64,000 nucleotides of DNA from a virus. The stretch lies in the IMG/VR virus record IMGVR_UViG_3300009130_000010, positions 38,930 through 102,929 of that record; one strand, written 5' to 3'. Of this stretch, positions 1-64,000 are shown in pieces (position 1 is the stretch's first letter; each line of letters starts with the position of its first letter). The notes beneath the pieces were generated by a model. The model had not been told where the DNA came from and did not search any database. It worked only from the letters and a program-made list of their open reading frames with translations. The translations under genes and the position numbers were made by a program.

Positions 1-593
1 TTGTAACCAGTTGTAGTTGAACTAGGTTGCATCTGTGCTGTTTCTGTATGTTGCGGTGCTGTAACTGTTAAGTTTTCAAAGTTAGGAGCAATATCTTTTA
101 ATACATAAACTTCAGGTTGTTTTCCTTTAGCTTCATTAACAACAACTTTTACCACGTTTTGTGGTTCAACCCAAAACCATTCAAAAGTTTCTGGATCTCT
201 AATAAATGTTTGGTCGCCGTACTTGAGTACGTTGCGAAACATTTTAAAAATTCTTTTATTAAAATCGTTTAAGCTAGTCCAATTTTTAAGTTGTTCTGCT
301 AAAACTTTCATTTCAGTTTCAGTTGGTGCTTCTTTAAAATTAAATGTAAATGGTGTTCCGTTTTCTGGGGACTTCATTGTACAAAATTCTGCTAAAATAT
401 CAATTGCTGTATTAACTTCTGAATCCATATCCATAGATTCATATTGAGCATATCTTTCAATTCTATTCGGGTGACCAATATATACTTCGGGAAGTTGACT
501 TTGATAGTTCTTAAAAGCTAGATCTGGGGTCGAGCCTCTAATAGGACTAATTGTTCCTGTATCTACTGTCTTAAAATATTTTTTCCAACTCAT
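1..593 (-). CDS. 20: Portal vertex protein, gp20-like (partial, C-terminus outside window)
   Basis: The portal forms the dodecameric ring at the capsid vertex through which DNA is packaged and to which the neck attaches. The reading frame is open from an ATG at 593 to the left edge, giving 197 residues of the N-terminal part. The section around residues 50-75 (RIERYAQYESMDMDSEVNTA then IDILAEFC) matches the conserved 'two-step' region of T4-type portals, in which a Met/Asp-rich stretch precedes an N-x-A-[IL]-D-I helix. An AAGGA ribosome site lies about 10 bases before the ATG. It sits 44 bases downstream of the tape measure gene on the same strand, unlike T4, where portal and tape measure are apart. 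The T4-type portal assignment rests on recognised motifs; the rest of the gene is not visible. Confidence 0.85.
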   Translation of the reverse strand, partial: MSWKKYFKTVDTGTISPIRGSTPDLAFKNYQSQLPEVYIGHPNRIERYAQYESMDMDSEVNTAIDILAEFCTMKSPENGTPFTFNFKEAPTETEMKVLAEQLKNWTSLNDFNKRIFKMFRNVLKYGDQTFIRDPETFEWFWVEPQNVVKVVVNEAKGKQPEVYVLKDIAPNFENLTVTAPQHTETAQMQPSSTTTGY

Positions 594-637
594 AATATTC
601 TGTTCCTTATCCCTTTATATGGGTATATTATATTTAG

Positions 638-3367
638 TTACGAATAGTTAGCATCTCTTAATTCACGAATACCAAAACCTGTTTTTTGGTTTACATTCAA
701 GATTTTCGATAAAAGATCTATTTGTTCAAATAATGCCGAATTGCTTGTGTTTAATCCTTGTCCAGTTTCACCTGCTAAACGTGAAACCCCATCATTTAAT
801 TGTTGAAGTAAAGCTACAACACTCATATTACCTGATTTTGTAGCTAAATCATGTGACGGTGTAATTGTACCTGCTGTACTTGGTGAAAATAATTCTGCTC
901 CACGCTCACCTACCCAATAAGGAGTATTCATTCCTACTGGTCCACCGTATTTTCTAAATGGAGCAGTAAGGCCGGCCGACATAATCTCATTGTTTATGTT
1001 GTGGCGTATCCACCACAAATCTCTTTTCTTAGGAGACCATCCTTGGAAAGTACCCATAAAATCTGGGTCCATTTGTCCTGGACCACCATAATGCTGTGAC
1101 GCACCAATACCATTGTTGGCAAAGATTTTTGACATCTCATCAATAGTTGGTGTAACAGTTGCTGGAATAGATCCGCCATTCTGCCACATTAAGTCGATTA
1201 AATTCTTGGCAAAATTACTACTTGCTATTCTATATGAAGAACCATCTCCTATACCCATATCATCTCTAGCAGTAGACCATTGTGTTAACATAGACGCTAG
1301 TGCCGATTTATGACCATAGTTAGCAGTACCATCCTTACCATCAAGTTTAGGTGTAACAGTAGATTGAGCTGTTATTTCTTCTACAGCCGCCGCTGTATCA
1401 ACTCTATTTCTCTCTCTAATTTTAGCAACTATACCTAGACCTTCTTTTTTGCTTCTACCAAATCCCATTAATACAGCTCTAGCATCTTCACCAGATAAAC
1501 CTGATATTTCATCTGAGGACATACCTGTTTTATCTCCTAAAGCAGTAACTTGGTCTCTTAATTCTGAAGTACTTGTGCCTCCCATTAAGAAGTCCCATGG
1601 TGCCGCGGCAACTATACTAAACGAACTATAAAAATCTTGAAAGGTTATTAACATCGAAGCTAAAGAATTTTTTATCCCACTAGCAGATGTTTGGAATGAT
1701 GCAATAGTAGTGCCTAAGTCTGATGTTGGTTTTGTAAGGTCAGAAACTGCTGTTTGGATCGAGTTAATATTATCAAAAAACTCTGTTAAATCTTTTCCTA
1801 CTTCTTCACTAAAACCATACTGTTCAGCTAAATTTGCCGCTGTATCTTGTAGCCCTTGAGCTATCTCACCACTTAATTGATCTAGCTTACCTTTAATTTC
1901 TACAAATGTACCACCAATACCTGTTGCTTCTATACCTTCTTTAATACCTTTCCAAGTTTCTTCTTGGTCTTCTACTGCTTCAGTTTGCTTTTTGATAATT
2001 TGATTACCTTGCTCATTAATTTTCTTAAAACCGCCCGTAGCCAACAAGGCTTGAGTGGCAACATCATTAATACCATACAACCCTTGGAATTCTTTAGATC
2101 TATTAATAACTTGTCCTGACAATCCATGCATATTACTAAAGAATTGTTCTTGTGTTATTTGTCCATTAGCAACTTGTTCCGACCATAAACGTATTTGTTC
2201 AGCCGCTTCTGGATTCGCCGCCATGAATTCTTTTACGCCTGGTGTACCTGCCGCAATTTCTGCCGCTAAACTTCTGCCGGCAAAGCCAGCCATCATAATA
2301 TTATCTACAGCACTACCTGGATCAAAGTATGATCTCATTAACGCCATTGCTTCTTTGGCATCTTGTGTCGCGTAACTTAATGCCAATTCGGCATCTGCTC
2401 TTAATTCCATTTGAGCAATTTCTGACGCTAACTGTTTTCTATTTTTACCTGTTAATGTAACTATCTTGCCTAAGTCTGAGATATACTCTCTATACATCTG
2501 ACTTTGTGTAGCATAACTGGCATTATTGAAATCTGTATTTCTTTGTTGTGAAACCATGTAATCTGCTAATAACTCTGCTTGTTCTTCGAACATAATACCC
2601 ATAGCATATAAGTTACCACCAAATTGATTTTTTGTAATGTCAGCTAACTCGACAAAATGTTTTGTACCAGCTCTAACTGTACCACCAAATACAGCAAAGC
2701 CTTTAGCATTTTGTTGAACTAGTTGTGTGAAAGAATTTAAATTTAATCCTAGACCTCTAATATCTGCTGATATTTTAACAACGTCTGAATGATAATTAGC
2801 ACCCTGTTGAGATAAAGCAACAAATCCATCTGTTACATTTTGAGCATAAGCGGCCACGGCCATTAAACCAGCACCAGCTACGGCAGTCGCACCTTTTACA
2901 ACTGTACCCAATGAACCAATAACAGGTACAGCGCCTGCCATACCTTGAGTTAATTCTTCTGCTAATTCTCCTGCTTGGCTTAATCCTGATTGTGCGGCTC
3001 GACCTAATGTTTCAAAACTCATCGGTCCTCGAACAAGTTGGGTAATTACTGATCCAGTACTCTTGGCAATTTTGCCTAATTCTTTACCTATCTTGTTACC
3101 GATTTCTGTAAATGTCTTTGAGGAAGTTTGTTCGATATCGTCAAATGTTTCAACAACTTTGCCTAAATCAACAGAAGCATTTTTCAGATTTTTAGCCGCT
3201 GTATTCATGGACTTTTCAGTTTCTTTTAATTTTGAAGCCCCGCCGACACCTGATCCTCCAGCAGAACCTTGCCTTTTTAACTCCTCAACAAGCTCTTTAA
3301 GAGTTTCTTCGCTCGCGGCATCATTTAATGTTATCTGATCACCATCTATTTGTATTGTTGTTGCCAT
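638..3367 (-). CDS. Tail tape measure protein
   Basis: A 909-residue protein likely to set tail length and be ejected with DNA. Residues about 40-110 are Lys/Glu/Asn-rich and predicted helical; residues about 130-180 are Gly/Ala-rich and hydrophobic, as in many tape measures. Near residue 820 the motif YWVGERGAELFSP followed by GTITP is the 'GERGPELFxPxxxGxIxP' signature seen at the C-terminus of many tape measure proteins. The size fits a contractile tail. Portal lies downstream on the same strand, and the gp26-like tail chaperone is divergently transcribed upstream, which is the expected neighbourhood. The start has only a weak ribosome site (GGTG). A TATATAAT stretch about 15-20 bases upstream could be a variant late promoter, but this is weak. 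Confidence 0.85.
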   Translation of the reverse strand: MATTIQIDGDQITLNDAASEETLKELVEELKRQGSAGGSGVGGASKLKETEKSMNTAAKNLKNASVDLGKVVETFDDIEQTSSKTFTEIGNKIGKELGKIAKSTGSVITQLVRGPMSFETLGRAAQSGLSQAGELAEELTQGMAGAVPVIGSLGTVVKGATAVAGAGLMAVAAYAQNVTDGFVALSQQGANYHSDVVKISADIRGLGLNLNSFTQLVQQNAKGFAVFGGTVRAGTKHFVELADITKNQFGGNLYAMGIMFEEQAELLADYMVSQQRNTDFNNASYATQSQMYREYISDLGKIVTLTGKNRKQLASEIAQMELRADAELALSYATQDAKEAMALMRSYFDPGSAVDNIMMAGFAGRSLAAEIAAGTPGVKEFMAANPEAAEQIRLWSEQVANGQITQEQFFSNMHGLSGQVINRSKEFQGLYGINDVATQALLATGGFKKINEQGNQIIKKQTEAVEDQEETWKGIKEGIEATGIGGTFVEIKGKLDQLSGEIAQGLQDTAANLAEQYGFSEEVGKDLTEFFDNINSIQTAVSDLTKPTSDLGTTIASFQTSASGIKNSLASMLITFQDFYSSFSIVAAAPWDFLMGGTSTSELRDQVTALGDKTGMSSDEISGLSGEDARAVLMGFGRSKKEGLGIVAKIRERNRVDTAAAVEEITAQSTVTPKLDGKDGTANYGHKSALASMLTQWSTARDDMGIGDGSSYRIASSNFAKNLIDLMWQNGGSIPATVTPTIDEMSKIFANNGIGASQHYGGPGQMDPDFMGTFQGWSPKKRDLWWIRHNINNEIMSAGLTAPFRKYGGPVGMNTPYWVGERGAELFSPSTAGTITPSHDLATKSGNMSVVALLQQLNDGVSRLAGETGQGLNTSNSALFEQIDLLSKILNVNQKTGFGIRELRDANYS

Positions 3368-3393
3368 ATTCTAAATTCACCATTATATAGTCA

Positions 3394-3401
3394 TATAAAT
3401 A
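3394..3401 (+). promoter_or_regulatory. T4-type late promoter (TATAAATA)
   Basis: Exact match to the T4 late promoter -10 element TATAAATA in the short divergent gap between the tape measure and gp26-like genes. Transcription would begin about 11-13 bases downstream, near 3412, leaving room for the GGAG ribosome site that serves the ATG at 3449. A gp55-like late sigma factor is encoded in this window. Confidence 0.7.
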
Positions 3402-3448
3402 CAATGACTAACTACTATTATTAAATGTATTTAGCGGAGAAAAAATCG

Positions 3449-4387
3449 ATGGAAAAAGAAAAACAAAGTTTGGCTGAGGTTTTTGCGCCAGCTGACGAAA
3501 AAGGTGAAAAAGCTCCTATTAAACAACCAAATCCACTACAGGCATACTTTCGTAGGCCTTCAATTTATATTAAATTACCAACAGGTGGAAGGTATAATAC
3601 AGTTGAAGAAATAGAAGTACCACCAAATGGTGAAATTCCTGTTTATCCTATGACAGCAAAGGACGAAATCTTAATGAGAACTCCTGATGCTTTAATGAAC
3701 GGTGCTACTACTGTAGACGTTATCCAAAGTTGTGTACCAGCAATTAAAAATGCTTGGAAATTAACTTCTTTAGATGTCGACCTAGTACTTGTTAGTATTC
3801 GAATTGCTAGTTACGGAGAAACTACTGATGTTAAAGGTGTTTGTCCTAAATGTACTGAAGAAACAACATTTGAACTAGACTTACGAACAATTACTGACAG
3901 AGTATCGTCAATAAAATTTCAAGAAGACTTAACTATAGGTGACTTACAAATAAAGTTTGCTCCATTAACTTATGATACAGCTACTAAAGGAGCACTTAAA
4001 AACTTTGAACAGCAACGTATGGTTCAATCTATTAGTAATACAGATGATCCAAATACTTCAGCAGAAGAAAGGCTTGAAAAATTTCAAAGTGCTTTTCTAA
4101 GATTAACAATGTATAATGTTGGAATTTTAGCAGATACTATTAAAAGTGTTACTACACCAACAGACGTTGTTACTGATCGTAATATGATTTCTGAGTTTGT
4201 AGCAAACGCTGATCATAAAACTTTTAATGCTATTAAAGATCATTTAGGAAAAGAAAAACAACAAACAACTATACCACCAATAAAATTCAAGTGTGATGGT
4301 TTTACTGATCTAGAAGGCAAAAAGACAGCGTGTGATGGCGAATGGGAACAACCATTTACAATAGATAATTCAACTTTTTTCGCATAA
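3449..4387 (+). CDS. 26: Baseplate/tail assembly protein, gp26-like (T4_baseplate family)
   Basis: A 312-residue protein of the family containing the T4 gp26/gp51 baseplate hub assembly factors. Typical features are the N-terminal section with RRPSIYIKLPTGGRY, the central PMTAKDEILMRTPDALMNG, and a zinc-ribbon-like pair CPKC (mid protein) with two further Cys near the C-terminus (KFKCDGF and KTACDGEWE). The upstream ATG at 3425 has no ribosome site and would sit almost at the predicted late transcription start; the ATG at 3449 has GGAG nine bases upstream and is preferred. It lies next to the tape measure gene, as tail assembly chaperones usually do. The last codons, ACT TTT TTC GCA TAA, contain a slippery heptamer that could extend the product by -1 frameshifting into the next frame (see separate entry). 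Confidence 0.75.
   Translation: MEKEKQSLAEVFAPADEKGEKAPIKQPNPLQAYFRRPSIYIKLPTGGRYNTVEEIEVPPNGEIPVYPMTAKDEILMRTPDALMNGATTVDVIQSCVPAIKNAWKLTSLDVDLVLVSIRIASYGETTDVKGVCPKCTEETTFELDLRTITDRVSSIKFQEDLTIGDLQIKFAPLTYDTATKGALKNFEQQRMVQSISNTDDPNTSAEERLEKFQSAFLRLTMYNVGILADTIKSVTTPTDVVTDRNMISEFVANADHKTFNAIKDHLGKEKQQTTIPPIKFKCDGFTDLEGKKTACDGEWEQPFTIDNSTFFA
4375..4381 (+). other. Candidate -1 programmed ribosomal frameshift site (T TTT TTC)
   Basis: The sequence fits the X XXY YYZ rule in the zero frame of the gp26-like gene: T, TTT, TTC, just two codons before its stop (GCA TAA). A -1 slip moves translation to CGC ATA AGG CTT, which is exactly the frame of the following 72-codon ORF and has no stop before it. 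The fusion would be join(3449..4381,4381..4611), 387 residues. Such frameshifts are well known for tail assembly chaperones encoded beside the tape measure (the lambda G/GT type). No stem-loop was identified downstream, so efficiency cannot be judged. Confidence 0.6.
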
Positions 4388-4392
4388 GGCTT

Positions 4393-4611
4393 TTGGCGTT
4401 AAGCAATGAAGAGATTGTTAAATTATTAGACGAATTTGACAAGCAGACAAAAGCCCTAGAAAAAGAACTCTTAGAAATAACCTGGTATATGAGGGGTGGG
4501 ATATCCTATTCTGAAGCTACTGGTTTATCTTCTAGTGAGAGAAGACATATTAACGAAATCATTAAACAAAATATTAAAAACGTTAACGAAACGAAACTTC
4601 CCCTATTATAA
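4393..4611 (+). CDS. Small tail assembly protein, or frameshift extension of gp26-like protein
   Basis: A 72-codon frame rich in charged residues, containing ITWYMRGGISYSEATGLSSSE followed by a helical C-terminus. This 'WYMRG...EA..L...E' pattern resembles small proteins encoded between tail chaperone and tape measure genes in other myoviruses. The only start available is TTG at 4393, with AAGG only three bases upstream, which is a poor arrangement. The frame is open further upstream and joins the gp26-like gene through the T TTT TTC site at 4375-4381, so it may be made mainly as the C-terminus of a frameshifted fusion. It ends about 50 bases before the next gene. The coding call is well supported by the conserved-looking sequence; the mode of expression is inferred. 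Confidence 0.6.
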   Translation: MALSNEEIVKLLDEFDKQTKALEKELLEITWYMRGGISYSEATGLSSSERRHINEIIKQNIKNVNETKLPLL

Positions 4612-4658
4612 CAAAAACGTTCATCGAATAAATACTACTGAGTGAGGAGTATTATTAC

Positions 4659-5609
4659 ATGAACTTTCTAAAACTAGTTTTGGCCACTTGTATAGTGGCA
4701 ATGTTGTCTATGTCTGCTTTAGCGGATACGTCAAGTACTGGCGCCACTACAAACACACAAACAGCAACAACAGGATCTAACACTACTATATCAGGTGGTT
4801 ATTCAGCTGAATCAACTACTACATATCAAGATGGTTCAACTAATGATACCACAAGTACTACTAATAATACTACTAACAATAACAACAATACTAAAGTTCC
4901 AGTACCTACAGCGAGTGCTCCAAGCATGAGTGCTTACTCCCAAGATATATGTGCTGTTGGAAAATCAGGTGGAATACAAGCACCTGGATTTGGTATATCA
5001 GGTGGTACTACAACACGTGATATGAACTGTGAACGTATGAAGCTTTCTAAACTGTTGAACGATTACGGTATGAAAGTCGCGGCTGTGGCAATACTTTGTC
5101 AAGATCCAAGAGTGTTTGAAGCTATGGAACAAGCAGGAACACCATGTCCGTTTGAAGGTAGAATTGGTTCTGCGGCAATGGAGCAATGGAAAAAGTATGA
5201 CATTGAAAGACCTGATTACGAAAAATATGTTGAAAAAATGGACGAACGTTTAGAAATAGATGAACGTATTATGAAAGAAGAAGGCGTACTTGAAGAAAAC
5301 GAAACATTAAAAACAGACGTTAAAACTATTAGTAAAGAAAACAAACAGTTACAAAAAGATATTGAAGAATTAAAGAAAATGCAAGAAGAATTAATTAAAG
5401 CTCAAAAGGAAGAAGTTAAACGTCTTACAGCTTTAGTTCCTGAGGTTCATGAAGATGAAGAAGTTCCTGTTGAGGAGGAAATTATACTTCCTAAACCTAA
5501 ACCAAATAACATATTTGTTGAAGAAGTAATTATTGAAGATCTTCCACCAATAGAAGATCCAGAAGACATAACATCAAACCCGTTTGAAATTAAAAATATG
5601 GGTAGGTAA
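4659..5609 (+). CDS. Exported protein with signal peptide and C-terminal coiled coil, unknown function
   Basis: A 316-residue protein starting with a clear Sec signal peptide (MNFLKLVLATCIVAMLSMSALA, cleavage after ALA). The mature N-terminus is about 75 residues of Thr/Ser/Asn-rich low complexity. A compact middle domain (about residues 95-180) holds four Cys (DICAVG, MNCERM, ILCQD, TPCPF), consistent with disulfides in the periplasm. The rest is highly charged coiled coil (residues 185-260) ending in an acidic Pro-rich tail. The ribosome site is strong (GAGTGAGGAG). It is followed two bases later by another exported protein. Not recognised as a known family. A role at the host envelope, such as lysis, exclusion or surface modification, is possible; a virion role is not excluded. 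Confidence 0.7.
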   Translation: MNFLKLVLATCIVAMLSMSALADTSSTGATTNTQTATTGSNTTISGGYSAESTTTYQDGSTNDTTSTTNNTTNNNNNTKVPVPTASAPSMSAYSQDICAVGKSGGIQAPGFGISGGTTTRDMNCERMKLSKLLNDYGMKVAAVAILCQDPRVFEAMEQAGTPCPFEGRIGSAAMEQWKKYDIERPDYEKYVEKMDERLEIDERIMKEEGVLEENETLKTDVKTISKENKQLQKDIEELKKMQEELIKAQKEEVKRLTALVPEVHEDEEVPVEEEIILPKPKPNNIFVEEVIIEDLPPIEDPEDITSNPFEIKNMGR

Positions 5610-5611
5610 AA

Positions 5612-7372
5612 ATGAATAAGTGGCTCCTTGCTCTTATATTTGTTTTAGCATTAGGTTACACAAATGTTAATGCTGAAACAACTACTACATCATCAGTTAG
5701 TTGCGTTGATACAGATAATACACCTGAAGAAGGTGATACAACTACAGTATGTACAACCACTACTGTTACAACTGTAACCACACCAGAGTCAACTACAACT
5801 ACAACAACTACATCAGAAAATCTTACAAGTTCAGGAGACATATTAACTAACTCAACTTTTGGTGGTCCTGGCACCGGATATGATGCTACAGGCTGGACTG
5901 TTGAAACTAATCCTGGCTACCACTCTGGTACTAACGCCTATAATAATGGAGGAAGTACAGTAGGTGGTGTTGTCGCAAGTGGTGACCAAACAGTTATTCA
6001 TCAAACTGTTTCATCAGTTAAGACAGCAACTGGAATGTCAGAAGCAGAATTACAACATGGCTTCCGTTCAACACTATCAGCAAGATTATGGTTTTGGAAT
6101 GTTAAAACTAATACAATAACACTTAAACAAACTATTACAGACAATAGTGGAAATGCTACTGTACAAACAAGAACTCTTACTGATACAGGTTGTGGAAGTA
6201 ATAACTGTGGTGCATGGGAATCTTTTGATGATACTTACATACAAGGTACCAATACAGCAACCGACTTCTCTATTAAAGCAGAAGTAAGCAACGATGTTCA
6301 TGGTGGCAACTGGCATCAATCAGTACACTACGGACCAGATATTGATGATATAGAATTAAATATACAACACAACGAAATTACAACAACTACAACAACTGTT
6401 CCAGCAAGTTCAACTTCTTCAACAGCAACATCAACAGCAACTACAATAGAATACTGTTGGCAAAAAGTTCCATCGACGTGTGCTGGTAATCAACCAGGAT
6501 TAGATGATGTTGAGGAACAAATTACTGATGCTGTTACTAACATTACAACTGAAGATGTAACTGTTATTGATGTTACAAACTTAGATGTTCAAACTATAGA
6601 AATTGTTGACGTTACAATAGACGAAGCAATAACTCAAGAACTATCAATATCAGAACCAGAAACAACATTTGAAGAAGCATTTAATAATATAATAGAAGAA
6701 GCAGGGTTAGAAGAAACATTCAACGACGCATTAGCAGAAGAAGATATAACTGAACAAGAATTTTTTGACGAAGTTGAAGAAGTAATGGAAGAAGAAATGG
6801 CATCTACTACAGAAGTAGAAACCGAAACAGAAGTTGAAACTGAAACTACGGAGACACCAAATGAAGAAACAACAGAAACAGAAGAAATACAAGAGTCCGA
6901 TAGTGATGTTGAAGAGCAAGTGGAAGGAAGTGGAGAGACCGAACTTGCGGAAACAGATGGTGAAGATGCGAATATTGGAGAAGTTACAGTAGAAGATAAA
7001 GTTGCTGACATACAAGCAAAAATTGAAAAAGTTATTGCTAAAGTAGAAGCAAACTTACAACGTGTAGATTTAAAATTAAAAGCAACTGCCTTTATACTTG
7101 CTAAAGCAATGGTCGACCAACAACCAGATATGTCGGAATATACCCAAAAAGAATTTTATAAAACAGTCCAATTACCCGATAATACAGATTGGTATGCTGA
7201 AGCTACAATTTTAGAAACGTATGGTAGATCAATTTACCAAGATATAACATTGGCGGCTTACCAGGCAACAGATCCTGTTGCCCAATATGAACAAAAGATA
7301 AATACTGTAAATAATAATATCAGCGTATTAGAAGCTGAATTGGAGGTAATGAGAAATGAGCTTAATCAATAA
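5612..7372 (+). CDS. Exported Thr-rich protein with jelly-roll-like domain and acidic region, unknown function
   Basis: A 586-residue protein with a Sec signal peptide (MNKWLLALIFVLALGYTNVNA, cleavage before ETTTT). Residues about 22-70 are almost pure Thr/Val/Ser. Residues about 75-245 begin SSGDILTNSTF and end with a DIDDIELNI strand, the layout of a carbohydrate-binding-like beta sandwich (start 'NGSFE...GW', end 'D.I.L'); this is a fold guess. A second Thr/Ser linker follows, then a long acidic region with repeated EVETET units, then a C-terminal helical section (about 470-586) with coiled-coil character. It overlaps the next gene by 17 bases. Its neighbours are also exported or membrane-anchored, suggesting one envelope-facing module. 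No catalytic motif was seen. Confidence 0.7.
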   Translation: MNKWLLALIFVLALGYTNVNAETTTTSSVSCVDTDNTPEEGDTTTVCTTTTVTTVTTPESTTTTTTTSENLTSSGDILTNSTFGGPGTGYDATGWTVETNPGYHSGTNAYNNGGSTVGGVVASGDQTVIHQTVSSVKTATGMSEAELQHGFRSTLSARLWFWNVKTNTITLKQTITDNSGNATVQTRTLTDTGCGSNNCGAWESFDDTYIQGTNTATDFSIKAEVSNDVHGGNWHQSVHYGPDIDDIELNIQHNEITTTTTTVPASSTSSTATSTATTIEYCWQKVPSTCAGNQPGLDDVEEQITDAVTNITTEDVTVIDVTNLDVQTIEIVDVTIDEAITQELSISEPETTFEEAFNNIIEEAGLEETFNDALAEEDITEQEFFDEVEEVMEEEMASTTEVETETEVETETTETPNEETTETEEIQESDSDVEEQVEGSGETELAETDGEDANIGEVTVEDKVADIQAKIEKVIAKVEANLQRVDLKLKATAFILAKAMVDQQPDMSEYTQKEFYKTVQLPDNTDWYAEATILETYGRSIYQDITLAAYQATDPVAQYEQKINTVNNNISVLEAELEVMRNELNQ

Positions 7373-7823
7373 ACTTACAACCTACGCATCATTGATTGGA
7401 GTCATCGGTGCCATTGGAGGAGGCTTTTACGCTTGGGGTGAATTCAACACTCGTTTAACAGCTATTGAAAATAAACAATTTGTAGTAAACGAAACTGTTG
7501 ATCTTACACCAACAAATGATAGAATTTCAGCATTGGAAGTAGATCTAATCGATCGAATAAATGCTTTGAAAGAACAAGTAGAGTCAGGTCAAGAAATTGA
7601 TCTTACTGAAATATCAGAAACTATTGTAGAACTAAACCGTTCATTAACAGCAAAAATAAACGAATCTAGCGATAGTATTAAATCTGATTTAAATGCTATG
7701 AAAGAAACATTAACAGAAGTTGATAAAAAAGTTGCTATAGCATTAAAAGAGAATGAGTTACAAGACGAAAAAATAGAATCAAATAGACTTAAAGCAACAA
7801 ACCCGTTAGCTAACTCAAACTAA
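7356..7823 (+). CDS. Membrane-anchored coiled-coil protein
   Basis: A 155-residue protein with one N-terminal transmembrane segment (about residues 8-27, YASLIGVIGAIGGGFYAWGE) followed by a long charged coiled coil to the end. The start overlaps the previous gene by 17 bases and is preceded by GGAGGT, so translation is coupled. The single-pass anchor plus a periplasmic rod resembles spanin inner-membrane subunits or phage membrane tethers, but no lipoprotein partner was found, so function is not assigned. It is probably part of the same exported module as the two upstream genes. Confidence 0.65.
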   Translation: MSLINKLTTYASLIGVIGAIGGGFYAWGEFNTRLTAIENKQFVVNETVDLTPTNDRISALEVDLIDRINALKEQVESGQEIDLTEISETIVELNRSLTAKINESSDSIKSDLNAMKETLTEVDKKVAIALKENELQDEKIESNRLKATNPLANSN

Positions 7824-7895
7824 ATTCCATTATTTAATGGCCGTACACCAAATAACATACTTTAATGTTTAGTACAGTCATCTAAATAATAACCT

Positions 7896-8084
7896 ATGTA
7901 CACAAGATACAACGTGGTTAACAAGCAAACCAAAGATATTTATTGTACGGTTTTTTCGTTAGAAGAAGCCCAGCAAGTTATTGACATGGAAAAAATAAAC
8001 CATCCTCATTGGGAATTAATCGTAGAAAAAATAGAAGTAAGTCCGGTTAAAAATGGTTTTGGCCGTGATCCTGATTTACATTAA
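7896..8084 (+). CDS. Small conserved-looking protein, unknown
   Basis: A 62-residue protein reading MYTRYNVVNKQTKDIYCTV then SLEEAQQVIDMEKINHPHWEL. It resembles short soluble proteins often seen in marine T4-like phages, but no function is known to me. It is separated by 72 bases from the previous gene. A CTAAATAAT stretch upstream may be a degenerate late promoter. A strong terminator hairpin lies about 60 bases after its stop codon. The regular amino acid composition supports real coding. Confidence 0.5.
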   Translation: MYTRYNVVNKQTKDIYCTVFSLEEAQQVIDMEKINHPHWELIVEKIEVSPVKNGFGRDPDLH

Positions 8085-8145
8085 GAGCTCTTGAGCGACC
8101 AGTCAGAGTTTCCTGAAACATTAATATACTAGTAGAACTTTAACA

Positions 8146-8171
8146 ATATCAGCTTCGCTGATATGTTTTTT
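8146..8171 (+). terminator. Rho-independent terminator after the exported-protein operon
   Basis: Perfect 8-base stem ATATCAGC / GCTGATAT with a TTC loop, followed by G and six T. It lies 60 bases after the stop of the 62-residue gene and would end the plus-strand transcript from 3412 onward. Minus-strand orientation lacks a good T run. Confidence 0.85.
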
Positions 8172-8200
8172 CGCTTTCGCTCAAAACACTTATTTGTTAT

Positions 8201-8218
8201 AACGAAATTTATTTCGTT
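8201..8218. repeat. Perfect inverted repeat
   Basis: AACGAAAT, two bases, then ATTTCGTT: an 8-base perfect inverted repeat about 30 bases after the terminator. It lacks a T run on either side. It could be a second hairpin ending the convergent minus-strand transcript, or a binding site. Confidence 0.4.
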
Positions 8219-8220
8219 TA

Positions 8221-8588
8221 TCATTCAGATATTTTGCCCATACTTCACCCGCTAGGGGCAAAGTATAAGGTAGTTCATCATTCGAGTAACTCACCCATAA
8301 CGTCTAAGAAGATTTAGTATTACTACTAACGGAGGCGGAAACCCGCTAACCCCCTACTTCAGCTTCACATAAGTTTCGGAACATTTATTCACCCAGAACG
8401 TCGAATGTTTAAATGTTGAAGTTGTATCTTTTTCACAGAGCTTCATCTTTTAGCCTTTAAGTATAATGGCCTTCACTTGCTACAACCCAGATCTGAGTAC
8501 AGGTGTCTGTACCCTCAAGGGTATGTTTGTGAGGTAGCTATATAGTTGTTAATGTTTGCCTGAATGTTGCTGTTAATAGTATGTTATC
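8221..8588. other. Non-coding region with multiple hairpins; candidate structured RNA
   Basis: About 370 bases between convergent genes with no convincing ORF on either strand (only 23-30 codon frames). Several stems are visible: TTTGCCC (8233-8239) with GGGCAAA (8256-8262), competing with ATACTT (8240-8245) and AAGTAT (8261-8266); a GCGG/CCGC stem near 8335-8350; GTACAG/CTGTAC with a GTGT loop (8497-8512); and UACCC/GGGUA with a UCAA tetraloop (8510-8523). ACCCGCTA occurs twice, and variants of TTCACCCxxAACGTC occur near 8290 and 8390. It seems less AT-rich than its flanks. This may be a small RNA or a long 3' region, strand unknown. No tRNA or tmRNA could be fitted. Confidence 0.4.
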
Positions 8589-9101
8589 TTAGGCACACAA
8601 TGTTTTAACCAAATCTGAATTTCTTGTGAAAAATTCCTCAAAATTTGATATGCGCCAGTTAGAGCCTGTAGTGTTAGACCAGTAGTCTATATAGTTTTTT
8701 GATTTTGAATTGTGCCTAGTTTCTATGGCTATGAATTTGCCTACTTGATTGAATTTCATTATTAATATATTAAAGTCGTCTGGTACTGCTACATCCATTA
8801 GTTGAGATATCCACTCTTCTAACATTGGAATCGGTTCAGGTTGTAATAGTCTGTGAAACGGAAATGCTTTATAAAATTTACATTCCGCATTTAGTTTAGG
8901 AAAACTTTGTCCAGGGACAATGTCTCCTTTGAAGGCTCTTACTTGACCTTCGTGAAGTATTTCCATTCTAGCTTTATTAGACCCGCCCACATAAGCACCG
9001 GAACCAGGAGCTCTTATAAAACTTTCATTGTATAGTCCGGACAAGAATCTTGCGACATCTCGCTCCCAACCTGATCCTTTTGCTTTTTGTGGGCTTGGCA
9101 T
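8589..9101 (-). CDS. PD-(D/E)XK nuclease, Holliday junction resolvase-like
   Basis: A 170-residue protein with the order of motifs expected for archaeal Hjc-type resolvases: an N-terminal helix carrying the conserved Glu (KGSGWERDVARFLSG), a basic/Ser-Gly stretch (RAPGSGAYVGG), the acidic metal ligand in FKGDIV, and the E-x-K motif as AECKFYK. This fold cuts branched or other DNA using divalent metals. In a phage with gp46/gp47 recombination genes nearby, resolving recombination or replication branches before packaging is a reasonable role, taking the place of T4 endonuclease VII. Other PD-(D/E)XK roles are possible. It follows the histone-like gene on the same strand, with a 16-base palindrome in the gap. 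Confidence 0.65.
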   Translation of the reverse strand: MPSPQKAKGSGWERDVARFLSGLYNESFIRAPGSGAYVGGSNKARMEILHEGQVRAFKGDIVPGQSFPKLNAECKFYKAFPFHRLLQPEPIPMLEEWISQLMDVAVPDDFNILIMKFNQVGKFIAIETRHNSKSKNYIDYWSNTTGSNWRISNFEEFFTRNSDLVKTLCA

Positions 9102-9113
9102 AAATTTAAATTA

Positions 9114-9129
9114 CTTTCTTATAAGAAAG
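9114..9129. repeat. Perfect 16-base palindrome upstream of the nuclease gene
   Basis: CTTTCTTATAAGAAAG reads the same on both strands. It lies between the histone-like gene (stop at 9138) and the nuclease start (9101). It may be an operator or a weak hairpin; there is no T run to make it a terminator. Confidence 0.35.
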
Positions 9130-9137
9130 AACTCTAA

Positions 9138-9317
9138 TTACATAGCGTTCTTTTTTTCTTGTATTTCTGCTCTACGAGATTTGCCTAACTTAGATAATTC
9201 ACCTAGTGCCTTACGAGCTCTAGTAGCCGCCGCTTTATTACCTTTGCTATCAAACTTGTCAGATTCGGTCATATAATTATTATATGCCTCAGTTATTTGC
9301 TCATGTAGTGTTGACAT
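9138..9317 (-). CDS. Histone-H1-like small basic protein
   Basis: A 59-residue protein, MSTLHEQITEAYNNYMTESD onward, with KAAATRARKALGELSKLGKS then RRAEIQEKK. The Ala/Lys/Arg-rich helical C-terminal half resembles short histone-like proteins common in marine T4-like phages and large DNA viruses. It probably binds DNA. The start is well supported by AGGAG seven bases upstream of the ATG. An inverted repeat (9331-9349) lies just upstream of the ribosome site. The DNA-binding role is inferred from composition. Confidence 0.7.
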   Translation of the reverse strand: MSTLHEQITEAYNNYMTESDKFDSKGNKAAATRARKALGELSKLGKSRRAEIQEKKNAM

Positions 9318-9330
9318 TTTTTTCTCCTAT

Positions 9331-9349
9331 TAGCTGTATAATCCAGCTA
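9331..9349. promoter_or_regulatory. Inverted repeat in the leader of the histone-like gene
   Basis: TAGCTG and CAGCTA separated by seven bases, immediately upstream of the AGGAG of the minus-strand gene starting at 9317. It could be an RNA hairpin affecting translation or an operator. The position is suggestive only. Confidence 0.3.
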
Positions 9350-9396
9350 TTGTGTTTTATTTACTGTTTAAGGTACCTAGGACAACGATTTCTGAA

Positions 9397-9987
9397 CTAT
9401 TTCTTCGTTTTCTCCCAAACTACCATGTTATGATACTTTTTTTCACCTTCTGGTGTGGTTATACTATGTACTTTTTCAATACTAACAACTTTTAAATCAG
9501 TCTGTTTTTCCCAACCACCTTCTGTTATCCAATCTTTTGGAGTTATACACATACTACAATATAGTAACCCGTCGTCAGTTAAACTATCAGCTATATGCTT
9601 TGAAGCACTAGCATCAACGTGTCCAAATGTTAGTACGCCAATTGCTGTTAAGCATTTATATTTTTGTGGTAATGGTGCTTTAGTTATATCGTGTATCTTA
9701 GTAGTTCTATAATTACCTGCCACAAATCTATTAAGCATAGGTTGATTTAAATCGTAACCATCAATTAAGTATTTGTGATTTATTAATCCAAGTCCTACTT
9801 GACCGTTTCCACAACCAATGTCTCCTACTTCTGTTCCTTCTAGAAAATTATCTATAATCCAATTAGAAGCAATAGTATGACATACCCATCCTCGTTCATT
9901 TATAACTTCGTCATGATAGTTATCCCAACCATCATACAATTCGCTATTACTTTTTTTATAAATTTCGTCTAACCAATAATCAGTCAT
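9397..9987 (-). CDS. Class I SAM-dependent methyltransferase
   Basis: A 196-residue protein with the Rossmann methyltransferase motif I VGDIGCGNGQVGLGL (about residues 54-68), an acidic residue ending strand 2 (YDLNQPML), and a later LTFGHVDA segment. Substrate is not predictable; the compact single domain resembles small-molecule or protein methylases. Its start overlaps the end of the nitroreductase gene by eight bases, placing it last in a coupled run with nitroreductase, adenylate-forming enzyme and dioxygenase. That grouping suggests modification of a small molecule rather than of DNA. Confidence 0.7.
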   Translation of the reverse strand: MTDYWLDEIYKKSNSELYDGWDNYHDEVINERGWVCHTIASNWIIDNFLEGTEVGDIGCGNGQVGLGLINHKYLIDGYDLNQPMLNRFVAGNYRTTKIHDITKAPLPQKYKCLTAIGVLTFGHVDASASKHIADSLTDDGLLYCSMCITPKDWITEGGWEKQTDLKVVSIEKVHSITTPEGEKKYHNMVVWEKTKK

Positions 9988-10669
9988 AATATTTTACCAT
10001 GTCATTTAGGTTTTCTCTAGCTGTTCGATATTTGTTAATTATGTTTTTAGTATCTTCGTATCCAATACTCATACCACACAATACAATTTTTTCTTTATAC
10101 TCAGGTAATTCTTGTCTTACTATATCAGCATACTCTCCTAATGACCCCTGTGGACAGGTTGCCAGGCCATGTTCAACAGCTGACAACATAATCGACTGTA
10201 TAAACATACCATAGTCTACATAAGAACCTTTGCCTAATGCTCTGTCAATAAAAAATAATAACATAACAGGAGCATCAAACCCTCTATAATTTTTAGCATA
10301 TAACAAATTTTTACGTTCTGTCATTTCTCTAGTAATACCTAGTTGATTATATAAAGCTAATCCACATTCTTTTCTTCGTTGCTTATACTCTCCAAACCAT
10401 TCAGCATCTTTTTCACTAAACTTATCAAATGGATAATACTCGTAATCCATAACAGGTGTTATACCAGAACTAAATGCTTCTTCTAATTTGTTACATAAAT
10501 TATTTTTTGACGTACCTGTAAGTACAGCTACTTGCCAAGGTTGATGATTATCACCACTTGGTGCTTGTTTGGCTTGCTCTAATATTTTGTTTATAGTATC
10601 AATAGAAACTTCTTTATTTAAAAAAGCTCTTGTTGACTTACGAGTTGCTAAAGCATCACTAACTATCAT
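9980..10669 (-). CDS. Nitroreductase-family flavoprotein
   Basis: A 229-residue protein of the FMN-dependent nitroreductase family. The N-terminal RKSTRAFLNKEVS and QAPSGDNHQPWQVAV form the FMN-binding region, and the C-terminal section contains GLATCPQGSLGEY and VLCGMSIGYED, as in the family (usual form 'GLGS...P.G....G.P'). Members reduce nitro groups, quinones or enones with NAD(P)H, and some act as oxidases in natural product pathways. It overlaps the upstream adenylate-forming gene by four bases and the methyltransferase by eight. The real substrate is unknown. Confidence 0.8.
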   Translation of the reverse strand: MIVSDALATRKSTRAFLNKEVSIDTINKILEQAKQAPSGDNHQPWQVAVLTGTSKNNLCNKLEEAFSSGITPVMDYEYYPFDKFSEKDAEWFGEYKQRRKECGLALYNQLGITREMTERKNLLYAKNYRGFDAPVMLLFFIDRALGKGSYVDYGMFIQSIMLSAVEHGLATCPQGSLGEYADIVRQELPEYKEKIVLCGMSIGYEDTKNIINKYRTARENLNDMVKYYD

Positions 10670-12081
10670 ACTTCTGAATAATCCTTTACATTAACCTTAG
10701 AAATAATATGAGGAGGAAAACTATTTTTAACAATGGCAGGCAATTTACTTCTTTGAAATTTATTTGGACCAGAAAAATATAAATGTTCAGTTACATGATA
10801 TATATCGTGTGGTCGTTTAGCCTTTTGAGCATTATCAGTAAAGTGTTTAGCTACATCATTAGCATTAGCTGTTCCTGTATATATTAAGTAATGAAGTTCA
10901 TCTTGTTCGCAACTAGCAACATTTTCAACACCAGGAACTTCGAGTGCCAATGCTTCTACTAATCCTGTATAAATTTTTATACCACTTTTCATAAAGATAA
11001 CATCATCAAACACTCTACCAGAATAATACCATGTACCATTTTCATCTCTAAACTTATCACCATCTGTTTGCCAATCTAGTGTTCCGTACTTGTACCAAAG
11101 TACGCCTTCTTTGTCAAGTTTTAACTCCCCGTTATAAAGATGTTTTGTAAATCCATAAAAGTTTTTTATTGGATCACCTGGTCTATAAACAGCAACTGAA
11201 TGGCAATCTGCTTCTGTACTTGCCATCATATTGTAAATTGCTTTAAACTTAAATTTCTTTATAATACTTTTGAGAACTACTTCTGGTGTATGTCCTCCAG
11301 AACATTCCCAGTAATCTATAGGCCAATTGAAATCATCAGGACATTCATCAACTATCTTTTTAATAGCATTAGGATATGATATACAACAATTAGGTTTTGC
11401 TTTTACTATCTCCCCAGGTATATTATCTCCCCAATTTAAAAAATGTATACTACCACCTATTAAGTATATTCTTAACAAGTTATAAGGATTATAAGTAGCA
11501 GTAAATCCTGCTGTACAAAGAATTCTTGGTCGTTTATCTTTTGTAAATTCAGGTGCTATAGCAAATAAATGATTAGTAGATGCCTGTGCTGTACATCCTA
11601 ATAATGTCTGCCCATCTACAATAGCTTCTTCATGATCTTCGTAATCCCAAAAGAAAGGATACATTTCAAAAAACTCTTTAACTGTAGTTCCGCTTGTCAT
11701 ACCTCTATATATTTCTTTAGGATGTAATATAGTAGGTCCTGTTTCAGCTGGATCACTTAACATTGTTATTTTATTAGAACGTATAATACAAGTTGCTTTA
11801 CAACCTTTAATCAATCCTTCACGCTCCATCTTAGATTGTCTAGCGTCAGCCTGTGTAGCTGATCCACCGTTTTTAATACTAGCAAGTATCCATAAGTAAT
11901 CATCTATTGTAACTTGATCTTCTGCTATTACAAAAACAACGTGTGGTCCTATACCATGCTCTTTAAGTCTTTTAATTTTAGCATCTAAATTATCGTGTAA
12001 CTCTCCCCAAGTAATTTGTTCAGTAGAATTACTTAAAAAAATATCATCTTCACTGAGAGGTCCTTGTGTTTGTTTTAACAT
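10666..12081 (-). CDS. Adenylate-forming enzyme (ANL superfamily, acyl-CoA synthetase/AMP-ligase-like)
   Basis: A 471-residue protein activating a carboxylate as an acyl-adenylate. Visible core motifs: phosphate loop MTSGTTVKEF (about residue 129), ASTEADC in the place of the A5 'YGxTE' motif, DWQTDGDKF for A7, SGRVFDDVIFMKSGIKI for A8, and a C-terminal NKFQRSKL for the A10 catalytic lysine. It is a little shorter than typical acyl-CoA synthetases (about 500-550), with a trimmed N-terminal domain. No carrier-protein domain is fused. It is coupled to the dioxygenase upstream (two-base gap) and the nitroreductase downstream (overlap). Substrate unknown. Such an enzyme in a phage is unusual. Confidence 0.8.
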   Translation of the reverse strand: MLKQTQGPLSEDDIFLSNSTEQITWGELHDNLDAKIKRLKEHGIGPHVVFVIAEDQVTIDDYLWILASIKNGGSATQADARQSKMEREGLIKGCKATCIIRSNKITMLSDPAETGPTILHPKEIYRGMTSGTTVKEFFEMYPFFWDYEDHEEAIVDGQTLLGCTAQASTNHLFAIAPEFTKDKRPRILCTAGFTATYNPYNLLRIYLIGGSIHFLNWGDNIPGEIVKAKPNCCISYPNAIKKIVDECPDDFNWPIDYWECSGGHTPEVVLKSIIKKFKFKAIYNMMASTEADCHSVAVYRPGDPIKNFYGFTKHLYNGELKLDKEGVLWYKYGTLDWQTDGDKFRDENGTWYYSGRVFDDVIFMKSGIKIYTGLVEALALEVPGVENVASCEQDELHYLIYTGTANANDVAKHFTDNAQKAKRPHDIYHVTEHLYFSGPNKFQRSKLPAIVKNSFPPHIISKVNVKDYSEV

Positions 12082-12082
12082 A

Positions 12083-12895
12083 TTATTCCTTAAAAATATT
12101 TGTGTAATCTAATGCTACACGCCAAAGTTCTCTACTTTTGTTTACAACAGGTGAACGTCTGTGTATAGTATACAATTGATCCATTAATAATAAATCACCT
12201 TTTTTAAATACAAAATGTTTTTGATAAATTGATCTGTCTAATGTTTTTTTATATTTTTCTTTTACAATATCTACGTTTACTGGCTCACCGTTTTGCCATG
12301 CTTTTTCTAACAATGGTGGTTGCCAATATAAAAACTCTTGCCCATCTACAGGATGTTTATTTACTGCTGGCATACAGTCATCACCGTCGTGATGAATTGG
12401 CATAACGTAATCATCTAAACTTGTATCAACATTTGATTCTTCTTTTGACCCATATATACCATAACTACTAAAATTGTTTAACTGTATATCAATAGAACGC
12501 CAATAGTCTTTTTCTTTTTCAGGTAACTCATTAAAAGCATCTCTATTGTTTAATAAACTAAAAACAGTATCAGGACATTCTCCTACACAATATAAAGCAA
12601 TTAGTATTTCTTTAAACTCACCTAAATGATGTATTGTGCCATTGGCGTGCCATTGTAGTTCTGTTTCTCCAAACAATCCACCTGGCATTACTCTTGCTAT
12701 GTCTGGATTTTCTTTTGGGTTATAATGAAATTGTCCCATTGTATCGTCGTCTGTATTTCCTATACGTCTACAATAGTCAACTAGTTGAGGTTGTGTTAAA
12801 TTTTGTTCATGATGAAATGTATATCCATCTTTTAATACTTGTTGAATTTCTGATTTTAATTCTGAATCTGTATATTCTAATACTTGTACAGTCAT
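12083..12895 (-). CDS. TauD/TfdA-family 2-oxoglutarate-dependent oxygenase
   Basis: A 270-residue protein with the jelly-roll layout of TauD-type Fe(II)/2-oxoglutarate oxygenases. The proximal motif is ELQWHANGTI (His83), the distal His is in YTIHRRSPVV (His245), and the 2-oxoglutarate-binding Arg is in SRELWRVALDY. The usual proximal H-x-D is H-x-N here (Asn85), which is uncommon and may alter iron binding or activity. The GTG at 12904 is an alternative start, but ATG at 12895 has AAAGGG about ten bases upstream and is preferred. Family members hydroxylate taurine, carnitine precursors, chlorinated acids or amino acids. Proximity to betaine-type transport genes makes a quaternary amine substrate possible but unproven. 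Confidence 0.75.
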   Translation of the reverse strand: MTVQVLEYTDSELKSEIQQVLKDGYTFHHEQNLTQPQLVDYCRRIGNTDDDTMGQFHYNPKENPDIARVMPGGLFGETELQWHANGTIHHLGEFKEILIALYCVGECPDTVFSLLNNRDAFNELPEKEKDYWRSIDIQLNNFSSYGIYGSKEESNVDTSLDDYVMPIHHDGDDCMPAVNKHPVDGQEFLYWQPPLLEKAWQNGEPVNVDIVKEKYKKTLDRSIYQKHFVFKKGDLLLMDQLYTIHRRSPVVNKSRELWRVALDYTNIFKE

Positions 12896-12928
12896 TGATA
12901 ACACCCTTTACTATGCTTTAATTACTTA

Positions 12929-13795
12929 TTATTTCTTCCAACGATCATCACGTTTATTGTATGCTTGAACAACTCTATCAATAATAATTGCTAAAGCAAC
13001 TATTGACAATCCACTTATAACACCTAATCCTAAAAATTGATTTCCAACAGCGTTCATAACTTGTGACCCTAACCCTCTAACACCAATCATTGATGCTATT
13101 ACTACCATTGCCAGTGCCATCATTATTGTTTGGTTAATACCACCAAAAATTGTTGCTCTTGCTAACGGTAATTCAACAAGAGCTAAAATATGTTTAGCTC
13201 GTAATCCTAATGCTTCTGCTGTTTCTATTAAATCTTTATTAATTTCTCGAATACCGATATTTGTAAATCTAATTACTGGTGGCATAGCATAAAAACATAT
13301 AGCAATTAAGCCAGGGACTTTGCCAAGTCCAAATAACATTATAACAGGAATTAGATATACAAAACTAGGAATAGTTTGCATGAAATCAAGCATAGGTAAA
13401 ATTATAGATTGTGCTTTATCTTTTTTTGCCATTAGTATTCCGAGAGGAATACCAAATGTAACACAAATAAATGTAGATACAGAAACTATAGCTAAAGTTC
13501 TCATGGTATCATCCCACATACCAACTAAACCTATAGCTATAAAGGCAGTCAATGATCCTAAAATTATTTTCCAGTTTTTAGTAAGAACCCATATTAATAA
13601 TCCTACTACTAATAAGAATACATAATATGGCGTTGCTAATAATAATTTTTCAAACCAAATAAGAAAATAGAGGAGTGGGGAAAGAAAGTCTTGGAAACTT
13701 TCTCCCCACGTACTAGCAAATTCTCTAAACGTACTGTCAATAAATTTCTTAATCGCTACTATGTTACTCTTTTCCAATGATGGAAAATTACTCAT
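12929..13795 (-). CDS. ABC transporter permease, ProW/OpuAB-like (glycine betaine type)
   Basis: A 288-residue inner membrane protein with about seven hydrophobic segments. The BPD_transp_1 EAA loop reads LIETAEALGLRAKHILALVE then LPLARATIFGG, followed by TIMMALAMVVIASMIGVRGLG, closely matching ProW permeases for glycine betaine, proline betaine or choline. It lies five bases from the cognate binding protein gene upstream. The matching ATPase (ProV/OpuAA) is not in this window, so the phage subunits either work with the host ATPase or with one encoded elsewhere in the genome. Base composition resembles its neighbours, so transfer was not very recent. Confidence 0.9.
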   Translation of the reverse strand: MSNFPSLEKSNIVAIKKFIDSTFREFASTWGESFQDFLSPLLYFLIWFEKLLLATPYYVFLLVVGLLIWVLTKNWKIILGSLTAFIAIGLVGMWDDTMRTLAIVSVSTFICVTFGIPLGILMAKKDKAQSIILPMLDFMQTIPSFVYLIPVIMLFGLGKVPGLIAICFYAMPPVIRFTNIGIREINKDLIETAEALGLRAKHILALVELPLARATIFGGINQTIMMALAMVVIASMIGVRGLGSQVMNAVGNQFLGLGVISGLSIVALAIIIDRVVQAYNKRDDRWKK

Positions 13796-13800
13796 AGCTA

Positions 13801-14826
13801 TTAATCAAGTGTTACGTTCAAGCCTAGCTTTTCAGCCGCCTCCGGCGTTACCCATTTAGACCAAGTTTCTTTATGTGATTTAAGAAACTCTATAGCAACG
13901 TCAGTTGGTGATGCTTGATTATCATTAGAATATATTAATAAAGTGTTTAATACATCACCTGGCATTTGCCTTTTAGATAGATAAACCATTACATCTGGAT
14001 GAAGACCCGATGTAACTACTGTGGCAATAATTGTTTCTGGATATGCTGATGGCTTTGGTCCAATACATTCATCATCAGGTAATGTTATACACTCCCAATT
14101 TTCTTGTCCAGCGAATTCAGTTTCAAAAGGAAGTTTTGACAATCCTAATTTACCTACTAATAATGTTGGTGACCAGTAATAACCGAAAAAGTTTTCCTTT
14201 TTAGTTACAGCACCAGTCCAAGCGGCATCTAAACCTACACCAGATCCAGGGTTAATAAGTTTCCAGCCTTTTGCCTCCATATCAAATGCTTCGAATAAAT
14301 TTTGATGTTGCATTTGACAAGCCCAGCCGTCAGGACAAATAGCAATTCCGCCTTTTGTCGCATCTTCTGGATGTGGAAATAGTTCTGGATGTTCAAGTAC
14401 CTTTTCAAAAGAAGTTAATTCCGGATGTGCTTCTAACACATAATCAGGAACATAAAATCCTTCACCAGCACCTTCAATAACTCCTATACTTGCTGTAAGT
14501 AATTTACCTTCAGCTACAGCTTCGTCATATCCAGCACCTAAAAATGAAGTCCAAGCTTCACTAAAAATATTAGGTGACTCTGTGGCTAACATTGACGTAA
14601 TAGTAGCTTCAGTTCCACCTGGAACTATTTCTACTTTATGTCCATAGCCTATTTTAAGTATTACAGTATCAATATGAGCCAATATCGTTCCCGATGGCCA
14701 ATTGAGTTCTGCTATTTTAATTTCGTCAGCTTTTGCTTGTGCTGTAAATAACCCGGCTGTTGAAACCATAGATATAAACAGCATACTGACTATAATTAAG
14801 AAACGTTTAATGTGTTTGCTAGTCAT
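13801..14826 (-). CDS. Periplasmic glycine-betaine-type substrate-binding protein (ProX/OpuAC-like)
   Basis: A 341-residue protein with an N-terminal signal peptide (about residues 1-33, ending AQAKA). The mature protein starts with the OpuAC pattern IKIAELNWPSGTILAHIDT, followed by LKIGYGHKVEIVPGG and an aromatic-rich ligand pocket region (SEAWTSFLGAGYDEA, FFGYYWSPTLLVG). The C-terminus carries WSKWVTPEAAEKLG, typical of the family. It delivers betaine-like osmolytes to the permease encoded directly downstream. It starts 11 bases after gp46 with a strong AAAGGAG site. Binding-protein genes of this kind are rare in phages. The exact ligand (glycine betaine, choline, DMSP or other) cannot be told. 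Confidence 0.9.
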   Translation of the reverse strand: MTSKHIKRFLIIVSMLFISMVSTAGLFTAQAKADEIKIAELNWPSGTILAHIDTVILKIGYGHKVEIVPGGTEATITSMLATESPNIFSEAWTSFLGAGYDEAVAEGKLLTASIGVIEGAGEGFYVPDYVLEAHPELTSFEKVLEHPELFPHPEDATKGGIAICPDGWACQMQHQNLFEAFDMEAKGWKLINPGSGVGLDAAWTGAVTKKENFFGYYWSPTLLVGKLGLSKLPFETEFAGQENWECITLPDDECIGPKPSAYPETIIATVVTSGLHPDVMVYLSKRQMPGDVLNTLLIYSNDNQASPTDVAIEFLKSHKETWSKWVTPEAAEKLGLNVTLD

Positions 14827-14837
14827 TTCTTTCTCCT

Positions 14838-16601
14838 TTAGTTAACGTTAACGTCATTATTGTAACTGGTAAAACCGTTTTCTTTAGTAACGGTAAGCAC
14901 GTTGTTTACTCTACCAGCAAGTTCATCTCTATGTGAGATAAGCCATATGCTTTTCTTTCTTTCTCTTGATATCTTTTTCAAAACAGCAAGAGAGCTTTCA
15001 ACTCCAGAGGTGTCCATGCCTGAGTCAATCAACTCGTCGATAAACAACAAGTTTATAGGTTGGTATAGATTTTCCCAAACATCGCGGAAAGACCAACTTA
15101 ATGCTAATATCAATCTATTCCTCTCACCTCTGGATAAGTTATCAAAGTCAAGATCGCGACCTAACTCGGTGATCTCAATTGATAAATCATTTTGGAATAT
15201 CACTTTATGTGGTAATCCAATCTTGTCAAGATAGTATGTTAATCGTTTATTTAAGAATGCTAAATTCTGTTCAATAATACGTTTACGAACAAAACTATCT
15301 TTACTTGTTAGTAACTTGTATAAAAATTCTTGGTGTTCTTTTACGTTATTTAACTGTTCTAATACATCAAACGAGATCTCTTGAAGACCAGACTCTTCCA
15401 TTTCAGTTATTTGTTCATTATAGGTATTTTCTTCTGCTTGTTTATTTGTCAATTGATCTTCAAGAGTTGTTAACGTACTTTTATGATTGTGTGCTTCTGT
15501 GGCACTTTCATAAAAAGTTTCTGGTCGTTTACCAATATCAACTCTTAATAAAATTTGTTCAGCAACTCTATTATTTGCATTTTCTAATTCTTTTGTTATA
15601 TCTTTTTGTTCTTTCTGAAGATTTTTTAATTTTTCTTTATAATCTTTTAAATGTTTAATGTCTTGACCACAACTATCACAAGTATGATTTTCAACAAGTT
15701 TTAGACTGTCAGCAATTTTTTCTGATTCTTTAATAAGTCTATCTACTGCTCGTTCACTACTAGCTACCTCGGTCTCTAATAACGATTGTTCGTTTTTAAG
15801 AGTCATAAAATCATTTAATTGCTCATGTTGTTTTAATTCAGCATCAATGTCTACATCACCTAAATCAGCAATCGCTTTTTCTAATTTTTGTACTTGCTCG
15901 TCTTTACTATCTTCCCATAACTTACTTCTACGTTTAAGATTTTCTATTTGTTCTTTAATATGAGCATTTGCTTGTTCAACACCTTGTATTCTATATTCTT
16001 CTTCTTTAGCATCATCTCTATTTTTCTTCATCTGTTCTTTAAGTTTCTCAGATTTTTCACTTAATAAAGTAATACCTAATAGTTGCTCAATAATAGCACG
16101 TTGGTCATTATTTTTAAGTGCTAAAAAAGGTTCCGTGTAAGTGTTCAGTGCCACAACGTGTTTAAACATTTCGTGACCCATTTCAAGTAAACGATTTATT
16201 TCATGTTGTGTTTCTCTACTATCACCTTGAGCATTATCTTCTGCTTCTTGCTCTTGCTCATCAATATAAAATTTTAATAAGTTAGGTCTACGCCCACGTT
16301 CAATTTTATACTTCTTATCATTCTTTTCAAATTCTAAACAAACAAGCATATTCTTGGCGTTTGTTTTATTAATTAAATTGTCAACTCTAATCTTAGTAAG
16401 TGCTTGTCCGTATAAAGCATAACTTAAAGCATTAATGATTGTTGTTTTACCAGTACCATTTCTAGCACCTGTATCATCACCACCTAAGTCTAAGTTCTCT
16501 CCGAGTACAAGTGTTAAATCATCTCTATTGAAATCTATTGCCTGTGTGCTGTTACCCACACTCATAAAGTTCTTGACTGTAATACTGTTTAAGTTAAACA
16601 T
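14838..16601 (-). CDS. 46: Recombination endonuclease subunit gp46 (SbcC/Rad50-like)
   Basis: A 587-residue SMC-type ATPase that works with gp47 to resect DNA ends during recombination-dependent replication and host DNA degradation. The Walker A region is near residues 34-54 (LVLGEN then GARNGTGKTTII). Two long coiled-coil arms flank a zinc-hook CxxC (HTCDSCGQDI, about residue 310). The C-terminal LSRGERNRLILALSWSFRD signature and the Walker B NLLFIDELIDSGMD complete the ATPase head. The length fits T4 gp46 (560). It abuts gp47 upstream (stop and start share base 16601) and the binding protein gene downstream. Confidence 0.95.
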   Translation of the reverse strand: MFNLNSITVKNFMSVGNSTQAIDFNRDDLTLVLGENLDLGGDDTGARNGTGKTTIINALSYALYGQALTKIRVDNLINKTNAKNMLVCLEFEKNDKKYKIERGRRPNLLKFYIDEQEQEAEDNAQGDSRETQHEINRLLEMGHEMFKHVVALNTYTEPFLALKNNDQRAIIEQLLGITLLSEKSEKLKEQMKKNRDDAKEEEYRIQGVEQANAHIKEQIENLKRRSKLWEDSKDEQVQKLEKAIADLGDVDIDAELKQHEQLNDFMTLKNEQSLLETEVASSERAVDRLIKESEKIADSLKLVENHTCDSCGQDIKHLKDYKEKLKNLQKEQKDITKELENANNRVAEQILLRVDIGKRPETFYESATEAHNHKSTLTTLEDQLTNKQAEENTYNEQITEMEESGLQEISFDVLEQLNNVKEHQEFLYKLLTSKDSFVRKRIIEQNLAFLNKRLTYYLDKIGLPHKVIFQNDLSIEITELGRDLDFDNLSRGERNRLILALSWSFRDVWENLYQPINLLFIDELIDSGMDTSGVESSLAVLKKISRERKKSIWLISHRDELAGRVNNVLTVTKENGFTSYNNDVNVN

Positions 16602-17614
16602 TAAAGGTCCCTGTAAATTTCTCTTAAAAGATCTTTATCATAAAAATCACTTTGTACAGCATCAAGTTGACTATAAACAATACTGTCTACTGATTCAAAA
16701 TTAATTTCTACTGTCTCATCAACATTTGTATCTTCTAACTTTTGTTGTATTAAACTTAATTCACGTATAGGATATTGTTCCATAAAATTTTCTCTTATAA
16801 AATTAGCTTCTTCATAACTAATTTCAATATCAAGCATAACTCTAGCATACGTTTTTGGTAACAAATACTCTTCAGGTTTATCTAACAGTTGTCCTAACTT
16901 TAATGTTTTATACTTTGGAGCATCTGGCCATGCTGTATACTTGGGTTCTTTACCCCATTCTAAAGTCATTATACCACGCTCGTCATCCCAAGCATCTGAG
17001 TAATTGTGTGGGAAAGCATTACCAATATATGTAATGTTTCCTCTTGTTTGTCTTTTATGAAAATGTCCACTAAAGGCGTGTTCGACACCACCAAAGTCTT
17101 TGTCATGTAGTTCACCAACATCGGGCATTTGTACCATGGCATTCATATAAAAGTGAGGAAGCTCTAGGTGTCCAAACATATATTTGGCTTTTAATTTTTT
17201 AATACTTTTATGTTCGTCACCTACTAGCCATGGTACGATCGCCACGTCACCATCTACAGTAACGTCGTTGTAAATTTTTATATTTGAATAATTTTTAATC
17301 CAAGCAATTGAATTAAAATCTCGTTTATCACGATAATATTCATCATGATTTCCTGGAATGAAAATCATTTTTTCGAATGCTTTACTTAAAGCATCGATGG
17401 CTTTAATACTATAATTGAGTGTAGCAACATTAATTGCCGCCCTGTGATGGTGCCAATCGCCGAGGAATATACAAGTCTCACAGTCTTGTTCTTTACCTTG
17501 TTCAATAGCCCAATTAACGAAGTCTATACAGTCATCATTAAACAACGATGAATTGGACTTATTACCAAAATGAATGTCTGTAAAGGCTAATGCCTTTTTA
17601 AATAAATTTGCCAT
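16601..17614 (-). CDS. 47: Recombination endonuclease subunit gp47 (SbcD/Mre11-like)
   Basis: A 337-residue metallophosphoesterase nuclease, partner of gp46. The phosphoesterase motifs appear in order: FTDIHFG (motif I), LGDWHHHR (II), PGNHDEY (III), FGHLELPH (IV) and SGHFHKRQ (V), with all metal-binding Asp/His/Asn present. The length matches T4 gp47 (339). It is the first gene of a long minus-strand run that continues through gp46 into transport and metabolic genes. A sigma70-like promoter lies 20-50 bases upstream. Confidence 0.95.
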   Translation of the reverse strand: MANLFKKALAFTDIHFGNKSNSSLFNDDCIDFVNWAIEQGKEQDCETCIFLGDWHHHRAAINVATLNYSIKAIDALSKAFEKMIFIPGNHDEYYRDKRDFNSIAWIKNYSNIKIYNDVTVDGDVAIVPWLVGDEHKSIKKLKAKYMFGHLELPHFYMNAMVQMPDVGELHDKDFGGVEHAFSGHFHKRQTRGNITYIGNAFPHNYSDAWDDERGIMTLEWGKEPKYTAWPDAPKYKTLKLGQLLDKPEEYLLPKTYARVMLDIEISYEEANFIRENFMEQYPIRELSLIQQKLEDTNVDETVEINFESVDSIVYSQLDAVQSDFYDKDLLREIYRDL

Positions 17615-17634
17615 ATACCAACCTTATTATGACT

Positions 17635-17664
17635 ATTATACATTAACAATAATAGCTTTGTCAA
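17635..17664 (-). promoter_or_regulatory. Sigma70-type promoter upstream of gp47
   Basis: On the minus strand TTGACA (17664-17659) and TATAAT (17640-17635) are both perfect, with an 18-base spacer. Transcription would start about 10 bases from the gp47 ATG side, near 17628. It would drive gp47-gp46 and possibly the whole transporter/metabolic run down to the methyltransferase, implying expression by unmodified host polymerase. Confidence 0.75.
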
Positions 17665-17698
17665 TCTTTTTCCTAGGAAGAATCCAAAATATTTCCAT

Positions 17699-18568
17699 TT
17701 AGTCACGAACCTTTGGCCAAGCATCTTTTTTGATACTAACCACAGGTCCATTATTCTCACCTGGTTTCATTTTCCCAGATTTAATTTCATTTTCTGTTTG
17801 TCTTGTAAAGCTAGGCATTAAACCTGCTTCTTCAAGAATATCATCTCTAATAATTTGATTACGTTTTTCTAAATTTAAAACTCTTGTAAAACTATTTGTA
17901 ATAGCCGCTGTATAATAAGCAAATGGGTTTTGTGATTTGGATTCGTCGAATTGTAATCCAATTTGACTTAATTGTAATAGTGCTGTACTTCTCATTTCAT
18001 CATTGTAAGTATAGCCACGCCAGTTAGATCTAGTAGCATAACGTTCACATAATTTTATAAACATTTTAGCTAATTCGTTATTAATAGCACCATGCTCTTT
18101 ATTAAAGAATCCATTTTCCATACCACCTTCCCAGTGACTTTTACCAATAATTATTAGCTCACCTTCTTCATTAAAGCGATAATGTTGATATGGTGGAAAG
18201 TTACATCGAACGTGTCGGTCAGCTATTGTTTTTGGGTTTTTCTTTCTACCTGGTTCTTCCGGTATATGCTCAAAAGTCATAATACGGAACACTACATCTG
18301 TTTTAAGAATTTTCTTCCAATCAACAGCAAATTCGGCTTGTTTTACTTTTTGTCCATCTTCGATGGCGGCTGTATAAGCCAATTTTGCTTGTCTATCTGC
18401 CCTATTACGTTTGGCTTCGGCTGTAGTTCTGATGTTTATTCTATCGATTGATGGCAAAATGATATCATATTGACTATCAGTTTCAGGATCAACATATGAA
18501 CTATAACTATTTTTACTATTCGCGATCTCTTTTAAGAGGTCTCTATTATTTAAATATTTTTTTCTCAT
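17699..18568 (-). CDS. 55: Late-transcription sigma factor, gp55-like
   Basis: A 289-residue relative of T4 gp55, the sigma factor that directs host RNA polymerase to TATAAATA late promoters. The recognisable core is NWRGYTYNDEMRSTALLQLS then QIGLQFDESKSQNPFAYYTA, followed by ITNSFTRVLNLEKRNQIIRD, which corresponds to sigma region 2 (polymerase binding and -10 recognition). It is longer than T4 gp55 (185), mainly through an N-terminal extension, as in marine T4-like phages. The frame is open upstream to 18625, but ATG at 18568 with AAAGGAAAA upstream is preferred; the upstream hydrophobic residues are translated leader. TATAAATA sites in this window are its expected targets. Confidence 0.85.
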   Translation of the reverse strand: MRKKYLNNRDLLKEIANSKNSYSSYVDPETDSQYDIILPSIDRINIRTTAEAKRNRADRQAKLAYTAAIEDGQKVKQAEFAVDWKKILKTDVVFRIMTFEHIPEEPGRKKNPKTIADRHVRCNFPPYQHYRFNEEGELIIIGKSHWEGGMENGFFNKEHGAINNELAKMFIKLCERYATRSNWRGYTYNDEMRSTALLQLSQIGLQFDESKSQNPFAYYTAAITNSFTRVLNLEKRNQIIRDDILEEAGLMPSFTRQTENEIKSGKMKPGENNGPVVSIKKDAWPKVRD

Positions 18569-18607
18569 AAATGTTTTCCTTTTATTATATACCCATATAA
18601 TAACACA

Positions 18608-18615
18608 TATAAATA
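18608..18615 (+). promoter_or_regulatory. T4-type late promoter (TATAAATA)
   Basis: Exact TATAAATA 35 bases before the gp48/54-like gene, in the divergent gap next to gp55. Predicted to drive the baseplate hub operon 18650-26651. Confidence 0.75.
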
Positions 18616-18649
18616 CAAAGAGCAAGACAAAAAAAGGAAATAATTAGTA

Positions 18650-19690
18650 ATGGCAATTCATAACAGGACAAACCCACACGTTGGAGTAAGTCACCCCGAC
18701 AACTACGGAGCATACGTTACTGACGATGCTACTGGCAAAATAACTTGGCGTAATACTGGCCAAGGAGGCGGTCGCGAAGGCGGTCATGCTAACGTACACG
18801 GCGGTGCCGCGAGTTCTGGGTATAAAGAATTTAGAGGAGAAGGCGAAGGTAATTCAAAAACTGATAAAAAACCTATATCATCTAAAAATCTTAATACTCT
18901 TATCACTGATTTCTTTTCCAATTTTAGACAGCAAAATTTACGAAGTACAGTTCCTGCTGGTGCTGAAGTACCAAAAAGAACAAGGGGAAAAATAACAGAT
19001 AACCGAGTAAACGACACACATGAAAGAAGGGTAAAATTATCTCTCCCTGATGGTTTGAGACGTTTTTACAATGCTGACAACGGTGAAGAAGCTGGATTAT
19101 TAAAACCATTAATTGAAAGTAGAGGAATAATTTTTCCTTATACTCCTCAAATTATTATGAATAATACAGCCGTTTATAATTCGCGTTCCCCTGTACATAC
19201 TAATTATCCCTTTCAAATGTATTCTAACTCACAAGTGAGTACAATTAACTTACTAGTACAATTTACAGCTCAAAACGCCGAAGAGGCAAGATATGTTTTA
19301 GCTTGTATAACATTTTTAAGACTAGTAACAAAGAGTTTTAGAAACAATGATCCAGATGCTGGATCACCTCCTCCAGTATTACGATTATCAGGACACGGTA
19401 AAAATTTAATACCAAGGGTACCAGTAGTTGTACAAGACTTTGCTTTAACATTGCCTAACAATGTTGATTATATAACTATTGACGATAATCCATTACATGA
19501 TACTGACAGAAGTTTTGCTTTACGAGCCATGGATAGAGCAGGTAAAGAAATGGCTGTTGACAGGGTTCCAACAGTAACAGATATTTCTGTTACAATGATG
19601 CCTGTATACAGCAGAATGCAACTTGCTGATTATGATGTCCGAGATATAGTTTCAGGAGGATTGTTAGGTAACCCAGAAGGATTCTTATAA
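18650..19690 (+). CDS. Baseplate tail tube cap/initiator, gp48/gp54-like
   Basis: A 346-residue protein of the T4 gp48/gp54 type, which caps the baseplate hub and starts tail tube polymerisation. After a Gly-rich N-terminus (residues 1-100) the conserved part reads ESRGIIFPYTPQIIM, HTNYPFQMYSNSQVSTIN, then LVQFTAQNAEEARYVLACIT, SPPPVLRLSGHG and VPVVVQDFALTLPNNVDYI, all typical of marine T4-like versions. The start has an AAAAAAGGAAA leader. It overlaps the next gene by one base. Whether it corresponds to gp48 or gp54 cannot be decided; the two are homologous to each other. Confidence 0.8.
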   Translation: MAIHNRTNPHVGVSHPDNYGAYVTDDATGKITWRNTGQGGGREGGHANVHGGAASSGYKEFRGEGEGNSKTDKKPISSKNLNTLITDFFSNFRQQNLRSTVPAGAEVPKRTRGKITDNRVNDTHERRVKLSLPDGLRRFYNADNGEEAGLLKPLIESRGIIFPYTPQIIMNNTAVYNSRSPVHTNYPFQMYSNSQVSTINLLVQFTAQNAEEARYVLACITFLRLVTKSFRNNDPDAGSPPPVLRLSGHGKNLIPRVPVVVQDFALTLPNNVDYITIDDNPLHDTDRSFALRAMDRAGKEMAVDRVPTVTDISVTMMPVYSRMQLADYDVRDIVSGGLLGNPEGFL

Positions 19691-19989
19691 TGGCTGATTA
19701 CTCACAAACTAGTCCTTATTACTCTACATCACAAATAAAACAAGAACTTCAAGTTTTAAATTATAGAGATATACCACACGAAGCTGATGACTTGTCTTAC
19801 GAGATAACAGCAGAATTTAATAATAGACCCGACCTATTAGCATACGATCTTTATGGAAATGCTAGTTACTGGTGGGTTTTTACAAACAGAAACCCTGATG
19901 TTCTAAAAGATCCAGTATGGGATTTCACAACAGGAAAAGTTATTTTTTTACCAAAGAAAAGTTCTATTAAAGAAGTACTAGGAACATAA
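19690..19989 (+). CDS. 53: Baseplate wedge protein gp53-like
   Basis: A 99-residue protein with the gp53 core: YGNASYWWVFTNRNPDVLKD and PVWDFTTGKVIFLP, a LysM-like strand order that stitches the baseplate together. It is about half the length of T4 gp53 (196), as in other marine relatives. It is coupled to both neighbours, with one base shared upstream and one base between it and the hub gene. Confidence 0.8.
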   Translation: MADYSQTSPYYSTSQIKQELQVLNYRDIPHEADDLSYEITAEFNNRPDLLAYDLYGNASYWWVFTNRNPDVLKDPVWDFTTGKVIFLPKKSSIKEVLGT

Positions 19990-19990
19990 A

Positions 19991-22900
19991 ATGGCAGATA
20001 AAGCCTACCTATCATCAAAAGATTACACAGGTCATTATTCTAACATTGATAAACTTAATGCTGGAAGTATGACATTGAGTGCTGTCCAATTTGCTAATCC
20101 TAATATACCTATATACAAAGACGGTGTAACTGGCAAGTATACAGGTAGTCCGACAGCTAATTATCCAAAAGATATTAAAACTTGGTATAATACAAATTCT
20201 GCCAACGATGTTCTTGGTAAAAAATATATAGGACAATGGCCTTATAATGGTAATGGATCACTTACAAAAGCAGGTTATGAAAAATTTAAATCTGAAGTTG
20301 TAATTAATAAACCAGTAGCTGTTGATAGGGCTCTTTACGCCACTGAAAACAGAAAACCTGCTACTTCTAATGTAGTTCATGACATAGCACAACTAGATTC
20401 TGATATTAGAGATTCTCGAATAAAAGCAACAATGCTAATATCACATCGATTGAAGATGACAGAAAAGTTTACCACTTCGGGCTCACCAAATGCATTTAAG
20501 CCAGAAACTACATATATTGAGAAACAATATTATAATGCTTTAAACTTGGCTATTAAAGCCACAGCTTCAATTACTAAAGTAGGTGGTATTGAAAGAATTG
20601 AAAGACAAAAAGATCCTGAGAACAAAGTATTTTCATCTTATAATAAACTAGTATCATCTGTTACTGAAAAAGGTAAGGATGTACCTCCTAAAAATCTTAC
20701 AGCTGAAGAACTTGATAGTTCAGTACCACAGCCTGGAGAAGTAATAGAACATTCAGGACAATCTAACGAGTCAGAGGCAACTTTCGCCGCAAAATTAGAA
20801 GTAGCCAAAAGTGCTATTAATGACTCATCTGAAATAATAAAATCTATGAAGGACGCTAGTACTACAAGCGTCGCTATTACTACAGACGGTTTCCCATTTA
20901 GTGGAAACACAAAACCTACAGTTGTCGAAAGTGAAGTTGTTGATAAAAGTGATCCAAAAAACACTCAAAGTAAAACTGGCAGTACTGTATCAACTATAAA
21001 GAAAGAAAAGATGTTTGACAAATGGAGACAACACCCAGGTGGTACTCCAAGAGATAATATGCTACATTATTTTGCTAGTTATAATACACAATTTGATTTA
21101 TTCTTAATGAACCCAACTGATTATAATCATATTAATCAAAGTATAGCTATTGACAAATGGAACGAACAATTATTTTTTGATTTTACAAAATTACCAGAAA
21201 GATTATTAATAAGTTCTTCCGGTGTTAGAACCGACCATACAAAAAAAGGATCATCTAGTAATAGGTATTTTGCTGATAGAGATTATTTTATTGATAATGT
21301 AGCTGTCGAAAGTTATGTAGCACCAGGTAAAAAAAGTGGCGGTGCCAAATATACCAATTGTAATTTAGAAATATTCGAACCATATGGTTCGACACTATTA
21401 GAAAATTTAATTAGAGCAACAAATGATTCACCAATCGAAGGTGAATCATATATAGATATGCCGTATATGTTAAGAATTAAATTTAACGGGTATGACGAAA
21501 CTGGTGAAAAACTTAATACACGAATACCAACAAAAGCTAACGAATTACCACCAAATATGAGAGGTGAAACTGTTTACAGTCAAAACGATTATGGTGTAAA
21601 ATACTTAATGTTAAAAATTGGTAAATTTAATTTTAAAGTATCAAATGAAGGAACTACTTACCAACTCGAATTTTATAATTATAATTCTTTTGCTCTTGAA
21701 GATTATGGGGGAATGGTTTCTTCCAACCTTCAAGTTAATTCAACAACATTAGGACAATTTTTTGGTTTATATTCTGGAGGAAACTCTGATAATTCCAATC
21801 CAGATATCCATGGTAATGGTATTACAGCATATAGTTACGAAACACAACACTATGATAACCAATTTGGTTATGTTCAAAGTGTTAAAAGCACACCAGCAAA
21901 AAAGATAGCTGGACCTATTCAAGGTGTTGGCGACACTCCACAATACGACACTCAAAGATATTTACAAGGTATACCTGTAAAAAGTTATAGTGATGTTAAT
22001 GAAAAAGGTGAAATATTAAATAGCGATACTGGAGCATGGGTTAAACCAGACGGAATGGGACATAGATATCAAGAAGGGCCACCTTCAGTGCGAGAGAATC
22101 CTGATATTAATTCTTTTAAACCAAAAACACTTGTAAAGAAAGGAACGACCCAGAGAAGTTTTGATGCTATTTTAAATAGCATTGAAGCAGAAAAATGTGT
22201 ACCTGATCCGAAGACTGGCTATCAAGCCCAAGAATATGCTGACACATATAATTTTAAATTTAAAGAAGGTTTGTTTGACCGTACATTTTTAGATAAAAGA
22301 ATAGCAAAACCAGATTCTTTTGATATAAATCATGTACCTGTTTTTAATAATTTAGTTAAAGCGACATCTCCGTACATAGCTAATTGGACTTTTGGAATGC
22401 AAGAAGGATTTGAAACAGCATTTCAAATACCAGCCGGTAAATCGATTATGGAAGTTATTCATGCTGTTATTAGTTCTAGTACATTTATGACTGACCAAGT
22501 TGAAACTGTAACAATGTCAAATGTAGGACGAGGAAATAATATAAAACAAGACATGACAATAGTTGATTGGAAAGATACAAAGGATCAACCTATTATAGCT
22601 TATAAAGTTACACCTATTGTCCATATTGGTAAATGGGATAGGATAAGAAAAACATATCAAAAACATTACACTTACATTATAGCTTTATGTGAATTACAAG
22701 GTGAAACCGAAACTGATATGGGGAAATATGCTGTTACTGATGTTTGTAAGCAATATGATTATATGTACACTGGTACAAACAGAGATGTGTTAGAATTTGA
22801 TTTAAACTTTGACGCCGCTTATTACGAAACTAATGTTATAGGTGGTTGGACATCTAAACTAGCAGGACAAACATCAGCTGAAAAAACTAAAAAAGCAACG

Positions 22901-23815
22901 CTTCAAAGAAATGCTGATGCTTTCGCAAGTGCTTTTGTAACATCAACTAAAAATGTTAGAACAAATCAAACTAGATGGATGCCTGGTAGTGCTAGTGATT
23001 TCCAAGTTGTAAAAGCACAAAATCTTATGACAAGAATATATAATACTGGTGCTGATAGACTAGCAGGCGAATTAACAATAATTGGCGACCCAGATTTTAT
23101 TGTACAAGACGAAGGATTTAATCTTGAAGCTTTTGCTAATCATTATAGTCCAAACGGTAGTATAAGCACACACAAACAACCTATTATTTTAATAAACTTT
23201 TTAACACCAATTGACATTAATTCTAAAACAGGTACTATCTTTAATCCTAACGATTTAGCAAGTGAAGGACCGGCCGGACGGTACGGTACACAAAAACCTT
23301 CAACATCAGTCTTTAGTGGTTTTTATAAAATTATGAATATAACATCTGCGTTTGAAGGCGGTACTTTCCAGCAAGTATTAAGGTTAGTACGAGTACAAAA
23401 CCAAGAATATGATTATCCTGAAGGAAAATTAAGAACAGCAATGGGAGATGGTGCTGTAACTCAAAGCCCATTTAAACACGGCGTAACACATGACAAATCA
23501 TTACTACGACAATTAGATAACACACCTTTAACTGACGACGAAAAAGCCGCCAATAAAATTGCCGCTGAAGAAAGATTAAAAATGCATCAACACAATATCA
23601 AACATGGCTATGATAGGAAAGCTGTTTTAAATTATGGAAAACAAAAACCTAAACTTTCTGACGCTACTACCACAAATGTTAAGTGGACGGAAGGACCAGC
23701 TAGTCAATATAAACGCGAATTACCAATAACTCAAATTCAGTCTAGCAAATCTAATGTAACTGGAGTTCTACCTCCAGGGCTAAAAGATAAATTAAAAAAA
23801 GGTAATCAGTCCTAA
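19991..23815 (+). CDS. Large baseplate hub protein, gp27-like C-terminus
   Basis: A 1274-residue structural protein placed exactly where the gp27 hub would be, before gp5. The first 300 residues look helical and low in motifs. From about residue 360 there are beta-rich domains; the section NFKVSNEGTTYQLEFYNYNS resembles tail-tube-like hub domains. The region from about 1040 (ELTIIGDPDFIVQDEG) to 1136 (VFSGFYKIMNITSAFEGGTF then QQVLRLVRV) matches the closing strands of T4 gp27/VgrG-type hub proteins ('FSGxYxVxxVxHxFxxGxFxQxLxxxR'). It is three times the length of T4 gp27 (391), so extra peripheral domains are likely. The hub call is inferred from context and the C-terminal pattern. Confidence 0.65.
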   Translation: MADKAYLSSKDYTGHYSNIDKLNAGSMTLSAVQFANPNIPIYKDGVTGKYTGSPTANYPKDIKTWYNTNSANDVLGKKYIGQWPYNGNGSLTKAGYEKFKSEVVINKPVAVDRALYATENRKPATSNVVHDIAQLDSDIRDSRIKATMLISHRLKMTEKFTTSGSPNAFKPETTYIEKQYYNALNLAIKATASITKVGGIERIERQKDPENKVFSSYNKLVSSVTEKGKDVPPKNLTAEELDSSVPQPGEVIEHSGQSNESEATFAAKLEVAKSAINDSSEIIKSMKDASTTSVAITTDGFPFSGNTKPTVVESEVVDKSDPKNTQSKTGSTVSTIKKEKMFDKWRQHPGGTPRDNMLHYFASYNTQFDLFLMNPTDYNHINQSIAIDKWNEQLFFDFTKLPERLLISSSGVRTDHTKKGSSSNRYFADRDYFIDNVAVESYVAPGKKSGGAKYTNCNLEIFEPYGSTLLENLIRATNDSPIEGESYIDMPYMLRIKFNGYDETGEKLNTRIPTKANELPPNMRGETVYSQNDYGVKYLMLKIGKFNFKVSNEGTTYQLEFYNYNSFALEDYGGMVSSNLQVNSTTLGQFFGLYSGGNSDNSNPDIHGNGITAYSYETQHYDNQFGYVQSVKSTPAKKIAGPIQGVGDTPQYDTQRYLQGIPVKSYSDVNEKGEILNSDTGAWVKPDGMGHRYQEGPPSVRENPDINSFKPKTLVKKGTTQRSFDAILNSIEAEKCVPDPKTGYQAQEYADTYNFKFKEGLFDRTFLDKRIAKPDSFDINHVPVFNNLVKATSPYIANWTFGMQEGFETAFQIPAGKSIMEVIHAVISSSTFMTDQVETVTMSNVGRGNNIKQDMTIVDWKDTKDQPIIAYKVTPIVHIGKWDRIRKTYQKHYTYIIALCELQGETETDMGKYAVTDVCKQYDYMYTGTNRDVLEFDLNFDAAYYETNVIGGWTSKLAGQTSAEKTKKATLQRNADAFASAFVTSTKNVRTNQTRWMPGSASDFQVVKAQNLMTRIYNTGADRLAGELTIIGDPDFIVQDEGFNLEAFANHYSPNGSISTHKQPIILINFLTPIDINSKTGTIFNPNDLASEGPAGRYGTQKPSTSVFSGFYKIMNITSAFEGGTFQQVLRLVRVQNQEYDYPEGKLRTAMGDGAVTQSPFKHGVTHDKSLLRQLDNTPLTDDEKAANKIAAEERLKMHQHNIKHGYDRKAVLNYGKQKPKLSDATTTNVKWTEGPASQYKRELPITQIQSSKSNVTGVLPPGLKDKLKKGNQS

Positions 23816-25383
23816 TGGCAAAGTATATTTTTAGAACAGATCCTAAAATGGCTGGCTCTAATTATAGAGCAGGAGAATTACCAGCTGGCCCATACATAGC
23901 AGAAGTAATGGCTATTGGCGACCCAACAAAAAATAATAGAGTTGCTGTTTCTATAATAGACCAAGACAATTCTGTTAGTAAAGATGATCCTGCCACATGG
24001 ATTGATGTTACTATTGCTTTACCTCATTATGGTGCTGTACCTCATACGACAGGAAGATCTAGTAGATCAAAAGACGAACACGACGGTGGTACTAGTTATG
24101 GACTAACTATATCAGAACCTGATGTTGGTACAAATTGTCTAGTTACTTTTGCTAACGGTGACAGGTCACAAGGTTACATTATTGCTTTTATTCCAAACCC
24201 ATTTCAAAGTGCTACAACTACAGGCAGAGGTATTGCTGTAGATAAAGAGCTAATAGCATGGACTGACTACGATAAAGAAGAATGGTTTAACAGTGGTAAA
24301 CAATTTCCTATCATAGAGAAAAACCTAAAAGCCGCAGATAAACCAAATTATTCTACTATTACAAAATTAAAATACGGCTTTGATAGACTTATGTCTAGAA
24401 TATTGTATGCTCAAGGATTATTATTTGATACTATTAGAGGTGTAACAAGTACTAGTACTGCCAGACAAGCACCTAAGGGTATGATTGGTATGTCTACACA
24501 AGGACGTAAACTACCAGACCCAGCTGACGATTCAGAGCTATTAGAAAAATATCAAAGTAATCCATACGGATTATCAACAAGTGAATTAGATATAACATCA
24601 AGAAAGCCAGGACATTCTTTTATAATGGATGATGGTGAAGTTAGTGGATCAAATGATTTAATTAGATTACGTTCGGGTACTGGGCATCAAATATTATTAC
24701 ATGATACAAAAGGCTTACTTTATATTGCTAACGCTTCAGGAACATCATGGATTGAAATGTCTAAGAGTGGTAAGATTGATATATTTGCTGGAGACTCGAT
24801 GAGCATTCATACACATGGAGATTTAAATTTAACAGCCGATAGAAATTTTAATTTAACAGTTGGTGAAGATGTTAATATTTCAGCTAGTGGTAAAGTAAAA
24901 TCACAATCTGGTAAAGGTACACATTTAACAGCAGGTGAATCTATAAGAACAAATGCTGGAACTAGTACAACAATTAATAGTGGCACATTTATGGCCAACT
25001 ATGCTGAGACAAATCAAACAATGATTGCTCAAGGAACTACTAACGTTGTAAGTAAAGGTATTCTATCACTTCATGGTACAGCAAATATAGGTATAGAATC
25101 ATTTGGTGGGAATGTGTTAGTTAAAGGTACAGAAATACGATTTAATGATTCTAGTGAAGATCATTGGCCGGATAAACATTCAGCTGATATTCCATTAGAA
25201 GCAACAACATCATCAATAACAGCTAGAATACCTCAACATGAACCATGGGACCAACACGAAGATTTAGATCCTATTGCTTTTACTAAAGCCGAAACAGCGG
25301 CAGGATCAGAACAACAAAGTGTATTCATAGACGGTAGCGGTACAGTACAATATTCAAAAGGTAACAAAACAGGACCGCAATAG
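23815..25383 (+). CDS. 5: Baseplate central spike, gp5-like without lysozyme domain
   Basis: A 522-residue spike protein. Residues about 25-135 form the OB-fold (GPYIAEVMAIGDPTKNNRVA, TYGLT-type segment, then DVGTNCLVTFANGDRSQGYI), the gp5/VgrG N-terminal domain. Residues about 260-450 form a repetitive beta-helix with units such as GDLNLTADRNFNLTVGEDVN and GKVKSQSGKGTHLTAG, the membrane-piercing triple helix. T4 gp5 carries a lysozyme domain between these parts; none is seen here. A separate hydrolase gene follows directly, which may replace it. The PAAR tip is encoded two genes downstream. Confidence 0.85.
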   Translation: MAKYIFRTDPKMAGSNYRAGELPAGPYIAEVMAIGDPTKNNRVAVSIIDQDNSVSKDDPATWIDVTIALPHYGAVPHTTGRSSRSKDEHDGGTSYGLTISEPDVGTNCLVTFANGDRSQGYIIAFIPNPFQSATTTGRGIAVDKELIAWTDYDKEEWFNSGKQFPIIEKNLKAADKPNYSTITKLKYGFDRLMSRILYAQGLLFDTIRGVTSTSTARQAPKGMIGMSTQGRKLPDPADDSELLEKYQSNPYGLSTSELDITSRKPGHSFIMDDGEVSGSNDLIRLRSGTGHQILLHDTKGLLYIANASGTSWIEMSKSGKIDIFAGDSMSIHTHGDLNLTADRNFNLTVGEDVNISASGKVKSQSGKGTHLTAGESIRTNAGTSTTINSGTFMANYAETNQTMIAQGTTNVVSKGILSLHGTANIGIESFGGNVLVKGTEIRFNDSSEDHWPDKHSADIPLEATTSSITARIPQHEPWDQHEDLDPIAFTKAETAAGSEQQSVFIDGSGTVQYSKGNKTGPQ

Positions 25384-25392
25384 GAGTATAAT

Positions 25393-26343
25393 ATGTCAGA
25401 AGAAGAAGATTCAAAAAAAGAAGAAGTTAGAGTAGCAGTTCCTAGAACAACAGACGCAGAAGAATGGCCGTCTTATATTATATCTACTCCAACAGAAATT
25501 TATAGACCTATGACTGCTAATGAAACAACTTTTGTTACTAGTACAAGTGTATCATTAATGAGTTCTGCTAACACTAATGACGAAACAGGCATTATTGGAA
25601 ATGGTGATGTTCCACAATTTGGCCACATACCAGAACTAGTTACACCTGGCGAGAGTGGTAGTGTTAGATCAAATAGTAACATGGCTCTTTGGGCTGAAGA
25701 AGTTAAAAAAGAAGAGGAAGAAGAAGGCACAGGTATAACCAAAGCAAAATTTAAAGAAAATGTAACACTTGCTTCAATATCAGGTAAAGTAGCAGACCCT
25801 TCTTTTGCTTCAAGTGATTTAGATAACGTATTAACAGGATATTTAGGACAAGCTAAAGGTGGTGCTTGGAAAGAAAAAGCAACTACTTTAAATCCTTCCG
25901 GAGTTAACGGTGGTGCTAATATTGACAACCTTCATGTATGGTGTAAATTAGATCCTGAAAAGGGATGGCCGTGGTGTGCTAGTTTTGTTAGCTGGGCACT
26001 TGACCAAGCCGGCATAGCATCAATGAGAACTGCTAGTAGTCAAGCATGGCGAGGTTATGGTGTAGAAGTTGGCGTCGGTGATTGGTCTAAAGTGAGATGG
26101 AATGATCTTGTTATTTTTAGTTATGGCGGTGGAACAGGACATATTGGCTTTTATAGAGGATACAATCAACTAACTAGAAGAGTTAATATTTTAGGTGGAA
26201 ACCAAGGCAATGATTTAAACATTAAAAGTTTTGGTATAGGAAAAGTAACATCTATTAAACGTAACTGGATTCCATTTTCAGATGTAGAAACATATATTGA
26301 AAAAGATGCCCCTAAAGGTGGCGGTTATGAGGATACAAGATAA
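25393..26343 (+). CDS. Tail-associated peptidoglycan hydrolase (CHAP/NlpC-P60-like, TIGR02594-type)
   Basis: A 316-residue protein. After a Ser/Thr/Glu-rich N-terminal half, residues about 180-300 carry a Cys-His hydrolase pattern: GWPWCASFVSWALDQAGI (nucleophile Cys), DWSKVRWNDLVIFSYGG, TGHIGFYRGYNQ (His) and VNILGGNQGNDLNI. This is the pattern of the TIGR02594 family in phage and type VI secretion clusters. It lies between the gp5-like spike and the PAAR tip, so it probably cleaves the cell wall during injection in place of the T4 gp5 lysozyme. GGAG lies seven bases upstream of the start. Confidence 0.75.
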   Translation: MSEEEDSKKEEVRVAVPRTTDAEEWPSYIISTPTEIYRPMTANETTFVTSTSVSLMSSANTNDETGIIGNGDVPQFGHIPELVTPGESGSVRSNSNMALWAEEVKKEEEEEGTGITKAKFKENVTLASISGKVADPSFASSDLDNVLTGYLGQAKGGAWKEKATTLNPSGVNGGANIDNLHVWCKLDPEKGWPWCASFVSWALDQAGIASMRTASSQAWRGYGVEVGVGDWSKVRWNDLVIFSYGGGTGHIGFYRGYNQLTRRVNILGGNQGNDLNIKSFGIGKVTSIKRNWIPFSDVETYIEKDAPKGGGYEDTR

Positions 26344-26651
26344 TGGCCTTAGTAGCAAGAATGGCAGGATCAGGGGATACAGTTTTTACAACTCATCCTA
26401 TTTGTATTGTTCCTGGTGTTATTATGACATTAACAGGAAGTAGTGATGTGTTTGTAGCAGGACACGGAGTTCATAGAAACCTTGATTTAAATACACCACA
26501 TACACATTGTCCACCTGTATATTCTACACCTATAGTAACAAGTAGCCCAACTGTTTTTGCTAATGGAAACGGACTAGCAAGAGTTGGTGATGTTTATTCC
26601 TGTAGTGCCGTTGTCTTAGCGGTAACACAATCTACAGTTTATTCAGGATAA
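26343..26651 (+). CDS. PAAR-motif spike tip protein
   Basis: A 102-residue protein with the PAAR layout: GSGDTVFTTHPICIVPGV, HGVHRN, NTPHTHCPP, SPTVFANGNGLARVGDVYSC. His and Cys residues are placed to hold the metal ion of the sharp cone capping the gp5-type spike. It overlaps the hydrolase gene by one base and ends the hub operon. Two hairpin terminators follow. Confidence 0.9.
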   Translation: MALVARMAGSGDTVFTTHPICIVPGVIMTLTGSSDVFVAGHGVHRNLDLNTPHTHCPPVYSTPIVTSSPTVFANGNGLARVGDVYSCSAVVLAVTQSTVYSG

Positions 26652-26652
26652 C

Positions 26653-26693
26653 TTTGTTGTAAAAATACAACAAATGTTGTAAAAATACAACAA
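26653..26693. terminator. Tandem duplicated hairpin, bidirectional terminator
   Basis: Two copies of TGTTGTAAAAATACAACA lie head to tail in the 42-base gap between convergent genes. The first forms a nine-base stem (26653-26661 with 26666-26674), the second a seven-base stem (26675-26681 with 26686-26692), both with AAAA loops. U-rich arms on both strands suit termination from either side. Confidence 0.6.
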
Positions 26694-27836
26694 CTATAAT
26701 TCTTCTCTGTTTGTAGAGGCTTCCCAAGCCTTACTATGTAAACCACCCCCACACATTTTCCGACATTCGTAAGTACATAACTTGTGGCTCGGATCCTTCC
26801 ACGTTAAAGGTAAAATACTTTGAAAGTACTCATGATAAAATATTTCTTCTGCTGTATGTTTTTCTAAATTATTCCAACCCACACCATATTCTTTTTCTAA
26901 CTTATTATAGTGTGTCATATCTTCTTGTTTTGTTGCCGCGATATGATTACAGGGCCATAAATTCATTTCACTATCGATATACATCATACGTTGTTCTTTA
27001 AAATCACAAGTTATTTGTGATATGTCTGATGACTCGACAACTTCTCTATAAATTTTAGCACCTTCATCTGTAATGTTTAACTCTTTTGTTGTTTCAGATG
27101 ACCCGTTATTTGCGCCTTTTCTCGCTTTTCTAACATCTGTTTCTATTGTGATTGACTCAGGTGTGTTCATTGCTAACTGTTTAGCATTCTTCTTTTCAAG
27201 TTCAGCATAGTTATATTCAAAATTTCTAGTTGAAACGTGTTTGTCAAATTGCCAAAAACCCATATCTTTTGCTATTTGTTGAGCTTCTTCGACTTGATGT
27301 TTGTTATGTTCAAATACAATCATCTTCCATCTTGCTTTACCGCCAGCATCTATATAGGCTTTAGCATTAGCTATTGTTCGTTCGTGCTTAATACCTATAC
27401 GATATAACTTGTTTGTATCTTCTAAACCGTCTATACTAAATGTTATAACTTTCCGACTACCTTGCTTTTTTTCTGCTTCAGCAAAGGCTTTTCCTACTCT
27501 AGCCCAACTTTCGGGTGTTCTCATACTACCATTTGTTTCTACATCAATAATATAATTTCTTTTTGCTGTATTAATAATGATTTCTTCCCAATCCGGAGTC
27601 ATAGGAGGGTCACCATGACAACCACAAAATACCATACTAACTGGATGTTCTTTAGTAGCAATATGGTCCATATCACTTAAAAATTTATTCCATTGTGGTG
27701 CTAATATATTTTTTTGACGTAACGTAGGCCTTAAAACACTAGTTCCCATGAAATGTCGTGGGCATAATGGACAGGCAACGTTACAATATGTGGATGTTTC
27801 CACCTGAAAAATATCTATTTTCCTAAAATCAAACAT
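26694..27836 (-). CDS. Radical SAM enzyme with C-terminal SPASM/twitch-like cysteines
   Basis: A 380-residue protein. The radical SAM CxxxCxxC motif is STYCNVACPLCPR (Cys18, 22, 25), binding the 4Fe-4S cluster that cleaves SAM. Further core segments are VFCGCHGDPPMTP, VETNGS and ITFSIDGLED. The C-terminal third has extra Cys (ITCDFKE, LWPCNHI, LCTYECRKMCGGG) as in SPASM/twitch domains that hold auxiliary Fe-S clusters, often in peptide-modifying enzymes. It is transcribed opposite to the baseplate genes on both sides and has its own TATAAATA late promoter, so it looks like an inserted unit. Substrate unknown; it needs Fe-S clusters, which the SUF genes at 53-57 kb could help supply. Confidence 0.85.
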   Translation of the reverse strand: MFDFRKIDIFQVETSTYCNVACPLCPRHFMGTSVLRPTLRQKNILAPQWNKFLSDMDHIATKEHPVSMVFCGCHGDPPMTPDWEEIIINTAKRNYIIDVETNGSMRTPESWARVGKAFAEAEKKQGSRKVITFSIDGLEDTNKLYRIGIKHERTIANAKAYIDAGGKARWKMIVFEHNKHQVEEAQQIAKDMGFWQFDKHVSTRNFEYNYAELEKKNAKQLAMNTPESITIETDVRKARKGANNGSSETTKELNITDEGAKIYREVVESSDISQITCDFKEQRMMYIDSEMNLWPCNHIAATKQEDMTHYNKLEKEYGVGWNNLEKHTAEEIFYHEYFQSILPLTWKDPSHKLCTYECRKMCGGGLHSKAWEASTNREEL

Positions 27837-27869
27837 ATAATTATATACTCACTTAATGATTACGATAAA

Positions 27870-27877
27870 TATTTATA
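27870..27877 (-). promoter_or_regulatory. T4-type late promoter for the radical SAM gene
   Basis: Minus-strand TATAAATA, 34 bases from the radical SAM start codon at 27836. It overlaps the start of the gp25-like gene on the other strand. A plus-strand GATAAATA (27864-27871) is too close to the gp25 ATG (27877) to be its promoter. Confidence 0.65.
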
Positions 27878-28278
27878 TGAGTACTTACAGAGGATTTTCA
27901 ACTATTGGCAACGAATTTAAAACAGTTACTACAACTGATTTTGAATTAGCAAAACGTGACCTTATGAATAACTTTAATGTTAGAAAAGGTGAACGGGTGA
28001 TGAGACCAGAGTTTGGATGTGTTATTTGGGATATGTTATTTGAACAACTTACAGAGGCCGCTCATTCTACAATTATTGATAATGTTACAGCAATAGCATT
28101 ATCTGACCCAAGATTGGACGTAGTGAGTGTTTTACCAACAACATACGAGCACGGGATTCAAATATTAATATCATTAAGATATGTACCAACAGACCAAGTT
28201 GAAAGTATGCTGTATACATTTAACCAAGATGCGGCTATAGTTGTAGCCAACGAAGTAGACGAAGATAAAGTACAGTAA
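27877..28278 (+). CDS. 25: Baseplate wedge protein gp25-like
   Basis: A 133-residue protein of the gp25 family that links wedges to hub and starts sheath assembly. Key motifs: FELAKRDLMNNFNVRKGERV, MRPEFGCVIWDMLFEQ (the E-F-G-x-x-[IL]-W core) and a closing ISLRYVPT strand. The frame is open back to an ATG at 27856, but that adds seven residues without a ribosome site; the ATG at 27877 gives MSTYRGFSTIG, the usual start in relatives. Neither start has a strong Shine-Dalgarno sequence. It is followed 14 bases later by gp6. Confidence 0.85.
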   Translation: MSTYRGFSTIGNEFKTVTTTDFELAKRDLMNNFNVRKGERVMRPEFGCVIWDMLFEQLTEAAHSTIIDNVTAIALSDPRLDVVSVLPTTYEHGIQILISLRYVPTDQVESMLYTFNQDAAIVVANEVDEDKVQ

Positions 28279-28292
28279 TAGGACAAGGACAT

Positions 28293-31200
28293 ATGGCAAA
28301 TAGTACAAGGCAAACAAATTTATTCGTAAGTGAAGATTGGAAGAAAATTTATCAAACTTTTAAAAGTGCTGACTTCCAGAGTTACGATTTTGAAACATTA
28401 AGAACTACAATGATATCATACCTTAGGAAACAGTTTCCTGAGGACTTTAACGACTTTATTGAAAGTTCAGAATATATTGCTCTTATTGACCTAATTGCTT
28501 TCTTTGGCCAAAGTTTAGCATACAGACAAGATTTAAATGCTAGAGAAAACTTTTTAGAAACAGCACAAAGACGAGATTCTATTTTAAGATTAGCACATTT
28601 ATTATCATATCAACCAAAACGAAATATAACTTCCGCTGGATTATTAAAAGTTGTTAGTATTAATACAACAGAAGAAGTGTATGATTCAAATTTAAACAAT
28701 TTAAGTGAGCGTACAATATTTTGGAATGACCCTGTTAATTCTGATTACGAAGAACAGTATAATACAATACTTAATGCGGCACTGGCGTCAGCACAACGTA
28801 TTGGCAAACCAGCATTAGAAAAAACAATTGGTAGTATTAAAACACAACAATACGAACTTTCTCTTATACCAGGCACACAACCTTACTTGCCATTTTCAGC
28901 TACTGTAAATTCAGGTGATATGACTTTTGAATTATGTAACGGAACATTTTCCGGTACAGAATTTATTTACGAAAAAGCACCAATACCTGGATCAACATAT
29001 AACTTACTTTATAGAAGTGACGGTAGAGGTAACGACTCAGCTAACACAGGATTCTTTGCTTATTTTAAACAAGGAACATTAGGCCAATCCGATATTCAAC
29101 TTACTAGTGGATTACCTAATATTACATATGATATTAATGTTGGTAATATTAATAATACTGATGTTTGGTTATTTGAAGTTGATGAAAACGGAAATTTAGG
29201 TTCTCAATGGACGCAAGTTCCGGCGATTGCTGGATCGAATGTTATCTATAATAGTTTAAGCCAATTAAACAGAAAATTATATGCTGTTGAATCAAGAGTA
29301 GGTGATCAAATTAAATTAGTTTTTGGTGATGGCGTATTCGCAGATATTCCAAAAGGAAGATTTAGATGTTATCACAGGTCAAGTAACGGCTCTTCTTATT
29401 CTATAAAAAGTAGCGACATTCAAGATATTTCATTAAGTTTTAACTATGTTAGTAGAACTAATCAGCAAGAAACAATGACTCTAACATTCAGTTTACAACA
29501 AGGTGTTAATACAGCATCTAGTACTGAATCAATGGGCAAAATTAAACAATTGGCCCCACAAGCCTATTATACACAAAACAGAATGATTAATGGTGAAGAC
29601 TACAACATTTATCCATTAACAAAATTTACAAATATTATTAAATCAAAAGCTGTTAATAGAGCATCAAGTGGTATTAGTAGATTCTTAGATGTTAAAGATA
29701 CTACTGGTAAGTTTTCTAGTACAAATATTTTTAGTGATGATGGTGTATTTTATAAAGAATATACAAATAAAAAAGATACATTTAGTTTCTCTAATGACAA
29801 CGAAATTATTAGTGTAATTAAAAATACAATAGAACCAAATATAGCTAGTAAAGAAATGTATCATTTTTATTTAGATAAGTTTGCTTCAAAAGAATTTACA
29901 ACTACAGCTAAATGGGTACAGGTTTCAAAAACATCAAATACAAGCACTGGTTATTTTGTTGACGAAGATGATAATGTGTTACAAATAAGTGATACATCAA
30001 ATCTTAATCAATACTTGGCACTTAACAGTATGATTAAGTTTATTCCTACAGCAGGTTATCACTTTATGAAAAATGGTACACAAATGTTAGGAACAGACAC
30101 AGGACATTTAGGAGCAACAAGCGAAACATGGTCAACGATTACTATTTTAGATAATAACGGTTTAGGTAAAGAAGGAAATGGAAAATCATCTGACGGTGTT
30201 GGTGCTGTAACACTTAATGAATTAATACCAACAGGTGCTATAGTTGAAAGAGTGTTTCCAAAATGGGTTAGTGATTTACCTACGACATTAGAAACAACAA
30301 TTAAAAATAATATTAAAGAATACAAAGACTTTGGTTTAAGATACGATTATTCAACTAGCACATGGTATATTATAACTTCTGACAACCTTTCCGTTGATGC
30401 TGAATATAATGATAATAACACAGGGTCAACATCTAATGCTAAATTAGATGCTAGTTGGTTAGTACAATTTACTACCAATGGCGAAACATACACTACAAGA
30501 AGTAGACAATTAGATTATTACTTCTCAAGTAGAGAAGAAACTAGATTTTATTTTGATAAAGCTGTTAAAATTTATGATAGTGTATCAGGAAAAACAATTA
30601 GAGATAGATGTACAGTATTAAAAATTAACAACAAGCCAAGCGACAATAGTCCTTTAGAAAGAGATTATGCTTTAGATATTGTTGACATGGTTACTGAAAC
30701 TGATGGCTATAAAGATAATACAAAAGTTAAAGTAACATTCGGTGATGCTGATAACGATAGTGTAACAGACAATCCAGAAATGTTTAATAGAATTATTGGC
30801 ACAGATGACCCTAACGGTACAGCGTCTAACAGAAAACTTGTATTCTTTAAAAAGTATTTAGATTATGATAACATTGAACGATACCAACCAATCGCAGATG
30901 ACGTTGTTAACCATGATTATAAAACAGAAGCAGAAGTAGAAGCTGTAAAAGATTTATACCAAAATCAACAAGTATTTTATACTACTAGTGATAAAAAGTT
31001 TTGTAAAATATTTTTAGATAACAATGTTTTATCAAAAACAATTGGTGTTCCAGCCGGAACAGAAATACCTGCTACTTATATTACTGGCAGGGCTCCAAAT
31101 GCATATAAAGTTTATATTGGTCGAAGTGATTTAAAATTCCAATACAAACATAATGCTCCGAATAACAGACGTATTGATCCTAGCCCAAGTAACTTAATCG

Positions 31201-31811
31201 ATATGTATATATTAACACAATCGTATGCTGACTCATATAAATCTTGGTTATTAGATGCTACAGATAGTTACATTAAACCTAATGAACCAACGTCAGAAAC
31301 TTTGAGAAGTTCTTATAGTACAATTGAAACATCAAAAAGTATTTCAGATACTATAATATATCATTCAGCTAAATTTAAACCATTGTTTGGAGCTAAAGCT
31401 GAGAAAAATTTACAAGCAACTTTTAAAGTTGTAAAAAATACAGCCTTAGGCGTAAGTGATAGTGAAATAAAATCAAATGTGATTAATGCTATTAACAATT
31501 ATTTTGTAACAAGCAACTGGGACTTTGGCGATACTTTTTACTTCTCAGAATTAAGTGCTTATCTTCATGGTGTATTAGCACCAGAATTAAATTCAGTTGT
31601 TATTGTTCCTAAAAGTACATCACAAGTATTTGGTAGTTTATTCCAGATCCGTAGTAACTATGACGAAATATTAGTTAGTGGTGCTACAGTTGACGATGTA
31701 GAAATAATCGACAGTATAACAGCAAGTAAGATCCAAGCAGGTGGTTCTATAGCAACATCAGATACAATAACAGACACTACCTCTTCAGCGGTATCGAGCG
31801 GGGGATATTAA
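28293..31811 (+). CDS. 6: Baseplate wedge protein gp6-like
   Basis: A 1172-residue protein; the N-terminus (DFETLRTTMISYLRKQFPED, FIESSEYIALIDLIAFFGQS, LAYRQDLNARENFLETA then LLSYQPKRN) is the highly conserved gp6/BaseplateJ-type start that forms the inner baseplate ring with gp25. It is longer than T4 gp6 (660), as in marine relatives, with added beta-rich domains in the middle and a C-terminal section (AEKNLQATFKVVKNTALGVS) typical of wedge attachment. AAGGA lies just upstream of the ATG. It ends one base before the next gene. Confidence 0.9.
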   Translation: MANSTRQTNLFVSEDWKKIYQTFKSADFQSYDFETLRTTMISYLRKQFPEDFNDFIESSEYIALIDLIAFFGQSLAYRQDLNARENFLETAQRRDSILRLAHLLSYQPKRNITSAGLLKVVSINTTEEVYDSNLNNLSERTIFWNDPVNSDYEEQYNTILNAALASAQRIGKPALEKTIGSIKTQQYELSLIPGTQPYLPFSATVNSGDMTFELCNGTFSGTEFIYEKAPIPGSTYNLLYRSDGRGNDSANTGFFAYFKQGTLGQSDIQLTSGLPNITYDINVGNINNTDVWLFEVDENGNLGSQWTQVPAIAGSNVIYNSLSQLNRKLYAVESRVGDQIKLVFGDGVFADIPKGRFRCYHRSSNGSSYSIKSSDIQDISLSFNYVSRTNQQETMTLTFSLQQGVNTASSTESMGKIKQLAPQAYYTQNRMINGEDYNIYPLTKFTNIIKSKAVNRASSGISRFLDVKDTTGKFSSTNIFSDDGVFYKEYTNKKDTFSFSNDNEIISVIKNTIEPNIASKEMYHFYLDKFASKEFTTTAKWVQVSKTSNTSTGYFVDEDDNVLQISDTSNLNQYLALNSMIKFIPTAGYHFMKNGTQMLGTDTGHLGATSETWSTITILDNNGLGKEGNGKSSDGVGAVTLNELIPTGAIVERVFPKWVSDLPTTLETTIKNNIKEYKDFGLRYDYSTSTWYIITSDNLSVDAEYNDNNTGSTSNAKLDASWLVQFTTNGETYTTRSRQLDYYFSSREETRFYFDKAVKIYDSVSGKTIRDRCTVLKINNKPSDNSPLERDYALDIVDMVTETDGYKDNTKVKVTFGDADNDSVTDNPEMFNRIIGTDDPNGTASNRKLVFFKKYLDYDNIERYQPIADDVVNHDYKTEAEVEAVKDLYQNQQVFYTTSDKKFCKIFLDNNVLSKTIGVPAGTEIPATYITGRAPNAYKVYIGRSDLKFQYKHNAPNNRRIDPSPSNLIDMYILTQSYADSYKSWLLDATDSYIKPNEPTSETLRSSYSTIETSKSISDTIIYHSAKFKPLFGAKAEKNLQATFKVVKNTALGVSDSEIKSNVINAINNYFVTSNWDFGDTFYFSELSAYLHGVLAPELNSVVIVPKSTSQVFGSLFQIRSNYDEILVSGATVDDVEIIDSITASKIQAGGSIATSDTITDTTSSAVSSGGY

Positions 31812-31812
31812 A

Positions 31813-32076
31813 ATGAAAGATCAAATAATAATGTTATTGATAGGAATTCTAATCGCTTTAGGTGGTTGGAACCTAACACAAACATTTAGTCTATCAACTA
31901 CTCAAGCAGTAATTGACGACAAGGTTGATAAGTTAGAAAGACTTACTGAGAAGTTATTAGACCAGATGGACGATATGAAAGACATGGATGAAGAAATTGT
32001 TGAACAGCATCAGGACTTATTTGAACAACTTAGAAATAATCCATCAAGTACACCAAGCCCAGGATACAATTACTAA
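31813..32076 (+). CDS. Small membrane-anchored coiled-coil protein
   Basis: An 87-residue protein with one N-terminal transmembrane segment (about residues 5-22, IIMLLIGILIALGGWNLTQ), then a Lys/Asp/Glu-rich helix and a Pro/Ser tail. It is translated between gp6 and the giant protein gene with one-base junctions on both sides. Function unknown. It resembles the anchored coiled-coil protein at 7356-7823 in architecture but not obviously in sequence. Confidence 0.6.
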   Translation: MKDQIIMLLIGILIALGGWNLTQTFSLSTTQAVIDDKVDKLERLTEKLLDQMDDMKDMDEEIVEQHQDLFEQLRNNPSSTPSPGYNY

Positions 32077-35000
32077 TGGCAAAAAGAAACACAAGTTCAT
32101 TTCTACCACAAGCATATCAAACAGAACGTAATAAAAAGTTCTTAAGTGCTACACTAGATCAGTTAATGTCTAGTTCAAATCTTACCCGTATGGACGGGTT
32201 TGTCGGGAGAAAATATGCACCGAGTTTCAAAGTTAAAGACAATTACTTAACAACTACTGGATTAAGAAGAAATTATCATTTAGAACCTGCTATTGTTACT
32301 AAAAAAGATTCTACTATTGATAGCATTGTGGATAGCAATGACGTTGGGTCTGTAGTAACGTACGACGACTTACTTAATAAGTTAAAAGACGAAGGCGTTG
32401 ATATAACAGACCATAGTAAGTTATTTGGACAAGAGTTTTATAATTGGGCAGGATTTATAAACTTTGATACTCTTGTAAACTACGGTAGTTACTATTGGTT
32501 AAAAGATGGCCCAAATAGTGTTTCCATTACAGGCGGCGATATTAAAATGTCAGGCGAATGGAACATTAAGTATAACGACGAACTTAATAGATACAACGTA
32601 ACAGAATTAGAAGGGATTAATCCAACTATATATCTAGCACGTGGTGGTGTATATACTTTTGAAACAGACCAGCTAGAAAATTTTTGGATTCAAACAGATC
32701 CAGGTAGTATTACAGGAACACAAGCAGAAACATCAACAAAAAGTTCTAGAGAAATTTATGGTGTTACAAATAACGGTGGCGCTCAAGGTGATCTAGAACC
32801 AGCTGGTGGTATAACATTTACAGTACCAGACGTTACAGCTCAATCATTTTATGAAAACAATCTTAATTTATTAGCAGATGTAAATCTGTTTAGTGAAGTC
32901 CCGTATAAAGATGTACAAGGACGTAGACTGGCTGACTTAATTGATCAGCACAATGGTATTGACAATCAAAGAATGCTTGTTGGTAAAACTGTTGTATTCA
33001 AACAAAACGAAGACCATAATGTAGATAACGACAACTGGACATTTAAAGCTGATTATAGTAAACATCCGTTTGATAGACTAGGCTTTGCTCAAGAAGATGG
33101 AATGGTTAAACAAGAAGAACGAGTAGGTGTTTGGAAAATAAACGAAGTTGATGGAATTTTAGTTCTTAATAAAATTAATACCGTAACATATGATGACCGA
33201 GCAAAAATTACAGAAGGTACTACTTACGGTGGTAGACAAATATACCGAGCTCAAGAAACAGAATTTGTTACTATTATTCCTGTTCTTACAGCACACCTAG
33301 ATACGTTATACTATCAACATGGTAGTGACAGAACTTCTTATGGTATAATTAAGTTGGTTGATGCTGAAGCTAAAGAAATTAAAACAACAGACTTTTTAGG
33401 AAAATCACAATATACAAGTCCAAATGGTATTGTGTTTACTAATGGTTTAAAGATTACATTTGATTCTACTATTGATATGCCGGCTTATGTTGGTAAAACT
33501 TATTACGTCCAAGGAGTTGGATCTAAAATTTATCTTGTCGACACAGAATTAACAACACCAGAACTAGGAACAGATACTAAAGATTATATTACATTAACAC
33601 GTGGTTCGGTTAATAAAAATGCTTGGAGTCGTAGTAATAGATGGTTTCATAAAGACATTATTACAGCAACAGCAAGTTATAATAAAACAACAGCAATATT
33701 TGACGAAAAAAATAGAGCTGTAAGACCAATTATCGAATTTGAAGCAGGGTTAGATTTATATAACTCTGGAAGCAAAGGCCACGATGGTGTTGATTTAGTA
33801 GACACAGTAGAAACAGATGCGTTATCAAACATAAACGGTGTATCTGGATACTTTGTTGATAGAGTAAGTCTATCAGCAGGTACTAAAGTTATATTCATAA
33901 AAGATAAAGATTCACAAACTAGAAAAACAATTTGGGAAGTTGGTTACGAAGATACCGACGGAGATTCAAGTGCGGAATCATTAGTATTAAAAGACTCAGG
34001 TATTATTGTTAATACTAATGACTCGGTTTACATCAATAAAGGAACAGCAGGCAAAGGAACAACATACCATTGGGATGGTACTAACTGGATTGCCTCTCAA
34101 ACAAAAACTAAAATAAACCAATACCCATTGTTTAACTTATTTGACTCTAAAGGTATCAGTTTTAATAATACAACTACATACCCATCAAGTGATTTTTTAG
34201 GTAACCAATTATTTAAATTTAGTGTTGGATCAGGTTCTAATGATACTGAATTAGGATTTCCATTAAAGTATAGAACGTTTAATAACGTTGGCGATATTTT
34301 ATTTGAAAATGTTTATACTGAAAAGAAATTTAACTATAAAAAATCTACTGGTATTACAAGTTTATCAACAGCAACAGGGTTGGTTAAAGTTACCGATCCA
34401 TATGATAGTGCTATTACTTACAATAATGGCTGGCAAAAAAGTTTACATAATAGTAGACAATACCAACAAGTTGAATATATTGTTTCAGATATAACTCTAA
34501 AAAACTTCGACATTGGTGTAAAAGTTAAAACATCAACTAACGCTGTACCTAATATATTTGTTTACATTAATAATAAACGTACATCTAACTTTACTACATC
34601 AGTTTTAGAAGGTGTGAACATTTGTACAATAAATGATACCATCGCAATAGATGATAGTATTATTATTAGACTTATTAGTGACGCAACTTCTAAACATGGA
34701 TATTATACTATTCCTAAAAATTTAGAAGATAATAGTTACAACGATAAGTTTTCTACAATTACTTTAGGACAATTACAAAATCACGTATCAGCATTAATAG
34801 ATACTAACAAATATTTTACAGGTAAATTACAAGGAAGTAATAACCTAAGGGATCTTGAAAATTCAAAATCAACTGAGGGATTAATTTTACAACATAGTTC
34901 ATCTATGATACTTCCAATGTTGTTAAATCAACCTGGTGATTTAAACTTCACACAAGCTCTAAGATTTTGTGGCCTTGAATATGAAAAATTTAAATCAAAG

Positions 35001-38000
35001 TTTTTAACAGCACTTGAAACATTAGATAACTTAGAATTAACTGATGCTCAAAAAACTGTTGATGCGATAATGGTGTATTTAAATTCAAATAAAAAAACAA
35101 CATTTCCATTTTATACATCAGACATGGTTCCATATGGTGCTGACGCTACAACTACAACATATACAATTACAGATAATAGAGATAAAACATATGAAATAAC
35201 ATCTGTACATGATAATTCTATTCCTAGTAACAGAGCTGTATTAGTATACCTAAATGATGTACAATTATATCATAACATTGATTATACATTTGAAACAACT
35301 AGTGCCAATATTAGAATTATTAAAACTTTAACTATTGGTGATGTTTTAAAATTCATTGATTATACAGATACATTAGGAAATTATGTTCCACCTACGCCAA
35401 CTAAACTTGGATTGTGGAAAAAATACAAACCTGAAATTGTAAATGACACAACTTATTCTGTAGATCAAAATATTATTGTTGGCCACGACGGCAGTAGAAC
35501 AATAGCATACGGAGATACTAGAGATAATATCTTACTTGAACTTGAAAAAAGAATTTATAATAACTGTAAAACAGCATATGATGAAGATGTTTTTAACCTT
35601 GACGAATATACACCAGGGCGTTTTAAAACAACTGATTTTGCTGTAAAAGAAGTTGATGCTGTACTAGAAGACGAATTCTTACGTTGGAGTACAAGGCATA
35701 GAATTCCATATACAGAAAATACAACGTTTAACGCCAATGATTCATTTACTTGGAACTATACAAACTTTGTAGATAAACTGGAAGGAACATTATTACCACA
35801 AGGTTACTGGAAGGGTTTATACAAACATTATTATGATACTGTTGCTCCACATATAAGAGCTTGGGAAATGTTTGGTTGGTCAATAAAACCAAGTTGGTGG
35901 GAAGACCGTTACGGTGTAGGACCATATACATCTGGTAACAAAGTATTATGGGATGACGTAAGAGACGGACGCAGATACACATCAGCTGACGTTGATGATT
36001 ATACTATAAATTTACTTTATGCTAGACCGTCAATTGAACTTATAATGCCAGTAGATGAACATGGTGTTTTAAAACCACCAATTGATTGTATTACTAAAAA
36101 CTCAGAAGACCTATCGCCAAGTCATGCTTGGAAATTTGGAGATGTTGCTCCACCTGAATATGCTTGGAGAAATTCTAGTAGTTTTGCTTTTAGTGTAAAC
36201 CATTTAATGGCACTAATTAAACCATCAGAATATTTTAGCCAGGTCTTTAACAAAAGTCAAATTGTTCGAAACAAATTAACTAAACAACTGGTAATGACTA
36301 CTACTAATCAAAGACAACAACCTAAAGATTTAAAAGTTGATTTACCTACAGCAAGATATGAAGGTTGTTGTAATTTTGTATCTGAATATTTGAGATGGCA
36401 AAATATCGATGTTACAAAACATTTACAAAACGTTTTATCAACATTAGATATTAGACTTGCCCATAAAATGGAAGGATACACAGATCATAATCTTATTAAA
36501 GTATTAGCTGAACAAGTTTCACCGACTAGTACAAGCAATTCAGTTTATGTTCCTGATGAAGATTATAATATTCATTTACATAAAACAGGACCTCTAAGAT
36601 CTATCCCGTACAGTGGTGTAATTGTTCAAGTTGGTACAAGTGGATATACAATATATGGTTACAATTTAAATAATCCAAAGTTTTCTATATGTAACCCTAT
36701 TATGAACGGAAACTATAAAGTTCATGATGTTGATGGAGAGACTATTTACGAATACGATGAATATGAGTCAGAAATAAAAGAAGTACCATACGGTCATACG
36801 TTTAGAACAAAACAAGAAGTTGCTGATTTCTTTTTCTCTTATCAAAAATATTTAACTAGAAATGGTTATGATTTTGATAATAGAATGGAAGACTTTGGTA
36901 CACAAAAAATTGTTGCTAACTGGTTAATGAGTGTTAAAGAATTTATACATTGGTCTAAACAGGGATGGTTAAGCGGTTCAGTTATCGCTATTAGTCCTAG
37001 TGCTAACAGAATTAGATGTGTTACACCGGCTGGTGTAGCCGAAGCTCTGTCAAACAGTCAAGCACAAACAAACGTATTAAATCAAAACTATGAACCTCTT
37101 CGTCCTAGTAGTTACAAAATAAGCAGACAAGATAACGAATTTGAATTATATCCTAATCCGGATATGGGTGGTATTTACTTTGTTAATACTAAACTTGTAG
37201 AATATGAACACGTTTTAGTGTTTAATAATGTAACAAAATTTAATGATGTTATATACCAACCAAGTTTAGGTAACAGACAATATCGACTAAGGCTTGTTGG
37301 TTATAAAACAGGAGGCTGGAACGGAAGTTTAACAGCTGAAGGATTTATTTATAATGATGGTAAAGTTCCAGTATGGGTAGCTAATACTGACTATGTTAGA
37401 GGCGATATTATAAAATTCAAAGATAATCTTTATACAGCAATGGTAAACCATACAAGCTCAGAAGAGTTTATATATGAAAATTGGTCACTAACAGATTCAT
37501 TTAAGATTGGACTATTACCTAACTTTGATACACTAGGTAAAAACTTTGAAAGTTTTTATGATGTTAATACTGTTAACTTAGAAAGTGAAACAGACAAATA
37601 TGGTAAGGGTTCTATCGGTTACCAAAATAGAGAATACTTTAATCAAATTGGACTTGATGATATTAGTCAAGTAAAATTTTATCAAGGTATGCTTCAAGAA
37701 AAAGGAACGCGAAGTGCTGTTGACAAACTTATTAGATCAAACTTTGATCAGTTTAGTAGTGACATTTCTTTTTATGAAGAGTGGGCTATACGACAAGCTG
37801 AGTACGGAGCATCAGATGTAAATTCAAGAATTGAAATACAACTAGATGAAGAAGGATTTAAAGATAACCCTCAAGAAATAAAAGTTGTTCCAACAACTCA
37901 AAGTAAATCAGATCTTAATAGTAAAACAGAATTTACACCTAGCCAATTATATAAAGCACCATCTGACTTAACATATGACTGGGTGCCATTAAGAAAAAGT

Positions 38001-41000
38001 TTTAAAGCAGGGGTTGATAGTAAAGCATTTTACGATGAACTTTTACCTACAGCAGGATATCCAAAATTAACAGACGCTGATGCTACTTTATTTTATAGTG
38101 TAGATGCTAATACGCTAACACCAATGATAGCAAATATGAAAGTTGGATATACAGTATGGGTAGCTGATGACGGTGACAATGATTGGGATATGAAATATCT
38201 CGACACTACAACAACTCAAGTTATTAATTGTGACGGCGGTCAAGACGGTTCTACATATACTTGGACTACAAAAGACACACACTACTTTAAAAAAGAAGAT
38301 ATTGTTGTTATTAAAGATTACAGCACAAAAAGAGATGGTGTATATAGAATTACTGAAGTACCGTCAGTAACTTCTTTTAAAACAGCAGGCGGTGGAGAAG
38401 TAGCAAAAGAAGAAGCTACTGCTCTAGTATTAAAATTTATTAGTAGTAGATTTAAAACTTCTAGCACAATAGAAAGACCAAGACAAGGATGGGATCTTAA
38501 AGATAAACTTTATATTGATGAAGATGAAAATAATCATTGGTATGTATTAAAGAAAAATACTTCTTATACAGCCAACCAGTCAATTAATCCATTATTACCG
38601 CAACTTGATGAGAACTTCGGTGATGCTATATGTTCAGATCCAACCGGCCAATGGGTATTAATTGGACAAAAAAATCTAAACAAGTTTCATGTATACACAC
38701 CACAACCAATAGAATTAAAACAATTTGCGGCCATTACAAGTACAGCTTCAAACGTAGACGAACTAGGAGCAAGTGTAAGTACTGGAGCATTTCTTCCACG
38801 AGAAGGTGGTGCTTTAAAATACGAAAAATGGCATAGAGGGAAAATATGGGTAGCCATTGGAGCACCAAATACAAATAGTGGCAAGGGTGCTATAATGTTT
38901 TACTACAGAGATTTATCAAGTGGTAGCTTTCTACCAGGAACATTAGACCAACCAACAACTTTAGGCTCAAACGCTAAATTTGGTACTAACGTAAAAATGA
39001 GTGCTAATGGTGAATGGTGTGTTGTTTCAGCACCTGGTGACAAAAAAGTGTTTATATATCATTTAGCACACGGTAACGACAATGACGAAACAGCAACTCA
39101 AAGTTTTATAGGTGATGGTAGTACTACACAATGGACTTTAGACACAAATTTTGATGATGCATCAGTAACTGAAGAATTATATATCAGAATTGAAGGCAAT
39201 GATCTTATTGCTGGACGAGATTATACTTATAATCTTGGTACTAGAACAATTACATTTACTACAGCACCAAGCACAGATCATTCTATTAGTGTTACATTTT
39301 TACGTGGTTGGAGTTTAGTAGATGAAAGATCTAGTACTATAGAAGGGTATGGTTCATCAATTGATATCGACTCTCAAGGTAACTATATTGTTATTGGTGA
39401 TCCTAATAGAGATACAGTAGCACCTGACTCTACTACAAACATGGGTAGTATTGATATCTTAGCAAGACATTATGAAGTGTTTATTGGAGATGGCTCTACA
39501 AAAGAATTTACAGTATCAACAGCAGATATTGGCAGGGCAAGTAGTCCTGTTTATATAAACGGTGTAGAGACTCCAAGAATAACTAATAGTACAATTACAT
39601 GGACAAAAGCTGGTAATACAATAACGTTTGTTACAGCACCACAGCCTGGTGAAGATATAACAATCTGGACTGACAACTTTACACCATTACAAACACTTAC
39701 ACCAAGCGATCCTCAAGTAAACGGACAGTTTGCTTTAACGTCTGTTCGTATTGACGAAACAGCACAATCAATTTATGTAGGTGTACCAGAAAAAGATGGC
39801 ATGACAGAAAACTCTGGAATTGTTGAAGTATTTGACAGACAAGATTCAATAGTAGAAAATAAATGTACATTAAAAGCATGGCCTATAGGATCATATACAA
39901 CTGGTCACAGTATGTTTATAAACGGTTATAAAATAACAGCAACAGGAACAACATTACAAAATATTGTTGACGACATTAATAATAAAAACATTCCTGGTAT
40001 TACTGCTTCTGGTAGTAATAACAATCTTACTATTCAAAGTTCAAAAAATGTAAAAGGTTTCATCCATGTTACAGTAGGTGCGAGTGGAACACTTATGAAA
40101 GATTTAAACCTACATCCATTTACATCTAATACTGGAAAAATAATAAAATTAAAAGATGGAAAAACTGGTCACAGGTTCGGTCAAGTACTTGAAGTTACTA
40201 GAGACAATAAACAATTAATTGTTGGTTGCCCAAATGGTAGCACAACAGTAAAAACAAATTTTGATGATGGCACTACATTATTTGATGGGGGCGGATCTAG
40301 ATTTTTAGCAGAAAAATACTTTACAGGTAGTGTTCATGTTTACCAAAAAATAAATGCTGGACATATAGAAGCTGACAGTTTATATGCTAGTGGTTTAGAT
40401 GCTAATGATGGATTTGGTTCAGCTCTTGCTATAACTGAACATAACATTTATGTTGGATCACCATTTGATGATACATCTACTGTATCAAATTCAGGACGTG
40501 TGGTACACTTTACTAAAACAGATGACTTATATAAAGTAGATGAAAAAGAACAAGATTTAGTCGACGTTGAACGTATTAATAAAGCATTCTTGTATAATAC
40601 ACAATCAAATACTATTATGAGTTATTTGGATTACATTGATCCTGTTAAAGGAAAAGTATTAGGTGAAGCTGAACATAACATTGATTACAAAACAACATGG
40701 GACCCCGCGATATACAACTACACAGACGGAACTAAAAAGATTAACAACGGAGATAACCATTGGCAATCTGACAAGGTTGGTAAAATTTGGTGGGATTTAA
40801 GTAAAGTTAAATTCATTAATTACGAACAAGGTGATAACGATTATAAAAAATTATTCTGGGGAGGTGTATTCCCAGGTAGTGACATTAGCATATATCAATG
40901 GGTTGAATCATCTGTTAAACCTGAATCATATACAGCCGGCAATGCCAAATATGGTAATAGTGTTTACGTTGAAATTCAAAGTATAAACAACGTTACAAAA

Positions 41001-44000
41001 CAACTACAAACAAAATATTATTTCTGGGCTAGTGCTATACTTACAGTTCATAGTACTAAAACATCAAGTGTCGCACAAATTAGACAAATGATTGTAGATC
41101 CAATTACTAACGGCACACCATACATTATGTTTTTAGGAAAAGATTCAATAGGCTTAACAAATGTTTCAGGATACTTAGAAGATAAAAATGTTGTAGTAGC
41201 AATTGATTACGATAAAAAACCAAATGATAAGTTATTACATACTGAATGGTCTTTGGTAGAAGAAGGCAATCCAAAAAGTTTTATACCAGAAGAATTGTTT
41301 GAAAAAATTAAAGATAGTTTAGCAGGTGCTGATTCACGAGGTAACAAAGTGCCAGATATTTCTTTAAGTGCTGGTGACAAATACGGTATTAAAATAAGAC
41401 CGAGACAAAGTGTCTTTATGAATAGATATCTTGCGATGCAAGAATATATTACCTATGTTAATGCTGTTATTAAAAAATATAACATAGCAGATACAATTGA
41501 TTTTACTTTATTAAATAGCGAAGAAAAAATACCATCAATTAATTCAGGAACTTGGGACGAAACAGTTGACACAATGATAGAGCTTGGATATATTAAACCA
41601 GCTTTACATTCAACAGGTTATAATATATTAGTAAAAACAGATTCAGACATTGGTGGTAGATGGAGTATTCATACACTACAAGCAGATAAAACTTGGTTGA
41701 GAAGTAGATCTCAAAGTTATGATACTAAACTATTTTGGGCATACTGTGATTGGTATAGCACAGGTTACTCATCAGATACAACCATAGATTACAGATATGA
41801 ATTATTTAATGACATTTATAAAAACACAATAGCAGATAAAAGCATTATTAAAATTAACAATGGTGGTAATTGGGATTTATATATTAAAGACGGAAATGAT
41901 TATACGTTAATAGGACAAAAAGACGGTACTATACAATTCGGTACTGACTTATATGATTATGTTACAAGTAACTTAGGTTTTGATTCTGAAGGTTACGATT
42001 TTAACTTAATGGATACAGAACCACAAATTGAAACTAGAAACATTGTTGAAACAATTAAAAAACAACTACTAGTTGGTGATTTAGCAAATGAACATAATAA
42101 ATTAATGTTTGTTTTATTGAGGTTTGCTTTACAAGAACAACCTTTTGTAGATTGGATTTTTAAAACTAGTTTTGTTAGTGTTAAACACAACTTAAGAGCA
42201 TTAGATCAATTTCCAACATACCAAAGAGACAATCAAGAATTTGTTAAAAATTATATTAACGAAGTAAAACCTTATCACACTAAAATTAGAGAATACGTTT
42301 TAGGTTATAATAAATTAGAAACACACGAAGGTGATACTACTGACTTTGATATTCCTAGTGGATATGATTCTATTACAAAAACATTTAGATCACCAAATGG
42401 TGAAAATAGTCATGATGCTGGAGCATTAACCACAGACTATGCTTATAAAATGTGGAATGAAAATCATAGTTATCAAGTTGATAGTTTATCAATTAGTAAA
42501 TGGGGATATGGTTATGCTACAGCACCAACAATAACAATTGAAGCACCTAAAGATAAGAACGGTACTTTAATTCCGGGCGGTGTGGCGGCTACGGCAAAAT
42601 GTACAATAGTTGACAACCACATTGATGTTGTTACTATGATTAAAAAAGGTAGTGGTTATATTAAAGCACCTGTAGTAACACTTACAGGTGGTAGCCCAAT
42701 GCTAAATGGTATCTTACACGCTAACTTAAAGAACACTGAAATAAGAAAAATTAAAGAAACAATAAAATTTGATAGAACTAGATACAGTTCATCTGTTAAA
42801 GAATGGACAGCTAATACAACATATTCAACTAGTGATATTATTCAACACTTAGGCGAAGCATACACAGTTAATGAAGCATTTACATCAAGCACAGCATTTG
42901 ATAGTGACAAACTGACAATTAAAGCTGATGCTACATTTAATAATGCTATGGATAGAACTATGGCATATTATATTCCTAAAACAGGACAAGATGGAAAAGA
43001 TTTAGGACAAATATTTAAAGGTATAACATATCCTGGTACAAAAGTTCAAGGCCCACTATTTACTAAAGACCCAGGATTAGACAAGGGCGGTTTTGATACT
43101 AGAGAATTTGACAACTATGAAATTGATAAAGACGGTCGTTTTGTTATATCAGCTGATAATATAGATTTAGATTTACAAGGAAAATTTAACGATACACAAT
43201 TAGGACTACGACCAGAAGATATTATTGTTGATGGTAGTAGCAAATTTGTTGATGCTTACAGCTCACACGCCCCGGAAGAATTTGTTCCAGGTAGAGTATT
43301 TGACAGTTTAAATATTAATGTGTTTACATCTCCTAGTAGAGACTCAGACGGTGACGGAGCATTAGGCCCAGCAGTTAGTGTTATCAATTATAAAGGTGAC
43401 GGCAGTAATAAAGTATTTAAATTTGGCACTAACAAACAAACTGATCAAAAAGTTATAGTATGGAGTAAAACTTCTGGTAGAATTAGCTCGTCAGCATATA
43501 CAATAGATTGGAATGATAATGTTGTTAAGTTTACTACAGCACCACTTAAAGATGAAATTATATCAGTAACTAGTTTTGGAACAACTGGTGATAAACTATT
43601 ATTTGATTACGAGTTCCAAGCATCCGGTGGAGAAACAGTTGTAACATTACCTATTCCTTATAGCTTAATTGAAAACAAACAAACATTAGTGTTAGCGAAT
43701 GGCAGTCATTCTACTGGTGGAACATTTGTTGATAAAGGTAGCGACACAGACTGGGACCCCGCTGTATCGTGGCTTACTAAAGATGATCACATTCACTTCT
43801 TTGTGTTTGACGTTCCATCAAGTTCTACAAGAACATTTAGTAAAGTTACTGTTGACGAGTTTACAGTTAACGACAGTACAAGAACATTTACGTTAACAGA
43901 TGGTGCTGATAATGATTTAGCTAGAACAGATAAAGTTATTGTTGAACTTAACGGAAAAAGATTACGCCCACCAGTGTTTACATATTTAACGAATGATAGT

Positions 44001-45068
44001 AGTTCAGCAACATATGACTTAACTACAAGTTCAGATATAGACCATTCTACTTTAGTAAAAGCAAATACTAGAGTTTATATTAATGGCGTACAAACTACAA
44101 ACTATAGTATTGTTGAAGGATCTGATAGTACAATAAAAGCAATTCAATTAGATGAGGCACCAGCGGCAAATTCTAAAATTGATGTAGGTGTTACAACAAA
44201 CGCTGATTATATTTTAACAGATAGTACAACATTAACTATTACAGGTGGAACTTGGACAGGTAGTGATAAAGTTGTTGTTACTACATTTAATAATCATAAT
44301 AATATGAAAATGACTACTGAAACATTTAAAGGTGGAAGTAGTTCAGCTATTACAACAGATATCGGATTTGATATTCGAGGATTTGAATCTGTTAGTTTTG
44401 ACGCCGTTACGGCTAGTGTTGTTAATATAGCAGAATTTAATTTATTTAAAACGCCAACAAACTTATCATATTTGTGGGTAACAAAGAACGGTGTTAAAAT
44501 GATTCCGAACTTTGATTATAAAATTGTCGGCGGCAAGTTAGCATTTGCTGAGTCGCTTCAAGCATCTGACATTACAATAATAACACAATTTACAGAAGAA
44601 ATTATTAAACCAGCAGTTGGATTTAAAATCTTTAAAGATTTACATGATAAAGTACACTATCATAGATTAGCAAATGAAAACACAGCTGAATTGTCCACAG
44701 AACTATTAGCAATACATTCAGAAATCAAAGTTACTGACGCTAGTAGATTACCTACACCAGATCTTAATAAAGCAATTCCTGGTGTTATTTGGATTAATAA
44801 TGAAAGAATAGAATACTTAGAAATTAATTTAACTACTAATACGCTTTCTAGAATAAAACGTGGTACTTTAGGCACAGGGTGCCAATCGACACATACAGCA
44901 GGAAGTTTAGTAGTAGATACAAGTAGTAGACAAGAAATTCCATCAGCTCATACTAAAACATGGTACCAAGTAAGTGGTGGTAACCCTAGTGATGGTAATG
45001 GTTTACAAAATTCAACAACTATACAAGCAGATTTCTTAGTTAAGAAACCTACTTACATAAAGAGCTAA
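32076..45068 (+). CDS. Giant baseplate/tail structural protein (4330 residues) with FG-GAP propeller
   Basis: One unbroken frame of 13 kb directly after gp6, where T4 has gp7 (1032), gp8 and later wedge genes, so a gp7-like role or a merger of several wedge functions is plausible. Visible parts: N-terminal helical/beta region; a GVTNNGGAQG beta segment near 190-260; two sections resembling CBM5/12 (about 1766-1815, WVANTDYVRGDIIKFKDNLY; about 3575-3620, WTANTTYSTSDIIQHLGEAY); seven FG-GAP-type blades between about 2175 and 2825 (for example FGTNVKMSANGEWCVVSAPG, GFGSALAITEHNIYVGSPF), forming a probable seven-bladed propeller broken by inserts; repeated GDGST-type beta modules; the NEVKPYHTKIREY motif near 3395; and a C-terminal GVIWINNERIEY/RIKRGTLGTG module common in phage tail proteins. 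Identity with any one T4 protein is unproven. Confidence 0.75.
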   Translation: MAKRNTSSFLPQAYQTERNKKFLSATLDQLMSSSNLTRMDGFVGRKYAPSFKVKDNYLTTTGLRRNYHLEPAIVTKKDSTIDSIVDSNDVGSVVTYDDLLNKLKDEGVDITDHSKLFGQEFYNWAGFINFDTLVNYGSYYWLKDGPNSVSITGGDIKMSGEWNIKYNDELNRYNVTELEGINPTIYLARGGVYTFETDQLENFWIQTDPGSITGTQAETSTKSSREIYGVTNNGGAQGDLEPAGGITFTVPDVTAQSFYENNLNLLADVNLFSEVPYKDVQGRRLADLIDQHNGIDNQRMLVGKTVVFKQNEDHNVDNDNWTFKADYSKHPFDRLGFAQEDGMVKQEERVGVWKINEVDGILVLNKINTVTYDDRAKITEGTTYGGRQIYRAQETEFVTIIPVLTAHLDTLYYQHGSDRTSYGIIKLVDAEAKEIKTTDFLGKSQYTSPNGIVFTNGLKITFDSTIDMPAYVGKTYYVQGVGSKIYLVDTELTTPELGTDTKDYITLTRGSVNKNAWSRSNRWFHKDIITATASYNKTTAIFDEKNRAVRPIIEFEAGLDLYNSGSKGHDGVDLVDTVETDALSNINGVSGYFVDRVSLSAGTKVIFIKDKDSQTRKTIWEVGYEDTDGDSSAESLVLKDSGIIVNTNDSVYINKGTAGKGTTYHWDGTNWIASQTKTKINQYPLFNLFDSKGISFNNTTTYPSSDFLGNQLFKFSVGSGSNDTELGFPLKYRTFNNVGDILFENVYTEKKFNYKKSTGITSLSTATGLVKVTDPYDSAITYNNGWQKSLHNSRQYQQVEYIVSDITLKNFDIGVKVKTSTNAVPNIFVYINNKRTSNFTTSVLEGVNICTINDTIAIDDSIIIRLISDATSKHGYYTIPKNLEDNSYNDKFSTITLGQLQNHVSALIDTNKYFTGKLQGSNNLRDLENSKSTEGLILQHSSSMILPMLLNQPGDLNFTQALRFCGLEYEKFKSKFLTALETLDNLELTDAQKTVDAIMVYLNSNKKTTFPFYTSDMVPYGADATTTTYTITDNRDKTYEITSVHDNSIPSNRAVLVYLNDVQLYHNIDYTFETTSANIRIIKTLTIGDVLKFIDYTDTLGNYVPPTPTKLGLWKKYKPEIVNDTTYSVDQNIIVGHDGSRTIAYGDTRDNILLELEKRIYNNCKTAYDEDVFNLDEYTPGRFKTTDFAVKEVDAVLEDEFLRWSTRHRIPYTENTTFNANDSFTWNYTNFVDKLEGTLLPQGYWKGLYKHYYDTVAPHIRAWEMFGWSIKPSWWEDRYGVGPYTSGNKVLWDDVRDGRRYTSADVDDYTINLLYARPSIELIMPVDEHGVLKPPIDCITKNSEDLSPSHAWKFGDVAPPEYAWRNSSSFAFSVNHLMALIKPSEYFSQVFNKSQIVRNKLTKQLVMTTTNQRQQPKDLKVDLPTARYEGCCNFVSEYLRWQNIDVTKHLQNVLSTLDIRLAHKMEGYTDHNLIKVLAEQVSPTSTSNSVYVPDEDYNIHLHKTGPLRSIPYSGVIVQVGTSGYTIYGYNLNNPKFSICNPIMNGNYKVHDVDGETIYEYDEYESEIKEVPYGHTFRTKQEVADFFFSYQKYLTRNGYDFDNRMEDFGTQKIVANWLMSVKEFIHWSKQGWLSGSVIAISPSANRIRCVTPAGVAEALSNSQAQTNVLNQNYEPLRPSSYKISRQDNEFELYPNPDMGGIYFVNTKLVEYEHVLVFNNVTKFNDVIYQPSLGNRQYRLRLVGYKTGGWNGSLTAEGFIYNDGKVPVWVANTDYVRGDIIKFKDNLYTAMVNHTSSEEFIYENWSLTDSFKIGLLPNFDTLGKNFESFYDVNTVNLESETDKYGKGSIGYQNREYFNQIGLDDISQVKFYQGMLQEKGTRSAVDKLIRSNFDQFSSDISFYEEWAIRQAEYGASDVNSRIEIQLDEEGFKDNPQEIKVVPTTQSKSDLNSKTEFTPSQLYKAPSDLTYDWVPLRKSFKAGVDSKAFYDELLPTAGYPKLTDADATLFYSVDANTLTPMIANMKVGYTVWVADDGDNDWDMKYLDTTTTQVINCDGGQDGSTYTWTTKDTHYFKKEDIVVIKDYSTKRDGVYRITEVPSVTSFKTAGGGEVAKEEATALVLKFISSRFKTSSTIERPRQGWDLKDKLYIDEDENNHWYVLKKNTSYTANQSINPLLPQLDENFGDAICSDPTGQWVLIGQKNLNKFHVYTPQPIELKQFAAITSTASNVDELGASVSTGAFLPREGGALKYEKWHRGKIWVAIGAPNTNSGKGAIMFYYRDLSSGSFLPGTLDQPTTLGSNAKFGTNVKMSANGEWCVVSAPGDKKVFIYHLAHGNDNDETATQSFIGDGSTTQWTLDTNFDDASVTEELYIRIEGNDLIAGRDYTYNLGTRTITFTTAPSTDHSISVTFLRGWSLVDERSSTIEGYGSSIDIDSQGNYIVIGDPNRDTVAPDSTTNMGSIDILARHYEVFIGDGSTKEFTVSTADIGRASSPVYINGVETPRITNSTITWTKAGNTITFVTAPQPGEDITIWTDNFTPLQTLTPSDPQVNGQFALTSVRIDETAQSIYVGVPEKDGMTENSGIVEVFDRQDSIVENKCTLKAWPIGSYTTGHSMFINGYKITATGTTLQNIVDDINNKNIPGITASGSNNNLTIQSSKNVKGFIHVTVGASGTLMKDLNLHPFTSNTGKIIKLKDGKTGHRFGQVLEVTRDNKQLIVGCPNGSTTVKTNFDDGTTLFDGGGSRFLAEKYFTGSVHVYQKINAGHIEADSLYASGLDANDGFGSALAITEHNIYVGSPFDDTSTVSNSGRVVHFTKTDDLYKVDEKEQDLVDVERINKAFLYNTQSNTIMSYLDYIDPVKGKVLGEAEHNIDYKTTWDPAIYNYTDGTKKINNGDNHWQSDKVGKIWWDLSKVKFINYEQGDNDYKKLFWGGVFPGSDISIYQWVESSVKPESYTAGNAKYGNSVYVEIQSINNVTKQLQTKYYFWASAILTVHSTKTSSVAQIRQMIVDPITNGTPYIMFLGKDSIGLTNVSGYLEDKNVVVAIDYDKKPNDKLLHTEWSLVEEGNPKSFIPEELFEKIKDSLAGADSRGNKVPDISLSAGDKYGIKIRPRQSVFMNRYLAMQEYITYVNAVIKKYNIADTIDFTLLNSEEKIPSINSGTWDETVDTMIELGYIKPALHSTGYNILVKTDSDIGGRWSIHTLQADKTWLRSRSQSYDTKLFWAYCDWYSTGYSSDTTIDYRYELFNDIYKNTIADKSIIKINNGGNWDLYIKDGNDYTLIGQKDGTIQFGTDLYDYVTSNLGFDSEGYDFNLMDTEPQIETRNIVETIKKQLLVGDLANEHNKLMFVLLRFALQEQPFVDWIFKTSFVSVKHNLRALDQFPTYQRDNQEFVKNYINEVKPYHTKIREYVLGYNKLETHEGDTTDFDIPSGYDSITKTFRSPNGENSHDAGALTTDYAYKMWNENHSYQVDSLSISKWGYGYATAPTITIEAPKDKNGTLIPGGVAATAKCTIVDNHIDVVTMIKKGSGYIKAPVVTLTGGSPMLNGILHANLKNTEIRKIKETIKFDRTRYSSSVKEWTANTTYSTSDIIQHLGEAYTVNEAFTSSTAFDSDKLTIKADATFNNAMDRTMAYYIPKTGQDGKDLGQIFKGITYPGTKVQGPLFTKDPGLDKGGFDTREFDNYEIDKDGRFVISADNIDLDLQGKFNDTQLGLRPEDIIVDGSSKFVDAYSSHAPEEFVPGRVFDSLNINVFTSPSRDSDGDGALGPAVSVINYKGDGSNKVFKFGTNKQTDQKVIVWSKTSGRISSSAYTIDWNDNVVKFTTAPLKDEIISVTSFGTTGDKLLFDYEFQASGGETVVTLPIPYSLIENKQTLVLANGSHSTGGTFVDKGSDTDWDPAVSWLTKDDHIHFFVFDVPSSSTRTFSKVTVDEFTVNDSTRTFTLTDGADNDLARTDKVIVELNGKRLRPPVFTYLTNDSSSATYDLTTSSDIDHSTLVKANTRVYINGVQTTNYSIVEGSDSTIKAIQLDEAPAANSKIDVGVTTNADYILTDSTTLTITGGTWTGSDKVVVTTFNNHNNMKMTTETFKGGSSSAITTDIGFDIRGFESVSFDAVTASVVNIAEFNLFKTPTNLSYLWVTKNGVKMIPNFDYKIVGGKLAFAESLQASDITIITQFTEEIIKPAVGFKIFKDLHDKVHYHRLANENTAELSTELLAIHSEIKVTDASRLPTPDLNKAIPGVIWINNERIEYLEINLTTNTLSRIKRGTLGTGCQSTHTAGSLVVDTSSRQEIPSAHTKTWYQVSGGNPSDGNGLQNSTTIQADFLVKKPTYIKS

Positions 45069-45072
45069 ATAT

Positions 45073-45744
45073 ATGAATAAGGTAGAAGAAAAGAATACAA
45101 TGGAAACAGATAAAAAAGAAAAAATCAACGAAAAGCCGGACGAAACTGGTAACGTTAGTGTCGAAGGACATATCAGGATCTTTGATCCTGTGTCTGGTGA
45201 AGAATTTGTCAATAAACGTAACGCTATCCACTATGAGAATATGAGTGAAGCTTTAGCTTTATCTCTTGCTAATAAAACTACCGGATTTGTTCATGAATTA
45301 GCATTAGGTAATGGTGGAACAAGCGTTGACCCAACAGGTGTAATTACATATAAACCAGCTAATAACAGCGGAACTAATAGTAGTTTATATAATCAAACTT
45401 ATTACAAAGTAGTTGATACATTATCAGCTTTAAATAATGATGCTAACCGTAATAAGATAGAAACAACACACGTTGAGGGTACTGTTTACACTGATATTGT
45501 TGTAAGCTGTCTATTAGATTACGGAGAACCAGCAGATCAATCTGCTTTTGATAATACAAATAATTTTGACGGAACGTATGTGTTTGATGAACTAGGACTA
45601 AAAAGTTGGGTTGGAACAGTTAATACAGGAAAATTATTAACTCACGTAGTGTTTCACCCCGTACAAAAGTCATTAAATCGCTTAATTGAGATTGAATATA
45701 CAGTAAGAATTCAAACTTTAACGAATCTGTCTAGCGTGAATTAA
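45073..45744 (+). CDS. Virion structural protein (baseplate/tail), unknown role
   Basis: A 223-residue protein starting with a charged 35-residue leader and then GHIRIFDPVSGEEFVNKRNA with IHYENMSEALALSLANK. This 'G.i.I.Dp.tgevl..k.NaIh.enms.ala.al' pattern is frequent in tail proteins of large myoviruses encoded after baseplate wedge genes. The rest is beta-rich. It starts four bases after the giant gene. A later ATG (45100) is an alternative start. A structural role is inferred from position and pattern; no known T4 counterpart. Confidence 0.6.
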   Translation: MNKVEEKNTMETDKKEKINEKPDETGNVSVEGHIRIFDPVSGEEFVNKRNAIHYENMSEALALSLANKTTGFVHELALGNGGTSVDPTGVITYKPANNSGTNSSLYNQTYYKVVDTLSALNNDANRNKIETTHVEGTVYTDIVVSCLLDYGEPADQSAFDNTNNFDGTYVFDELGLKSWVGTVNTGKLLTHVVFHPVQKSLNRLIEIEYTVRIQTLTNLSSVN

Positions 45745-45780
45745 CGCTAAATATAATAAATAATGTTGTGGAGTACATAA

Positions 45781-47253
45781 ATGGCATATACAGTTAACAA
45801 AACAAGCGGAGCCTTACTAGCTACTGTCAGTGACGGTACTATAGATAATACAACTGATCTAATAATGATCGGTAAAAACTATAGTGGTTACGGCGAATTG
45901 CTGAATGAGAACTTCGTAAAACTACTAGAGAATTTCTCTAACACTTCAGCACCATCGGCGCCTTTAGCTGGCCAGTTATGGTGGGATAGCACAAACAGTT
46001 TACTTAAAGTTTACAATGGTGCTACATTTAAAACAGTTTCAAGTTCTACTGCTTCTGGTTCTACACCATCAAGTGGTGTAACTGGTGACTTGTGGTGGGA
46101 CACTACAAACTCACAATTAAAAGTTTATAACGGAAGTACATGGACACTAATTGGTCCGGCCTTTACACAAGGGTCAGGACAATCTGGTCCAGTAATTACA
46201 ACCGTCGCAGATACAGGAGCAACTGATCACGTTATAGTTAAAATGTATGTTAGTGATACTATTGTTGCTATTATATCTAAAGATTCTACATTTACACCTA
46301 ACTCTGCTATTTCAGGATTTGCTACAATTAAGCAAGGTTACAATGTTAACTCTACACTTGCTTCAGCAAAATTCCATGGAACAGCAACAGATTCAGATTC
46401 ATTAGGTGGTGTAACAGCGGCAGGTTATTTAAGATCAAATGATAACGATACTACAACAGGAACATTAGGTGTTGCTAACGATACTGGTTTTACAGTTGGT
46501 GCTGATGCTGATGCTAAAATTTCAGTTTCAGGATCAGACGTTACTTTAGCAAACCAAACATCAGATGGTGATATTATTATATCAGTTAACGATGGTGGTG
46601 TTGTTAAAACAGCGGCATATTTTGATGGCGCAACAGCAGATTTAATTTTAAGAGCAGACCCAAGTGTGGCATTAGGTGCGGCAACTAAAGGTTATGTTGA
46701 TACTCAATTATCAGCAACAGGAGCCGCGGTATTAAGAGATGGCTCAGCTAGTATGCAAGGCGATTTAGTACCTGATGCTAATAATACAAGAGACTTAGGT
46801 TCTAATGCTTTAAAATGGAATCAAGTATTTGCTACAACATTTGAAGGACAATCAACATCGGCTCAATATGCTGACTTGGCAGAGCGTTTCGCGGCTGACG
46901 ACGTTATTGAACCAGGAACTATTGTTGCTTTAGGCGGCGTAGAAGAAATTACAAAAGTAAATGAAGAATTAAGTGATAAAGTATTTGGTGTTGTTTCAAC
47001 AAGACCAGCATACTTAATGAACTCAAAAGCAGGCGGCAACGCCAGCCACCCTGCTGTAGCAGTTAGCGGAAGAGTGCCAGTAAGGGTTACTGGAACAGTC
47101 ACGAAAGGTGATAGACTTGTAAGTGCTGGGAACGGCATGGCAAGATCCGCATCGACAGGCGAAGCAAATTATTTCAACTGTATAGGTAGAGCACTTCAGG
47201 ATAAAAATACTCCAGAAGTAGGCGAAATTGAAGCATTTGTGATAATTAATTAA
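45781..47253 (+). CDS. Tail fibre protein
   Basis: A 490-residue fibre-like protein. The N-terminal third has two copies of a short unit (GQLWWDSTNSLLKVYNGATF and GDLWWDTTNSQLKVYNGSTW), common in marine phage fibres. The middle is repetitive beta sequence rich in Asp/Thr/Gly. The C-terminus (SAQYADLAERFAADDVIEPG, VFGVVSTRPAYLMNSKAG, VAVSGRVPVRVTGTVTKGD) is the conserved fibre-tip domain related to Peptidase_G2-type intramolecular chaperones. It probably contributes to receptor binding. The ribosome site GTGGAG lies seven bases upstream. Confidence 0.8.
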   Translation: MAYTVNKTSGALLATVSDGTIDNTTDLIMIGKNYSGYGELLNENFVKLLENFSNTSAPSAPLAGQLWWDSTNSLLKVYNGATFKTVSSSTASGSTPSSGVTGDLWWDTTNSQLKVYNGSTWTLIGPAFTQGSGQSGPVITTVADTGATDHVIVKMYVSDTIVAIISKDSTFTPNSAISGFATIKQGYNVNSTLASAKFHGTATDSDSLGGVTAAGYLRSNDNDTTTGTLGVANDTGFTVGADADAKISVSGSDVTLANQTSDGDIIISVNDGGVVKTAAYFDGATADLILRADPSVALGAATKGYVDTQLSATGAAVLRDGSASMQGDLVPDANNTRDLGSNALKWNQVFATTFEGQSTSAQYADLAERFAADDVIEPGTIVALGGVEEITKVNEELSDKVFGVVSTRPAYLMNSKAGGNASHPAVAVSGRVPVRVTGTVTKGDRLVSAGNGMARSASTGEANYFNCIGRALQDKNTPEVGEIEAFVIIN

Positions 47254-47285
47254 TATAACGTAAAGGATTAAGGGAAAATTAAAAC

Positions 47286-48221
47286 ATGACATATTCAACA
47301 GGCAACATAATTACTGCCGCTGATTACAATAGTTTTGTTTCTACTGTCAATGGCGCGATAGGAACCGGTTCGGGTTCTAAAGGTTATGGACAAAGTGCAT
47401 TATCTACTGTATCAGCTACAGACCAAATTACTGCGGCACAATGGACAGCATTATTAAATGCTGTTGCTACGGCGGCAACACACCAAGGTACATCAGTTGA
47501 TATACCAGGTGCTAGTGATACTGGTTATCCGGCATCTAGTGATACTATACACGCTTTTGACGGTTCACAAACAATCGGTGGACAAGCGTATTCATATGAT
47601 TTATCAAGTGCTGTTACTGATATAGATACAAACTATCAGAACGTTGACGCAGGTCAGCAAACTACTTTAGGTACTCAGCACACTTCTCAAAGAGGTTCAG
47701 CTTGGGGTGGTGAAGTAGGAAGTGCGGCAATTAATTCAGATGTAACAGTTACATTTGCTGATAATAACGCGGCAAGATACTTTTTTAATACTGGTGGTGA
47801 AATCCATATTACTTTGGATCAACCAACAGCGACTACTACACAATCTCAAAATTGGGAATCTATTTTTGATACTTCCATAGGAACTATTAAAATGGGTTAT
47901 ACTGGAACTACAAGAACTGGTTCAGGCGGAACGCCAAGTACTACTACAGGATTTTACGATTTGTCAACATCATATGCGACTATTTTTGAAGGAACAAACA
48001 TTGGTTCAGGTGCTTATAGTGCCAACGATGTATTAGTTCAAGCAAAAAGCGACGGCGCTGGAGTTATTACTTTTCAAATTACATTAGATGATCAACACGC
48101 TCCAACAAGTCCAAGCACAGTTGACACAGTTGAATCTGGGACTAAAGCAGACATTACGATTAGAAAATCGAGCACATACACGATTGCTACTCCGGCCTTT
48201 GCTACAACAGATTCATTCTAA
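47286..48221 (+). CDS. Tail fibre/tail structural protein
   Basis: A 311-residue Thr/Ser/Gly-rich protein beginning MTYSTGNIITAADYNSFVST, a start widely shared by marine phage tail proteins. Around residue 165 there is ARYFFNTGGEIHITLD, a beta-sandwich signature also seen in these proteins, and the C-terminus is a regular beta structure. It ends the structural operon; a terminator follows 50 bases later. Receptor contact or fibre attachment is likely but not shown. Confidence 0.65.
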   Translation: MTYSTGNIITAADYNSFVSTVNGAIGTGSGSKGYGQSALSTVSATDQITAAQWTALLNAVATAATHQGTSVDIPGASDTGYPASSDTIHAFDGSQTIGGQAYSYDLSSAVTDIDTNYQNVDAGQQTTLGTQHTSQRGSAWGGEVGSAAINSDVTVTFADNNAARYFFNTGGEIHITLDQPTATTTQSQNWESIFDTSIGTIKMGYTGTTRTGSGGTPSTTTGFYDLSTSYATIFEGTNIGSGAYSANDVLVQAKSDGAGVITFQITLDDQHAPTSPSTVDTVESGTKADITIRKSSTYTIATPAFATTDSF

Positions 48222-48239
48222 AAATAGTCTAAATAATAC

Positions 48240-48268
48240 TTGACACCCTAATCCAAAGACTATATAAT
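48240..48268 (+). promoter_or_regulatory. Consensus sigma70 promoter for the right-hand accessory block
   Basis: Perfect TTGACA (48240-48245), 17-base spacer, perfect TATAAT (48263-48268). Transcription would begin near 48275, inside the left arm of the terminator hairpin at 48271-48300. It would drive 48326 onward, a tightly overlapping gene run with no other obvious promoter. Confidence 0.85.
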
Positions 48269-48270
48269 AT

Positions 48271-48307
48271 AGCGAGTATGTGTAAAAAACACTACTCGCT
48301 ATTTTTA
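48271..48307 (+). terminator. Rho-independent terminator ending the tail operon, overlapping the promoter start site
   Basis: Eight-base stem AGCGAGTA/TACTCGCT extended by GTGT/ACAC (one bulged T) with an AAAAA loop, then ATTTTTAT. It should stop late read-through from the tail genes. Transcripts starting at about 48275 would lack the first bases of the left arm and so should terminate less well. Confidence 0.8.
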
Positions 48308-48325
48308 TATTAGGATAACCGTATC

Positions 48326-48676
48326 ATGACTCAAGAAACAAAAGACTTATTCAAAAAAGCAAATTATCGACAAGTCCAAAATAACCAATTACAATTACTC
48401 AAAGAATTAACTGCCGAAAGGCTTACAATTGGTTATAACGGCGGAATGTTTAATATTGATCCAACTCTACTGAATCTATTAGATTTGCTTGAACGTAAAA
48501 ATTACACTACGGCTGTTATAGACGACCGTAATGACAATCCAATTGAAGTCGAAGTTAAACCTTTTATGACATTAATTTTGGACACTTATGTTCAAGAACA
48601 AAATCGAGCCCTAGCAGAAAAAAGGGAAATAGTTACAGCAAGAAGCGTGGAAGAGATATTAACATATGACGACTAA
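48326..48676 (+). CDS. Conserved hypothetical phage protein
   Basis: A 116-residue, mostly helical, charged protein (MTQETKDLFKKANYRQVQNN, then GYNGGMFNIDPTLLNLLDLL). It resembles small proteins found near tail and accessory genes in T4-like marine phages, but I know no function. It is the first gene after the sigma70 promoter, so probably early. It overlaps the next gene by 11 bases. Confidence 0.6.
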   Translation: MTQETKDLFKKANYRQVQNNQLQLLKELTAERLTIGYNGGMFNIDPTLLNLLDLLERKNYTTAVIDDRNDNPIEVEVKPFMTLILDTYVQEQNRALAEKREIVTARSVEEILTYDD

Positions 48677-49490
48677 AGGCGTATTAATATTTGCTAAAAA
48701 TAACGAACAGTTTAATTACATAAAGCAGGCCGAAGTGGCTGGTGTTATGGCAAAGCATTTCCTTGACGTTCCTATCTCATTAATTACTTTAGAAGAAGAT
48801 TATAAAAATAATACTAGCGATATATGGGACGAAGTAATATATCTAGATGATGTAGAAGTAGTTAATGGGCGTGGTGTTTATGTTAAAGGCAAACGTCAAG
48901 ACATTACATGGTACAATTTAAATAGGTTATTAGCTTACGATTTATCTCCATACGATGAAACAATATTAATCGACGGCGATTATTTAATACAAAATTCAGT
49001 ATTATCTAACGTGTGGGGAAGTGTTGAACCAATGTTAATGAATACTACTAGTAGGTTACCTAGTAAAAAACAAGAACATATTTACGAAAAAGTTATTACA
49101 GATGGCTATCCTAATATACATTGGTTTACTGTATGTTACTTTAGAAAATGTACTGAAGCTGAAAAATGGTTTACACTAGCAAAAGAAATCAAAGAAAACA
49201 ATGACTTTTACAGTACAACATTTAATAGTCCATATACTTTTTATAGAAATGATATAACAGCTTCTATTGCCTCTCATATTATAAATGGGTACTCAGATGG
49301 ATATTTAAAACCATTGCCCACAAGACAAATAAACAGTTATCCTCCAGAAACAATTATAGATATTAACAAAGGAAGTATAACACTTAATACAGGTGATGGA
49401 CCTGTAAGATTAAAAGATACAAACGTACATTTATTAAACAAACTCGAAATAGAAAACAACTACGATAGGTTTATGGAACTTTATGGCTAG
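48666..49490 (+). CDS. Putative glycosyltransferase (GT-A-like)
   Basis: A 274-residue protein with the look of a GT-A nucleotide-sugar transferase: an N-terminal GVLIFAKNN strand and a DxD-type motif, YDETILIDGDYLIQN (about residue 97-110). The later PNIHWFTVCYFRKCTEAEKW section is shared in style with the next gene. Its nearest neighbours are two further candidate glycosyltransferases, suggesting synthesis of a glycan on phage or host surface. Donor and acceptor unknown. Confidence 0.6.
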   Translation: MTTKGVLIFAKNNEQFNYIKQAEVAGVMAKHFLDVPISLITLEEDYKNNTSDIWDEVIYLDDVEVVNGRGVYVKGKRQDITWYNLNRLLAYDLSPYDETILIDGDYLIQNSVLSNVWGSVEPMLMNTTSRLPSKKQEHIYEKVITDGYPNIHWFTVCYFRKCTEAEKWFTLAKEIKENNDFYSTTFNSPYTFYRNDITASIASHIINGYSDGYLKPLPTRQINSYPPETIIDINKGSITLNTGDGPVRLKDTNVHLLNKLEIENNYDRFMELYG

Positions 49491-50358
49491 AAAATATAAA
49501 AGACAACGAGGCTTTTTTACTATAGCACAATATAGTGAGAAGTTTGGTGACTATCCTAGAATGGCTTATGCTTTAGCATTAAGTTTAAAAGCAAGTCAAA
49601 AAGAAGCACCATACTTGGCAGTTGGCATGACAGCAGAAGACCAAAAACGTTTACCTGACAATTATAAAGAAGTGTTTGATGAAGTAGTTACTATTCCATG
49701 GACTGACGAAGCATTACCTCATAATTGGAAATTACATAACTGGTGGAAAGCATATCATATGACACCTTACAAAGAAACAATTTGTTTAGATGCTGATATG
49801 ATTTTTACACACGACCATAGTGAATGGTGGAATATATTAGCAAGACGTTTTCCATTACAAATTTGTAATAGTCCTATAACATTTAAAGGACACAAAGCAG
49901 ATGTAAGTTATTACAGTAAACAATTTGCTAGAAATAATTTATATAGAGGGTATGCGGCCTTAACTTATTTTAGACAAAGTAAAGAAGCAAGGAAATTTTT
50001 TAATGTATGCGAAGACATATTTAAAAATTGGGACGACTACAGTTGGGAATATATTAGACATAACAAAGTACGTTGGGCGGCAACAGATGAAGTGTATGGA
50101 CTTGCTATTAGATTATTAGAATGGGAAGATAAAGTTAAACCTATTCCAAGTTTTACTTTTGTACATTTAAAATCAAAATGTCAAGGACTATTAGATTATA
50201 AAGTACAAGACATAGACTGGCCAGAATACTTAATGGATAGTTGGGACGAAGATGGTAGATGTTTTATTAACAATTACTTACAAACAAAACCAGTACATTA
50301 CCACGTTAAGAAATGGTTAACAGATAAACATATTGAACGATTAGAGGAACTAGCATGA
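49483..50358 (+). CDS. Putative glycosyltransferase (GT-A-like)
   Basis: A 291-residue protein with the motif YKETICLDADMIFTHDHSEW (DxD, about residues 98-108), the metal and UDP-sugar binding core of GT-A enzymes. MAYALALSLKASQKEAPYLA near the start and LTYFRQSKEARKFF later support a glycosyltransferase fold. It overlaps the previous gene by eight bases and the next by four. It may be a distant paralogue of the upstream gene. Confidence 0.65.
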   Translation: MARKYKRQRGFFTIAQYSEKFGDYPRMAYALALSLKASQKEAPYLAVGMTAEDQKRLPDNYKEVFDEVVTIPWTDEALPHNWKLHNWWKAYHMTPYKETICLDADMIFTHDHSEWWNILARRFPLQICNSPITFKGHKADVSYYSKQFARNNLYRGYAALTYFRQSKEARKFFNVCEDIFKNWDDYSWEYIRHNKVRWAATDEVYGLAIRLLEWEDKVKPIPSFTFVHLKSKCQGLLDYKVQDIDWPEYLMDSWDEDGRCFINNYLQTKPVHYHVKKWLTDKHIERLEELA

Positions 50359-50924
50359 AACAAGAAGACGTACAAGCATTATCCGATAATCTATTCAATG
50401 TAAATGTTAAACGTGTTGCTAAAGCTAGTCAGCATAGAGTATATTATAATATCTTTGGTCAAATATTAGCATTAAGTCCTAAGGAAATAGCAGACTATAA
50501 AGAAGAATCATTTATTCGTGTTAGTAGAGATAGATATGTAGAACTAGCTGATACCAATTTAAAATCTTGGATGGTAGATACTAGCCAGGAGCCTCCACAA
50601 TTAATAAATATTAGTACTGATGCTATGTCATCAACCAACCGTGTTCATATAACAAATGAATACAATCCGAAGCGTCTTTTTAAGTTTGATTACAATTTAA
50701 AAACTAGAAAATTAAAATTAGTTTCAAATGGTAATTTACCAGATAAGAAAACAATTTGGGTTACACCAAAAGGTCAATATTCAATTATGCTAGAACGTAT
50801 ATACTTACACTCACTAGGAGAATTTGAATACGATATTAAACCATATCTCGACACAAAAGAAATTTCATTAGTATCTAGATATAATTTAGATATGTTAGTA
50901 AGTTATAGGACAAGCAATGATTAA
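50355..50924 (+). CDS. Hypothetical protein in glycosyltransferase cluster
   Basis: A 189-residue protein with alternating beta-like segments (VYYNIFGQILALSPKE, FIRVSRDRYVEL, RLFKFDYNLKTRKLKL). No motif recognised. It is translationally coupled to glycosyltransferase genes on both sides (ATGA-type overlaps), which points to the same process. It could be a structural protein of small size, but context is accessory. Confidence 0.5.
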   Translation: MKQEDVQALSDNLFNVNVKRVAKASQHRVYYNIFGQILALSPKEIADYKEESFIRVSRDRYVELADTNLKSWMVDTSQEPPQLINISTDAMSSTNRVHITNEYNPKRLFKFDYNLKTRKLKLVSNGNLPDKKTIWVTPKGQYSIMLERIYLHSLGEFEYDIKPYLDTKEISLVSRYNLDMLVSYRTSND

Positions 50925-51837
50925 TCAATATAAAGTAAGTGACTTTGACGTTGTATACATTTCATATGACGAACCTAATGCTGAAAAACATTGGGCAGAT
51001 TTAAAAAGTAAATGCCCGTGGGCAAAACGTGTACACGGTGTTAAAGGTTTTGATGCGGCTCATAATAAAGCAGGACAAATAAGTGAAACTGATAGAGTGT
51101 TTACTATAGACGGTGATAATATGGTAAGGGCAGATTTTTTTAATGAAGTATTAGAAATAGATGACGAAGCACAAAAGGACTTTGTTTTTAGTTGGTGTGG
51201 TCACAACATAATCAACGGATTAACTTATGGAAACGGTGGCGTTAAACTTTGGCCAAAACACATCATTACTAATATGGAAAGTCACGAGAAGTCAAAAACT
51301 GAACAACACGCCGTAGACTTTTGTTGGATGGTAACTTACTTTCAAATGGCAGATACTATGAGTGATGTCTGTGTTAACGGTAGTACTGAACAGGCATTTA
51401 GAGCTGGCATACGAGAAGGTGTTAAGTTAAGTTTAGATAGAGGTATACTTCCTGACAAATGGGAATACTTAGAAAAGAATCACTATAAAAATTTACATAG
51501 ACTGGCTATATGGTGTAGCGTTGGACTTGATGTAGAATTTGGCGACTGGGCAATACTAGGTGCTAGGATGAGTACTTACATGACAAACGTTGAACGTTGG
51601 GACCATACACAAATTGCTAATTATGATTTCATGCAACCTTTCTGTAAAGAAATGTTAGAAAAATATAAAGATGTTGAAACAAGAAAACTAGCTATTAAAG
51701 AATATGGTGACTTACTTAGAAAAGATTTACAATTTAGAATTGCTGATTTAGATGCTGAATCTAGTAGATGGTTTAAAATGGTTTATGAGAATCCTACTAG
51801 ATATGGAGTTATGTTAACTGAACAAGATATAAAATGA
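50917..51837 (+). CDS. Putative glycosyltransferase
   Basis: A 306-residue protein. FDVVYISYDEPNAEKHWADL and the DxD-like TDRVFTIDGDNMVRADFF (about residues 60-77) indicate a GT-A fold. A GHNIINGLTYGNGGVKLW section follows, a pattern I associate with phage and large-virus glycosyltransferases. The C-terminal half is helical. Coupled to its neighbours. Substrate unknown. Confidence 0.6.
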   Translation: MINQYKVSDFDVVYISYDEPNAEKHWADLKSKCPWAKRVHGVKGFDAAHNKAGQISETDRVFTIDGDNMVRADFFNEVLEIDDEAQKDFVFSWCGHNIINGLTYGNGGVKLWPKHIITNMESHEKSKTEQHAVDFCWMVTYFQMADTMSDVCVNGSTEQAFRAGIREGVKLSLDRGILPDKWEYLEKNHYKNLHRLAIWCSVGLDVEFGDWAILGARMSTYMTNVERWDHTQIANYDFMQPFCKEMLEKYKDVETRKLAIKEYGDLLRKDLQFRIADLDAESSRWFKMVYENPTRYGVMLTEQDIK

Positions 51838-52325
51838 AAATCTTATGTATAGGAAATGGTGTTAGTTTAAAAGATAATTTACATATTTGTAACTATCCAT
51901 ATGATTTTAAACTAGGAACTAAACGACAGTACAAAAGATTTAAAGATTTAGATTTTATTGCTGTAGCAGATAAGCAACCAGCAGAAGTATTAAGCGAAGA
52001 ATATAAAGGAAAAATTATTACTAAATGGAATACTAAAGAAAACTTTATTATTCCAAAAGAAGCAGACGATGATGACATTACAGGAACATTACAAATGAAA
52101 TATGCTGTTGAGTTAGGCGGAACAATTATTCATACAGTAGGGTTTGACTGTTTAAAAAATCGTATTGAGAAAGACGAAACGTGGGAATGGACAAAACCAG
52201 GCCCATGGGATATGACCAAACAACAACAAAGAAAATGGGATCAGGCATTAATGGACACATGGAAATCAAAAATGAAAGCCATCGAACACAGCAATCTCAA
52301 TATACAATGGAGACATTTCTTATGA
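51834..52325 (+). CDS. Rossmann-like protein with GNGVSL motif, possibly a glycosyltransferase
   Basis: A 163-residue protein starting MKILCIGNGVSLKDN. GNGxSL near the N-terminus is typical of DUF115 and GT42 sialyltransferase-type proteins, where it contacts the nucleotide sugar. The later LQMKYAVELGGTIIHTVGFD section fits a Rossmann strand-helix-strand. It is short for those families, so either a minimal domain or an unrelated protein. It overlaps the reductase gene by four bases. Confidence 0.45.
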   Translation: MKILCIGNGVSLKDNLHICNYPYDFKLGTKRQYKRFKDLDFIAVADKQPAEVLSEEYKGKIITKWNTKENFIIPKEADDDDITGTLQMKYAVELGGTIIHTVGFDCLKNRIEKDETWEWTKPGPWDMTKQQQRKWDQALMDTWKSKMKAIEHSNLNIQWRHFL

Positions 52326-53044
52326 TAGTAGACGTAACTGAAGTAGAACATTATACAGATAACCTATTTAAATTTAAAACAACAAGACCAGCGACATATA
52401 AATTTAGAGCAGGTGAGTTTGTGATGGTAGGATTAGATAGTGATGATCGTTCTATTCCTAAAAGGCCTTATAGCTTTTGTAATGGTCCTAATGAAGATTA
52501 CTTAGAATTTTATAGTATCAAATTACCAGACGGCCCACTTACAAGTAAATTACAACATATTAAAGAAGGTGATAAATTATTCGTAGGTGACAAAACTACA
52601 GGAACATTAGTAACAGACAACATATGGCCAGGTGGCATACCAAATAGTAACTTATGGCTTATAGCAACCGGAACTGGTATTGCTCCTTTTATGAGTTTAT
52701 TACGTGATCCAGAAATATATGGAATGTTTAATCTAGTAAATGTGTGTTGGACTACACGAACAATAAAAGATCAAGATGCTTATAAATCTATTTTAGAAAC
52801 AATGGATTGTAACTATATTCCTACAGTTACACAAGAAGACTTTCACAGACGTGGACGAATTACAGATTTAATTAAAGAAGGCAAAGCATTTCAAGAAACA
52901 TCACCCGAAAAAGATAAAGTTATGCTATGCGGTAGTATGGATTTTAATATCGAAATGAGAGACTACCTTGAAGAACGTGGTTGGCTAGAAGGTAGCAAAT
53001 CACAAGTTGGTTCATTTGTAGTAGAGAAAGCATTTGTTAAATGA
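52322..53044 (+). CDS. Ferredoxin/flavodoxin-NADP+ reductase (bacterial Fpr type)
   Basis: A 240-residue FAD enzyme exchanging electrons between NADPH and ferredoxin or flavodoxin. Motifs: FAD-binding KRPYSFCNGP (RxYS), LPDGPLTSKL, NADP-binding LIATGTGIAPFMSLLRDP, CGSMDFNIEMRDYLE, and the C-terminal FVVEKAFVK, which extends past the aromatic end as in proteobacterial subclass I Fpr. The frame is open back to 52181, but ATG at 52322 overlaps the previous stop (ATGA) and gives the normal length. It sits directly upstream of a GDPD-like gene and SufB, so it may supply reducing power for Fe-S assembly or the radical SAM enzyme. Confidence 0.9.
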   Translation: MIVDVTEVEHYTDNLFKFKTTRPATYKFRAGEFVMVGLDSDDRSIPKRPYSFCNGPNEDYLEFYSIKLPDGPLTSKLQHIKEGDKLFVGDKTTGTLVTDNIWPGGIPNSNLWLIATGTGIAPFMSLLRDPEIYGMFNLVNVCWTTRTIKDQDAYKSILETMDCNYIPTVTQEDFHRRGRITDLIKEGKAFQETSPEKDKVMLCGSMDFNIEMRDYLEERGWLEGSKSQVGSFVVEKAFVK

Positions 53045-53481
53045 GAAAAATAAGTCACAGAGGAAATTTAAATGGGCCTAATCCTGAAAGGGAGAACAGT
53101 CCACATTATATTTTTGAGGCACTAGCAGAAGGATTTGATGTTGAAATTGATGTATGGTATCAAAACGGAATGATACAACTAGGGCATGATAAACCTATAT
53201 ATACTGTTAACAAGAAAATGTTAAACATGAATGGCTTATGGTGTCATGCTAAAAATGTTGAAGCATTAGAGTATATGACTAACAACGACATTAATTGTTT
53301 TTGGCATCAAGGAGATGATGTTACGTTAACAAGTAAGGGTTATATATGGACACACTCTGACTACAATACTTACACACCAAAATCAGTAATATGTCATATG
53401 GAGAGACCTAGTATAGAAGAACTAGAAGTATATAAAAATTGTTATGGTTTATGTAGTGATTACATCGGAGTTATAGAATGA
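53041..53481 (+). CDS. Short glycerophosphodiesterase-like (GDPD/PLC fold) protein
   Basis: A 146-residue protein with the catalytic core of the GDPD family: ISHRGNL (first His), [12 protein letters not shown] (Glu and Asp metal ligands) and [10 protein letters not shown] (second His). Typical GDPDs have about 250 residues; this stops soon after the first half of the barrel but then continues with [14 protein letters not shown] and YIWTHSDYN strands, so it may be a trimmed barrel. It overlaps Fpr and SufB genes by four bases each. It may act on phospholipid headgroups or another phosphodiester. Confidence 0.6.
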
Positions 53482-54923
53482 AAAAAGAAACAGTAAAAAC
53501 AGTTGATAAATTCTCCGAGTATAAGCACGGCTGGTCAACTGATATAGAATCAGATACAATTCCAAAAGGCATAAACGAAGATATTGTTAAAATAATATCT
53601 TCTAAAAAGAATGAACCGCAATGGATGTTAGATTGGCGTCTTAAAGCCTATAGAGCTTGGATTAAAATGGAAGAGCCTAATTGGGCTAACGTTGATTTTC
53701 CTCAAATAGATTATCAAGATTTATATTATTATTCAGCACCTAAGAGTATGGCAGATGGTCCTAAGAGTTTAGATGAAGTAGACCCTAAACTATTAGAAAC
53801 ATACAAAAAATTAGGAATACCATTAGCAGAACAAAAAAAGTTAGCAGGTGTGGCAGTAGATGTTGTATTTGATAGTGTGTCAGTTGCTACAACATTTCAA
53901 GACGAATTAGAAAAAGCAGGAGTAATATTTTGTCCAATATCAGAAGCAATTCAGAAGCACCCAGAATTAGTTAAAAAATACATTGGTTCTGTTATACCAA
54001 TACGTGATCATTTTTATGCGGCGTTAAATTCTGCTGTATTTACAGATGGATCATTTGTGTATATTCCACCAGGTGTAAAATGTCCTATGGAATTATCAAC
54101 ATATTTTAGAATTAATGCTGAAAAAACAGGTCAATTTGAAAGGACATTAATAATTGCTGACAAAGGAAGTTATGTAAGTTATTTAGAAGGATGTACAGCA
54201 CCAATGAGAGATGAGAATCAATTACACGCCGCCAATGTAGAATTAGTTGCTCTTGATGATGCTGAGATAAAATATTCAACAATTCAAAATTGGTACCCAG
54301 GTGACGATCAAGGAAAAGGTGGCGTATATAATTTAGTTACTAAACGAGGAGCCTGCCGAGGACGTAACAGTAAAATAAGTTGGACCCAAGTAGAAACAGG
54401 TTCAGCAGTTACGTGGAAGTATCCTAGTTGTATATTACAAGGAGATAACTCTTCGGGTGAATTTTATTCTGTTGCTGTAACAAACAATTACCAACAAGCA
54501 GATACAGGAACTAAAATGATTCATATGGGTAAGAATACAAAAAGTAGAATAATCTCAAAAGGTATTTCCTGTGGACATTCACAAAACACTTACAGAGGAT
54601 TAGTTAGTATTAAGAAGATGGCCGATAAGGCTCGCAATTATACACAATGCGATTCATTACTTATAGGCGACAAGTGTGGAGCACATACTGTTCCATACAT
54701 AGATAATAATTGTAAGACTTCAGTATCAGAACACGAAGCGTCAGCATCTAAAATTAGTGATGACCAATTATTTTACATAAGACAACGAGGCATACCAGAG
54801 GAACAAGCTGTTAGTTTAATTGTTAATGGGTTTTGTAAAGAAGTATTACAAAAATTACCAATGGAGTTTGCTATGGAGGCACAGCAACTCGTAGGAATTA
54901 GTTTAGAGGGGAGCGTAGGATAA
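53478..54923 (+). CDS. sufB: SufB, Fe-S cluster scaffold subunit
   Basis: A 481-residue SufB, full length for the family. Conserved blocks: [158 protein letters not shown] and the typical end [15 protein letters not shown]. Multiple conserved Cys remain, including in EGCTAP and QCDSLL. SufB builds Fe-S clusters in a SufBC2D complex. It is followed by VOC, SufE, SufC and SufD-like genes in one overlapping run. It appears intact, so it is probably functional. Confidence 0.97.
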
Positions 54924-55351
54924 TGTCAAATAGATTTCATTTAGCCATACTAGCAGGCGATCTAGAAGTAGCAATAAAATTTTATTGTGATGTGTTAGGT
55001 TGTAAAAGAGGTATGGCAGAATTTAAATACCCCGATGCTTGGGTAGATATTAACTTCTGGGGTAATGAGTTAACACTACACGCATCAGATCCAAAAGATA
55101 AAAATGCTGGCGAACGACATAATGTTGATATGGGTAATGTATCTGTACCTCATTTTGGTGTACACTTAGACAATGATGTATTTCAAAATTTAAAACAGCG
55201 AATAATAGATAACGGAATAGAATTTTTAGATCCTCCCTTCATTAGGTTTGAAGGCGAGAGTAGACAACAAGAAACAATGTTTATCGAAGACCCTAACGGT
55301 AACTGTTTAGAAATTAAAACAATGGCGAATCCAGATGAATTATTTAGATAA
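54923..55351 (+). CDS. VOC/glyoxalase-family protein
   Basis: A 142-residue vicinal-oxygen-chelate protein: N-terminal FHLAILAGDLEVAIKFYCDV then LGCKRG, a central NELTLHASDP, a second half HFGVHLDNDVFQNLKQRI and the C-terminal FIEDPNGNCLEIKTM with the usual Glu ligand. Metal-ligand His residues sit at the expected starts of each half. It lies between SufB and SufE, with one-base and 17-base overlaps. Reaction unknown; a small dioxygenase, lyase or binding protein are all possible. Confidence 0.8.
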   Translation: MSNRFHLAILAGDLEVAIKFYCDVLGCKRGMAEFKYPDAWVDINFWGNELTLHASDPKDKNAGERHNVDMGNVSVPHFGVHLDNDVFQNLKQRIIDNGIEFLDPPFIRFEGESRQQETMFIEDPNGNCLEIKTMANPDELFR

Positions 55352-55739
55352 AATTACAGAGTATAAAAATAACATTGAAACGTTACGAGCAATTGAAAGT
55401 TTAGAAGTTTACCGATGGTTGATTTCGCTCGGGGCAAAATTAAACTTCGATCCTTTAAGTGAAGAAAAACGTATTGAAGAAAACAGAGTAAGTCGTTGCC
55501 AGTTTGATTTATTTGTTGATTGGGAAGATGGTAAATTTAAAGCATGGAGCAACGCCATGATAGCTGGAGGTTATGCTTACATACTAATAGATATTTTTAA
55601 TTCTCCAGGAGCAGAAAAAATCACAATAGAACAATTTGAAGAAATTAAACTAGACGAATTACTAACAATGAATAGAAAAACTGGATTCTATCAAATGATC
55701 GAGATAATGATAAAAAGGATACCGAATGTTAAAAATTGA
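55335..55739 (+). CDS. sufE: SufE-like sulfur acceptor
   Basis: A 134-residue SufE relative. The sulfur-accepting Cys is in ENRVSRCQFDLFVD (family form 'V.GCqS.vW'), and LTMNRKTGFYQMIEIM corresponds to the C-terminal 'L...R..G...M' of SufE. SufE takes persulfide sulfur from the SufS cysteine desulfurase and passes it to SufB. No SufS is in this window, so the host enzyme or a gene elsewhere must supply sulfur. It overlaps the VOC gene by 17 bases and sufC by 14. Confidence 0.85.
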   Translation: MNYLDKITEYKNNIETLRAIESLEVYRWLISLGAKLNFDPLSEEKRIEENRVSRCQFDLFVDWEDGKFKAWSNAMIAGGYAYILIDIFNSPGAEKITIEQFEEIKLDELLTMNRKTGFYQMIEIMIKRIPNVKN

Positions 55740-56460
55740 AAACTTAAAAGTATCAATAGATGGTAAAGAAATAATAAAAGACTTAACCCTTAATATTCCA
55801 AAAGGTGAAGTTCATGCTTTAATGGGTCCTAACGGATCAGGTAAAAGTACATTGGCTAATGTGTTAGCTGGGCGAACTGGTTATGATATTGATGGAACAA
55901 TTTCTTATCAAGGAAAAGATTTATTAACTTTACCAATAGAAGAAAGAGCTCAAGAAGGTTTGTTTTTAGCATTTCAATATCCTGTTGAAGTTCCTGGCGT
56001 TAATACAAGTAACTTTTTAAGATCAGCACTAAATCAAACTCGTAGACATAGAAAAGAAGCAGAATTAGACCCTTTAGAATTTGTTGCAAAAATACAACAA
56101 ACAGCAGAAACCCTTAACATTGACAAAACAATACTTAATAGAGAACTAAATGTAGGATTCTCAGGGGGCGAAAAAAAGAAAAATGAAGTATTACAAATGT
56201 CTATCTTAGAACCTACGTTAGCAATTCTAGATGAGACTGATTCTGGTTTAGATATAGACGCTTTAAGAATCGTAGCAGACGGTGTAAATGCTTTAAAAAA
56301 TAAAGATAGATCTTTTTTAATTATTACACATTACCAACGTTTACTAGATTACATTAAACCAGACTTTGTTCATGTTTTAATGGATGGGAAAATAGATAGA
56401 ACAGGATGTGAAGCACTAGCTTTAGAATTAGAAAAGAGTGGTTATGGACATACAAAATAA
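55726..56460 (+). CDS. sufC: SufC, Fe-S assembly ATPase
   Basis: A 244-residue ABC ATPase of the SufC type. Walker A MGPNGSGKSTLANVLAG, the SufC-specific stretch GLFLAFQYPVEVPGV, signature NVGFSGGEKKKNEVLQM and Walker B with ILDETDSGLDIDAL. It drives shape changes in the SufB-SufD pair during cluster assembly. Size and motifs are normal. It overlaps the SufD-like gene by 17 bases. Confidence 0.97.
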   Translation: MLKIENLKVSIDGKEIIKDLTLNIPKGEVHALMGPNGSGKSTLANVLAGRTGYDIDGTISYQGKDLLTLPIEERAQEGLFLAFQYPVEVPGVNTSNFLRSALNQTRRHRKEAELDPLEFVAKIQQTAETLNIDKTILNRELNVGFSGGEKKKNEVLQMSILEPTLAILDETDSGLDIDALRIVADGVNALKNKDRSFLIITHYQRLLDYIKPDFVHVLMDGKIDRTGCEALALELEKSGYGHTK

Positions 56461-57016
56461 TTATAAAAAAGTTATAAACTTAAAAGAAGATTCAGTATTA
56501 AATTATAACTTAAAAGAAGACTCAATTGCGGTTATATTTTTTTATAATTATTCTGGCGTTGCGACAACTGTTAATATAAACTTAGATACAAATTCATCTT
56601 GCGAGTTGTATGGTATATTTAAAAACACAGATGAGAAAACAGATGTTGTTACTAACGTAGTACACAATGGTCATAATTCAAAGTGTAATCAAGACTTTAG
56701 ATTTATAAACAAGAATAGTGTTAGTTCTTTTGAGGGTTTAATTTCTGTTCCTAAAGATATTACTAATTGTGAAAGTCATATGTCTAACAAAAATCTTTTA
56801 TTAGATACTACATCTAAAGCATTCGCAAAACCAGAATTAAACATTTTAAATTCTAATGTTGTTTGTTCACATAGCAGTACAACTGGAGCATTAGATGAAG
56901 AACAATTATTTTATCTTCAAAGCAGAGGAATATCATATGAGGACTCTATTGATATGCTCGTAGAAGCATTTTCCCAAGACATTAAAAATAAAATGGAAGG
57001 AACAATCAAACAATGA
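56444..57016 (+). CDS. sufD: SufD-like protein, shortened
   Basis: A 190-residue protein with the C-terminal SufB/SufD core: HNGHNSKCNQDFRFINKNSV then SSFEGLISVPKD, LLLDTTSKAFAKPELNI (with 'A...P.L.I...V.CSHSSTTG'), and LDEEQLFYLQSRGISYEDSI DMLVEAF. The family His that faces SufB is in VVCSHSSTTGALDE. SufD is normally about 400 residues; the N-terminal half and much of the beta-helix are missing. A GTG at 56438 is an alternative start; ATG at 56444 is preferred. It could still pair with SufB as a minimal partner. It ends four bases into the next gene. Confidence 0.8.
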   Translation: MDIQNNYKKVINLKEDSVLNYNLKEDSIAVIFFYNYSGVATTVNINLDTNSSCELYGIFKNTDEKTDVVTNVVHNGHNSKCNQDFRFINKNSVSSFEGLISVPKDITNCESHMSNKNLLLDTTSKAFAKPELNILNSNVVCSHSSTTGALDEEQLFYLQSRGISYEDSIDMLVEAFSQDIKNKMEGTIKQ

Positions 57017-57744
57017 AAATAGCTGTTTGTGTTAGTGGACAATTACGAGGTCACTGGGAAGAATCTATTAAAACGTGGCCGTTAATGTTTGATAAAGAAT
57101 CCGAGGTTGATTACTTTGTACATACATGGACAAATAAAACGGCCCCTAATGCTATAGCACATAAAAATAAAGACGACGAAGAAAAAAGTATTAGTAAGCA
57201 AGAACTTAACAAACTTAAAAAAATATTAAAGCCTAAAAAAATATTAATAGAAGATCCTATAGAATTTAAAACTGAAAACGAATGGGCAGTATTTGACCCA
57301 AATTATCATAGTCAATTTTACGGTGTTATGATGGCTTGTAATTTAAAACAACAATACGAACATGATTTTGCTTTACAATATGATGTTTGTGTAAGAATGA
57401 GATTCGATAATTACGTTGAAAAAAAATATCATATATCACAAATGAAAATGGGCGAAGCTCATATCATTCATCAAACGTTTGATAAAAATCATAGATATAG
57501 ATGTAGTGATGTTTACTTTGCTACAACAAGTTTTGACTATGACCGTATGTGTGATTTTTATAGTTGTATACCTAGATATAAAAAAGATTGGTTTGTAATT
57601 AACGACGACAAAACATACGGACCTGAACACGTTTTAGCATTTCATATGAAAGCTAATAATATAAAACCTGTACAAACTTATATGCCAATTAAATTAAAAC
57701 GAGAAGAAAAACATTATAGCGGAGGTGCCCATGAGATCACCTAA
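57013..57744 (+). CDS. Putative glycosyltransferase-like protein (SGQLRG family), copy 1
   Basis: A 243-residue protein starting MKIAVCVSGQLRGHWEESIK. The 'SGQLRG...W' opening and the later YDVCVRMRFDNYVEKKY (RxRxD-like) pattern are shared by glycosyltransferase-like proteins in marine phages and large viruses. The adjacent gene is a diverged second copy. It overlaps the SufD-like gene and its paralogue. Confidence 0.55.
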   Translation: MKIAVCVSGQLRGHWEESIKTWPLMFDKESEVDYFVHTWTNKTAPNAIAHKNKDDEEKSISKQELNKLKKILKPKKILIEDPIEFKTENEWAVFDPNYHSQFYGVMMACNLKQQYEHDFALQYDVCVRMRFDNYVEKKYHISQMKMGEAHIIHQTFDKNHRYRCSDVYFATTSFDYDRMCDFYSCIPRYKKDWFVINDDKTYGPEHVLAFHMKANNIKPVQTYMPIKLKREEKHYSGGAHEIT

Positions 57745-58456
57745 GGTAGCCATTTGCTGGAGTGGGCAATTACGAACTGGCTTACGAGCTGTTCCGTACT
57801 TGTTAAGATTTTTTGAAAATATAAAAAACATTGATCATTTTTATCATAGTTGGGATAACGATCAGCCAAAAGAAGATTGGGATAAACTTAATGAACTTTT
57901 AGATCCAGTTGAGTCGTTTATTGAAACACCTTGGAAACATAGAGGCTTTGCTGGTAATATGTTACATAGTATACAACAATCTAATTGGCTTAAACGACAA
58001 CATGAACTTAAAAATAAATTTAGATATGACATTGTAATTAAATGTAGATTTGATTTATTAATACCAATACACAAACGTTGGATATACCCTGAAGTAGTTG
58101 ATAGAAGCATATATTATAGCATAGGCAACAACGGACTAGTGCTAACTGATTTTGCTACACACGGCTTTAGTGATTTAATTTATTGGGGTAATAGTCATGC
58201 TATGGATATCATTAGTGACTCTTATAGATATTATAATTGGACATTAATGCCAAAACAATTAACTTGCTTAACTGGTGGTAATGTAGACCCTGAAGACACA
58301 ATGTATTCTCCAGGTACAATAATGTATCAACTAGGACAAAAATATAATTTAAGAATGATACAAATAGAACCACAACTAGGAGAAACACTTTGGCGAACAT
58401 CAGTTGTTGACTTAGATCCATATCTAGACTGGAATGAAATTAGAGAGGCATACTAA
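57731..58456 (+). CDS. Putative glycosyltransferase-like protein (SGQLRG family), copy 2
   Basis: A 241-residue paralogue of the preceding gene: PKVAICWSGQLRTGLRAVPY and YDIVIKCRFDLLIPIHKRW match its motifs in order. A GTG start at 57725 is possible, but ATG at 57731 has GGAGG six bases before it and is chosen. Tandem duplication followed by divergence is the simplest history. Function as a sugar transferase is a family-level inference. Confidence 0.55.
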   Translation: MRSPKVAICWSGQLRTGLRAVPYLLRFFENIKNIDHFYHSWDNDQPKEDWDKLNELLDPVESFIETPWKHRGFAGNMLHSIQQSNWLKRQHELKNKFRYDIVIKCRFDLLIPIHKRWIYPEVVDRSIYYSIGNNGLVLTDFATHGFSDLIYWGNSHAMDIISDSYRYYNWTLMPKQLTCLTGGNVDPEDTMYSPGTIMYQLGQKYNLRMIQIEPQLGETLWRTSVVDLDPYLDWNEIREAY

Positions 58457-58899
58457 TGATCATCAGTACTGTTAACTTGTTCTGTTATTATAATATACCG
58501 GGAGCAGATAAAGAAATGTTGTTTGGGTTTAAAAATCATACACACGCTACTAAAGAAACAGATACTAATACAGCATTACATAGTTTTATTGTATACAAAG
58601 ATTGTTATAGAATATTTTATGATCAATGGATTGATAGCGGAGTAGTACAAAAGAAATTTCTAGATAAAGTTGTTGTGCCAGAAATACCAGACTTGCCTGA
58701 TAACTGTAAGCGTTTTTCTTACAATAACATTTATACAGAGGCGGCTACTTACATACAGCAACTTACTGGTACAAGATTTTATCCAAAGTATTTTAATCAT
58801 ACAACATATAAAGAAGGAGATGTGTTGCCAGAACTAAAAGAAAAACTTAGAACAATATTTAAAGAATACAACGACAAACTAGGAATTAAAAATGAGTAA
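58456..58899 (+). CDS. Hypothetical protein
   Basis: A 147-residue protein with no motif recognised; segments such as FIVYKDCYRIFYDQWIDSGV and YNNIYTEAATYIQQLTGTRF suggest a mixed alpha/beta soluble protein. It is coupled by short overlaps to the glycosyltransferase-like gene before it and the SGNH-type gene after it, implying a shared role in surface glycan modification. Confidence 0.45.
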   Translation: MIISTVNLFCYYNIPGADKEMLFGFKNHTHATKETDTNTALHSFIVYKDCYRIFYDQWIDSGVVQKKFLDKVVVPEIPDLPDNCKRFSYNNIYTEAATYIQQLTGTRFYPKYFNHTTYKEGDVLPELKEKLRTIFKEYNDKLGIKNE

Positions 58900-59752
58900 G
58901 TTATTAGTAGTAGGTGACAGTTGGTGCTTCGGTAGTGAAATTAGAAACCCTGATTTAAGTGTGGATATTAAAGACTGGGATATACAAAATAACAGTTATC
59001 GCATACCTAGAATTTGGCCTACATTACTTGCTAAAGAATTAGGTACAGGTTTAACTAACTTATCTTACCCGGCGGCAAGTAATGATCGTATATTACGACT
59101 TACTGAAAGTTGGTTGTATGAAAATTATATAAGTCGAAATAGAAGTACTAATGAACTTAAAGTTATAATTGGTTGGACAAGTCCAGAACGTAAAGACTTT
59201 TTCTATACTGACCCCCATAATAAAAGTACACCAAACTGGACAACTATATGGCCACAACAAGCAGGATTTGATTATGTACAACCAGGCATGAATGATTTCT
59301 TTAAACTATATGTAACTTACTTGTGGCATCAACGTGAAGCATTAAATAGGTACGTTCATCAAGTAACAGCAATGGAAAATTTATGTAAGGCACATGACAT
59401 CGAATTGCTGATGTTTCAAGCGTTCTATGACGCAGGCAAAGGCATACACGGAGCAAAAGAAAATATGGATGACTTTATAGATTATAAAAGTCCAGGTTAT
59501 ATAAATGATGAATTTGAGAAAGCAGAGCTTGGAGAAAAACATCCAGGCTGGCATCATCATTACAGTAATGAAATGAATAAGACAATGTGGGAATGCCTAA
59601 ATCAAAAAACATTTATGACAGAAAGTTTCTTTGGTTATATGAAAAAGAAAGGCCTCGATAAAACAATTATAGGACAGCATCCAAATGAATTAGGACATAA
59701 ACTTTGGGCTGAACATATTAAAAAATATATAAAGGATAATTTAAAATGGTAA
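58892..59752 (+). CDS. SGNH-hydrolase-like protein, copy 1
   Basis: A 286-residue protein with GDSL/SGNH block I as VVGDSWCFGSE (Ser nucleophile), an Asn in AASNDRILRLTES, and the final block as GQHPNELGHKLWAEHI. The catalytic Asp normally three residues before the His (DxxH) is absent (I-G-Q-H). SGNH enzymes remove or transfer acyl groups, often on polysaccharides. It is the first of four similar genes in 4 kb. Confidence 0.65.
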   Translation: MSKLLVVGDSWCFGSEIRNPDLSVDIKDWDIQNNSYRIPRIWPTLLAKELGTGLTNLSYPAASNDRILRLTESWLYENYISRNRSTNELKVIIGWTSPERKDFFYTDPHNKSTPNWTTIWPQQAGFDYVQPGMNDFFKLYVTYLWHQREALNRYVHQVTAMENLCKAHDIELLMFQAFYDAGKGIHGAKENMDDFIDYKSPGYINDEFEKAELGEKHPGWHHHYSNEMNKTMWECLNQKTFMTESFFGYMKKKGLDKTIIGQHPNELGHKLWAEHIKKYIKDNLKW

Positions 59753-60525
59753 AAAACGATCTCAACATTCATACAGTTTATAATGCTGGCGATAGTTTTG
59801 CTACTGGTGTTGGATTACATGATCCAAAAGTTTCATCATACCCTGTTAAGATAGCAGAAGCATTTGATTCTAAATTAATAAGTTTAGCTAGACCAGGTTG
59901 TTGTAATTTTAGTATTAGTTTAATGATAAAATATTTCGTTGACAACTTTGACGAAGATGCATTTTATATAATATCTACTACTAATGAAGATAGATTACAT
60001 TGGCTTAAACCTGGTATAGTGTATAGTAACGAACAGGAAGTAACAATTCAAGATTTAAATTATGAAGATTATAAAGAAAACTTATTAACTGACTTACCGT
60101 TTAATAGTAACAATATTCTCCAAAGTGAAACTTGTAGCAATATATTATTATTTAAAGAAGGTGGCATACCAACTAACAAAACATTAAAAAGCGAACCAGA
60201 GTCTAGACTTAATACATTGTGTTCATATGTTAAAGAAGTTCATGATAGTAAAATTAAACGATACGAAGATTGTGGCATTTTTGCCACACAATTACATAGA
60301 TTAAATCAACTAACATCAAATTGGGTATTGTTTACAATGTGGCACGAGTTAGAAGAGATGTTTCCTAATAACTTTTTACAAGTAGATTACGGTATTGTTA
60401 GCAAAGAATATCCAGATGATCTAGGCAGTGGACACTTTAATAGAACAGGTCATAGAGTAATAGCAAGAAAATTTGAAGAATGGTATACAAAAAACTATGA
60501 TGTGTCGGATAAATTGTTTAAATAA
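59746..60525 (+). CDS. SGNH-hydrolase-like protein, copy 2
   Basis: A 259-residue relative: block I is YNAGDSFATGVGL, the Asn-containing block is RPGCCNFSISLMIKYF, and the final block is SGHFNRTGHRVIARKFEEW, again without Asp at the DxxH position. It overlaps copy 1 by seven bases. Divergence from the other copies is large, so each may act on a different group. Confidence 0.6.
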   Translation: MVKNDLNIHTVYNAGDSFATGVGLHDPKVSSYPVKIAEAFDSKLISLARPGCCNFSISLMIKYFVDNFDEDAFYIISTTNEDRLHWLKPGIVYSNEQEVTIQDLNYEDYKENLLTDLPFNSNNILQSETCSNILLFKEGGIPTNKTLKSEPESRLNTLCSYVKEVHDSKIKRYEDCGIFATQLHRLNQLTSNWVLFTMWHELEEMFPNNFLQVDYGIVSKEYPDDLGSGHFNRTGHRVIARKFEEWYTKNYDVSDKLFK

Positions 60526-60545
60526 TACAAAGGAGAACATCAACA

Positions 60546-61319
60546 ATGCCAATAAAACTTTTATATACAACAGGCGACAGCTGGACCTATGGCGAAGAAT
60601 TAGGTGATGTAACAGCAGTTGATAACTTGAATCATAAATTTTATAACAGTTGGCCTTGGCACGTTTCACAACATTATAATATTCCACAGCTAATAAATGA
60701 TGCCAGAGGTGGTGGCTCCAATGCTAGGATGTATAGGAGAACAATAGAATTTTTACAATCATACAAAGGTAAATTCTCTGAATTAGCTATTATTGTTGCT
60801 TGGTCAACATACGAGCGTACTGAATTTTCTTTACCAGCAGAAGAGAAATATCATGACGGTGAGAAATTTGTTGAATGGACTGAACGACAATTCTTCCATT
60901 GGCATCACAGTAATGATCCAGAATCTATGGATTTTAGTGGATTCTTGAGTCCAGGACAAAATATGGCATTGAAGTCATTACATAAAAGTTGGACATTACT
61001 ACGAGACCCTTCAGGTGATGCTCCTGCTTTAAAAAACTTAATGTGGTCATTACAAGAAATTTGTAAAACAAATAAAATAAAACTTCATCAATTTTTTGCA
61101 TTAACTAATCCCGAATTTGAAAAAGAGTACAGCGAGTATGAACCAATTTGGGCCGAACAAGTCAAATACTATCAACCTGCTTTTGCTAGTAAAACATTTG
61201 GTGCTGGTGAAGGTATAACTGGATTTGTTTCTAGGGTTGGTATTGGCTCGCACCCAAACGAAAAAGGACATAAAGAAATAGCAAACTTTATAGTAGATAA
61301 GATAGGAGATAAAATATGA
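60546..61319 (+). CDS. SGNH-hydrolase-like protein, copy 3
   Basis: A 257-residue relative: TTGDSWTYGEELGD, GGGSNARMYRRTIEFLQSY, and GIGSHPNEKGHKEIANFIV. The GDSW and HPNxxGH motifs are the clearest of the four; Asp is missing before the His. AAGGAG lies 11 bases upstream of the start. It is similar to copy 4 (62160), which shares GDSWTxGxELG and the SNxRxxRRT helix. Confidence 0.65.
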   Translation: MPIKLLYTTGDSWTYGEELGDVTAVDNLNHKFYNSWPWHVSQHYNIPQLINDARGGGSNARMYRRTIEFLQSYKGKFSELAIIVAWSTYERTEFSLPAEEKYHDGEKFVEWTERQFFHWHHSNDPESMDFSGFLSPGQNMALKSLHKSWTLLRDPSGDAPALKNLMWSLQEICKTNKIKLHQFFALTNPEFEKEYSEYEPIWAEQVKYYQPAFASKTFGAGEGITGFVSRVGIGSHPNEKGHKEIANFIVDKIGDKI

Positions 61320-61438
61320 GGTTGTTAAGACGTATAAAGAAGTTCTTTACTGATATCTATTTAAAAATTAAAATGGAAATAGCATACAGAAAGAAACTTA
61401 AAGAAATTAAAAAACGAGATCCGTTTATATACAAATGA
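61316..61438 (+). CDS. 40-residue basic mini-protein
   Basis: ATG at 61316 overlaps the previous stop (ATGA) and its own stop overlaps the next start in the same way, a strong sign of real coding. The product starts MRLLRRIKKFFTDIYLKIKM and ends KKRDPFIYK, an amphipathic, strongly basic helix. It could bind membrane, RNA or DNA; no function is known. Confidence 0.6.
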   Translation: MRLLRRIKKFFTDIYLKIKMEIAYRKKLKEIKKRDPFIYK

Positions 61439-62163
61439 AAATAGTAGTAGCAATGGCTGGCCTTGGAACACGTTTTCAAGAAGCAGGACATACATATCCT
61501 AAACCGTTAATCCGTACGGGCAACACAACTATGATTCAAAACGTGTATTATAGTTTAGCCTGGCCTGGTGATTGGTACTTTATAGCATTGAAAGAACACC
61601 TTGATCAATTTAACTTTATGTTACCGTTATTAGAAAGTATGGGAAGTGTTACAGTAATAGATAAACCAACACGTGGTGCGGCTGAAACATTACAACAATG
61701 TAAAGAAATAATGAATAGTAGTGGTCCTTTTATTAGTGTTAATTGTGATCAAGTATTTGAATGGGACACAACAGAACTACAAGAAAAAATGAAAGTAGAA
61801 CCAGATGCTAGTTACATGACAACTTACGATTCACTAGACGAACAAAGACATAGTTTCGCTCTTACAAATGATAATGACATAGACGTTTGGCATTGTTGTG
61901 AAAAAACAAGACTTGGTTATCATTGTAATAATGCTACTACTGGATTCTATCATTTCGCTAATGGCGAAGTATATAATGAAGCAACAACTAAATTATTATC
62001 CAAACCACCCGAGTATGGTGAATATTATGTGTCATCTGTTTATAACGAGTTAATTGCTAAAAAACATATTGTAAAACAATACAAAGTACACGCAAAAACA
62101 TTTTGGCCTGTTGGTACACAACCTGACTGGTTACATTATACACACAGGCATTTTAGACGATGA
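61435..62163 (+). CDS. Sugar-phosphate nucleotidyltransferase
   Basis: A 242-residue nucleotidyltransferase making an NDP-sugar or similar activated headgroup. VVAMAGLGTRFQEAGHTYPKPLI holds the G-x-G-T-R-F...PKP nucleotide-binding signature, and FISVNCDQVFEWD is the metal-binding Asp region. KPTRGAAETLQQC corresponds to the 'GTA.a...a' base-binding loop. It probably supplies donors for the glycosyltransferases in this block. Sugar unknown. Confidence 0.85.
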   Translation: MKIVVAMAGLGTRFQEAGHTYPKPLIRTGNTTMIQNVYYSLAWPGDWYFIALKEHLDQFNFMLPLLESMGSVTVIDKPTRGAAETLQQCKEIMNSSGPFISVNCDQVFEWDTTELQEKMKVEPDASYMTTYDSLDEQRHSFALTNDNDIDVWHCCEKTRLGYHCNNATTGFYHFANGEVYNEATTKLLSKPPEYGEYYVSSVYNELIAKKHIVKQYKVHAKTFWPVGTQPDWLHYTHRHFRR

Positions 62164-62873
62164 TAACTTTATACACTAATGGTGATAGCTGGACACAAGG
62201 AGACGAACTAGGTCTACCATACAAAGAACACGAAACAGAAGCAGAACAATACTATTGGAGTTGGCCTTGGCAGTTACACAAACTACTAGGTACTACAATG
62301 TGTTTTAATGATGCTGTTAAAGGTACAAGTAACAATAGAATATTTCGCAGAACTACAAATTTTATTAGAAATTATAACAAACATTATAACCCAAGAGAAC
62401 TAATAGTTGTTGTATGTTGGACAACATTAGATAGAGATGAGATTCCTATTGATGTAAACGATACTGGTTGGCATATTCCTATACAAATGTATGGCGTTAA
62501 ATTGCCCAACCATAGTGAGATAAGTAAACTTGATGCTACTACAACAGAAGCATTAAATCAAATTCACAAACCTTACACTATGACTCTCCCTGGGATTAAA
62601 GTTAGATCAGAGTTACAATATTCACGTATGTGGAACTTAAAACAAATTTGTGATAGTTTAGGAATAAAATTAATTCAATCTTGGGCTTTAGACATACCGC
62701 AGTTTGACCCAACACATAACGATTTTGTAAAACAATGGATAGATGATATAAAATATCTGCCAGAGATATTCATTAACTATTGTAGGAAAAAGAATTACCC
62801 ACTCGGTCCAGGAGGACATTGTTATAAAGATGGGCATGAAGGTTGGGCAAAGTACATATATGAAAACATTTAA
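62160..62873 (+). CDS. SGNH-hydrolase-like protein, copy 4
   Basis: A 237-residue relative of copy 3: YTNGDSWTQGDELGL, KGTSNNRIFRRTTNFIRNY and PGGHCYKDGHEGWAKYIYEN. Ser and His are kept and Asp is again absent. It overlaps the nucleotidyltransferase by four bases and the next small gene by 14. Confidence 0.6.
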   Translation: MITLYTNGDSWTQGDELGLPYKEHETEAEQYYWSWPWQLHKLLGTTMCFNDAVKGTSNNRIFRRTTNFIRNYNKHYNPRELIVVVCWTTLDRDEIPIDVNDTGWHIPIQMYGVKLPNHSEISKLDATTTEALNQIHKPYTMTLPGIKVRSELQYSRMWNLKQICDSLGIKLIQSWALDIPQFDPTHNDFVKQWIDDIKYLPEIFINYCRKKNYPLGPGGHCYKDGHEGWAKYIYENI

Positions 62874-63168
62874 TATTACATACAACAAATGGAAAGACGT
62901 AACTCGTCCTATAGCTTTTTTAAAAGCAGGAGGAACAACATTATACGTTGAAGCATTAATGAATCAAAAAGATCTTGATGTAATTAATGTTGATACTAAA
63001 ATTCATAGTGCTGATCCTACTTGTGAAAATGCTTGTAAAACTTTACACCCAGGTTGTGAATATAATGTTGTTAATAATTTATCTGGCCCGATTGTTATTA
63101 ATGATGATTGGAAAATTGAAACTGAAAAGGATTTATATGAATATAACTTATACGAGGAATACAGATGA
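62860..63168 (+). CDS. Small hypothetical protein
   Basis: A 102-codon frame (about 101 residues) with MKTFNITYNKWKDVTRPIAF then EALMNQKDLDVINVDTK and a Cys-containing CENACKTLHPGCEYNV segment. The frame is open from 62830, but ATG at 62860 is preferred. It is coupled to both neighbours. No family recognised. Confidence 0.45.
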   Translation: MKTFNITYNKWKDVTRPIAFLKAGGTTLYVEALMNQKDLDVINVDTKIHSADPTCENACKTLHPGCEYNVVNNLSGPIVINDDWKIETEKDLYEYNLYEEYR

Positions 63169-63494
63169 AGATATTTGATTTTAAGAAAATGTTTAAAGGC
63201 TGGTTTGTTGGAGACTTTGAAAATACGGCCATGTCTGCTAATTTTGAAGTAGCATATCATACACATACTAAAGGAGAATTCCACCAAGACCACTTTCATA
63301 AAGAACAGCGTGAAGTAACAATGATTATTGAAGGCGAAATGATTTGTAATGGACAGCATTTGAAAGCAAATGATATTTTTGTTATTGAACCTTATGAAGT
63401 AAGTATCTGTGAATTCTTGACAGACGTTAAAGTAATAGTAGTAAAAAATATTTGTAACACAAGTGACAAATATTCATTTGACATTAAGAATTAA
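63165..63494 (+). CDS. Cupin-domain protein
   Basis: A 109-residue single cupin: HTHTKGEFHQDHFHKEQREV holds the His/Glu metal ligands of motif 1, and IIEGEMICNGQHLKANDIFVIEP forms the second motif region. Small cupins act as sugar epimerases, isomerases, dioxygenases or sensors. It sits between glycan genes and the RuBisCO-like gene, so it could serve either. Confidence 0.7.
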   Translation: MKIFDFKKMFKGWFVGDFENTAMSANFEVAYHTHTKGEFHQDHFHKEQREVTMIIEGEMICNGQHLKANDIFVIEPYEVSICEFLTDVKVIVVKNICNTSDKYSFDIKN

Positions 63495-63512
63495 AGAAGG
63501 TATAATAACACT

Positions 63513-64000
63513 ATGGAACTATACAGAACAATAGCACCCGACGATCATTTTAGTTGTAATTTCTTTTTAATGAGTCGGACAAATGTTAAAGAAGCCGCAG
63601 AAGCATTGGCAATTGGCCAAAGTATTGGTAATCCTTCTGTTAGAAGCAAATATGAAACACCAGAAATGATGGAAAATCATAGTGCTAAAATTATTGCTGA
63701 CCCAGACGACCTAGCAAATATCAAAGCAGGCGTTGTTGAAATTGCTTGGCCATATAGAAATATTGATTGGTATGCTGATGGTATTGCCCAATTAATGTGT
63801 ACTGTAATGGGTGGACAAATGGACATTGATATTATACAACAATGTCATTGGATTGACATTCATATTAATAGACTTAAAGCAGACTTGTCAGTACCATCAT
63901 ATGGATTAAGTGGCTTTAGAGATCATGTTCAATCATATGGCAAACCATTACTTGGTACTATTGTTAAACCAAAAACTGGACTTACTCCTGAGACATTAAA
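63513..64000 (+). CDS. RuBisCO-superfamily large-chain protein, probably form IV (RuBisCO-like), partial
   Basis: The N-terminal 162 residues of a RuBisCO-type protein, cut by the right edge. The N-terminal domain shows VVEIAWPYRNIDWYADGIAQ, then LSVPSYGLSGFRDHV and the barrel entry KPLLGTIVKPKTGLTPE, aligning with the canonical 'RPLLGTxxKPKLGLS' block that has Lys175 and Lys177 (spinach numbering). By eye, canonical carboxylase residues in the N-terminal domain are not kept: the 'ESSTGTW' segment (Glu60, Thr65, Trp66) is replaced by GQSIGNPS, and Asn123 ('SIVGN') is Gly in CTVMGG. This points to a form IV RuBisCO-like protein rather than a CO2-fixing enzyme. AGAAGG lies about 12 bases before the ATG. 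Confidence 0.8.
   Translation, partial: MELYRTIAPDDHFSCNFFLMSRTNVKEAAEALAIGQSIGNPSVRSKYETPEMMENHSAKIIADPDDLANIKAGVVEIAWPYRNIDWYADGIAQLMCTVMGGQMDIDIIQQCHWIDIHINRLKADLSVPSYGLSGFRDHVQSYGKPLLGTIVKPKTGLTPETL

Follow-up and report, generated by a model that had tools for sequence, protein, structure and literature searches.

RuBisCO-like proteins (RLPs) characterised so far serve sulfur salvage or acid-sugar catabolism. MtnW (IV-YkrW, structure 2oej) is the DK-MTP-1P enolase, and OiaX and OiaX-like RLPs belong to apiose and acid-sugar pathways, where, according to database annotation, OiaX and related RLPs process phosphorylated acid sugars. In Rhodospirillum rubrum, 5-methylthioribulose-1-phosphate is isomerised by an RLP of the DeepYkr clade, and the following step falls to a cupin (PMC5893883). 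Another form IV group, IV-GOS, was named after ocean sampling sequences (PMC10173188), and the GOS study listed 65 RuBisCO homologs that fitted into no known clade (PMC1821046). Viruses have also yielded RuBisCO-like matches, for instance in a landfill study where one viral RbcL clustered with RbcL-like proteins (PMC12607003). Form IV proteins and viral RuBisCO-like matches are hence already known; new is a phage clade with a conserved nucleotidyltransferase (NTase) cassette. No such combination of RLP and NTase was found in the open-licence papers searched, which, given that scope, is weak evidence of novelty.

The window analysed here, a stretch of 64,000 nucleotides of viral DNA, carries at its extreme end the first 162 of about 374 codons of an RLP gene (63513..63998, + strand), starting with ATG and open at the 3' end. 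Because the window (positions 38930-102929 of 102929 bases) and the 102,929-bp virus record end together, the reading frame is cut by the contig edge and not by a mutation. An earlier note, made from the letters alone, had read this as a RuBisCO-superfamily gene with a KPKTGL motif in a T4-related phage, and this reading was borne out. The motif is present, and the fragment matches RuBisCO_large (E 3.8e-4) and RuBisCO_large_N (E 5.7e-4) in Pfam, both below the curated cut-offs, as well as 85 distinct PDB sequences at E up to 1 by phmmer, the top match being the rubisco 8vgs (2.6e-7). The record itself is that of a T4-related phage, since T4-core genes for structure and late transcription are present, among them those for a baseplate wedge, a hub/tail lysozyme of the baseplate and a late sigma factor of the gp55 type, besides SbcC/D-type genes. 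The remainder of the gene, which the note had asked for, came from the independent contig L004, whose DNA is 99.1 % identical to window 53489-64000 over 10.5 kb and encodes a complete RLP of 374 aa (L004:10001-11122) whose first 162 aa are identical to the window fragment. The full protein has the N-domain and TIM barrel of the superfamily (PF00016 fold) together with the KPK and KxDE motifs, and its AlphaFold model (pLDDT 92.8) finds as predicted best fold match in the PDB the archaeal rubisco 2d69 (TM 0.88, E 1.2e-29). Furthermore, purifying selection on the gene is strong: of four pairs of relatives compared, three give a dN/dS of about 0.07, and the fourth is saturated at synonymous sites.

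Two cassette members, overlooked in the earlier note, precede the RLP gene in the window, both on the + strand: a stand-alone NTase of 242 aa (61435..62163; PF00483), whose family profile is nearest to the solved structure 4evw, and a small cupin-type protein of 109 aa with an HxH...E metal-ligand motif (63165..63494), recognised by alignment and by weak Cupin matches of its relatives. Inserted between them on the same strand are a DUF6071 gene assigned by Pfam (62160..62873), whose membership in the cassette may or may not hold, and a short ORF of 112 aa from the ORF list (62830..63168), similar to one in the group of contig L087. In L004, the RLP gene is overlapped at its end by one for an adenine phosphoribosyltransferase (APRT; L004:11118-11654), and a PMM-like HAD protein is also encoded downstream. 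The inserted DUF6071 protein is one of three paralogs, SGNH-hydrolase-like by eye, in a glycan-type region of the window (58892-59752, 60546-61319, 62160-62873), and the ORF at 59746-60525 resembles them and is a candidate fourth. Elsewhere, the window holds a phage-borne SUF iron-sulfur assembly cluster (53478-57016), consisting of SufB-like (53478-54923; SUFBD_core, E 6.8e-78), glyoxalase-type (54923-55351), SufE-like (55335-55739), SufC-like ATPase (55726-56460; ABC_tran, SufC by sequence) and SufD-core (56438-57016) genes, and an ORF of 4330 aa (32076-45068) which, by position and size, is probably tail-fibre-like.

With respect to the active site, we surveyed 103 family members, taking spinach numbering from motif positions. 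K175, K177, K201, D203, E204, S379, G381, G403 and G404 are conserved in at least 102 of 103 and H327 in 99, and where the GGG motif is read as 403-405, G405 is mostly Ala. In contrast, E60 is Gly, T65 Asn, N123 Gly, H294 Gln, G380 Cys and the loop-6 lysine K334 Tyr in every one of the 103, and 101 of them have Lys for R295, so that each residue of the carboxylase set (E60, T65, N123, H294, R295, K334) is replaced in at least 101 members; W66 is replaced too. The positions 294 and 295 are those of a sequence alignment, ungapped versus form III, on which MAFFT and HMMER agree, and not of a ligand-bound structure. Replacement of E60, T65, W66 and N123 had been anticipated in the earlier note, which also took form IV to be likely and proposed checking Lys201 and the loop-6 lysine, of which the former is kept and the latter lost. 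A RuBisCO homolog whose essential carboxylase residues are replaced is by definition of form IV type, and the viral RLP is almost certainly such an enolising enzyme and no carboxylase. Judging from the conserved ligands, metal- and carbamate-dependent enolisation is likely to be retained and CO2 addition very unlikely, although conserved active-site residues alone are no proof that the RLP is catalytic. Four further residues, Gln261/Lys262, Tyr302 and Cys328 (L004 numbering), are nearly invariant.

Placed in a maximum-likelihood tree together with forms I, II and III, MtnW and OiaX-type/other RLPs (91 proteins, 45 of them from the family), the family forms one clade (support 100/100, 100 % of bootstraps) apart from all of these references. 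The tree is unrooted and leaves out IV-GOS, DeepYkr and IV-Photo sequences, so that the clade cannot be named from it. NCBIfam models point the same way, as members score 132-189 bits for form III (cut-off 497), 93-159 bits for MtnW (TIGR03332 / NF007095; cut-offs 513.6 and 409), which is of the same order as the form III scores, and 107-148 bits for OiaX (NF042437; cut-off 700). MtnW shares with the family the RuBisCO fold, an enolase-type metal site and Gly at E60, but it has lost K177, has Ser in place of K334 and Lys in place of N123, and lies far from the RLP clade in the tree. IV-GOS, to which the family was compared by description only, resembles it in its metagenomic, partly marine origin, whereas viral origin and an NTase cassette, both traits of the viral family, do not appear in the IV-GOS descriptions consulted (PMC10173188, PMC1821046). 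Within the RLP clade, viral and cellular members are intermixed, which is consistent with gene exchange in either direction.

The family is mainly viral in the databases we searched. Scanning IMG/VR with the family profile produced matches at 294 viral loci, the best 80 of which we retrieved, and 22 loci came from a single scan of 84,980 cellular species; as profile scans ran on two short peptide patterns, these counts are lower bounds. The window fragment alone, used as query, found 57 IMG/VR loci. No homolog was detected among the isolate phages of INPHARED (50,697 records), and PHROGs held no family for five full-length members. Cellular carriers include SAR11, three Legionella species, Azospirillum, Elusimicrobia, Verrucomicrobia, Patescibacteria and three archaea, where short contigs binned to cellular genomes may be viral themselves. 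Among 299 Pseudomonadota genomes, the sole carrier was the Legionella genome serving as centre (344 bits; next best 135). T4-type gp23 was found in 17 and a terminase match in 21 of 44 RLP-bearing viral records. One very large phage contig (L101, 518,643 bp) combines the RLP cassette with T4-type gp23 and terminase genes.

The genomic neighbourhood was compared by clustering the neighbours of 107 non-redundant RLPs, 86 of them at loci with four or more genes to either side. A sugar-type NTase (PF00483, about 240 aa) lies within four genes of the RLP in 82 of these 86 loci and within five in 85. Within four genes, a cupin of 107-109 aa occurs in 60 of the 86, adjoining the RLP gene on its upstream side in most relatives, and a GDPD-like protein (about 140-177 aa; HRG...EN...ExD...GHD motifs) is found near the RLP in 61; all three partners occur together in 43, most commonly in the order NTase, cupin, RLP, GDPD-like and mostly on the same strand. 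About 30 % of RLPs have no cupin nearby, and the same holds for the GDPD-like gene. For instance, the Legionella unit consists of RLP and NTase without cupin or GDPD, beside a divergent LicD gene. The RLP-NTase linkage itself persists in viruses, SAR11, Legionella, Patescibacteria, Elusimicrobia and one archaeon, and single-protein NTase and cupin queries of viral contigs returned few matches, all of them RLP-bearing loci. The NTase has a conserved GxGxRF...PK signature, Asp105 and Glu156-Lys157, and its profile matches sugar-1-phosphate nucleotidyltransferases, the top one being 4evw (E 7e-36), which its depositors named a nucleoside-diphosphate-sugar pyrophosphorylase; the NTase sequence fixes no single nucleotide. 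The cupin profile has weak general cupin matches in the PDB and no particular tie to a known family. The GDPD-like assignment is weak, since N-terminal motifs alone match solved phosphodiesterases (E 7e-4) and Pfam gave no GDPD match for the protein. Further neighbours are NAD-epimerases and FkbM-type and other methyltransferases. Overall, the conserved neighbours are genes of glycan and nucleotide-sugar metabolism.

A search of viral contigs with one GDPD-like protein yielded 68 loci, 64 of which have no RLP in the retrieved DNA. An NTase is present at 49 of the RLP-less loci, and in 43 of these it is fused behind a beta-phosphoglucomutase-type HAD (42 the fusion only, one both forms), whereas at RLP loci the stand-alone form prevails, in 99 out of 107 (97 this form only, two both). 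Because the NTase is fused in RLP-less loci and stands alone in RLP loci, this contrast, drawn from one GDPD-centred query of limited diversity, suggests that RLP and HAD may be alternative suppliers of the NTase substrate. The HAD-NTase fusion (L246:2287-3645, L250, L252, L271 and others among L292-L371) is about 455 aa long, frequently has a GDPD-like gene close by and occurs at no fewer than 598 viral loci. Genes of the NeuB type (sialic-acid synthase family) also occur near the fusion in RLP-less phages (L252:5336-6166, by Pfam; L271:3236-4069, by eye).

We propose, with a probability of roughly 55 %, that the viral RLP enolises or isomerises a sugar-phosphate-like compound that serves as precursor for nucleotide activation. 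The proposal builds on the observed fold, separate clade, residue pattern, purifying selection and cassette, and on neighbours of glycan type, from which the chemistry, the sequence of steps and the purpose are deduced. In this model, the RLP would enolise and isomerise, or otherwise rearrange, a phosphorylated keto-sugar-like compound at its presumably intact Mg2+/carbamylated-lysine site. The product would pass to the adjacent NTase, either directly or after intervening cupin and HAD phosphatase steps, the order of which is our conjecture. The NTase would then generate a nucleotide-activated sugar or polyol, such activation being the putative purpose of the pathway, for decoration of a virion or host-surface glycan, and the GDPD-like neighbour might process a phosphodiester of that product. 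Against the activation model count the frequent lack of the cupin or the GDPD-like gene and an NTase that its sequence ties to no one nucleotide. In addition, a shared neighbourhood is no proof of a shared pathway, and phage glycan islands gather unrelated enzymes.

The latter point leads to another explanation, which we regard as unlikely: an OiaX- or transcarboxylase-like role in central sugar-phosphate/acid-sugar catabolism during infection, the NTase being merely co-located in the glycan island. The island does hold many further genes, and OiaX, likewise a form-IV-type protein, acts on phosphorylated sugar acids. However, an NTase linkage that extends across viruses, SAR11, Legionella, Elusimicrobia and an archaeon is hard to square with island hitch-hiking, and no four-carbon acid-sugar kinase is among the recurrent RLP neighbours, unlike in plasmid RLPs. 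Moreover, OiaX-type proteins keep H294, R295 and K334 and have lost K177, whereas the viral family shows the reverse, and the two form separate clades.

MTA salvage releases adenine, and the APRT gene following the RLP in L004 would fit a methionine-salvage or MTA-isoprenoid-shunt enzyme like the DeepYkr-clade RLP of R. rubrum. The RLP gene beside a small cupin gene likewise recalls the shunt pairing of R. rubrum and R. palustris (PMC5893883). Yet APRT is not among the recurrent neighbour families, the cupin is lacking at about 30 % of loci, in contrast to the almost invariably present NTase, the family's constant partner, and the cupin is not detectably of the shunt type. Furthermore, a search of 45 records detected no member of the MtnA family, against 9 positive genomes out of 14 in the control, although hosts could supply MtnA; the DeepYkr RLP itself stands outside our tree. 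A methionine-salvage role, the first of several that the earlier note had suggested for the phage copy, is thus not supported, given the lack of MtnA in the records searched, a cupin without particular relation to known families and a neighbourhood of glycan and nucleotide-sugar genes, and we consider it distinctly improbable.

A true form III-like RuBP carboxylase, fixing CO2 or feeding an AMP/nucleoside pathway, has hardly any chance of being correct. It is true that archaeal form III enzymes (Pyrococcus horikoshii 2cwx/2d69) come first in both fold and profile comparisons and share K175, K177, K201, D203, E204 and the P1 glycines with the family, and that APRT neighbours the RLP in L004, the close relative of the window. 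Nevertheless, the residue pattern, form III scores far under the cut-off and a clade separate from the carboxylase forms make it very improbable, and the context is unrelated to RuBP metabolism; a protein with all carboxylase residues that clusters with forms II or III, which the earlier note had named as the outcome that would overturn it, was not what we found. Finally, a contig chimera or bacterial contamination of the virus record, also raised there and prompted by an RLP at the extreme contig end and by family members in bacterial genomes, is as good as eliminated, since the independent contig L004 carries the same 10.5 kb, and of 44 RLP contigs 17 bear T4-type gp23 and 21 a terminase match.

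Returning to the nucleotide-activation reading, we see, at slightly less than even odds, a RuBisCO-fold branch, carried mainly by phages, that is dedicated to nucleotide-sugar or nucleotide-polyol biosynthesis for surface or virion glycans, with Gln261/Lys262, Tyr302 and Cys328 marking a chemistry unseen in characterised RLPs. The 65 unplaced ocean homologs (PMC1821046) may include this clade, which could thus account for RuBisCO homologs of ocean metagenomes that had found no place. As a caution, viral RuBisCO matches should not be counted as carbon fixation. RLP and NTase form a directly testable enzyme pair, and a widespread viral clade tied to an NTase would extend the RuBisCO superfamily into nucleotide-sugar biosynthesis.
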